This document shows, in pieces, positions 1-33,000 of a DNA stretch of 33,000 nt. Source of the stretch: a virus. The stretch is taken from IMG/VR virus record IMGVR_UViG_3300031957_003831, positions 1-33,000 of that record; one strand, 5' to 3'. Numbering within the stretch: position 1 is the stretch's first letter; each line of letters opens with the position of its first letter. The position numbers and the translations under genes were made by a program. The notes under the pieces are model-generated. The model ran no database searches. It saw nothing but the letters and a program-made list of their open reading frames with translations, and was not told the origin of the DNA.

Positions 1-1014
1 CTATGCGCCCCGTTTCAGGCTTGCAAAGTCGAGAACATCGACCGCGTCCTGCATGTGTTGCGGCAGGTAGCGGGCATAGGTCGAGAACGTCACGGCCGTG
101 TTGGAGTGGCCGAGTACCTGGCTGACCTTCTCGAGCGGCACCCCTTCCGACAGCATCGTCACCGCCGCGGTGTGGCGCAGATCGTGGATCCGGACGTGGC
201 CGATCTTCGACCGCGCGACAGCGTTCAGGAAGCTTGTACGGATGCCTTTCACGGGGTGGCCGGCGTACTCGATCACGTGGTCGGTCAGCGCCGCCTCGCG
301 TGCGGCCTGAAGGGCAGGGCGTGTCGTGTTGTTCATCGGCAGGAAGGCGCGGCCCTTGCGGGTGGCGCTGTCCTCGAGCCTCAGGTTGATCGTGCCGGCG
401 TCGAAGTCGACACGGTTCCATGTCAGGTCGAGCACCGCGCCCAGGCGCGCGGCGGTGCCGAGCAGCAGGATCAGGGCAAGCCTGATGTGCGGGTCATGCG
501 CGCCATCAATCAACGCGCGCGCCTCGCCGCGGTTCAGGATGCGCTTGTCGCTCTGCGGTTTCGCGGGCCGCCAGATTCGAGGCGCGCGGTCGATGGCCCG
601 GATGCCCTCGGCGAATTTCAGGGCGCTGGCGAGGTGGCCGAGCTCGGTCCAGACCGATCCTTGGCTCTTGCCGGCCGCGAGGCGCTTTCGGGTGTAGGCC
701 TGGCAAAGGGCTTTGGTGATCTGGTCGGGCGTATATGCCCCGAAGTGCTCCAAGACGGCCTTGCCGGTGTAGCCCATGGTCGTGGCCGTCGGCTTGTCGC
801 CCAGGTCTTCGCGGTAGGCTTCCCAGAAGTCCGATACGGTCCGGCTGCGCGGTGTGTTCGCGAGGCCGATCCGCCGGAAGACGCTCAGGCCTTCTGCTTC
901 CGCTTCCGCTCTGGTGCGTGCCTCAAGCTGATGACGGGCTCGCTTGCCGGTCTCTGGATCTCGCCAATAGACGCAGAACCCGCCGCGCAATCTTCCAATA
1001 CTGATGTCTGGCAT
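1..1014 (-). CDS. int: Phage-type tyrosine recombinase (integrase)
   Basis: Site-specific recombinase that would integrate and excise the prophage by cutting and rejoining att sites through a phosphotyrosine. The 337-residue protein has an N-terminal arm-type DNA-binding part (about 1-50), a core-binding SAM-like domain (about 58-140) and a catalytic domain (about 160-325). The active-site set is visible: R190 (in TAARLG), K220, H277-x-x-R280 (HDLRH), H303 (LGHSN) and the nucleophile Y313 (STYARY). The start at 1014 has a GAGGA six bases upstream. The gene runs outward at the window edge, with its TAG stop at bases 1-3, so the left attachment site would normally lie just beyond position 1. 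It overlaps the upstream excisionase-like gene by 130 bp. The family call is firm; the integration target is unknown. Confidence 0.95.
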   Translation of the reverse strand: MPDISIGRLRGGFCVYWRDPETGKRARHQLEARTRAEAEAEGLSVFRRIGLANTPRSRTVSDFWEAYREDLGDKPTATTMGYTGKAVLEHFGAYTPDQITKALCQAYTRKRLAAGKSQGSVWTELGHLASALKFAEGIRAIDRAPRIWRPAKPQSDKRILNRGEARALIDGAHDPHIRLALILLLGTAARLGAVLDLTWNRVDFDAGTINLRLEDSATRKGRAFLPMNNTTRPALQAAREAALTDHVIEYAGHPVKGIRTSFLNAVARSKIGHVRIHDLRHTAAVTMLSEGVPLEKVSQVLGHSNTAVTFSTYARYLPQHMQDAVDVLDFASLKRGA

Positions 1015-1169
1015 TCGTAGTCCTCAACTGCCTTTGATGGAATTCGGATCATGCGACCGGCCCGAAAACCGGGCAACTCTCCGCGTTTCACCATTTGGCG
1101 TATCGTCTCGGCAGAGCACTGCCAGCGCGTGGCCAGTTCCTGCGGGGTGTAGGGGCGCGCCGGGGGCAT
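885..1169 (-). CDS. Excisionase-like helix-turn-helix protein
   Basis: Small (94 aa) DNA-binding protein of the MerR/excisionase winged-helix type. Residues about 8-45 (YTPQELATRW ... GFRAGRMIRI) follow the usual pattern: choice of helix, recognition helix, then a GxRAGRxxRI wing. Proteins like this bend att DNA with the integrase and push recombination toward excision. The start at 1169 has AGGAG seven bases upstream. The last 43 codons overlap the start of the integrase gene in another frame; that tail (after about residue 52) is basic and low in complexity, so it is probably under weak constraint. Lambda xis and int also overlap. A role as a simple regulator of int is the alternative. Confidence 0.8.
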   Translation of the reverse strand: MPPARPYTPQELATRWQCSAETIRQMVKRGELPGFRAGRMIRIPSKAVEDYECQTSVLEDCAAGSASIGEIQRPASEPVISLRHAPERKRKQKA

Positions 1170-1396
1170 CAGCTATCTCCTGTCTGTGAGGGTATCGGTG
1201 GGAGGGAGCGCGACAGGCCATCCGGGCACCGGTTCAGGTCGAGGAGCTGCGACGGGGCTTCGGGATGATATCCTCGAATTGCGGAGGTCGACCGGGCGAG
1301 GTGAACAATGATGCCGAATCGGTTCCCCTTCCGAAACAATCTGCCTTGGATCATGCTGTCCGGGAGATGTGTCGCGCGCGTTCCAGTTGTTTCGAA

Positions 1397-1459
1397 TTTT
1401 GGAAAACTAGATTCCAAAAGATAGAATCTAATTTTACTCGAGATTGTTTGGTTTTGGAA
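1397..1459. repeat. Nested inverted repeats with TTTTGGAA arms
   Basis: TTTTGGAA (1397-1404) faces its complement TTCCAAAA (1412-1419) across 7 bp. A second inverted repeat overlaps it: TAGATTC (1408-1414) and GAATCTA (1424-1430). A third TTTTGGAA lies at 1452-1459. Their position upstream of the excisionase gene suggests binding sites for a regulator or for the recombination proteins; this is inference. Confidence 0.6.
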
Positions 1460-1634
1460 TCCGCGCACCTGAAGGGTGAGCGGACTCGACACGAAAAGCA
1501 AGGTCATGCACAACCCAAAGTGTCCATTGTGGACGTGTGTTTGAGTGAAAATGATTTGCCTGTAAGCACCTGTTGCGGATGTTTTTCCGTGTTGGTGCCC
1601 AATACCAATTGAAGAGTTTCTTTCTTTCTCAATC

Positions 1635-1678
1635 TGCCCTGGCACGGATTCAGCAACGTGCCGGGGCAATTTGTTTTT
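1635..1678 (+). terminator. Intrinsic terminator, plus strand
   Basis: A 12-bp stem (1635-1646 with 1657-1668, one G-T wobble) closes a 10-base loop and is followed by ATTTGTTTTT. This is a textbook rho-independent terminator, yet the only plus-strand candidate upstream is the weak frame ending at 1612. It therefore suggests an unrecognised plus-strand transcript. Confidence 0.75.
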
Positions 1679-1800
1679 GGGGGATGATTGCAGGCTTGTG
1701 CTGACTGCCGCTCTTTCGATTTGCTGAAATATAGCGCCATCTTGGTAGCTCATCTTACATGTTTCGGTCCGGCGTCGAATGGGGGTGCGAGGACCACGTA

Positions 1801-2019
1801 TCACCCGTCCCATCCGGCAGCCTTGGTTACTTCGGCGACGAGCCAGCCAATGCCGCAGGTGCTCGCCGCAATGAGCAAGAAGCCGAGCGCGAGCAGGACG
1901 ACGGCCTGTGGCCCCGTCGCCCTCTCCGGCTCCCTGAGCCAGATCCGCTGCGGCCGGACGTTCGTGACTGGGTAGGGGGCGCGGCCTTGGCTTTCTTCAA
2001 CGGGAGGATGATCACGCAT
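1801..2019 (-). CDS. Small single-pass membrane protein, unknown
   Basis: A 72-residue protein with a hydrophilic, proline- and arginine-rich N-terminal half and one transmembrane helix at about residues 40-65 (VVLLALGFLL ... IGWLVAEV), followed by a short tail. The start at 2019 is chosen because AAGGA lies about seven bases upstream; the frame stays open further upstream, but that sequence is Cys/Arg-rich and not protein-like. I do not recognise the family. Its position between integrase and immunity genes fits an accessory lysogenic gene, such as a superinfection-exclusion protein, but nothing in the sequence proves that. Confidence 0.55.
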   Translation of the reverse strand: MRDHPPVEESQGRAPYPVTNVRPQRIWLREPERATGPQAVVLLALGFLLIAASTCGIGWLVAEVTKAAGWDG

Positions 2020-2042
2020 CACCTGGTCCTTGTGGTCTGTTG

Positions 2043-2084
2043 CCCCCTGCCGCCTGCACCGGCATCGCAGATTACGGCAGGGGG
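2043..2084. repeat. Inverted repeat in the leader of the small membrane protein gene
   Basis: CCCCCTGCCG (2043-2052) and CGGCAGGGGG (2075-2084) form a perfect 10-bp stem with a 22-base loop. It lies 24 bases upstream of the minus-strand start at 2019. There is no T-run, so it is more likely a leader structure or protein site than a terminator. Confidence 0.5.
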
Positions 2085-2142
2085 ATGCGGGCACCTCGCC
2101 CTGCATGGGTTGATCGATCTGCCAATCGGTCAGGAATTCAGA

Positions 2143-2176
2143 CTGCCGGGCGTGACCTAATCGGGTCGCCCGGCAG
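2143..2176 (-). terminator. Hairpin downstream of the 2294-2629 gene
   Basis: CTGCCGGGCG (2143-2152) and CGCCCGGCAG (2167-2176) form a perfect 10-bp stem; the loop contains further complementarity (ACC/GGT). It lies 118 bp past the stop of the minus-strand gene ending at 2294. The T-run is poor, so the terminator call is tentative. Confidence 0.5.
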
Positions 2177-2293
2177 CACGACGAGCGCGGGTCCGTGAGT
2201 GGTGGTTTGCGCTGTCATTGGGAGTTCAGATGTCGGACCGGCGGATGGAGCGCTGCATGCGATCGGTGCCGGATAACATCTGGTGCGATGGTC

Positions 2294-2629
2294 CTAAGCG
2301 GCCTCGCCGCCACCGATGTGCAGTTTGCGAGCAACCGCTGCGCGGATCGCGGGAAGGGCGCGCTGGCGCCCCGCTTCCACCTCGGTCGCTGTCGGGGCGG
2401 GCGGTTCCGGATCCGGGTCGCCGTCGGTGGCGACGTGCACCAGCGTTGTTCGCCCGGAAATGCGGGCCTCGAGGTCATGCAGGCGGTTGCCTGCTTCGTG
2501 GGTAATCGGGTGTCCCTGCCGCTGCTTTGCGAGCAACCAGAAATCCTGGCGGGTGATGCGGTCAGCGGCGGCGGCCTCCGGGTCGGTCAGGAAAGCCGCC
2601 TCTTCGGGGAGAATGTACTTGTTCGGCAT
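2294..2629 (-). CDS. Hypothetical phage protein, 111 aa
   Basis: I do not recognise this protein. It is hydrophilic, begins MPNKYILPEEAAFL, and has a mainly helical N-terminal half (residues 10-60) followed by a proline-rich acidic linker and a basic Ala/Arg-rich C terminus. No membrane segment or enzyme motif is visible. The start at 2629 is preferred over an ATG four codons upstream because GGAGG sits five bases before it. The upstream promoter region holds two palindromes resembling the candidate repressor operators, so it may be a lysogeny or immunity gene controlled by the repressor. Downstream is the hairpin at 2143-2176. Confidence 0.6.
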   Translation of the reverse strand: MPNKYILPEEAAFLTDPEAAAADRITRQDFWLLAKQRQGHPITHEAGNRLHDLEARISGRTTLVHVATDGDPDPEPPAPTATEVEAGRQRALPAIRAAVARKLHIGGGEAA

Positions 2630-2656
2630 GAGTGCCTCCATCGGTTGATGGATGCT

Positions 2657-2707
2657 AAGTTGGGGGAAACTTTTCCCAACGTCAATACAAAATAGGAAAA
2701 CATTCCT
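2657..2707 (-). promoter_or_regulatory. Candidate promoter with two operator-like palindromes
   Basis: On the minus strand a TTGACG -35 (2685-2680) lies upstream of the 2629 start; the matching -10 is weak (CAACTT at 2662-2657). The spacer contains the perfect palindrome GGGAAAAGTTTCCC (2677-2664). A second one, GGAAAACATTCC (2695-2706), lies just upstream of the -35. Both resemble the sites in the repressor/Cro control region. Confidence 0.5.
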
Positions 2708-3076
2708 GTTTCATTTTTCGCAAATGTCTTGGCTAGGCACCTGGCGGCCTGCAAACCTATGCCGGGTGCTGTCCGGGAGGCGGTGGTTTCTGGTTGCGTT
2801 TTGCCCGCTCAGCAGTGCGACCTGGGTGATCGTGTGGAGGATCTTGTGTTTTCACACTTGAGGCTCGCGGCGGCTCAGGTCGGCGGCTCGTTCTACCGGC
2901 GTTACGTCCGCGTCTGGCGGTTCGAGATCAAGCGGATTGCTAAGGCTGTCTCTTGGCAGGTTTGTTTTTCGCAATTGCTTAATCCGGATCAGCCCGGACT
3001 GCGGATTGTAAGCTCGGAGGGTACAGCCCAGCAAGGGCGCCACACCGCGCGTCCAACTTGGCTTTTCGCAAGTGGC
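2708..3076. other. Intergenic stretch with repeats, no convincing gene
   Basis: This lies between the 3' end of the repressor gene and the promoter of the 2294-2629 gene. Open frames here lack ribosome-binding sites and recognisable products. It carries three of the four TTTTCGCAA repeats listed separately. Confidence 0.5.
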
Positions 3077-3093
3077 CTAAAGCTTTTTCGCAA
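2715..3093 (+). repeat. Four direct copies of TTTTCGCAA
   Basis: Identical 9-mers occur at 2715-2723, 2966-2974, 3063-3071 and 3085-3093, all in the same orientation. Three are preceded by at least one more T, and the flanking bases after CAA are similar (ATG, TTG, GTG, GTT). The last copy lies within the final codons of the repressor gene. They look like binding sites for one protein. Confidence 0.6.
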
Positions 3094-3730
3094 GTTCGGC
3101 TGGCCAGTGAAGCCGGATGCGCGCCGCCCACTTCAGGCGCCTGTTCCACATCGTGTTTGCGCCTGGATTGAGCGAAATAAGATGGAAGAGGCCGGGCTCG
3201 TCGCCGGACTTCAGTTGTCTGACCCAAGCCCTGTCCTCCTCGTCAAGGACCAAGCAGCGCTGGCCGATTGCATCGTCGGGGATTGGGGCGTTGAGCGTGG
3301 AGGCGTTGGGGCGCGGCGCGTAGAAGAGCAGGTCGCCCGCGCTGTACACGGGCTCCATGTCAGTTCCGTTGATTTCAATGGCAGCGACACTGGGAGAGGC
3401 GAGTTCGCTCGGGCATTTGACCATGGGGGCGTCGAGCTCGCTCCAAAGTTCGACTTCGGCGCCAGCTACCACACGCCCAGTTATCGCAGCCGTTGGACGT
3501 TCTGCGGTGGCCCTGGCTTCTCCGACAGCGATGATGTCCTCGACGGTGCGGTCAAGCTGCTTTGCAATATTGATCGCGCTGGAGATCCGGGGCGATGTTG
3601 CCGGCTTCTCGAACATCTTGCGTATGGCGGAATCACTCAGCCCAGCCTGCTTCGAGAGCGAAGCGGGCTTTAGTTGTTCCTGCCTGATAATTTCCATGAG
3701 TCCCCGAACGAACGGGTCAACGCTTGTCAT
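3077..3730 (-). CDS. Phage repressor, S24/LexA-like, with degenerate cleavage dyad
   Basis: Lysogeny repressor (217 aa). An N-terminal helix-turn-helix (about residues 7-60) is followed by a LexA/CI-type S24 domain (about 84-217), recognisable from the NGTDMEPVYSAGD segment and the VVAGAEVELW segment before it. The usual GDSMEP has become GTDMEP, putting Asp (D124) where the catalytic Ser normally sits, and the general-base Lys appears replaced by Arg (R171 in AWVRQL). RecA-stimulated self-cleavage is therefore doubtful; the domain may serve only for dimerisation. The start at 3730 has GGGAGA nine bases upstream. An in-frame ATG at 3817 would extend the protein through the control region and is unlikely. 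It is divergent from the Cro-like gene, as expected for an immunity switch. Confidence 0.85.
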   Translation of the reverse strand: MTSVDPFVRGLMEIIRQEQLKPASLSKQAGLSDSAIRKMFEKPATSPRISSAINIAKQLDRTVEDIIAVGEARATAERPTAAITGRVVAGAEVELWSELDAPMVKCPSELASPSVAAIEINGTDMEPVYSAGDLLFYAPRPNASTLNAPIPDDAIGQRCLVLDEEDRAWVRQLKSGDEPGLFHLISLNPGANTMWNRRLKWAARIRLHWPAELAKKL

Positions 3731-3815
3731 GGGTATGTTCTCCCATAGAGCAGTTCCACAAGCGACGGGAAAAAAATCCTTGAAGTGCTCGGAAAGTATT
3801 CCCATAACGGGGCGC
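3731..3815. promoter_or_regulatory. Repressor/Cro control region with three candidate operators
   Basis: Three 14-bp imperfect palindromes share GGGA at one end and CC at positions 12-13: 3744-3731 (minus, GGGAGAACATACCC), 3767-3780 (plus, GGGAAAAAAATCCT) and 3803-3790 (minus, GGGAATACTTTCCG). A plus-strand promoter reads TTGAAG (3780-3785), a 17-bp spacer, then CATAAC (3803-3808). The site at 3790-3803 falls in its spacer and the one at 3767-3780 ends at its -35, so binding would block the rightward early promoter. Confidence 0.55.
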
Positions 3816-4016
3816 ATGGAGCAGTTGATAAATGACGTCGAGGCCTATGCGGCCTCTGTTCGGCGCAAGCCGCAGGCGGTTCTGCGCGACGCGATCGGCG
3901 CCGGCTGGAGCGAGTGGGCATCGTGGAAAGCCGGAAGGTCGAGCCCTACGATGGCTCGCGTTGATCGGCTGCGGGAATACATGACTGACAATCCGCCGCG
4001 GGCGGAAGCAGCATGA
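3816..4016 (+). CDS. Cro-like small DNA-binding protein
   Basis: First gene of the early operon, 66 aa. Residues about 18-50 (AVLRDAIGAGWSEWASWKAG ...) read as a helix-turn-helix with the recognition helix around SEWASWKAG, and the protein is about the length of Cro. Divergence from the repressor and position directly behind the early promoter make a Cro-type antagonist the natural reading. There is no ribosome-binding site, and the predicted transcript start falls on or next to the ATG, so translation may be leaderless. The stop overlaps the next start as ATGA. Confidence 0.65.
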   Translation: MEQLINDVEAYAASVRRKPQAVLRDAIGAGWSEWASWKAGRSSPTMARVDRLREYMTDNPPRAEAA

Positions 4017-4342
4017 CCAATCACCTGAAGCTCGTCGTGTCGAATGAAGCATGCATTGAGGTTCCCACGAGCGATGCGCGGCTGTCCCGGTCCAAAGATC
4101 TGGACCGCTACCGAATGCAGCTCATGGCGGCCGATGTCTGGTCGGCGTGGCTAAAGATGGCGTTCCGGCGGCCCGAGGATGTTGCGGGGTTCTTCGGGGT
4201 GCGGAACAGTACCGCTTGGAACTGGTGGAACGCGACCAGCCGTCCCACTGCCGACAAGGTGATGATCGCTATTCTGGAATGCCCCGGCTTCCTTGATCAT
4301 CTCGCGACAATGGTCGCTGCTGATGTGCGACGGGTGGCCTGA
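4013..4342 (+). CDS. Early protein with a helix-turn-helix-like segment
   Basis: A 109-residue protein of unknown family. Residues about 52-85 (RPEDVAGFFGVRNSTAWNWW ...) resemble a helix-turn-helix in which the FFGV/STAWNWW part would be turn and recognition helix, so it may regulate early transcription or start replication. The N-terminal 30 residues look disordered. It is coupled to the Cro-like gene by an ATGA overlap, and its own stop overlaps a possible short gene at 4342. Confidence 0.65.
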   Translation: MTNHLKLVVSNEACIEVPTSDARLSRSKDLDRYRMQLMAADVWSAWLKMAFRRPEDVAGFFGVRNSTAWNWWNATSRPTADKVMIAILECPGFLDHLATMVAADVRRVA

Positions 4343-4521
4343 TGGCCCCTCGCTATTCCGCAACTAATTCAAGTGTCCGGGTCTGCCGGACCTTCCAGGC
4401 GGAGGAACAACTCCTTCCCCACCTGGCGCGCGGGGCACTGCCCCACCGTGGCCTCTTCTCCTCTTCTCAGGCCGTGCCGCCTCGCGCGTCTCTTCTCATT
4501 CTGCCGGGGAGCCGGCCATGA
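4342..4521 (+). CDS. Possible 59-residue coupled small protein
   Basis: An ORF of 59 codons exactly bridges two genes. Its ATG shares a base with the upstream TGA (TGATG at 4340-4344) and its TGA overlaps the next ATG (ATGA at 4518-4521). That double coupling is the main support. The product is basic and rich in Ser, Pro and Leu, with no recognisable domain and an unremarkable composition, so it could be a chance frame through a leader. Confidence 0.35.
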   Translation: MAPRYSATNSSVRVCRTFQAEEQLLPHLARGALPHRGLFSSSQAVPPRASLLILPGSRP

Positions 4522-4784
4522 GCGTACAGCCTGCCAACGTCCGTCGGAGTGTCACGGTGCCGTTCGGGCACTTGGTGCTGCGGCTGGTCGAGCTCGACTG
4601 CGGAACGCGCGGTTGGTCTCTTCGGATTGACGGCTTCGGCTCCGACGCGCTGACCGTGGTCAACGGATCGCTCGACGGTGGCGACTTGGCAGCGCTGACA
4701 GCGGATTTCGAAACTGGCCTCTCGGCGCTTCGTCAGTTCGGCGCGCGCACTGGCAAAACAGGGAAGGGCGCTGCATGTCCGTGA
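4518..4784 (+). CDS. Hypothetical early phage protein, 88 aa
   Basis: Family not recognised. The sequence suggests a small alpha/beta fold: alternating hydrophobic strands (VTVPFGHLVLRLVEL, WSLRIDGFG) followed by a helix (DLAALTADFETGLSALRQF). No catalytic motif or membrane segment is seen. GGGGAG lies about eight bases before the ATG. It overlaps the next gene by 10 bp and so is likely co-translated with the replication protein that follows. Confidence 0.65.
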   Translation: MSVQPANVRRSVTVPFGHLVLRLVELDCGTRGWSLRIDGFGSDALTVVNGSLDGGDLAALTADFETGLSALRQFGARTGKTGKGAACP

Positions 4785-5404
4785 ACCTGAGGATGATCAG
4801 CAGCGTCGAGGATCTGCCCGAGTACCCACTGCCAGCGGGGACGCGGCTCAAGTCCCACAGCTACTTCTTCTTCCACTACGACGACTGGCTCAACAGCGAC
4901 TTCTTCACCCGCACGGTGCAGCGTGGCGATTGGGCAGTGCAGGCAGTGGCGCATGTGCTCTGGTGCAAGTCGCGCTACCAGGATCCGGTGGGCACGCTGC
5001 CGACGGATCCGGCGCTGCTGGCCGGGCTCGCGCAGATGTCGGTCGATGCCTGGGAAGGCTATGCCTGCCGCGACATCAACCCGCTTTACGGCTGGTACCG
5101 CTGCCGGATCCCCGGCTCGGGCGAGGTGCGGCTCATGCATGACAAGGTCACTGCGGTCGTGCTCGAGGCGACGGAGTCGCGCCACCGGAGCGAGGACCGG
5201 GCGCTGGCCGACAAGGAGCGCCAGGCAATCAAGCGCCTGCGCGAGACGGTGGCCAAGCTCGCGGATGAGCGGCTGTCTGAGAACCTGCGCTACATCGTGA
5301 CCCTGCACCGCTGGCTCGACGAGACCTACCCGACGGGCAATCGCACCCTCACACGCATCATCGACGGCATGGACGCGCTCGGCACCACCGCCTGGCGCGC
5401 CTGA
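4775..5404 (+). CDS. DUF1376-like phage replication protein
   Basis: The 209-residue protein begins with a segment (about 27-125) resembling DUF1376/YdaU-type proteins of phage replication modules: FFFHYDDWLNSDF, then a helix ending VLWCKSRYQDPVGTLPTDPALLAGLA, then a W-Y-R-C-R strand and a helix around RLMHDKVTAVVLEA. A charged helical segment follows (about 135-175) and a conserved-looking C-terminal helix pair. In this family the N-terminal domain is a winged-helix-like module associated with replication initiation or helicase loading. AGGGAAGGG precedes the start. A repeat cluster that could be an origin follows directly. The family match is from memory of the pattern, so moderate. Confidence 0.55.
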   Translation: MSVNLRMISSVEDLPEYPLPAGTRLKSHSYFFFHYDDWLNSDFFTRTVQRGDWAVQAVAHVLWCKSRYQDPVGTLPTDPALLAGLAQMSVDAWEGYACRDINPLYGWYRCRIPGSGEVRLMHDKVTAVVLEATESRHRSEDRALADKERQAIKRLRETVAKLADERLSENLRYIVTLHRWLDETYPTGNRTLTRIIDGMDALGTTAWRA

Positions 5405-5416
5405 CCGGCTTCGCAA

Positions 5417-5484
5417 CTCTGTCCAATTCTGTTCGTCGGACAGAACCGGTCGGAAAGCGGACAGAACCGCCGACATTCTGTCGG
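5417..5484. repeat. Cluster of ACAGA repeats, candidate origin or operator
   Basis: CGGACAGAACCG occurs twice exactly, at 5437-5448 and 5458-5469, 21 bp (two helical turns) apart. Three inverted partial copies flank it: TCTGTCC (5418-5424), ATTCTGTTCG (5427-5435 region) and ATTCTGTCGG (5475-5484). Five ACAGA cores in about 70 bp next to a replication-type gene suggest iterons for initiator binding. Confidence 0.5.
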
Positions 5485-5509
5485 CTGCAAGAGAGGAAAG
5501 GAGAAGGAA

Positions 5510-5614
5510 ATGACAAAGAAAAAGACAGGAGAGACGCGTCGCGCTCCGATCCGATGGCGCGGGCTGTGGATAAATGCCGGCCATGAAACTGCTGAGATGA
5601 GGGGCGGGCGATGA
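5510..5614 (+). CDS. Possible 34-residue basic protein
   Basis: A 34-codon frame starts MTKKKTGETRRAP and is strongly basic at its N terminus. It has a strong purine-rich ribosome-binding site (AGGAGAAGG directly upstream of the ATG), and its stop overlaps the next start as ATGA. Both signals are good for such a short frame, so it is either a real micro-protein or a leader that couples translation into the following gene. No function can be assigned. Confidence 0.5.
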   Translation: MTKKKTGETRRAPIRWRGLWINAGHETAEMRGGR

Positions 5615-6183
5615 CCGAGGCACAGAACACGAGGGTCGAGACCAACCGGGACCGGGTGCGCCGGGTGCTGATCCAGCCGCTGACCGAGTACGGGTTCCGC
5701 AAGCCGGGCAATGTGACCGAGCAGAAGCACGCGAAGTTCCTGAACGACCTGGCGGACGGGCTCGCCTACCTGAGCGAGCCGCAGCTCGAGCAGCTGCGCG
5801 ACTTCCTGCGGTTCTGCGGCGAAGGCAAGGACAAGCGCGCCTGGCCGCGGATGGCGGCGATCACGCCGCGGGCCGAGGCGGTGGCGCCGCGCCCGATCGA
5901 GGAGCACCCGACAATCTGTTCCTGGTTCGGCTCGGCGCGGGGCCCGAAGGCGCTGGAGGAGGGGACGCTGGTCGCAGAGTTCCAGTTCCTCTCGCAGTTC
6001 AAGAGGCCGCCGCTGAACGACGGCGACTGGCGGCGGGTGCGCGAGAAGTCGGCGCAGCACGACCACGACAGACGGGTGCGCTCGGACCGGCAACGGCGCG
6101 GCGTGGCCAGCGACGACGACAGGAAGTGGCTCGCCTGGCACGCCCAGCTCGAGGCTCGGGCGATGGCGCTTCTGAAGCAATAA
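5611..6183 (+). CDS. Hypothetical early phage protein, 190 aa
   Basis: Family not recognised. Residues 1-90 look helical and acidic/basic mixed (ETNRDRVRRVLIQPL, then LNDLADGLAYLSEPQLEQLRDFLRF). A proline-rich centre (PRMAAITPRAEAVAPRPIEEHP) leads to a basic C terminus rich in Arg, Asp and His. The N-terminal part plus a linker and a basic tail would suit a replication or recombination accessory protein, but this is only position-based inference. It is coupled to the preceding 34-codon frame by ATGA. Confidence 0.6.
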   Translation: MTEAQNTRVETNRDRVRRVLIQPLTEYGFRKPGNVTEQKHAKFLNDLADGLAYLSEPQLEQLRDFLRFCGEGKDKRAWPRMAAITPRAEAVAPRPIEEHPTICSWFGSARGPKALEEGTLVAEFQFLSQFKRPPLNDGDWRRVREKSAQHDHDRRVRSDRQRRGVASDDDRKWLAWHAQLEARAMALLKQ

Positions 6184-6202
6184 CGAAAGAACGGGTGAGC
6201 AG

Positions 6203-6853
6203 ATGGTGAAGACCTACAGCAAGGGCGCGCGGCGACGGGCGAAGAAGGCGAACGGGGCAGGCGGGCTCGACCTGCCGGGCCTCGCGCCGGTCACGCGGCG
6301 CCAGCCGAACGGGCAGCGGCGGCGGACGGTCGAGGACCGCGACGCCTCGGTCCAGGCGCTGAAGGTCCGCTGCCGGCTGGCGGGTCTGCCAGAGACGGCG
6401 GCGGGACTGCGCGAGGCGCGGGCGCCGTGGCTCGGGTGTCGGGCAGGGCGGGCCATGGCGGCGGCGGTCACGGATCACGAGGAACGCGCCCAGCTCTGGG
6501 ATGCGATCCAGCACCTGCGGCGGGTGCAGGTGGCACATGACCGTGCCATCGGAGCGCCGACACGGCACGCACGCTGCCTGCGGCTTCTGGTGCCGGTCGA
6601 GGCGATGTCGGCCGACGCGGAGACGCCGCCCGTCGACGAGCGCAGCGACGAGGAGCGGCAGCGCGATGCGACGCGGGCGCTGATGCGGGTCGAGGGCTGG
6701 CTGGGCTATACCGACAAGCGCGCGCGCAGCGAGGTTCTGCGCGTCGTGGTCGATGATGGCGAGGTCCGGGACGTAGCTGGCCTGCTGTCGGCGCTGCTGT
6801 GTCTCTCGGACGGTCTGAAGGGCCGCAGGATGGTCTGGCGCGGAAGGGCTTGA
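6203..6853 (+). CDS. Hypothetical early phage protein, 216 aa
   Basis: Family not recognised. A very basic N terminus (about 1-50, many Arg/Lys) could bind nucleic acid. Then come a helical region with many Arg and Ala (about 50-115), an acidic patch (PPVDERSDEERQRD, about 146-160), and a C-terminal region (about 165-210) with regular hydrophobic spacing. As the last gene before the early terminator it occupies the place where late regulators or crossover-junction nucleases often lie, but I see no matching motif. Confidence 0.6.
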   Translation: MVKTYSKGARRRAKKANGAGGLDLPGLAPVTRRQPNGQRRRTVEDRDASVQALKVRCRLAGLPETAAGLREARAPWLGCRAGRAMAAAVTDHEERAQLWDAIQHLRRVQVAHDRAIGAPTRHARCLRLLVPVEAMSADAETPPVDERSDEERQRDATRALMRVEGWLGYTDKRARSEVLRVVVDDGEVRDVAGLLSALLCLSDGLKGRRMVWRGRA

Positions 6854-6891
6854 CGGAGTCCGCGAAAAGCGCAAGGTTGGCATCATCGAGA

Positions 6892-6938
6892 GAGACCGCG
6901 CCCGGAGGAGAAATGCCGCCGGGCGCGGTCTCGTTTCA
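6892..6938 (+). terminator. Early-operon terminator hairpin (left copy)
   Basis: GAGACCGCGCCCGG (6892-6905) pairs perfectly with 6919-6932 around a 13-base loop and is followed by GTTT. It ends the rightward early operon. A near copy of the hairpin and its GTTTCAG tail lies at 9597-9640, on the other side of the cargo genes. Confidence 0.75.
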
Positions 6939-7127
6939 GGGCTTGGGATTTTCGGGCAAGGGCGGGCCGGCGTCAGCCCAGGCGGACATATATCCAAAGA
7001 AAAGACGACTGAGTGGCTCTGGTGCGGGTCCATGCGGACCGCCGCTCTGGCCGAAAATGATCGCTCCCGAACCGTGAGGTCCGGGAGCAACAAGGCGTTG
7101 TGCGCCATCAGGTGAGAGTGAGTTGGC

Positions 7128-8681
7128 TCACTGCGGCGGCGGTGCCGCGTCCATGATCTGGCGCGACATGTCCTCGACCGAGGTCGAGAAACTGGCGATC
7201 CGCGGCGGGAACTCTTCGAAGGACTGGATGAAGGTGTTCACCAGCCCGAGCGCCGGGCCGATCGCCCAGGAGTGGTTCTCCTGCCATTCGTCGAAGCCGC
7301 GCGCTTCGTGGAAGCGTTCGAACGGGTCGAGATCGAGACGGGTGATCAGCGGCGAGGTCATCTCGTACTGGTGACCGTTGAACCAGCGGTCCTGGCTGGT
7401 GAAGAGGAACTTCCATTCGCCGTAGCGCAGACCATGGAAGGTCGTCTCGGTGAAGAAGAAGAACTCTTTCCGGTTGGAGGGGCCGCTCTGCGTCAGGATC
7501 GGCGTCTGGTCGTAGCCATCGAGATGGACCTTGTAGGTCTTGCCGCCGATCTCGGCGCCCTCCAGCAGGCTTTCCTTCAGATCCGGCTCGCCGAGCTGGC
7601 TCATGATGGTGGGGATCCAGTCCTCCATGGTCATCAGCTCGCCGGTCGTCGTCCCTTCGGGGATGAGGCCCGGCCACTTGACCATCATCGGCACCTTGAA
7701 GCCGCCCTCGTAGCCGCCGACACCCTTCTCGCCGCGGAACGGCTGGTTGCCGCCGTCGGGCCAGGAGTTCGACGCGGCGCCGTTGTCGGTCGAGAACATC
7801 ACCATGGTGCTGTCGGCGACGCCCAGCTCGTCGAGCAGGTTGAGCAGTTCGCCGACGTCGTCATCCAGCTCGACCATCCCGTCTGCGTAGACGTTGCCGA
7901 GGCCGGTGATGCCGTCATAGTGCTCGTTGAGGTTGGTGCGATAGTGCATCCGCGTGGTGTTGTGCCAGACGAAGAAGGGCTCGTCGGCCTCGACCGCCTC
8001 GGTGATGAAGCGCTTGCTCTGTTCGAGCACGTCCTGATCGAGGTTGCGCTGCACCTCCTGGCCGAAGGGGCCGAGATCCTCGATCTCCTGCCCGCCGTCC
8101 TCGGTCGCGAAGCTGTGGATCATGCCGCGCTGCGCAAGTCCGGCGTCTTCGAAGGCCTGGGCAGGATAGTCCGCCTGTTCGATGTATTCGCCGGCGTTGA
8201 GGTGGTAGAGGATGCCGAAGAACTCGTCGAAGCCGTGGTTGGTCGGCAGATGCTCGTCCCGGTCGCCAAGGTGGTTCTTGCCGAACTGGCCGGTGCGATA
8301 GCCCTGCGCCTTCAGCATTTCCGCCAGCGTCGGATCTTCGGTGGAGAGGCCCTGCGGCGCCCCCGGCAGCCCGACGGTGGAGAGACCCACCCGCAGCGGA
8401 TACTGCCCGGTGATGAAGGCCGCACGGCCCGCCGTGCAGGAGGCCTGCGCGTAGTGATCCATGAACAGCATGCCGTCATTGGCGATGCGGTCGATGTTCG
8501 GCGTTTCACCGGCCATCATGCCGCGGTGATAGGCCGAGATGTTCCACATCCCGACGTCATCGCCCCAGATCACGAGGATATTGGGGTTCGCCGCTTCGTC
8601 CTGCGCCTGTACCGCCGCGCCGACGCAAATCGCCAGGGCAGTGACCGCCGCGGTGCACGCGTGTCTTTTTCGGAGAAACAT
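7128..8681 (-). CDS. Secreted arylsulfatase, formylglycine-dependent
   Basis: Type I sulfatase (517 aa) that hydrolyses sulfate esters, probably on a polysaccharide or small aryl/alkyl sulfate, in the periplasm or outside the cell. A signal peptide is clear (MFLRKRH, a hydrophobic stretch to about residue 22, then AVQA before Q27). The CxAxR maturation motif is C82-T-A-G-R86; C82 would become formylglycine, needing a host maturase because none is in the window. Metal and active-site residues are visible: D41-D42 (WGDDVG), K135/H137 (GKNHLGD), D299-N300 (STDNG) and K319. Length is normal for the family. The start at 8681 is chosen for the signal peptide; the frame is open to 8783. It runs against the phage operons as cargo. 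The substrate cannot be read from sequence. Confidence 0.92.
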   Translation of the reverse strand: MFLRKRHACTAAVTALAICVGAAVQAQDEAANPNILVIWGDDVGMWNISAYHRGMMAGETPNIDRIANDGMLFMDHYAQASCTAGRAAFITGQYPLRVGLSTVGLPGAPQGLSTEDPTLAEMLKAQGYRTGQFGKNHLGDRDEHLPTNHGFDEFFGILYHLNAGEYIEQADYPAQAFEDAGLAQRGMIHSFATEDGGQEIEDLGPFGQEVQRNLDQDVLEQSKRFITEAVEADEPFFVWHNTTRMHYRTNLNEHYDGITGLGNVYADGMVELDDDVGELLNLLDELGVADSTMVMFSTDNGAASNSWPDGGNQPFRGEKGVGGYEGGFKVPMMVKWPGLIPEGTTTGELMTMEDWIPTIMSQLGEPDLKESLLEGAEIGGKTYKVHLDGYDQTPILTQSGPSNRKEFFFFTETTFHGLRYGEWKFLFTSQDRWFNGHQYEMTSPLITRLDLDPFERFHEARGFDEWQENHSWAIGPALGLVNTFIQSFEEFPPRIASFSTSVEDMSRQIMDAAPPPQ

Positions 8682-8947
8682 GATCTTCACCTCAGCCTTG
8701 TCTGGCGAGAAACCGTGACCTCTGCAGGTCGGCCTCCTCCCGCCTGAAAATCCCATTAAAGCTAGCAGATTAAACCTGAGCATGTAGAGGATGTCTCTCG
8801 CCGCAACTTTGAGTCAAGTCAACTTTTTAAGCCTCAGGTTGAGTGCGCTCGTCGGGAATGCAACAGCCGGTCGCTTGGGGGCGATCCCTCCCGCCGGGCG
8901 ACAGGCTGCGCGCCGCGGGTTCGTGTGACTGCATCATGGCGCCTCGT

Positions 8948-9415
8948 TCAGGCAGCGAGGCGCTCTTCCAGGTCGAGCCGCATGGTCGCCATGCCCTGGC
9001 GGCGGGACAATTCCTCGTAGCCTGCAGAAAGGTAGGCGTTCAGGGCCGGAGCGTTGTCGACCTCGACCTTCAGGGTCAGGCTCGACGCGCCAAGATCGCG
9101 GGCGGCTTGCTCCACGTGTTCCGTCACCTCTGCGGCAGCGCCGCCGCGGGCCTCCTCGACCAGATAGACATAGGTCAGGTGCCGCACTTCAGGTCCGACC
9201 CCGACGCGGAGGGCGAAAAATCCGACCTCTCGGCCTGCGGGATCCTGAAGGTAGAAGGAGACGTCGTCCTGATCTCCGAGCCACTTGCGATGCCACTCCA
9301 TCTCGTCGAAGGGCACTTTCGCATTGGGGTTGATCAGGGGGATCTCCTCGGACGGCAGCATCGCTGCAAAGGTCGAGAGATCGTGGTCGCGGTTGCGACG
9401 GAGGGTAAGAGCCAT
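8948..9415 (-). CDS. GNAT-family N-acetyltransferase
   Basis: Acyltransferase of the GNAT fold (155 aa), expected to move an acetyl group from acetyl-CoA to an amine. The core is recognisable: strand 4 (LTYVYLVEEA), the pyrophosphate-binding turn R90-GGAAA, the helix after it (VTEHVEQAARDLGA), strand 5 (LTLKVEVD) and the N-ALNAYLSAGYEE helix-turn typical of motif B (about 117-135). Good ribosome-binding site (GGAAGGA) just upstream of 9415. It shares orientation with the sulfatase, which starts 266 bp downstream, so the two are probably transcribed separately or loosely coupled. The substrate is unknown; antibiotic or self-toxin protection, small-molecule modification and protein acetylation are all possible. 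Confidence 0.85.
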   Translation of the reverse strand: MALTLRRNRDHDLSTFAAMLPSEEIPLINPNAKVPFDEMEWHRKWLGDQDDVSFYLQDPAGREVGFFALRVGVGPEVRHLTYVYLVEEARGGAAAEVTEHVEQAARDLGASSLTLKVEVDNAPALNAYLSAGYEELSRRQGMATMRLDLEERLAA

Positions 9416-9596
9416 GGGTCCTTCCTTCGGCTGGGCCCCGCGCTGGTGCGCCGGGATGCATCATGAAACCCCGGCGCCTGACACAGAGGCCCGGCCCGAG
9501 TCAACCGGACGGCGGATTCCGCGCTTTCAGAGGAAGTTCGGATTGGGAGCGGTCAGCCGCGACCGAACAAGGCTCGGCTGGTGATCTGAAGGCAGA

Positions 9597-9640
9597 ACGC
9601 GCCCGGAGGGAAAGTCCTGCCGGGCGCGTCTTGTTTCAGA
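9597..9640. terminator. Hairpin, right copy, at the edge of the cargo block
   Basis: ACGCGCCCGG (9597-9606) pairs with CCGGGCGCGT (9620-9629), followed by CTTGTTTCAG. It resembles the hairpin at 6892-6938 base by base, including part of the loop and the GTTTCAG tail. It lies just past the stop of the minus-strand gene at 9636 and may terminate it as well. Confidence 0.65.
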
Positions 9641-9830
9641 AACTCAGGATGCTGAGGTTGGTCTCGCTGCCCGGGACCGTAAAGGTGCCGTCGGTGTTGT
9701 ACTCGACGGTCTGGCCGTTCCCGAGCACGTAGCGTTGATTGGTGCCGTTGGTCTGCCTGAACACGGTGAGCATCTCACCGTCGTCAGAGCTGCATTCGAG
9801 GATCTGAGTGTTGGTCCATTCGTCGGACAT
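9636..9830 (-). CDS. Small polar protein, 64 aa, unknown
   Basis: Short, Thr/Asn/Gly-rich protein with the look of a small beta-sheet fold: repeated strand-turn units such as EMLTVFRQTNGTNQRYVLGNG and TVEYNTDGTFTVPGS (each part shown is shorter in the strand itself). There is no signal peptide or membrane segment. A perfect GGAGG five bases before the ATG at 9830 supports it. It belongs by strand and position to the cargo block. One of its two Cys-free beta units resembles a ligand-binding or structural repeat, but no family is recognised. Confidence 0.6.
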   Translation of the reverse strand: MSDEWTNTQILECSSDDGEMLTVFRQTNGTNQRYVLGNGQTVEYNTDGTFTVPGSETNLSILSF

Positions 9831-10016
9831 GTGAGCCTCCAGTGGGTCTGCTTCGCTGGCGGGTTGACTGCATTGTCAGGCTGGCGGCAATAGGCAAAAT
9901 GCTTGCGCGGCAGGTATTTGGTCACTCTTTCGGGATCGTGCAAGCGGTCGCGGGCGATCTCCCGGCGGTTGCGCCAGATCCCGCTCACGCTGCGTCAGCT
10001 CAAGGGGAGCACCACG

Positions 10017-10400
10017 ATGCGTAAGCTCTGCACCGCCCCTGGCTGCGAGGAAGTTTCGCTGCCGGGCAGGCCGCGCTGCGCGGTTCATCAGGCGGAGCAG
10101 GATGGCAGGCGGGCGGCGCAGAAGGCGGCGGCGCAGGCCACGCCGCACGCGGCGGCTGCGCGGGCGCTCTATGCCGATCCGCGCTGGAAGGTGGCGGCGC
10201 GGCGGTTCCTCGACCGGCATCCGCTCTGCGTCGATTGCGGCGAGCTGGGCGTGGTCGAGCCCGCGACGGATGTCGACCACGTGGTGCCGCACAAGGGCGA
10301 CCGAGGCCTGTTCTGGGACCGGTCGAACTGGCAGGCGCTCTGCCACCGGTGCCACAGCCGGAAGACGGCGCGCGAGGTCTGGCACGGGGACCGGGGGTAG
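10017..10400 (+). CDS. HNH endonuclease next to terminase
   Basis: A 127-residue HNH nuclease of the HK97 gp74 kind, found beside terminase genes, where such enzymes assist cleavage of packaged DNA at cos sites. Zinc-binding pairs C71-x2-C74 and C109-x2-C112 frame the HNH core: D87-H88 (DVDHVVPHKGD), N104 and H113 (NWQALCHRCHSRKT). An additional CxxxxC-like N terminus (C5, C10, C21) with H24 may form a second metal site. The start at 10017 has AGGGGAG eight bases upstream; the frame is open further up but without a good start. First gene of the late operon. Confidence 0.9.
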   Translation: MRKLCTAPGCEEVSLPGRPRCAVHQAEQDGRRAAQKAAAQATPHAAAARALYADPRWKVAARRFLDRHPLCVDCGELGVVEPATDVDHVVPHKGDRGLFWDRSNWQALCHRCHSRKTAREVWHGDRG

Positions 10401-10505
10401 GTCAAAAATCCCGGCCGGACGGCGCAAACCGACGCCCCAACCTTTCTTTTCGCACCGGCGGAATTGAGCAAAAAAGCCCACCTTGAGCAGGACAGGAGAT
10501 TGGTC

Positions 10506-10943
10506 ATGAAGGGACGCAAGCCGACCCTCGACAATGTCGTGCCCATGCGCGGCGATGCCCCGAAGCCGGTGCCCGAGCCGCACGACCTGATGTCCGACGG
10601 CGCCAAGAAGGTCTGGCAGGAGCTGGCGCCGGAGCTGGTGCGCATGGACCGGCTGAAGCCGCATTACGAGCACATGTTCGTGGCCTACTGCGAGTCGGCC
10701 TCGGACGTGATCGAGCTCACCAGCAACATCGTGCTCGAGGGGCGCACCTACACGGTCAAGACACGCAACGGGGTCCAGCAGAAGAAGACCGCGAACTGGC
10801 AGGCGCGGCAGGACGCGCTGGCCAACATGCGCCAGCTGGGCGCGCTCTTCGGGCTGTCGCCGGTCGACGACGCGCGGCTGGCGACCGGGGGACAGGGGGA
10901 TCTCTTCGAGGAGCTCCTGCGCGGGATCCGTGGAGGCAATTGA
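10506..10943 (+). CDS. terS: Phage terminase small subunit, P27 family
   Basis: DNA-recognition subunit of the packaging motor (145 aa). The N terminus MKGRKPTLDNVVPMRGDAP and the following helical block with MSDGAKKVWQELAPELVRM ... YCESASDVIEL and a C-terminal GALFGLSPVDDARL are typical of the P27 small-terminase family. The start at 10506 is preferred over one 14 codons upstream because AGGAG lies seven bases before it. It overlaps the large subunit by 14 bp. P27-type subunits usually go with cos packaging, which agrees with the adjacent HNH gene. Confidence 0.88.
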   Translation: MKGRKPTLDNVVPMRGDAPKPVPEPHDLMSDGAKKVWQELAPELVRMDRLKPHYEHMFVAYCESASDVIELTSNIVLEGRTYTVKTRNGVQQKKTANWQARQDALANMRQLGALFGLSPVDDARLATGGQGDLFEELLRGIRGGN

Positions 10944-12597
10944 TCATCCCGTCAGCCGCTATGCGCTCGACGTGATCGAGGGCGAGGTCGTGGCGGGGCC
11001 GCTGGTGCGGATGGCCTGCGAGCGGCACCTGCTGGACCTCGAGACCGGGGCGGATCGCGGCCTGGTCTTCGATCCGGACGCCGCCGACATGGTGATCCGC
11101 TTTGCCAAGGTCCTGCGCCACACGACGGGGCCGATGGCGGGCGCCGAGCTGGCGCTGCAGCCCTGGCAGGTGTTCCGGCACGGGTCCGTGTTTGGCTGGA
11201 AGCATGCCGAGACCGGGCTGCGGCGGTTCCGCTCGACCTACCACCAGGTGGCCAAGAAGAACGGCAAGACCACCGACACCGCGGTGCCGATGCTCTTCAC
11301 CCAGCTCTTCGACGGGGAGGGCGCACCTCAGGGCTATTGCGCCGCGACGACGCGGGACCAGGCGGGGCTGCTCTTCAACGAGATCAAGCGGATGATCCGC
11401 GGCTCGCCGGCACTGAGCTCGCTGCTGGATGTGTTCAAGACGCAGATCCAGTCGCCGCGCACCAACGGATACATCGCCGCGCTCAGCCGGGACGGCAACA
11501 GCGCCGACGGCATCAACCCGCACTTCGCCGCCCGCGACGAGGTGCACCGCTGGACCGACAGGGAACTCGCCGACGTGGTCACCAACTCGATGATCGCCCG
11601 CGCCCAGCCGATCGACTGGGCGATCACCACCGCCGGCGCCGACCGCGCCAGCCTCTGCGGCGAGATCCGCACCTATGCCGAGCGGGTGCTGCGCGGCGAT
11701 GTGCGCGACGACGCCTTCTTCGGCTTCGTGGCCGAGCCGCCCGAGGATGCCGACCCCTCGGACCCGCTGACCTGGGCGATGGCCAACCCCAACCTCGGGG
11801 TGGCCTTCACGGAAGGAGACTTCCGGCGCATCCACGACGAGGCGCAGGCGATCCGGGGCAAGATGCCGAACTTCCGGCGGCTGCACCTCAACCTCTGGAC
11901 CGAGGGCGCGCAGAGCTGGATCGGACGCGACATCTGGGACCGGGGGCTGGCGACCGCGCCCTTCGATCCGGCAAGCCTCTACGGGCGCAAGGCCTGGGTG
12001 GGGATCGACCTCAGCCGTACCACCGACCTCACGTCGATCGTGGTGGCGGTGCCGGTCGAGGGGGTCATCTACCTGCTGGCCTACGCCTTCATCGCCGAGG
12101 GGCCCAAGGGCTTCGTGGCCCGGGCGCAGTCGGAGAACCGCGACTACGTGGCCTGGCGCGACGATGGCTGGCTCGAAGTGCACCGGGGCGGGGTGATCGA
12201 CGAGGACCAGGTGATCGAGCGCATGAAGTGGCTGCGCGAGCGGTTCGATCTGCAGGAGGTGGCCTATGACCGCTGGGGCATGAAGCACGTGGCCTCCGAG
12301 CTCGACAAGCTGCGCTTCCCGCTCCTCGAGTTCGGGCAGGGCTACGCCAGCATGTCGCCCGCCACCAAGCGCTTCGAGCGGGCGGTGATCCAGAACCGGC
12401 TGCGCCACGGCGGCAACCCGCTGCTCGCCTGGGCGGTGGGCAACGTGGTGCTCGACCAGGACGCGGCCGAGAACGTGAAGCCCAACAAGAAGAAGGCCAC
12501 GGGCCGAATCGACCCGGCAGTGGCCGCGATCATGGCGGTGGGCAGGGCCGAGGTGGGCGAAGAGAAGCGCAAGGCGCGGGACGTGGTGGTGGTATGA
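10930..12597 (+). CDS. terL: Phage terminase large subunit
   Basis: ATPase and nuclease of the DNA packaging motor (555 aa, usual length). The N-terminal ATPase has a Walker A variant typical of this branch (QVAKKNGKT, residues 107-114) and a Walker B ending in D203-E204 (FAARDEVH). The C-terminal RNase H-like nuclease shows three acidic positions: D360 (VGIDLSRTTDL), D447 (VAYDRWG) and D528 (GRIDPAVA). It starts with GTG inside the end of terS and its stop overlaps the portal start (ATGA), so the packaging genes are translationally coupled. Confidence 0.95.
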   Translation: MEAIDHPVSRYALDVIEGEVVAGPLVRMACERHLLDLETGADRGLVFDPDAADMVIRFAKVLRHTTGPMAGAELALQPWQVFRHGSVFGWKHAETGLRRFRSTYHQVAKKNGKTTDTAVPMLFTQLFDGEGAPQGYCAATTRDQAGLLFNEIKRMIRGSPALSSLLDVFKTQIQSPRTNGYIAALSRDGNSADGINPHFAARDEVHRWTDRELADVVTNSMIARAQPIDWAITTAGADRASLCGEIRTYAERVLRGDVRDDAFFGFVAEPPEDADPSDPLTWAMANPNLGVAFTEGDFRRIHDEAQAIRGKMPNFRRLHLNLWTEGAQSWIGRDIWDRGLATAPFDPASLYGRKAWVGIDLSRTTDLTSIVVAVPVEGVIYLLAYAFIAEGPKGFVARAQSENRDYVAWRDDGWLEVHRGGVIDEDQVIERMKWLRERFDLQEVAYDRWGMKHVASELDKLRFPLLEFGQGYASMSPATKRFERAVIQNRLRHGGNPLLAWAVGNVVLDQDAAENVKPNKKKATGRIDPAVAAIMAVGRAEVGEEKRKARDVVVV

Positions 12598-13859
12598 AGC
12601 TCTTCGGGTTGGACATTCGCCGCGCGGGCAGCACAGCTCCGCGCATCGAGCCGCCGGTGACGGCGCAGGCGGCCGCGAGCGACGAGGGCCTGCTGGCGGT
12701 GGGCTGGGGATCGCTCGGGGCGCCGGGTGCGGTGCGGGGCCTGCCGCGGGTGACGCCCGAGACCGCGGCGCATCACGCCACGGTCTTTGCCTGCTGCAAC
12801 AACATCGCGGGCGATCTCGCCAAGGTGCCGCTGAAGCTCTGGCAGCGGCAGGGCGACGGGCAGGACGTGCGGGTGCGCGAGCATGCCGCCGGCGAACTGT
12901 TGAACGGCGAGGCCGCCCCCGGCGTACCCGCCAAGCTCGTGCGCTTCGCCGCGGTCTACGCCTATGCGCTGCGCGGGAACGGCCACATCTACGGGCCTCG
13001 CGATGGCGGCGGCGAGCTGATGCGGCTCGACATCGTGCGCCAGGGCAGCGTCTCGATGCTGCGCGACGGGCTCGAGCGCTTCTACCAGTTCGAGGACGGG
13101 GCAGGCGTGCAGCGCCGGGTGCCGGCGCGGGCGATGGTGCACCTGCGCTACATGGCCGAGGACGGCTGGACCGGCCGCAGCCCGATCCAGGTGGCGGCCG
13201 AGAGCGTCGGCATCGCGCTCGCGGGCCAGCGGGCGGCGGCGCGCAACGCCGCGGGCGGCACCACCAAGGGCGTGATCAAGCTCGGCGACAATTACGAGGG
13301 CGAGGAACAGCGGGTGCGCAACGCGCGCCGCATCAAGGATGCGATGCAGGACCCGGGCGGCGACGGCTGGATCGTCACCAACCCCGACGAGGACGTGAAG
13401 GCGCTCGACATCTCGGCCGCCGACCAGGAGCTCCTGTCGAGCCGCAAGTTCGACCGCGAGATGCTGGCGGGGATCTACCGGATGCCGCCGAGCAAGCTGC
13501 AGATGCTGGAATACGGTGTGAAGGCCAACGGCGAGCAGCAGGCCATCGACTACCTGACCGACTGCCTGCTGCACTGGTCGGCGCTGGTGGAGGCACAGCT
13601 CGACGTGGCGCTGCTGACCCGGGCCGAGCGCGCGGCGGGGCTGTTCCTGCGCCACGACTTCGGCGCGCTGCTGCAGCCGACGGTCAAGGAACAATACGAG
13701 GCGCTGAACCGTGCCGTGGGCGGGCCGTTCATGCGGCCCAACGAGGCGCGCGCCAAGATCGGCGCGCCGCCGGTGGCCGAGGGCGGCACGCTCAACCCCG
13801 CGCCCAACATGACCCGCGCCGAAGCGCCGGGCCGCGATCCCGAAGGAGACGACGCATGA
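12594..13859 (+). CDS. Phage portal protein, HK97 family
   Basis: Forms the dodecameric ring at the capsid vertex through which DNA enters and to which the tail attaches (421 aa). HK97-type signs include the early VTPETAAHHATVFACCNNIA segment, the SPIQVAAESVGIAL helix, the clip region around residue 225-265, and REMLAGIYRMPPSKLQM, which matches the conserved A-x-x-F-x-VPP-x-x-L pattern. The C-terminal tail is Pro/Ala-rich. Overlaps both neighbours by ATGA junctions. Confidence 0.93.
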   Translation: MKLFGLDIRRAGSTAPRIEPPVTAQAAASDEGLLAVGWGSLGAPGAVRGLPRVTPETAAHHATVFACCNNIAGDLAKVPLKLWQRQGDGQDVRVREHAAGELLNGEAAPGVPAKLVRFAAVYAYALRGNGHIYGPRDGGGELMRLDIVRQGSVSMLRDGLERFYQFEDGAGVQRRVPARAMVHLRYMAEDGWTGRSPIQVAAESVGIALAGQRAAARNAAGGTTKGVIKLGDNYEGEEQRVRNARRIKDAMQDPGGDGWIVTNPDEDVKALDISAADQELLSSRKFDREMLAGIYRMPPSKLQMLEYGVKANGEQQAIDYLTDCLLHWSALVEAQLDVALLTRAERAAGLFLRHDFGALLQPTVKEQYEALNRAVGGPFMRPNEARAKIGAPPVAEGGTLNPAPNMTRAEAPGRDPEGDDA

Positions 13860-14782
13860 GCCGGACCATTGCCAGCTTCTTTGCCGGGGCGCCGCTGGCG
13901 CTCTCGCGCGCCCACGGCGAGGCGCTCCTGCAAATGCCCGTCCCCGCGCCGGGTGCGGAGGTTGGGGCGCGGGCGCTTTCGGTGGGGGGCATGTCGCTCG
14001 CGCTGGAGCCGGGCGAACGCTACGCCATCCACCGCAACATCGCCATCGTGCCGATCTCGGGGCTTCTGACGCCCAACGCCTTCCTGCTCGAGCGCTGGCT
14101 CGGCTGGAGCACCTACCACGGGCTCGAGGCCACCTTCGCCGAGCTCGCCGCCAACGAGGACGTGGCCGCAATCGTGGCGCTCTGCGACTCACCCGGCGGC
14201 TACGTGCTGGGCATCGCGGGCGCGGCGGCCGCGGTGGCGGCTGCGGCGGCCGTGAAGCCGGTGCATGCGCTGGTGCATCCGCTCGCCGCCTCGGCCTGCT
14301 ACCACATCGCGAGCCAGGCGACGGACATCATCCTCACGCCCGGCAGCGTGGTGGGCTCCATCGGCTGCATGCAGGTGAGCTCGGCACCGGTGCAGCCGGG
14401 TATGTCGGGCGATCAGCTGTTCATTCACAGCTCGTCGCACGCACGCGCCAAGCGCCCGGATCCCTCGACCGAGGAAGGCCGGCGCGAGTCGGTGCGGGTG
14501 CTTGACGCCATGGAGGCGGACTTCCACGCCGCTGTCGCTGCGGGTCGGGGCATCGACCTTGCCGAACTCCCGGCGCGGCTCTCGTCGACCGACGATCCTG
14601 CCGATGGCGGCGCGATCTTCTGGGGCGCGGAGGCGCAAGCCCGCGGGCTCGTCGACCGGCTCGAGGATGCGCCCACGTTCTGGGCCCGGCTCGGGGCGGC
14701 CTACGCGCCGCGTCCCGCTCGCACCGCCGGGCGCGCTGCCCGGGCCCAGGCGCAGGCCGCGCGGGCGCTCGCCGGGCTCTGA
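13856..14782 (+). CDS. S49-family head maturation protease
   Basis: A serine protease related to signal peptide peptidase SppA (308 aa), used by many phages to remove the scaffold part of capsid subunits. The S49 core is visible: DSPGGYVLGI (111-120), the catalytic-serine helix LAASACYHIASQA with S146, and PGSVVGSIGC (162-171). The likely general-base Lys lies in HARAKRPDP (K199 region). The C-terminal third is Ala/Arg-rich and may be cleaved or disordered. It sits between portal and capsid genes, the standard place for this function. Confidence 0.9.
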   Translation: MSRTIASFFAGAPLALSRAHGEALLQMPVPAPGAEVGARALSVGGMSLALEPGERYAIHRNIAIVPISGLLTPNAFLLERWLGWSTYHGLEATFAELAANEDVAAIVALCDSPGGYVLGIAGAAAAVAAAAAVKPVHALVHPLAASACYHIASQATDIILTPGSVVGSIGCMQVSSAPVQPGMSGDQLFIHSSSHARAKRPDPSTEEGRRESVRVLDAMEADFHAAVAAGRGIDLAELPARLSSTDDPADGGAIFWGAEAQARGLVDRLEDAPTFWARLGAAYAPRPARTAGRAARAQAQAARALAGL

Positions 14783-14893
14783 TCTTCCCCACCACCGGGC
14801 GCGCCCACGCGCGCCTTGTCTTCACCCTGCCGGTGCGCGGCTGGGTCTTCCTGCTGCGCCCGAGGCGCGGCGCCCATCACGAGGAGCATCACC

Positions 14894-16219
14894 ATGAGTG
14901 ACATCAACGACCTGCGCCGCGCCCGGAAGGCTGCGGCGGACGACATGCAGGCCCGCGCCGACGCGCTGACCGCGCTCGAGGACCAGGAGGGCGCGGAAGA
15001 GACCGCGCTCGCGGCGGCGCAGGCCGCCTTCGACACCGCCAAGGCCGCCTTCGAGAAGGCCGACCGGCAGGTGAAGCGGGCCGAGGAGGTCGAGGCCTCG
15101 CGCGCTGCAGCCGCACAACCCGAGCCGGGCGCCGAAGCGAACGGCGGGCAGGGTGCCACCGCACCCGCGCAGCCCAAGGAGAAGGGGCTCCAGTTCGGTG
15201 CCATGCTGCGCACGTTGGCAGCAGCGGGCGGCAACCTCCACACCGCCCGCATGATCGCCGAGGAGAACGGCCAGAGCGGGCTCTTCGCCGTCGGGCAGAA
15301 CCTCTCCTCGGGCGAGGCCGGTGGCTTCCTGGTCCCCGAGGACGTGAGCTCGGAGGTGATCGAGCTGCTGCGCCCCGCGAGCGTCGTCACCGCCATGGGC
15401 CCGCGCATCGTGCCGCTGCCCAACGGTAACCTGACGCAGAACCGCCGCGCCTCGGGTGCCAGCTTCGGCTACGGCGACGAGACCTCGGACGCGCCGGTCA
15501 CCGGCTACAGCTACGGGCAGATGAAGCTCTCGGCCAAGAAGATGCGGGGCATCGTGCCGATCTCCAACGATCTCATGCGCGCGGCCTCCACCTCGGTCGA
15601 CCGCATGGTGCGTGACGATGCCATCGCCGATGCCGCCCAGATTCAGGACCGCTACTTCCTGCGCGGCGCGGGCACCGAGTTCGCGCCCAAGGGCCTGCGC
15701 TACCAGCTCGTCGGTACGCCGGCGGCGGCGACCAACATCCTCGCCATGACCGCGGGCCCCGACCTGCAGACCGTCACCAGCGATCTCGGCCGCATGGAGC
15801 TGGCGCTCGCCAATGCCAACGTGCCCTACAACGGCGCGCACTGGATCATGTCGCCGCGCACCGCGATGTACCTCACGAACCTGCGCGACGGGAACGGCAA
15901 CCTCGCCTTCCCCGAGATGCAGTCGGGCCAGCTGCGCCGCAAGCCCGTGCATGTCACCACCGAGATCCCGTCGAACCTCGGCGGTGGCGGCGACGAGTCC
16001 GAGATCATGCTGGTGCACCCGATGCACGTGGTGATCGGCGAGCACATGGGCATCACAATCGCCATGTCCGACCAGGCCGCCTACCGCGACAGCAACGGCG
16101 AACTGCAATCGGCCTTCAGCCGCGACGAGACGCTGATGCGCATGATCATGCAGCATGACCTCGGGCTGCGGCACCTGCCGGCCGTCGCCGTGCTGACCGG
16201 CGTCACCTGGGCCGACTGA
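14894..16219 (+). CDS. Major capsid protein, HK97 fold
   Basis: Main shell protein (441 aa). Residues about 1-75 form a charged coiled coil (ADDMQARADALTALEDQEG ...) and 76-100 a Gly/Pro/Ala-rich linker; together they act as the delta scaffold domain that the upstream S49 protease would remove. The shell domain follows, with typical segments: SGEAGGFLVPEDVSSEVIEL, ASGASFGYGDETSDAP, KMRGIVPISNDLM, and an A domain containing HWIMSPRTAMYLTNLRDGNG. The start at 14894 has GAGGAG eight bases upstream. A short GC hairpin (14798-14815, followed by TTGTCTT) lies in the leader. Confidence 0.94.
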   Translation: MSDINDLRRARKAAADDMQARADALTALEDQEGAEETALAAAQAAFDTAKAAFEKADRQVKRAEEVEASRAAAAQPEPGAEANGGQGATAPAQPKEKGLQFGAMLRTLAAAGGNLHTARMIAEENGQSGLFAVGQNLSSGEAGGFLVPEDVSSEVIELLRPASVVTAMGPRIVPLPNGNLTQNRRASGASFGYGDETSDAPVTGYSYGQMKLSAKKMRGIVPISNDLMRAASTSVDRMVRDDAIADAAQIQDRYFLRGAGTEFAPKGLRYQLVGTPAAATNILAMTAGPDLQTVTSDLGRMELALANANVPYNGAHWIMSPRTAMYLTNLRDGNGNLAFPEMQSGQLRRKPVHVTTEIPSNLGGGGDESEIMLVHPMHVVIGEHMGITIAMSDQAAYRDSNGELQSAFSRDETLMRMIMQHDLGLRHLPAVAVLTGVTWAD

Positions 16220-16281
16220 GCCCCGTAGGCGGCGGGCAGTTCCGTCCGCTGCCACCTCCCTTTCTCAGAAGGACGAAGACC

Positions 16282-16737
16282 ATGATCCAGATGAAAGACA
16301 TCGGCGCGCTCATCAAAGCCCTGCGCGCCGCCGGCAACGCCGCGCTGACCGCCGGCGGCGCGGGCGACAACACCGCCGTGCCCGGCGTGATCCTTGATCG
16401 CGCGGCCATCGGCATGCCGCAGTCGGGGCTGCTCGCCATCCCCTTCACCGCCACGCTGGCGGCGGGTGAGACCCTCTCGGTCACCTACACGGTCGCGGAG
16501 GGCGAGGCGGCGGACCTCTCGGACGCGGCGACGCTGGTGACCGGCACCGTGGCGGCCGCGACCGGGCCCACGGGCGGCGGCACCGTCACCGGCTGTCTCG
16601 AACTCGACGTGAAGCTCCGCGCGGGCGGGCGCTACGTGCGGGTGAGCTACACGCCCGACCTCAGTGCCGCGGACACCGACACCGCCGCGCTCTCGGCGCT
16701 GCTGATCTGCGGCGGCATGGACCGCCTGCCGCAATGA
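16282..16737 (+). CDS. Probable head decoration or head-associated protein
   Basis: A 151-residue protein directly after the capsid gene. After a short N-terminal helix (IGALIKALRAAGNAAL) it is mostly beta: Gly/Thr/Val-rich strands (GLLAIPFTATLAAGETLSVTYTV, in pieces) and RYVRVSYTPDLS. Position and composition suit a capsid-decorating protein, but I do not recognise a family. AGAAGGACG precedes the ATG and the stop overlaps the next start. Confidence 0.6.
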   Translation: MIQMKDIGALIKALRAAGNAALTAGGAGDNTAVPGVILDRAAIGMPQSGLLAIPFTATLAAGETLSVTYTVAEGEAADLSDAATLVTGTVAAATGPTGGGTVTGCLELDVKLRAGGRYVRVSYTPDLSAADTDTAALSALLICGGMDRLPQ

Positions 16738-17006
16738 AGGTGGTGATCTTCACCCGGCCGCACCTCATGTACCAGAGGGGCGAGACCGCGGGCTTCGCCG
16801 ACGATCACGCGCAGACGCTGATCAAGGCGGGGGTCGCGCGCGACCCGAACGTACCGGTTCCGGCCTCGGCGACCGAGGTGCAGCCGGATGCGGACGCCGC
16901 CGAGCCGCAGGGCAAGGACGGTGACGAGGGGGCAAATGGCGGGGACAAGGCTGCCGCCGCCCCGTCCGAGCCCGGGGCGCCGCCCGCCCAGGGCAAGCGC
17001 AAGTAA
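16734..17006 (+). CDS. Small head-region protein with disordered tail
   Basis: Ninety residues. The first 45 form a compact segment (MKVVIFTRPHLMYQRGETAGF ... LIKAGVA) resembling the short proteins that often follow capsid genes in Rhodobacterales phages; the rest is Ala/Pro/Gly/Asp-rich and surely disordered, ending GKRK. Function unknown. Starts at an ATGA overlap with the preceding gene. Confidence 0.6.
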   Translation: MKVVIFTRPHLMYQRGETAGFADDHAQTLIKAGVARDPNVPVPASATEVQPDADAAEPQGKDGDEGANGGDKAAAAPSEPGAPPAQGKRK

Positions 17007-17021
17007 CGGCAGGCTGGGCGT

Positions 17022-17594
17022 ATGCGATACATCGGGGAAGATCCCCTGCCGCTGGCGGTGTCGGCCCAGGCCTTCGCCGCCGCGGTGCACGGGGTGGTGA
17101 CGGAAGAAGAGACGCCATCGCTCGAGCTGCTGCTCGGCGCGGCGCAGGATGTCGTCACCACCGCCACCAACGTGCCAGCCTCGCCCGGCCTCTACGAGTT
17201 CACCTACCCGGTCCACGACTGGCGGCGCTGGTGGTTCCCGTGCCGACCCGTCACCTCGGTCGCGGCCATCGCGGTGACCGACGAGACCGGCGCTTATGTC
17301 GATCGGGACATCACCGGGGTGCAGCTCCTGCAGGGGCATGACGAGCCGCAGTTGCTGCTGCCCGAGGGCTGGCTCACGCGGGGCGATGCCGGCGCGGTGG
17401 TGCGGATCCAGGCGCAGGCGGGGGCGGCGCTCTCGCCCGGGCTCTGGCGCGCCATCGTGGCGCTGACCCGCGAGTGGCGCGAGGCCGACATCACCATCTC
17501 GGGCGATCTCGAGCCGCCGCGCGGCTCCTTCGGGGTGCAGCGCCTCATTCGCCAGGCGCGCTACCGCCGCCCGCAGATCTCGGCGGACTGCTGA
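17022..17594 (+). CDS. Head-tail connector, gp6/phiE125 gp8-like
   Basis: Adaptor that would bind below the portal ring (190 aa). The helical N terminus (LAVSAQAFAAAVHGVVTEEE ... LLLGAAQDVVTTATN) followed by a beta insertion (FTYPVHDWRRWWFPCRPVTSV) and a C-terminal helix (SPGLWRAIVALTREWREAD) matches the phiE125 gp8/HK97 gp6 type. Position after the head genes agrees. The N terminus carries no signal peptide. Confidence 0.8.
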   Translation: MRYIGEDPLPLAVSAQAFAAAVHGVVTEEETPSLELLLGAAQDVVTTATNVPASPGLYEFTYPVHDWRRWWFPCRPVTSVAAIAVTDETGAYVDRDITGVQLLQGHDEPQLLLPEGWLTRGDAGAVVRIQAQAGAALSPGLWRAIVALTREWREADITISGDLEPPRGSFGVQRLIRQARYRRPQISADC

Positions 17595-17595
17595 G

Positions 17596-17958
17596 ATGGC
17601 GGGCGGGCGGCTCAACGACCGCATCACCATCCAGCGCAAGGTGCCGGGCAACACGCCCGGCGGCAACACCGTGGTGGGCTGGGCCGACCTCGAGCTGACC
17701 GCCGGCACGCCGCTCACGCTCTGGGCGGACATGAATGAGGATCCGGGCACCGAGGCGCTGGTGGCGGGCCGCAACGAGGCCACGCGCCGGGCGACGGTGC
17801 GGCTGCGGGTCAGCCCCGCCGCGCGCGAGATCACCGCGGCCGACCGGCTCGTCGCGCGCGGTGCCGTCTGGAAGATCCGCAGCGCCCCGGCGCAGGCGCC
17901 CGAGCGCGCGGACCTGCTGGTGCTGCTCTGCGAGGAATGGATCAGGCCGCCAAACTGA
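17596..17958 (+). CDS. Head closure / head-tail joining protein
   Basis: A 120-residue beta-rich protein of the SPP1 gp16/phage head-tail adaptor type. The N terminus AGGRLNDRITIQRKV is characteristic, as are W-A-D-M and the later RRATVRLRVSPAAREITAADRL and VWKIRSAP strands (each a separate strand). It caps the connector and seals packaged DNA before the tail joins. It begins one base after the previous stop. Confidence 0.8.
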   Translation: MAGGRLNDRITIQRKVPGNTPGGNTVVGWADLELTAGTPLTLWADMNEDPGTEALVAGRNEATRRATVRLRVSPAAREITAADRLVARGAVWKIRSAPAQAPERADLLVLLCEEWIRPPN

Positions 17959-17968
17959 GGAGAGTACC

Positions 17969-18328
17969 ATGTCGGTGGAAGGTGCGGACCGTGTCCGGCG
18001 CAAGCTCGACAAGCTCAAGGACCGCGTGGCGCAGGCCATGAGCGATGCGAACCAGAAGAACGGCGAGGACATCCTGCGGGTCGCGAAGATCCTGGTGCCG
18101 GTGGGGGCTGACGTCGAGGGCGACGGCCACGAGCGCGGCAAGATCACCGGCGAGCGGCGCGCCGACGGCAGCTACCTGCTCGACTTCGGGCCCAAGTCCA
18201 GGGTGATCGAGGGCGACCGCGGCCCGCGGCCCTTCGTCAACCCGGCGCTCTCGGTGACCCGCAAGCGTCGCGCGTCCCGCGCCCGGCGGGCCATCAACAA
18301 GGCGGTGAAGGAGAGCTTCCATGGCTGA
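17969..18328 (+). CDS. Tail-junction protein, HK97 gp10-like
   Basis: A 119-residue protein that starts with a charged helix (GADRVRRKLDKLKDRVAQAM), then an RVAKILVPV segment, a beta region (GSYLLDFGPKSRVIEGD) and PFVNPALSVTR, the usual ending of the HK97 gp10 family of tail completion proteins. The start at 17969 (AGGAGAG upstream) is far better than in-frame alternatives. Overlaps the next gene by 8 bp. Confidence 0.82.
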   Translation: MSVEGADRVRRKLDKLKDRVAQAMSDANQKNGEDILRVAKILVPVGADVEGDGHERGKITGERRADGSYLLDFGPKSRVIEGDRGPRPFVNPALSVTRKRRASRARRAINKAVKESFHG

Positions 18329-18734
18329 CGGGCCCGCGACGCTCCTGCAGGCGGCGCTGATCGCGGCGCTGCGGGCCGATCCCGAGGTCGCGGCGCTGGC
18401 CACCGGCGGGGTCTACGACGAGCCGCAGGAGCACGTGGACTTTCCCTACGTCCACTTGGGCCGCCTCGACGGGGCCGCGCTGCGCATCGGCTGCCACACC
18501 GACGACGACATCGCCTTCAGCGTCGAGTGCCAGTCGCAGACCGCCGCCGGCCGCGAGCAGGTGGTGGCGCTGGCGCATGCGGTGCGGGTGGCGCTCGACG
18601 GGGTCGAGGTCGGGCTTCCCGGGCTCACGCTCGACTGGTGCGACTACCTGACGACCGTCGTGACCCGGGCGCGCGACGGCGAGATCTACACGGCGGTGGT
18701 GGCCTTCGAGGCCTCGCTCGGCGTGGCCGCGTAA
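18321..18734 (+). CDS. Tail completion protein, DUF3168 (gp17-like)
   Basis: A 137-residue protein with the DUF3168 pattern: N-terminal helix LLQAALIAALRADPEVAALA, then GVYDEPQEHVDFPYVHLG, a strand FSVECQSQTAAGREQVVALA and a C-terminal strand TAVVAFEASL. Members of this family (SPP1 gp17) complete the tail end that docks to the head. Confidence 0.85.
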   Translation: MADGPATLLQAALIAALRADPEVAALATGGVYDEPQEHVDFPYVHLGRLDGAALRIGCHTDDDIAFSVECQSQTAAGREQVVALAHAVRVALDGVEVGLPGLTLDWCDYLTTVVTRARDGEIYTAVVAFEASLGVAA

Positions 18735-18791
18735 CGCCCTTCGGCAAGGCGACCCGGGCGGCAGCCCATCTTCCGTTCACAGGAGGCCATC

Positions 18792-19229
18792 ATGGCAAAA
18801 CAGAAGGGGCGCACGCTCCTGATCAAGCTGAGCAACGGCGAGGAGACGCCGAGCTTCGAGGTGCTCTGCGCCCTGACCACGAAGACGCTCACCATCAACA
18901 ACGAGGAGATTGACGTGACCACCGCCGATTGCACGGCACCGGGCGGGCCGCTCTGGACCGAGGTGCTCGACGGCGCCAAGCGCGTGTCCTTCACCGGCCA
19001 GGGGATCTCGAAGAAGGAGAATGCCGAGGCGCGGCTGGCCACGGTCGCGATGTCGAGCCCGCCGGTGGTGGCGGCCGAGGTCGTGGTGCCGAACTTCGGC
19101 ACCTTCGCGGGCGCGTTCTTCATCCAGTCGAGCGGGTTCGGCGGCGAGCAGTCGGGTGGCGTGACCTTCGATCTGACCGCGGCCTCGAACGGTCCGGTCA
19201 CCTTCACCGCCGAGGCACCGACGCCGTGA
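18792..19229 (+). CDS. Major tail (tube) protein, TP901-1-like
   Basis: Tail tube subunit (145 aa). Typical segments are KGRTLLIKLSNGE at the N terminus, VLCALTTKTLTINNEEIDVTT (first long strand pair, in parts) and the closing VTFDLTAASNGPVTFTAE. Such proteins stack as hexamers to build the siphovirus tube. AGGAGGCC just upstream of the ATG is a strong ribosome-binding site, as expected for the most abundant tail protein. Confidence 0.85.
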   Translation: MAKQKGRTLLIKLSNGEETPSFEVLCALTTKTLTINNEEIDVTTADCTAPGGPLWTEVLDGAKRVSFTGQGISKKENAEARLATVAMSSPPVVAAEVVVPNFGTFAGAFFIQSSGFGGEQSGGVTFDLTAASNGPVTFTAEAPTP

Positions 19230-19633
19230 GCATCGCGCAGACCGGCGCCTATGAAGAGGAGGTGGGCGGTAGGTCCCGCCGCCTCCTGCTGCGCAACCGC
19301 GAGATCGAGCGCTTCGAGGCGCAATACGATGTCGGCATCTTCGAGCTCTGGGACCAGCTCTTTGGCCGCGGCGGTCGGGCCCCGCAGGCGCGGCATGTTC
19401 GCGACCTCGTGGCTCTGGCACTGGTGGGCGGGGGCATGTCCGACCGCGCCGCCGAGGACCTGGTGGCGAAGCTGCCGCCCTCGGAGAACATGCGGCTTCG
19501 CCAGATCGCGCAGCGCGTGCTCGGGGTGGCGTTCATCCCGGCCGTTCTCGGCGAGGACAAAAAAAAAGCGGATGGATCGGGCGCGGACGCGAGCGCCCCG
19601 CCAGCCACTACGGCGCCCGCGAGCGGATCCTGA
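19226..19633 (+). CDS. Tail assembly chaperone, short form (gpG-like)
   Basis: A 135-residue chaperone-type protein placed, as in lambda, between tube and tape measure genes. It starts with GTG overlapping the previous stop (GTGA). The helical body (RLLLRNREIERFEAQYDVGI ... DLVALALVGGG ... NMRLRQIAQRVLGVAF) resembles the tail assembly chaperone group that includes the gene-transfer-agent gp10-type proteins. After the body it reads through AAA AAA AAA and adds a low-complexity tail rich in Ala, Gly, Ser and Pro up to 19633, typical of a sequence not selected in this frame. Confidence 0.8.
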   Translation: MSIAQTGAYEEEVGGRSRRLLLRNREIERFEAQYDVGIFELWDQLFGRGGRAPQARHVRDLVALALVGGGMSDRAAEDLVAKLPPSENMRLRQIAQRVLGVAFIPAVLGEDKKKADGSGADASAPPATTAPASGS

Positions 19634-19800
19634 ACATCTGCGGCGCCATGAACCGGCTGCCGGCCGAGATCCGGGCGCTGACGCCCGAAGAGACGACATT
19701 GCTGGTCGCGGCCTGGAACGAGGCGCAGCGGGAGGCCTCGGGCGCGGTCGCGCCGCCGAGCGAGGAAGAGTACGAGGAGCTGGTGAAGCGATATGGCTGA
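19226..19800 (+). CDS. Tail assembly chaperone fusion by -1 frameshift (gpGT-like)
   Basis: At the nine-A run (19559-19567) a -1 shift leads from the GTG-started frame into a frame that stays open for 77 codons to TGA at 19798-19800. The joined tail reads SGWIGRGRERP ... GARERILNICGAMNRLPAEI ... EELVKRYG and has a normal, helical, charged composition, unlike the low-complexity zero-frame tail. This is the arrangement of lambda gpG/gpGT, whose fusion guides tape measure folding. The downstream part alone (ATG at 19648) lacks a ribosome-binding site. Its end overlaps the tape measure start by 8 bp. Confidence 0.75.
19559..19568 (+). promoter_or_regulatory. Programmed -1 frameshift slippery sequence
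   Basis: Nine A followed by G (zero frame AAA AAA AAA GCG) allows tRNA-Lys to re-pair after slipping back one base. It is the longest A-run in this GC-rich region and lies exactly between the two chaperone frames. Confidence 0.75.
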
Positions 19801-22078
19801 CGAAGAACTCGAGCGCATCACGATCCTCCTGCAGGCGCGGGACCGGGATTTTGCCCGCGCCATGGATCGCAACAACAAGCTGATCGCCAGGCTCCAGCGC
19901 GACGCGGGTCGGAACACCTCGAAGATGGCGCGCGACATCGACAGCAACCTCAGTAAGGCGGCGGCGAGCGTGGGCGCACTCGGCAAGGCCTTCGTGGCAG
20001 GCGCCGCGGCCACGGCGGTGGGAGTGCTGACCTCGAACCTGACGCAGGGCGTGCGCGCGGTGGCCCAGATCGGCGACGAGGCGCGGCGCTCGGGCCTGGG
20101 CGTCGAGGCCTTCCAGGCGCTGGGATACGTCGCCACCCAGTCGCGGATCCCGATCGACGCGCTGGTCGATGGCATGAAGGAGCTGAACCTGCGCGCCGAC
20201 GAGTTCATCGTCACCGGCAAGGGTCCGGCGGCGGAGGCCTTCGCGCGGATCGGGCTCGGGGCGGCGGACCTCGAGCGCAAGCTCGAAGCGCCCGAGGAGC
20301 TGCTGCTCGAGATCATCGGGCGGATGAAGGATCTCGACCGCGCCGCCCAGATCCGGGTCGCCGACGAGATCTTCGGTGGCACGGGCGGCGAGCGCTTCGT
20401 CGAGCTGCTGGCGCGCGGCGAGGACGGCATGCGCGCCATGATGCAGGAGGCCCGCGAGATGGGGCTGGTCATGGAGGCCGAGCTGGTCGCCAAGGCGCAG
20501 CGCATCGACGCCGAGTTCTCGCGGCTCATCGAGCGCTCCTCGACCTGGGCCAAGGGGTTGGCGGTGGCGCTCGCGGATCTGCCCTTCGACGTGGTCGAGA
20601 CCCGCCTGCGCGAGATCTTCCCCGACGAAGGCGAGGGCCGGGCGATCCTCGGCGACGAGATCTACGACCGGCTCGCCGAGGTCACCGACCTGGCCGACGA
20701 GCAGGTCGAGGGGCTGCGGCGGCTCGCTGCGGAGTATGGCCGTCTCGGTGAGGAGGCGGACCGGCTGCGACCGTCGCTCGACCAGGCGGTGCTCTCGCTG
20801 ATGGCGCTGGGGGAACGTGACGCGGCCGCCGCGATCATGGCGGCACGCGACCGCATGGGCGAGCTCAATGAGGGGTTGCAGGACGGCACGGTCGGCGCCG
20901 AGGACTTCCGGGCGGGTATGGTCGAGGCGACCGGGCAGGCGGAGGCCGCGCTGGCAGGGCTCGAGGAGATCGACCGCGCGACCTTCTCTGGCGTGATCTC
21001 GCAGGTGGGCGCACTGGCCCGCTCGCTGGCCGAGGCCGCGGCCCGGGCCGCCGAGGTCCGGCGCAGCCTGCCGGGCGGCACGCTCGAGACCACGCCCATG
21101 CCCGGGGAGCCGGTGGCGGCCGAGCTGCCGCCGGGGCGGTATGCGCCGACCAGCTCGCAGCGGCCGCAGATGCCGGACGTCGACTTCAGCTTTGGCGTGC
21201 CCGACGGGCCGAAGGGCGGCGGCGCGCCCGGCGGCGGTGGCTCGGAGAAGCAGAGCGACTGGGAACGCGAGCTCGAGCGCACCCGCGAGGAGATCGCCCG
21301 GCTCGAGGCTGAATCCGCCTCGCTGCTGGTGGTGGCCGAGTACGGCACCGAGCTCGGTGATGCGATGGAGTATGCGCGCAAGCGCGCGGAGCTGCTCTAT
21401 GCTGCACAGCAGTCCGGCCTCGAGATCACGCCCGAGCTGACCGCGCAGATCGACGAGCAGGCGATGGCCTGGATGCGCGCCTCGCTCGAGGCCGATGCCC
21501 ATGCCGACCGGCTCGAGCAGCTGCAGGACCGGGCCGAGCGTGGGGCGGATGCGATGACGGATCTCTTCATGAGCATCTTCGACGGCTCGATGTCGGCCAA
21601 AGACGCGGTGCTGCAGCTCATCGCCGAGATCCTGCGGGCGCAGGCGATGGAGGGGTTCAGAACGCTGGCGGCTGCCGGGGGCGGCGTGACCGGCTGGCTG
21701 GGCGGTCTGCTCGCCAATGCCAGGGGCAACGCCTTCTCCACCGGATCCGTGGTGCCCTTCGCCAAGGGCGGGGTCTTCGACAGCCCGACCTACTTCCCGA
21801 TGGTCGGGGGCCGCACGGGCGTTCTGGGCGAGGGGCTCGACGACGAGGCGATCCTGCCCCTGCGGCGCGGTTCCGACGGCAAGCTCGGGGTGCGGGCGCA
21901 GGGCAGTGGCAAGGGTAGGAACATCACGCTGAACCCGGTCTTCCAGGTCGATGCCCGCGGCGCGCAGCGCGGGGCGGCCGAAGAGTTCGCGATGCAGCTG
22001 CGTCGTGCCTATCCGCAGCTCATGCAGGATGCGGTGAAGGCGGTGCGCAAGGAAAGCCTGGAGACCCGCTTCTCATGA
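19793..22078 (+). CDS. Tail tape measure protein
   Basis: Sets tail length and is later ejected with the DNA (761 aa). Long helical stretches dominate (residues 1-350 and 480-590), with a hydrophobic Ala/Gly segment at about 64-85 (ALGKAFVAGAAATAVGVLT) and a glycine/proline-rich hinge at about 420-480. The C terminus carries GGVFDSPTYFPMVGGRTGVLGE and EAILPLRRGSDGKLGV, a signature seen at the end of lambda-type tape measures. Using the common estimate of about 0.15 nm per residue, the tail would be near 110 nm; this is inference. Confidence 0.92.
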   Translation: MADEELERITILLQARDRDFARAMDRNNKLIARLQRDAGRNTSKMARDIDSNLSKAAASVGALGKAFVAGAAATAVGVLTSNLTQGVRAVAQIGDEARRSGLGVEAFQALGYVATQSRIPIDALVDGMKELNLRADEFIVTGKGPAAEAFARIGLGAADLERKLEAPEELLLEIIGRMKDLDRAAQIRVADEIFGGTGGERFVELLARGEDGMRAMMQEAREMGLVMEAELVAKAQRIDAEFSRLIERSSTWAKGLAVALADLPFDVVETRLREIFPDEGEGRAILGDEIYDRLAEVTDLADEQVEGLRRLAAEYGRLGEEADRLRPSLDQAVLSLMALGERDAAAAIMAARDRMGELNEGLQDGTVGAEDFRAGMVEATGQAEAALAGLEEIDRATFSGVISQVGALARSLAEAAARAAEVRRSLPGGTLETTPMPGEPVAAELPPGRYAPTSSQRPQMPDVDFSFGVPDGPKGGGAPGGGGSEKQSDWERELERTREEIARLEAESASLLVVAEYGTELGDAMEYARKRAELLYAAQQSGLEITPELTAQIDEQAMAWMRASLEADAHADRLEQLQDRAERGADAMTDLFMSIFDGSMSAKDAVLQLIAEILRAQAMEGFRTLAAAGGGVTGWLGGLLANARGNAFSTGSVVPFAKGGVFDSPTYFPMVGGRTGVLGEGLDDEAILPLRRGSDGKLGVRAQGSGKGRNITLNPVFQVDARGAQRGAAEEFAMQLRRAYPQLMQDAVKAVRKESLETRFS

Positions 22079-22833
22079 GCGTGAACGTCTATGCCTGGCC
22101 ACCGGTCTCGCTGACCGGCTGGTCCTGGACCGTCTCCGACCCGGTGGAGCGCAGCGAGTCCCTGCTGACCGGCGCATCCTACCTCTCGGCGGCGAAGCGC
22201 CGCCGGCGGGTGGCGACGATGGATGTCTCGGGGGTGAGCCGCAACCGCATGGGCGCGGGCTACATGGAAAGCCTCAAGGTCTTCCTGCAGGGCGGGCTGA
22301 ACCTGGTGCGGCTGCGCTCCATGCCGATCTCGCTTATCACCCGCCACAGCGTCGAGGACCGCCAGTCGGTCCCGATGCTGTGGTCCGATTCTGGCGACGA
22401 TCTCGACTGGACCGCTGGCGAGGCCGAGCTCCTCTGGTACTCCGGCACGATCCTGACCGGCAACACGGGCACCGATGCCGCGGGCTTCGCGACCGTGACC
22501 GTCGAGGGCCTGCCGCCGAACGCGGTGGTGGCGCGGCCGAGCGAGTTCCTGACCATCTTCGCAGGCGCGGGGGATGCCATCGGTGTCACGGTGCGGATCG
22601 TCACGGCGGCGGTCTCCGACGCCAGTGGCGTCGCCGTCGTGCGGGTGTTCGAGAGCCCCGGCGCCTTCACCGGGGCGCGCGTCAACCTCGGGACCTGCGA
22701 CACCGCCGTGTTCCGCCCGGTCGACATGCCGACGCCGCCGCAGATGCTGGGCGCCGACTGGATCTACACCTGGGAGTTCCGCGAGGTCTTCGCGGAAGAG
22801 GTGGGCGGCTTCGAGGAGATCGCCCCGTGGTGA
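22075..22833 (+). CDS. Tail-tip protein, probable distal tail component
   Basis: A 252-residue beta-rich protein following the tape measure. Features: WPPVSLTGWSWTVSDPVERS at the start, an RRVATMDVSGV strand, a central Gly/Thr/Val-rich domain (about 120-205) and a C-terminal strand WIYTWEFREVFAEEVGG that resembles the ends of distal tail or baseplate-like subunits. Position predicts a hub or tip protein. The family is not certain. Overlaps the tape measure by ATGA. Confidence 0.6.
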   Translation: MSVNVYAWPPVSLTGWSWTVSDPVERSESLLTGASYLSAAKRRRRVATMDVSGVSRNRMGAGYMESLKVFLQGGLNLVRLRSMPISLITRHSVEDRQSVPMLWSDSGDDLDWTAGEAELLWYSGTILTGNTGTDAAGFATVTVEGLPPNAVVARPSEFLTIFAGAGDAIGVTVRIVTAAVSDASGVAVVRVFESPGAFTGARVNLGTCDTAVFRPVDMPTPPQMLGADWIYTWEFREVFAEEVGGFEEIAPW

Positions 22834-23411
22834 TCGCGCGCGACATCCTTCCCGAGACGCTGGCGGCCATCAGCAATCCCGCGGGCTTCTTTCCCATCGT
22901 GCTCTTCTTTGTCGACTGGCCCGGAGATCCGTTCCATGCCCACACCAACCTCGGCACCGTCACCTGGGACGGCCACGACTGGGCCGGGGTCGGCAAGATC
23001 GCGGGCCTGTCGCTGCCCGGCGACGGGGTCGGCATGGCGGCGCAGGAGGCGTCGCTGTCGCTGCTGGGTCTCGGCGACGAGCTCGACGCCCATCTCTTTG
23101 TCGATGCGCGGGACCGCGACGCGGTGATCTACTTCGGGGCCGTCACCGCACGTGACGGCGCCACGCTGGTCGGCGAGCCGTTCCCGGTGTTCACCGGCAC
23201 CATCAACGGTCTGCGGGATCTGACCGAGGCCAATGCCATGGGCCGAACGCGCGGCGTGCAGGCGCCGCTGTCGTCGGGGCCCTCGCAGCGCGCCCGCTCG
23301 ACCGCCTTCCACAGCTTCGAGGACCAGTCGGCGAACTTCCTTGGCGATACCGCCGGGCGACTGCTGATCAATTCCGACCGCGAGGGGCTGCGGCTGAGAT
23401 GGCCGGCGTGA
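22827..23411 (+). CDS. Tail-tip protein, unknown family
   Basis: A 194-residue protein likely to be part of the tail hub. It includes VTWDGHDWAGVGKIAGLSLP, the LSLLGLGDELDAHLF segment, PFPVFTGTINGLRDL and a C-terminal RSTAFHSFEDQSANFLGD; this strand-loop pattern with a polar DQ...GD ending recurs in tip proteins of alphaproteobacterial phages. It starts with GTG at 22827 (GAGGAG eight bases upstream) or at the adjacent GTG at 22830, which would form a GTGA overlap. No enzyme motif is seen. Confidence 0.6.
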   Translation: MVIARDILPETLAAISNPAGFFPIVLFFVDWPGDPFHAHTNLGTVTWDGHDWAGVGKIAGLSLPGDGVGMAAQEASLSLLGLGDELDAHLFVDARDRDAVIYFGAVTARDGATLVGEPFPVFTGTINGLRDLTEANAMGRTRGVQAPLSSGPSQRARSTAFHSFEDQSANFLGDTAGRLLINSDREGLRLRWPA

Positions 23412-23809
23412 TCACGGCGTCGGACGTGCTCGATGCTGCGTTTGACGAGATGGGCGGGCCGTTCGGTTGGGACGGGCAGAGCGATTGCAGCGCCACTGCC
23501 TGCTCGGCGTGGCGGAGGTTGACCGGGATCGACCTCATGGCAGGGCTGCGTGGCCTCTATGCGAGCCGATCCGAGGCTATGGCGCTCATCCGGAGCAGGG
23601 GCGGCTTCGGTCCCATGTGGCGGGCTCAGGCGGCTGCCCGGGGCCTGAGAGAAGGCCGTGAGGCAGTGGGGGCCATCGGTGTGATCCGCGTGAGCGGCGC
23701 TGACTACCTCGTCCTCGGGCTGTGCATGCGGCCGGGGCTTTGGTTGGCGAAGTCGAGAACAGGTGCGGCAGTGCGTCCCGCGACCGTGGAGGTGTGCTGG
23801 AATGCGTAA
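23399..23809 (+). CDS. NlpC/P60-like or DUF6950-like tail peptidase
   Basis: A 136-residue protein in the place where lambda gpK or gene-transfer-agent gp14 peptidases lie. The segment GPFGWDGQSDCSATACSAW with Cys (C29 region) at the start of a helix, followed by TGIDLMAGLRGLYASRSEAM and GGFGPMWRAQAAA, matches DUF6950-type proteins, a papain-fold relative. A His partner is not obvious in its usual place, so catalysis is uncertain. It may cut peptidoglycan during DNA entry or serve only as structure. Confidence 0.6.
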   Translation: MAGVITASDVLDAAFDEMGGPFGWDGQSDCSATACSAWRRLTGIDLMAGLRGLYASRSEAMALIRSRGGFGPMWRAQAAARGLREGREAVGAIGVIRVSGADYLVLGLCMRPGLWLAKSRTGAAVRPATVEVCWNA

Positions 23810-26048
23810 GTGGTTGCTGATCACGACGGCGATGGTCGGGGTGAGCTTTGTTCCGTCGACAGCGAATGCCATGCCGTGGGTGCCTGCTGCGGTCGCTGCC
23901 GTTGCGGGGTGGTGGGCTGGACTTGCGCCTCTCGCCCAGGCGGCGATCCAGCTGGGCGCGGGGCTGCTTCTGACCGCTGCGACCGTCCGCACCCCGAGTC
24001 AACAGGACCTGAAGCGCGAGTTGACGCTGCCCACCGCGCGCCCGGCCAAGCGCTGGGTCTACGGGCACTTCGCCACCACGGGCACACCAGCGCCCTGGCG
24101 CGTGAAGGGGAACCGGCTGCTTGGCTGCATCCTCTTCAACTCGCGGCCCTCGGCCGGGACCAACCTCACCTTCACCATCGACGGGCGCGAATGTGTCTTC
24201 GCCGAGCGTATCACCGGCACCGAGCTCACCGATCCGGGGGACTGGGAGAACCTCTTCGACTTCGCCTCCGAGGGCGAGCTGGTGAAGATCAAGGAGACGT
24301 TCCCGGACTGGGATGCCAACGAGACGCAGGCGCTGTTCTGGCTCGGTCTCGGCGACCAGACGGCGCCGCCCGCCTACTTCACGGACAACTACCCCGAGTA
24401 CTTCAGCGCCACGGACGCCTGGCGCGGGCAGACAGTGCTCTGGGTGAGCCTTTCCGCCGGCGGCTCGGTCAGCAAGCGCCCGAAGCGCTGGCCCAACGTG
24501 CCGCCCCAGATCGAGCTCGCCATGGACTGGTCCAGGGTCTGGGATCCGGAGGACCCGGCGCAGGATGCCGACGACCCGGACACCTGGACCTTCAGCGACA
24601 ACCAGGCGCGCTGCCTGCTCGATGCGGTGCGCTTCAACCCGGTGCGCGCCTACGGGCCGGGGCGGATGGTGGCCTCCTCCTTCACCGACGCGGTGCCGTT
24701 GGCCTACGAGCCGGTCACCCGCTGGCACGACAGCGTCGATGCTGGTGAGACGGTCACCGAACCGCGCTACCGGGTGGCGGGCGTGGTCGACTGGACCAAG
24801 GGCGAGCTCCTCGACCTGCTGCAGCCGCTGGCGGCGGCCGGGGCAGGGCAGCTCGCCGTGGCGGGCGGACAGCTCTCCTACATCCCCGGGGCCTACCAGG
24901 CGCCGGTCTACACCATGACCGACATCCTCGCCGACAGTGCCGTCGACTTCCAGCGCCTCGCTTCGCGGCGCGAGGTGCCCTACGCGCTCAAGGGCACCTG
25001 GACCGCGGCGGAGCGTTACTACGAGACCGCCGAGCTCGAGCCGCGCCTGGTCGCGGGCGGCTCGACCAGCGCCGATGACATCGAGGAGCTCGCGCTGCCG
25101 CTGGTGCCGAGCGGCACGCAATGCCAGCGCATCGTCAAGATCGAGGCGGGGCGGCGGGCGGCGCAGAAGCGCCTGAGCTGCACCCTGCCACCCTCGGCCA
25201 TCGCGCTGGTGCCGGGGTCCTCGCTCACCGGGGCGCTGGCCTCGCCCTTCACCCGGCTCAACGGCGGCTGGCAGGTCGAGGAGGCCAACCCCGGCGTCTG
25301 GCTGCAGGACGGCGAGAACGGCAAGGTGGCCTTCCGGGTGCCGGTGACGCTGCGGGAATACTCAGCCTCGATCTTCGACTGGGATCCCGAGACCGACGAG
25401 CAGGAGATCCTGAGCCAGGACCTCTCCAGCGACGACGTCGAGCTCGGCACCGTCGAAGGGCTCGGCGCCGCCACCGTCGAGCTCGACAGCGGCGGGGCCG
25501 TGGTGCTGATGGTCGAGTTCAGCTTCGATGCCATCACCGACTACGTGGTCGACGAGTACGAGGTCGGCTGGCGCGAGGATGGCGAGACCATCTTCGTAGC
25601 GCTGCCCGACATCCCCGACAGCGCGGTCGAAGGCGCCACCGTCAGCGGTCGCTTCGGTCCCGTGGCCTTCGGGCAGAGCTATGACCTGCGGGTCCGCGCC
25701 ATCGGCCCCACCAGCGAGGGGCTCTGGTCCTATGTCCTCGGCATCGTCGCGGGCCTGCAGGTCACCGGCGCCGGCGCGGCGCTCGGCGGCGCCGGCGAGC
25801 TGACCGTGAGCGGCACCGCGCCCGACAACGGCTATTGCGACGGGCTGCGGCTCTACCGCGCGGCGGTGGGGGCGGAGTTCGGCGATGCCGTCGAGGTCGG
25901 CGAAGACGACAGCATCGCCGCCGGTGTGACCTTCTCGCTGACCTTCACCGGCCTCGCGCCCGGTCCCGGTGACTTCTGGATCGTGCCCTATACGATGACC
26001 GGGACCAACGGCGGGCCGTCGGCGCTCGGCAGCTTCACCATCACCTGA
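23802..26048 (+). CDS. J-like host specificity / tail tip attachment protein
   Basis: A 748-residue tip protein, counterpart of lambda J. The N terminus is unusual: MRKWLLITTAMVGVSFVP ... ANA looks like a signal peptide, then a hydrophobic Ala/Gly segment (about 30-62), both common in tip proteins of this type. Residues about 75-540 carry the conserved hub domains (RWVYGHFATTG, VDWTKGELLDLLQPL, DFQRLASRREVPYALKG). Two fibronectin type III-like units follow (about 570-660 and 665-745; YEVGWREDGETIFVALP and GLRLYRAAVG). The start at 23802 has GGAGG eight bases upstream. Confidence 0.85.
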   Translation: MRKWLLITTAMVGVSFVPSTANAMPWVPAAVAAVAGWWAGLAPLAQAAIQLGAGLLLTAATVRTPSQQDLKRELTLPTARPAKRWVYGHFATTGTPAPWRVKGNRLLGCILFNSRPSAGTNLTFTIDGRECVFAERITGTELTDPGDWENLFDFASEGELVKIKETFPDWDANETQALFWLGLGDQTAPPAYFTDNYPEYFSATDAWRGQTVLWVSLSAGGSVSKRPKRWPNVPPQIELAMDWSRVWDPEDPAQDADDPDTWTFSDNQARCLLDAVRFNPVRAYGPGRMVASSFTDAVPLAYEPVTRWHDSVDAGETVTEPRYRVAGVVDWTKGELLDLLQPLAAAGAGQLAVAGGQLSYIPGAYQAPVYTMTDILADSAVDFQRLASRREVPYALKGTWTAAERYYETAELEPRLVAGGSTSADDIEELALPLVPSGTQCQRIVKIEAGRRAAQKRLSCTLPPSAIALVPGSSLTGALASPFTRLNGGWQVEEANPGVWLQDGENGKVAFRVPVTLREYSASIFDWDPETDEQEILSQDLSSDDVELGTVEGLGAATVELDSGGAVVLMVEFSFDAITDYVVDEYEVGWREDGETIFVALPDIPDSAVEGATVSGRFGPVAFGQSYDLRVRAIGPTSEGLWSYVLGIVAGLQVTGAGAALGGAGELTVSGTAPDNGYCDGLRLYRAAVGAEFGDAVEVGEDDSIAAGVTFSLTFTGLAPGPGDFWIVPYTMTGTNGGPSALGSFTIT

Positions 26049-26061
26049 GAGAGCATGTGAC

Positions 26062-28440
26062 ATGACGTTCACCCTTCCGACCACCGGCAGCGGCCCGGTG
26101 AGGTCCACGAAGCAATGGCTCGAAGCGGCCATCAATGCCGCCATCGAGGCGGCGGTCTCGGCGGCGGCCCTGGGCTTCGTGCTCTACGGCTCGGTCTCGG
26201 CCGGGCTCGCGGCGACGCAGGACGGCGAGGGCTTCTCGGTCTTCACCGCCACCGGGCTGCAGCTCTACGCCAACAGCGCGGGCGTGGCGGATCTGCAGGG
26301 GGAGATCCCGCTGGCCTCGACCACCACGGCTCTGGCCGCGCGTATCACCGCGCTCGAGGACCAGGCCTTCGCCGAGAGCCCGATCTACGAGACCGCGGCA
26401 GAGGGCATCGCGGCCACGGGCGAGGGGGACCGGTTCCGGGTCGAGAACGCGGACGCCGCCATCGCCTATGACATCTACGACCATGACCCCGGCGGGATCG
26501 CCACCTTCGTCACCGACATCCCCGCGGGCTCGGCGCTCGCCACCAAGCTCACCACGTCCAATGCGCTCTCCGAGCTCGTCGGCGTGGCCGCCGCGGCGCG
26601 GGCCAACATCGGCGCGGCCTCGGCGCGGGACGTAACCCAGCTCAAGGCGCGCCACCTCGCGCGGGACGGCTTCGCCGGCTGGGCGGCTCCCGTCTTTGAC
26701 CGCGAGGGCCGGATCGGGGGCGGCTGGAAGCGGGACGGGACGTTCCACGCCAAAGGCTTCGGCGTCGGCGCCTCGGGTGCGCCGGCGCGGGACGTGCCCC
26801 GCACGCCGCTCGCGCAGGGCAATGCCGACCGTGTGGCTCTTTCGGTCGATGAGGCGGGAATGCTGCGCGGCAAGGGGTTCGCGACGCCGGCGCCAGTGGC
26901 GCCCGCCCGCGACGTGCCGCACCTGCCGGTGGTGCATGACCTCTTCGGCCGGGCCTCGATCGCGCTGGAGCCCTCGGGGGCGGTGGTGCTGCCGAGGATC
27001 TCCGAGCGCACGGCGCAGATGATCCGCGCCCTGGTGGGCGTCTCCGAGAGCATCCCCGGGGGGATCCTGGCCGGCGTGCCCGGCTGGAACCACCGCATCT
27101 ACGACGCCGAGCATTACCTGGTGACCATGCCCACGAAGATGGGCCCGGTCGATGCGCTCTATCCCGTCGCAGGCGCGGGCCTGCAGTTCGCAGCGACGCG
27201 CAAGCCGGTCGAGCTGCTCAGCGTCTCGGGCCAGAGCAAAATCTTCCTCGGCGGCGACATGGCCGCGGGGATCAACGGCTTCGTGCTGCGCGGGGTGCGC
27301 GATCCGCACCGGGCCTTCCGCTCGGCCCATGGCACCAGCTGGGGAGACGGTGTGAACTCGGCCGCGCCCTACACGCCAGGCGATCTCGGCGCCATCGTGC
27401 CCGCAGGGCAGGACGACGAGCCCAGCAACGCCGGGCAGTTCACGCCGGACGCCATCCAGTTCAGCATCCTCTCCACCGACCTGCGCGAGGCGCGCGACCA
27501 GGGCGTCTACCTGCAGCTCACCTCGGCCGAGAGCGGCACGCCGCTGACGCAATACATGGCGGGCACCACCAAGGGCGACAATATCGCCAGCTACATCCCC
27601 GCCGCCGAGACGCTGATGCAGGGCACCTACGGCCGCGACCTGATCATGTACGCCCACTTCCTCATCGGTCACGAGGGCACCGACTTCACCGGCTACTCGA
27701 GCTACGCCGAGCTGCTCTCGGCCTTCGCCGACCAGGTCTGCGGCTACGGCGAGGCGCTCGCCGCCAATGTCGCCGCCGGCGTCCGGCCCAAGGTCATCGC
27801 CTACCAGCCCAACAACTACACCACCGACGCCGGCACCCCGGACGGCAAGACCATCCGCCCGACCGCGCTCGACACGCTGAGCCGGTCGCTCACCGATCCG
27901 GACGTGGTCTGCATCGGCCCGGTCTACCACGAGCACGCCGTCGACAACGGCATCCACATGACCGGCAAGCTGATGACCGGCGAGCTCTTCGCCCATGTCT
28001 ACGACAAGGTGCGGGCGGGCGAGGACTGGGTGCCGCTGCACATCGCCTCGGCGACGCACGACGGCGCGGTGATCACGCTGGAGATCGACGGGCCCGCCGG
28101 CATGCTGGCGCTCGACGACGACTGGATGCCGGAGCTGACGCACGCGGGGCTGTTCTACGGTGACGACAGCTCGAGCGCGGCGATCTCGTCGATCGAGCTG
28201 GTCAGTGCCTCGGCCACCAGCCGCACCATCGAGGTCACGCTCGACGGGGCGCCCGGCGGCGCCAACCCCACGATCTACGTCAGCGGCCACAACAACACCG
28301 CCGACGGCACCCGCCCCGGCGGCATGGCGGGGATCTACGTACCCGGCCCGCGCAGCTTCTGGCATGCCGCCGGCTACACCCGCTGGACCACCCCCGAGAT
28401 CCGCTTCTACCTCTGCCGCCAGCAGGTGGCGGTCAGCTAA
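26062..28440 (+). CDS. Tail fibre with SGNH/sialate-esterase-like domain
   Basis: A 792-residue fibre or spike. Residues 1-180 are tail-attaching and coiled-coil-like (NAAIEAAVSAAALGF; TALAARITALEDQAFAE). Residues 190-330 contain repeated GWKRDGTFHAKGFG-like beta units with PARDVP linkers. From about 385 a hydrolase-like domain begins: the SGQS block (S389-S392) matches the nucleophile motif of SGNH and sialate O-acetylesterase enzymes, and DNGIH (D628-H632) resembles the late Asp/His block. In the usual DGIH alignment the Asp position is N629, so activity is uncertain. It would bind or trim acetylated surface sugars of the host. A C-terminal beta region follows. Confidence 0.7.
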   Translation: MTFTLPTTGSGPVRSTKQWLEAAINAAIEAAVSAAALGFVLYGSVSAGLAATQDGEGFSVFTATGLQLYANSAGVADLQGEIPLASTTTALAARITALEDQAFAESPIYETAAEGIAATGEGDRFRVENADAAIAYDIYDHDPGGIATFVTDIPAGSALATKLTTSNALSELVGVAAAARANIGAASARDVTQLKARHLARDGFAGWAAPVFDREGRIGGGWKRDGTFHAKGFGVGASGAPARDVPRTPLAQGNADRVALSVDEAGMLRGKGFATPAPVAPARDVPHLPVVHDLFGRASIALEPSGAVVLPRISERTAQMIRALVGVSESIPGGILAGVPGWNHRIYDAEHYLVTMPTKMGPVDALYPVAGAGLQFAATRKPVELLSVSGQSKIFLGGDMAAGINGFVLRGVRDPHRAFRSAHGTSWGDGVNSAAPYTPGDLGAIVPAGQDDEPSNAGQFTPDAIQFSILSTDLREARDQGVYLQLTSAESGTPLTQYMAGTTKGDNIASYIPAAETLMQGTYGRDLIMYAHFLIGHEGTDFTGYSSYAELLSAFADQVCGYGEALAANVAAGVRPKVIAYQPNNYTTDAGTPDGKTIRPTALDTLSRSLTDPDVVCIGPVYHEHAVDNGIHMTGKLMTGELFAHVYDKVRAGEDWVPLHIASATHDGAVITLEIDGPAGMLALDDDWMPELTHAGLFYGDDSSSAAISSIELVSASATSRTIEVTLDGAPGGANPTIYVSGHNNTADGTRPGGMAGIYVPGPRSFWHAAGYTRWTTPEIRFYLCRQQVAVS

Positions 28441-28455
28441 CCCAAGGAGTTCCAC

Positions 28456-29202
28456 ATGTCCGGCCTTCAGCTCGACACCACCTTCACCGACACCACGCTG
28501 CCGATCGGCGAGAGCCTCGCCGCGGGCATCCTCGCCAATGGCGACCTCGACCACTGGTTCCAGGCCGACGCCGGTCACCTCGCGCTGACGGCCTCCGTCA
28601 TCGACACTTGGGTCGACCGTGCGGCCAGCGGCAAGAGCCTGACCACGACGACGGGCGGGGCGACGCTGCAGGACACGGCGCTCGGCGCCTACCAGGCGGC
28701 GCTCTTCGACGGTGCCAACCCTGACGTCTACACGCTCTCGGGCGGCACCCTCCCGTGGACCGGGGCCTTCACCATCGCCGCCGTCGCGCGGCTGGATGAC
28801 CTCGCCTCGGGGGACCGGGAGATCATCGGCGCGTCCAACTCCTACTCGTTCTTCCTCGGCCGCACCGGCACCACGACGCTGCGGCTGCGCTGCGGGGCAG
28901 GGCAGAACACCGACATCGCCTTCGCGAACGACGGCAACTGGTTCAGCCTGCTGGCCTCCTACGACGGCAGCGGCACCACCCACATCGCGCTGAACGGCGG
29001 CACGCCCAAGGCAGGCGTGGGCGCCGACCCCGCGGTCGTGGGCGCAACCGTGCTCGGCGCCGCGACGCTCGGCGGCAACTTCCCCTGGTCTGGCAACATC
29101 TCCGACCTGATGATCTGGAGCACCGACCTGTTCGCCGGCGGCAACGCGGCCGAGCTTGCGCGCGTGAACGAGTACTTCGCGAGCGCCTACGGCATCGGGT
29201 GA
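28456..29202 (+). CDS. LamG/concanavalin-like lectin tail protein
   Basis: A 248-residue protein with a concanavalin A-like jelly-roll (about 65-235): the ALFDGANPDVYTLSGG strand, WTGAFTIAAVARLDD, the SFFLGRTGTTTLRLRCGAG hairpin, WFSLLASYDGSGTTHIALNG and ISDLMIWSTDLF are all typical of LamG-type modules, which bind carbohydrates. It ends with AELARVNEYFASAYGI, the usual short helix after such domains. Located after the fibre, it is probably an accessory receptor-binding subunit. AAGGAG precedes the start; a terminator follows. Confidence 0.8.
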   Translation: MSGLQLDTTFTDTTLPIGESLAAGILANGDLDHWFQADAGHLALTASVIDTWVDRAASGKSLTTTTGGATLQDTALGAYQAALFDGANPDVYTLSGGTLPWTGAFTIAAVARLDDLASGDREIIGASNSYSFFLGRTGTTTLRLRCGAGQNTDIAFANDGNWFSLLASYDGSGTTHIALNGGTPKAGVGADPAVVGATVLGAATLGGNFPWSGNISDLMIWSTDLFAGGNAAELARVNEYFASAYGIG

Positions 29203-29233
29203 TCCGTTCCGCACATCGCCTGACCCTGTGACC

Positions 29234-29253
29234 AGCCGCCGGCGGGCTTTTTT
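29234..29253 (+). terminator. Terminator after the tail genes
   Basis: A short GC stem with one bulge (29234-29248) is followed directly by six T. It is flanked by a direct repeat TGTGACCA (29227-29234 and 29253-29260). It closes the structural operon. Confidence 0.75.
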
Positions 29254-29568
29254 GTGACCACCCAGACGATCGGAGCGAGAATGGGAGACAGTGACATGAC
29301 CGGAGACGAGTTCCCGAAGTCAAAGGCCGGCCGCGTGATCGAGCTGGAAAAGATCATGGGGGCGCGCTTCGCTACCGGCCTGACGCCCCCGTCCCGTGCT
29401 GCCACGCGGGGCGGGGGCAACCATCGCGACAATCAGGGGATCGCAAAGGGCAAACTCACTGTCCCGCAGCCCTGTGATCCTAGCAATCGATTGTTCGAGC
29501 CTGTCGCTGCGCGCGCGGAGCGCCGCCGACTCTTTCACGCCCCCCTGACGGGCTTTTGTGGAGATCAC
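29254..29568. other. Leader of the lysis cassette, with strong hairpin
   Basis: A 315-bp interval without a convincing gene. A long frame is open and in phase with the holin, but it lacks a domain and has biased composition. A 12-bp stem (29385-29396 with 29407-29418, one G-T pair) forms a very stable hairpin. A second short hairpin with TTTT (29539-29557) precedes the holin start. Confidence 0.45.
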
Positions 29569-29895
29569 ATGTCTGACCTGCCTCCGCCCGATCTCGGGCT
29601 CGTCGAGACCATCCGCCAATCCATCGGCGGCGCCGCCACTACTCTCATTGCGGCTTTCGCCGGTCGGGCCATGTTTCACGCCGGCGAGGTCCGCGCCAGA
29701 CGCCGCCCGGTGATGTCGTTGGATCTTTTCTGGGAGGTGCCCCTTGCCGTCGGTATGGCGCTGATCGGGGACAGTCTGGGATCCTACCTCGGGCTCACCC
29801 GGGAGGTCTCGGTCGGGCTGATCGCCGTCCTGTCCTACCTTGGCCCACGAGGGGCTGGGGCGGCGCTTGAGAAATGGGTGAGCCGGAAGGGCTGA
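29569..29895 (+). CDS. LydA-like phage holin
   Basis: Inner-membrane pore former of the lysis cassette (108 aa). Three hydrophobic segments are visible: about 20-35 (GAATTLIAAFAGRAMF), 53-75 (FWEVPLAVGMALIGDSLGSY) and 80-97 (VSVGLIAVLSYLGPRG). The PLAVGMALIGDSLGSYLGL and LSYLGPRG segments match the LydA holin family. The start at 29569 has GGAG six bases upstream. The endolysin gene follows. Confidence 0.8.
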   Translation: MSDLPPPDLGLVETIRQSIGGAATTLIAAFAGRAMFHAGEVRARRRPVMSLDLFWEVPLAVGMALIGDSLGSYLGLTREVSVGLIAVLSYLGPRGAGAALEKWVSRKG

Positions 29896-30044
29896 GGAGC
29901 GGGCGCGGCCACTGGGGTGATGACGCAGTACGGCTGCGCTGGATTGGGAGCCGGACCGGGCCGCGCCCGCCCAAACACTACACTAAAAAATGTTAACTCG
30001 AGCAAGTCCTGCATTCGCTATGATTGCGCGATTTTGTGCCAACT

Positions 30045-30072
30045 GCCCCGCTACGAGCGGGGCTTTCCTTTT
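30045..30072 (+). terminator. Terminator-like hairpin before the endolysin
   Basis: GCCCCGCT (30045-30052) pairs perfectly with AGCGGGGC (30056-30063) across a 3-base loop, followed by TTTCCTTTT. It lies between holin and endolysin, 10 bases before the ribosome-binding site, so it could attenuate endolysin expression. Confidence 0.7.
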
Positions 30073-30082
30073 GGAGGCCACC

Positions 30083-30850
30083 ATGTTGACCACCGAAACA
30101 CTCATCGCGATCACAGGGAACGAGCGATACGCTGATCGCAAGGCCGCCTTCGCCGAGCGCTTGAACGCCTACGCGCCGTCCCAGACGGCGCCCCATCGGC
30201 TGGCGCAGCTTCTGCCGCAGGTCCTCCATGAGAGCATGGCGTTCCGTCATGTGCGCGAAATCTGGGGACCGACGCAGGCGCAGCTTGGCTACGAGGGCAG
30301 AACGGATCTCGGGAACGTCCGTGCCGGCGACGGTAAGCGGTTCATGGGGCGCGATCTGATCCAGTGCACCGGGCGGGCGAATTATCGCGCCCTCACCGAG
30401 TGGGTGCACGCCAACCTCGATCCGCGGGCGCCGGACTTCGAGGACATGCCAGAGATGCTCGAGCAGCCGGAATGGCTCGGCGTCGGGGTGATCTGGTACT
30501 GGACGACCCGCGTGAAGGCCTCATACGTCGAGGCGGGCAATATTGAGATGATCACTCGCCAGATCAACGGTGGCCTGAACGGCCTTTCCGGCCGCCTTCA
30601 GTGGTTCGACAAGTCGGCGCTGGTTCTCCTCGGCTACGGGCGTGACCAGATTCGTGCCTTCCAAAGCGCGGGGGGAATCGTCGTTGACGGCCTTTACGGG
30701 CCGAAGACCAGGGCCGCCATGCACAAGGCACTCGTGGCGCTGGACGGCGCGACGGCTGCCGACCGTCTGCCCGATCGGTCCTCGGATGACATTGATGCAC
30801 TCAGGACGCTCGTGCGCGCGTTCATGATCGATGCCGCGCGCCTGGTATGA
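30083..30850 (+). CDS. GH19 endolysin with peptidoglycan-binding domain
   Basis: Muramidase/chitinase-fold lysin (255 aa) that cuts peptidoglycan glycans to release phage. The GH19 domain (about 1-185) shows the catalytic helix VLHESMAFRHVREIW with E50 as general acid (E59 the probable partner) and the RFMGRDLIQCTGRANY signature (86-101). Residues about 195-240 form a peptidoglycan-binding domain (IRAFQSAGGIVVDGLYGPKT). There is no signal peptide, so it depends on the holin. GGAGG lies six bases before the start at 30083. Confidence 0.92.
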   Translation: MLTTETLIAITGNERYADRKAAFAERLNAYAPSQTAPHRLAQLLPQVLHESMAFRHVREIWGPTQAQLGYEGRTDLGNVRAGDGKRFMGRDLIQCTGRANYRALTEWVHANLDPRAPDFEDMPEMLEQPEWLGVGVIWYWTTRVKASYVEAGNIEMITRQINGGLNGLSGRLQWFDKSALVLLGYGRDQIRAFQSAGGIVVDGLYGPKTRAAMHKALVALDGATAADRLPDRSSDDIDALRTLVRAFMIDAARLV

Positions 30851-30939
30851 GCGCTCCTCGCTCCGAGCCATCACAGACCGGCGCCTATTGTCGGTTCTTT
30901 CAGCGGCCTCGTGCTGCCTATCCTCGAAAGGAAAAGACC

Positions 30940-31149
30940 ATGAACGACGTGAAATCATTTATCGCCTCGAAGACCGTCTGGGGCGCTGGTATCGCGATTC
31001 TACCGCAAGTGCTTTCTCTGTTCGGGATCGAAATCTCGCCTGCCGACGCCCAAGGGATTGCGAGCCATGTTGACGGGGTCGTCACCGCAGTCGGCGCCCT
31101 CCTCGCGATTTATGGCCGCGTGACCGCCAAGAAGGCGATTCGGGGCTGA
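30940..31149 (+). CDS. Small membrane protein, holin-like
   Basis: A 69-residue protein with two hydrophobic segments, about 13-30 (VWGAGIAILPQVLSLFGI) and 45-60 (VVTAVGALLAIYGRV), and a basic C terminus (RVTAKKAIRG). Small two-pass proteins of this sort sit behind endolysins in many phages and are thought to be second holins or antiholins. GGAAAAG precedes the start at 30940. Last recognisable phage gene. Confidence 0.65.
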   Translation: MNDVKSFIASKTVWGAGIAILPQVLSLFGIEISPADAQGIASHVDGVVTAVGALLAIYGRVTAKKAIRG

Positions 31150-31599
31150 GGCATCAGATGAGCTGGGCTGCCCAGAACCAGTATCCGGCCCGCACGCTTC
31201 ACAATCGGGTTAGGGGCCCCTAGAAAGCAGACCTCCCCCAGAATTGCTCACCTGCAGCAGCAAGGCGCAGGAAGCGGACGCGGCGGCAAGTGCGTCCATT
31301 CCTTGGCTTTCTGGCGCCTCCGACCCGGTCCGGACCATTGTGCGAGGCCACAGTAAATGATCGGTTTGATCCGGAAGCTGCCGGTCGACTTGCTCCAGTA
31401 TCTGCCTTCGGTACGCTGAAGCCAAAACTAACGCCTGCTGGCAGAAGCTGGGTGGATCGGATACTACTCCTGGCCAAAGGCTGTTACAGTGATAAGGCAA
31501 TGCTCGGGACGAGCGTCCAGTACTTGCCATATGCGTTCGCAAATGCTCATATCCTTCGAAAATCGTCTTATCGTTGGCTAAATTGAGCGGAGTGCGTGA
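31150..31599. other. No convincing gene; probable phage/host junction region
   Basis: Frames here (for example 31290-31586 plus) have no ribosome-binding site and no known domain; their translation resembles the spurious conserved frames that come from non-coding dispersed sequence in alphaproteobacteria. A perfect 12-bp palindrome TAGGGGCCCCTA lies at 31211-31222. Base composition changes from GC-rich to AT-rich at about 31480. The right attachment site may be here, but without the left end it cannot be located. Confidence 0.45.
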
Positions 31600-33000
31600 G
31601 TGACCACAGGGATCATTGAACATGTTGAAATTAGGGATCTGTTCGGTCTCTTCAATTACAGAATACCGGAATCTGGTACTTTAGCTAATCCATCTATCCT
31701 CTATGGCGACAATGGCGTCGGGAAAAGTACAGTTCTGAACTTGGTTTTTCACCTTTTGTCCGCGGCCGGTGACCGTGGTCACAGGACGGCAATTTGGAAT
31801 ACTCCATTCTCCTATCTCCGGGTTTCGCTGAAGAGTGGTTACGAGCTGACCGCGTGCCGTGAGAATGGGACTGATGACGACGTCATAGTACTTTCCGTCG
31901 CCTATGGCGGGAAAGTGGAAGCTGAGTGGAACTATGCAAAAGGTCGGCGCGAATACGATTACTCTTTAAGTGAAGATGTAAGCGACATTGTGGTTGAGCA
32001 GCTTCTTAATGAGCGTACCATTTCTCCCACAGTAGCATATGAAATCAGGATGAAGAAGAGGCGCCCGAAAGACGACGGCGTTAGGAGGGGGGAGCGCAAC
32101 TATCTGAATGCTCTCGAAGGTTGCAGTCCAACGATTTTTTTGGTTAGCGCCGAAAGACGACTTGAAAGCGATGCCATCTCGGGCCCGACTGATGAGATGG
32201 AGCTGAGAGAAGTTCTCCACAACCCCAACGGTCGGAAAATGGGTGATCTTGTCAAGAGATCTAGGCAGGTTTCGCTGAAACAGGCTTTGGCGAAGGCGTC
32301 TCGCTGGGTGCAAGATAAGGCTCTCAAGAGTGCCACGCAAGGATCGATGAATGTTCATTCAGTGTATGAGCAAATCTTAGGCCAGCTTTCGGTGAATTAT
32401 TCCGATGATGATGTGGTGATACGGGAGGATAGCTTGGAGCGTCTTCTTGAAAATCTTTCTGATATAGAAAGAGATAGCGCCAGCTACTCACGCTACGAGA
32501 TTACAGGCGCGATCAATGTTGATAAACTAAGGCTCGCCCTGACAACCGGGCCGGATCAAGGTCGATTAATATCGGCAAAACTCATTGATCCCTATGTGAA
32601 GTCTGTGTTGAGCAGACTGGAAGCGATCGATCCAGTTTTCAGAATGATCGATGAGTTTGTTAATCAGATAAATACGTTCTTGACCAGGAAAGTGTTGAAG
32701 TTCTCGATGGGGAGAGGGTTTCGGATTATCAATGAAATCGGGGATAGCCTTGATGAATCTCAGCTCTCTTCGGGTGAGCAGCAGCTGCTTCTCATGTTCT
32801 GCTATGCGCTTACTGCTCAGGATCAGCCCAGTATTTTCATTGTTGATGAGCCTGAGATCTCGCTGAATATCAAATGGCAGCGCCAGCTATTGAAGTCGCT
32901 AGGCGAAATCACACGGGGAACAGAGACTCAATTTATCTTCGCTTCCCACTCTTTAGAGTTGATCGCTCAGCATCGTTCCAATGTTGTAAAGATTGGTTGA
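31600..33000 (+). CDS. ABC/OLD-like AAA ATPase, likely defence protein
   Basis: A 466-residue single-chain SMC/RecF-like ATPase. Walker A is GDNGVGKST (36-44), the ABC-type signature LSSGEQQLLL (389-398), Walker B IFIVDEPEISL (412-422) with E417 as catalytic base, and the H-loop ASHSLEL with H450. A long helical insertion (about 120-380) separates the two halves. There is no TOPRIM or nuclease domain in this protein, so the effector would be a partner, as with PtuA of Septu, AAA/DUF4435 pairs or retron ATPases. It starts with GTG (GGAG eight bases upstream). GC is far lower than in the phage genes, indicating separate acquisition. The stop is the last codon of the window, so downstream partners are not visible. 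Confidence 0.85.
   Translation: MTTGIIEHVEIRDLFGLFNYRIPESGTLANPSILYGDNGVGKSTVLNLVFHLLSAAGDRGHRTAIWNTPFSYLRVSLKSGYELTACRENGTDDDVIVLSVAYGGKVEAEWNYAKGRREYDYSLSEDVSDIVVEQLLNERTISPTVAYEIRMKKRRPKDDGVRRGERNYLNALEGCSPTIFLVSAERRLESDAISGPTDEMELREVLHNPNGRKMGDLVKRSRQVSLKQALAKASRWVQDKALKSATQGSMNVHSVYEQILGQLSVNYSDDDVVIREDSLERLLENLSDIERDSASYSRYEITGAINVDKLRLALTTGPDQGRLISAKLIDPYVKSVLSRLEAIDPVFRMIDEFVNQINTFLTRKVLKFSMGRGFRIINEIGDSLDESQLSSGEQQLLLMFCYALTAQDQPSIFIVDEPEISLNIKWQRQLLKSLGEITRGTETQFIFASHSLELIAQHRSNVVKIG

Follow-up and report, generated by a model that had tools for sequence, protein, structure and literature searches.

Gene content of the provirus

The DNA analyzed here, referred to as the window, comprises an IMG/VR provirus record in full (33,000 bases), from the stop codon of the integrase gene to a stop codon at position 33000. 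Its features are compiled in Table 1. A first-pass annotation of the same DNA had assigned a sulfatase gene to a prophage. The prophage was recovered in our analysis, as the window encodes an integrase, an S24 repressor, TerS and TerL, an HK97 portal and capsid, a tape measure, tail fibres and an endolysin. By its gene content, the record is identified as a 33-kb HK97-type temperate siphophage provirus, probably of a Paracoccaceae host. The sulfatase gene is flanked by the integrase and repressor genes on one side and by the HNH and terminase genes on the other. Since phage genes border it on both sides, it resides inside the temperate siphophage and not at its edge. The location of integrase/repressor and terminase/capsid on opposite sides also excluded an artefact of the provirus boundary.

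Table 1. Features of the 33,000-base window discussed in the text.
Feature	Position	Strand	Remarks
Tyrosine integrase (1-1014) and HTH_17 excisionase-like protein (885-1169)	1-1169	-	
S24-type repressor	3077-3817	-	
Conserved early gene, 190 aa	5611-6183	+	Yardstick for slot length
Last early gene ahead of the cargo slot, 216 aa	6203-6853	+	81% identical in L087
Left terminator hairpin copy	6893-6936	+	Closes the early operon; -39.1 kcal/mol, z -5.4
Secreted S1-type (type I) sulfatase (predicted), 517 aa + stop	7128-8681	-	Pfam, catalytic residues, AF2 model
GNAT acetyltransferase	8948-9415	-	Second cargo gene
Right terminator hairpin copy	9594-9636	+	-32.1 kcal/mol, z -4.7; 83% identical to the left copy over 35 nt
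Small 64-aa ORF	9636-9830	-	Recurs in the equivalent slot of related phages: 97% identical in L086/L232, 67% in L233 and L234
HNH-type protein	10017-10400	+	Homology with empty-slot relatives restarts at its ATG
Terminase small and large subunits (TerS, TerL)	10464-12597	+	
HK97 portal, head maturation protease, major capsid protein	12594-16219	+	
Head-tail connectors, major tail protein, tape measure, tail fibre genes	17022-28440	+	
Endolysin, chitinase-like	29990-30850	+	

The sulfatase gene, the GNAT gene and the 64-aa ORF are all oriented opposite to the lytic genes. The GC content of the cargo is 64%, that of the early and late genes 67% and 71%, respectively. Upstream of the sulfatase gene no canonical sigma-70 promoter was found; the sole consensus match lies on the plus strand (9873-9900). 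The right-hand terminal part of the record (31600-33000) contains an AAA ATPase gene with a GC content of about 48%, compared to about 70% in the late genes. In PADLOC its product matched AriA (E 2e-22), AbiLi and PtuA in part, and the gene is a second accessory gene, possibly with a role in defence.

The sulfatase and its predicted properties

The first-pass annotation had reported a complete sulfatase gene at this locus without stating that the ORF resides on the minus strand. The completeness of the gene was affirmed. Its ATG at position 8681 is directly preceded by AGGTGAAG, while an alternative upstream ATG at position 8783 is possible and would give a protein of 551 aa. The 517-aa protein matched the Pfam profile Sulfatase (PF00884) with 167.6 bits (E 5e-49) over profile positions 1-300 of 301. 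The active-site residues named beforehand (D41, D42, C82-T-A-G-R86, D299, N300 and K319) were correct, and together with K135, H137 and H246 the catalytic set is entirely present. Its metal ligands and catalytic Lys and His residues (D41, D42, D299, N300, K135, H137, H246, K319) were invariant across 34 aligned sequences. The stretch C82-T-A-G-R86 agrees with the formylglycine motif C/S-X-P/A-X-R; the Cys was found in 33 of the 34 aligned homologues and TAGR in each of them. A homologue of Vibrio owensii (L079, 10001-11479) has the formylglycine Cys replaced by Ser and would require a Ser-type maturase. The signal peptide that had also been proposed was recognized as well: judged by eye, MFLRKRHACTAAVTALAICVGAAVQA-QDEA at the N-terminus looks like a typical Sec signal peptide.

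An AF2 model of the protein (pLDDT 81, pTM 0.86) was compared with known structures by Foldseek, which gave a probability of 1.00 to 7aj0, 1auk and 4fdi, indicating a sulfatase (alkaline-phosphatase-like) fold. The top structural match was PsFucS1 (7aj0, TM 0.76), followed by matches including human arylsulfatase A and GALNS; the 28% identity to PsFucS1 conveys fold and chemistry, not substrate or subfamily. From sequence and fold the protein is predicted to be a type I (S1, formylglycine-dependent) sulfatase of the PF00884 family. A search of the phage genome for a formylglycine-generating enzyme (FGE) disclosed none. Thus, maturation of the sulfatase would have to rely on an FGE of the host. 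FGE homologues are present in genomes that carry the nearest sulfatase homologues (G001 and G002).

A cargo slot in related phages

A related TerL is encoded by 73 viral contigs, the closest of which are 93-98% identical. In these phages, the length of the slot, taken as the distance between the 190-aa early gene and the HNH gene, was determined at 52 loci, which are partly non-independent since some of them share one genome. The slot spans 0.75-1.0 kb at 32 of the loci, giving space for one early gene, and 1.1-3.9 kb at the remaining 20, including the window (3.8 kb). An empty slot was delimited precisely in phage L087, whose nucleotide homology covers the last early gene, extends up to window position 6940 and resumes at the start codon of the HNH gene (10017), with 11 bp in between.

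Loaded slots contain mutually unrelated genes, which differ between the phages. The sibling phage L145 (TerL 98% identical over the part present) harbors at 5103-6924 an AAA ATPase gene and a partner gene matching PADLOC PDC-M07A/PDC-M07B, a phage-defence candidate. Two plus-strand ORFs unrelated to the sulfatase cassette make up the slot of L089 (6931-8394), and small minus-strand genes fill that of L093, L101, L105, L127 and L146. The slot of L105 (7059-8779) comprises three tandem copies of a minus-strand gene of 161-174 aa (MIGPVTATSVM...). Because relatives with terminases as similar as 93-98% show an empty or differently filled slot, we regard the sulfatase gene as cargo. As judged from these alignments, it is a moron in the sense of an extra gene missing from close relatives at the equivalent place.

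Terminator hairpins bracketing the cargo

A rule-based scan did not report any terminator in the window. Folding revealed two hairpins of very high stability, which have moderately U-rich tails and bracket the sulfatase and GNAT genes. Their GC-rich pattern CGCGCCCGG-N13-CCGGGCGCG is found at two places of the window (6897-6927 and 9598-9628) and not at all in shuffled sequences. Using a relaxed pattern, a single copy was detected 39-76 nt before the HNH gene in 17 related loci, and a pair of hairpins around cargo only in the window and in L089, where the two copies are nearly identical to each other. Relatives with an empty slot have the hairpin once, at a distance of about 50 nt ahead of HNH. 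L098 and L127/L129 contain one copy upstream of the cargo, and a second recognisable hairpin is missing in most of the loaded relatives. Scanning of viral contigs with the hairpin pattern yielded at least 29 stretches, a lower bound since the known copy of L087 was missed. The predicted terminator after the early operon is a landmark of the slot.

Given the two copies of a strong terminator hairpin on either side of the cargo, the latter was probably inserted or exchanged by recombination at this hairpin. The duplication and a role of the hairpin in recombination rest on two phages. A more far-reaching assumption would be that the hairpin is the recombination site of the whole lineage, that cassettes enter and leave between its copies so that a loaded phage keeps one copy at each end, and that the cassettes of the window (sulfatase and GNAT) and of L089 represent two states of one exchange system moving host metabolic genes among Paracoccaceae. 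On the sequence data, we consider this system improbable.

Misassembly or a wrong provirus boundary might also have joined the sulfatase gene to the phage. The record derives from provirus prediction and was cut at gene ends, and our searches of viral contigs with the sulfatase and TerL did not yield a second record joining this sulfatase to this phage. However, the break in homology coincides exactly with the hairpin and the gene ends, and the right flank (hairpin edge, 64-aa ORF and HNH gene) recurs at 97% identity in L086, which originates from an independent metagenome. An artefact of this kind is therefore very hard to believe.

Origin of the sulfatase and GNAT genes

The nearest sulfatases (87-91% identical) are encoded on the chromosomes of Pseudooceanicola HF7, Mangrovicoccus HB161399 and Albibacillus kandeliae. 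In a maximum-likelihood tree, the sulfatase of the window nested within Paracoccaceae and grouped with these homologues at a support of 100/100, by which the phage gene is traced to Paracoccaceae hosts. Among 394 genomes of the family, a homologue with 84-87% nucleotide identity occurs in only five. Chromosomal homologues sharing the flanks of the phage gene, which the first-pass annotation had named as counter-evidence, were not encountered among those examined; the Paracoccaceae homologues lie beside different, mostly non-phage genes that vary from genome to genome. In an Albibacillus sequence (L008) two near-identical sulfatase copies exist (5338-6873 and 13643-15101), one of them a few kb from a putative prophage end.

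GNAT homologues with 75-80% identity are present in chromosomes of other genomes of the host family, and a pattern scan of viral contigs revealed no close GNAT relatives. The flanks of the GNAT homologues in the host genomes (about 1.4 kb) did not contain any sulfatase match. Therefore, the two genes were probably captured as separate events. The transfer of a host operon as a unit found no support in these flanks.

Sulfatases had been called rare phage cargo, and our searches agree with this statement. The best full-length matches among 50,697 phage records were only 22-29% identical, and five relatives with 45-48% identity emerged when 2.9 million viral contigs were scanned by pattern. Three of the five are located amid clear phage genes, namely in L003 (portal, TerL, DnaB), L005 (portal, capsid) and L006 (integrase, P2-type portal), so that the sulfatase of the window is not unique; cases on predicted prophages have also been published (PMC11077953). 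The three proteins are 45-47% identical to the window protein and were placed in other clades of the tree, which indicates that phages captured sulfatases more than once. By these comparisons, predicted secreted sulfatases are rare but recurrent phage cargo. The L006 gene (45% identity) is situated between the integrase and portal genes of a provirus (367-12334). L003 is a 63-kb metagenomic phage whose sulfatase (9665-11500) possesses a Tat-like N-terminus, and the provirus L004 carries nearly the same sulfatase.

Given a slot that accepts varied cargo, the sulfatase gene might be a neutral passenger, in which case chromosomal host DNA would recently have become trapped in the phage and would benefit neither phage nor lysogen. 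The gene seems to be mobile anyway, as its close homologues are sporadic, one of them adjoins an IS3-like transposase gene and a more distant copy (G222) is decayed and partial. On the other hand, the frame and the active site of the phage gene are intact, and dN/dS values of 0.07-0.11 were obtained against the three nearest homologues, a figure that includes evolution before the capture. Purifying selection acts among these sulfatase homologues. Moreover, the sulfatases of other clades in L003, L005 and L006 argue against mere chance trapping, and GNAT and sulfatase genes are not adjacent in the host genomes examined, which means that they do not represent one chromosomal fragment. We thus think it unlikely that the gene is a neutral passenger.

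Proposed role of the phage sulfatase

At a probability of roughly 0.75, the gene is best explained as an accessory ("moron") gene of a Paracoccaceae temperate siphophage, which was captured from a host, is borne in the slot and expressed in the lysogen, and whose product is exported, matured by the host FGE and hydrolyses sulfate esters outside the cytoplasm. According to this explanation, a host sulfatase gene and a host GNAT gene would have been captured, separately or together, and seated in the cargo slot, which separates the early operon from the packaging operon. Since the cargo is oriented against the lytic genes, like repressor and integrase, it is most likely expressed in the lysogen. 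The sulfatase would then be exported through its signal peptide and C82 matured by the FGE of the host. Hydrolysis of sulfate esters might release sulfate for the lysogen or trim sulfated glycans.

A non-nutritional role was also considered, in which the enzyme desulfates or otherwise alters surface glycans of the lysogen and thereby prevents superinfection or changes attachment. Morons that modify the cell surface are frequent in temperate phages, the enzyme is predicted to be exported, and the slot of the sibling L145 holds a phage-defence candidate. Sulfated surface glycans of the host are unsupported, though, and the best structural matches, fucoidan-active PsFucS1 and arylsulfatase A, fit many substrates, which leaves a surface function quite unlikely.

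Most claims on metabolic genes of phages concern contigs on which the gene may sit outside the phage. Here, the gene lies inside the phage, a relative with an empty slot is at hand, the insertion point has been mapped, and both a source clade and signs of functional constraint were found, which makes the proposal of a captured, lysogen-expressed sulfatase directly testable. If the enzyme is active, an exported sulfatase can be supplied to the host by a temperate phage; enzymes of this class are important for the use of sulfated polysaccharides. The duplicated hairpin provides a concrete hypothesis for the entry of cargo into such phages.

Comparison with known systems

Prophage morons and lysogenic-conversion cargo, including defence hotspots, are known in temperate phages. 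The cassette of the window resembles them in that reverse-oriented accessory genes occupy a single variable locus and are missing from close relatives. It differs in that the cargo is a predicted secreted sulfatase, around which the terminator hairpin of the slot is duplicated.

Among characterized enzymes, PsFucS1 (PDB 7AJ0), a fucoidan-active SulfAtlas S1_13 sulfatase of Pseudoalteromonas (PMC8484680), was the top match both by sequence (189 bits) and by fold, with a two-domain fold and catalytic residues in common. The PsFucS1 gene is chromosomal, however, and the identity low (only 28%). The chromosomal arylsulfatases of Paracoccaceae share 87-91% identity and one clade with the phage protein, but their genes reside in varied, mostly non-phage contexts.

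Regarding phages, predicted prophage regions of Kyphosus gut metagenomes were reported to contain 13 sulfatases (PMC11077953), FGE genes were reported in Pseudoalteromonas phages (PMC10232697), and a change of sulfatase activity upon lysogeny of Vibrio harveyi by VHML was tabulated (PMC6359870). In the literature we found no detailed description of a phage-encoded sulfatase. L003, L005, L006 and the Kyphosus cases, the latter likened by description only, have in common with the window a sulfatase on phage DNA, whereas L003, L005 and L006 are different phages, with other positions and clades of the sulfatase. Hence, the prophage moron is known as a general kind, while a predicted secreted sulfatase is unusual as cargo; its insertion point in the phage is well resolved.
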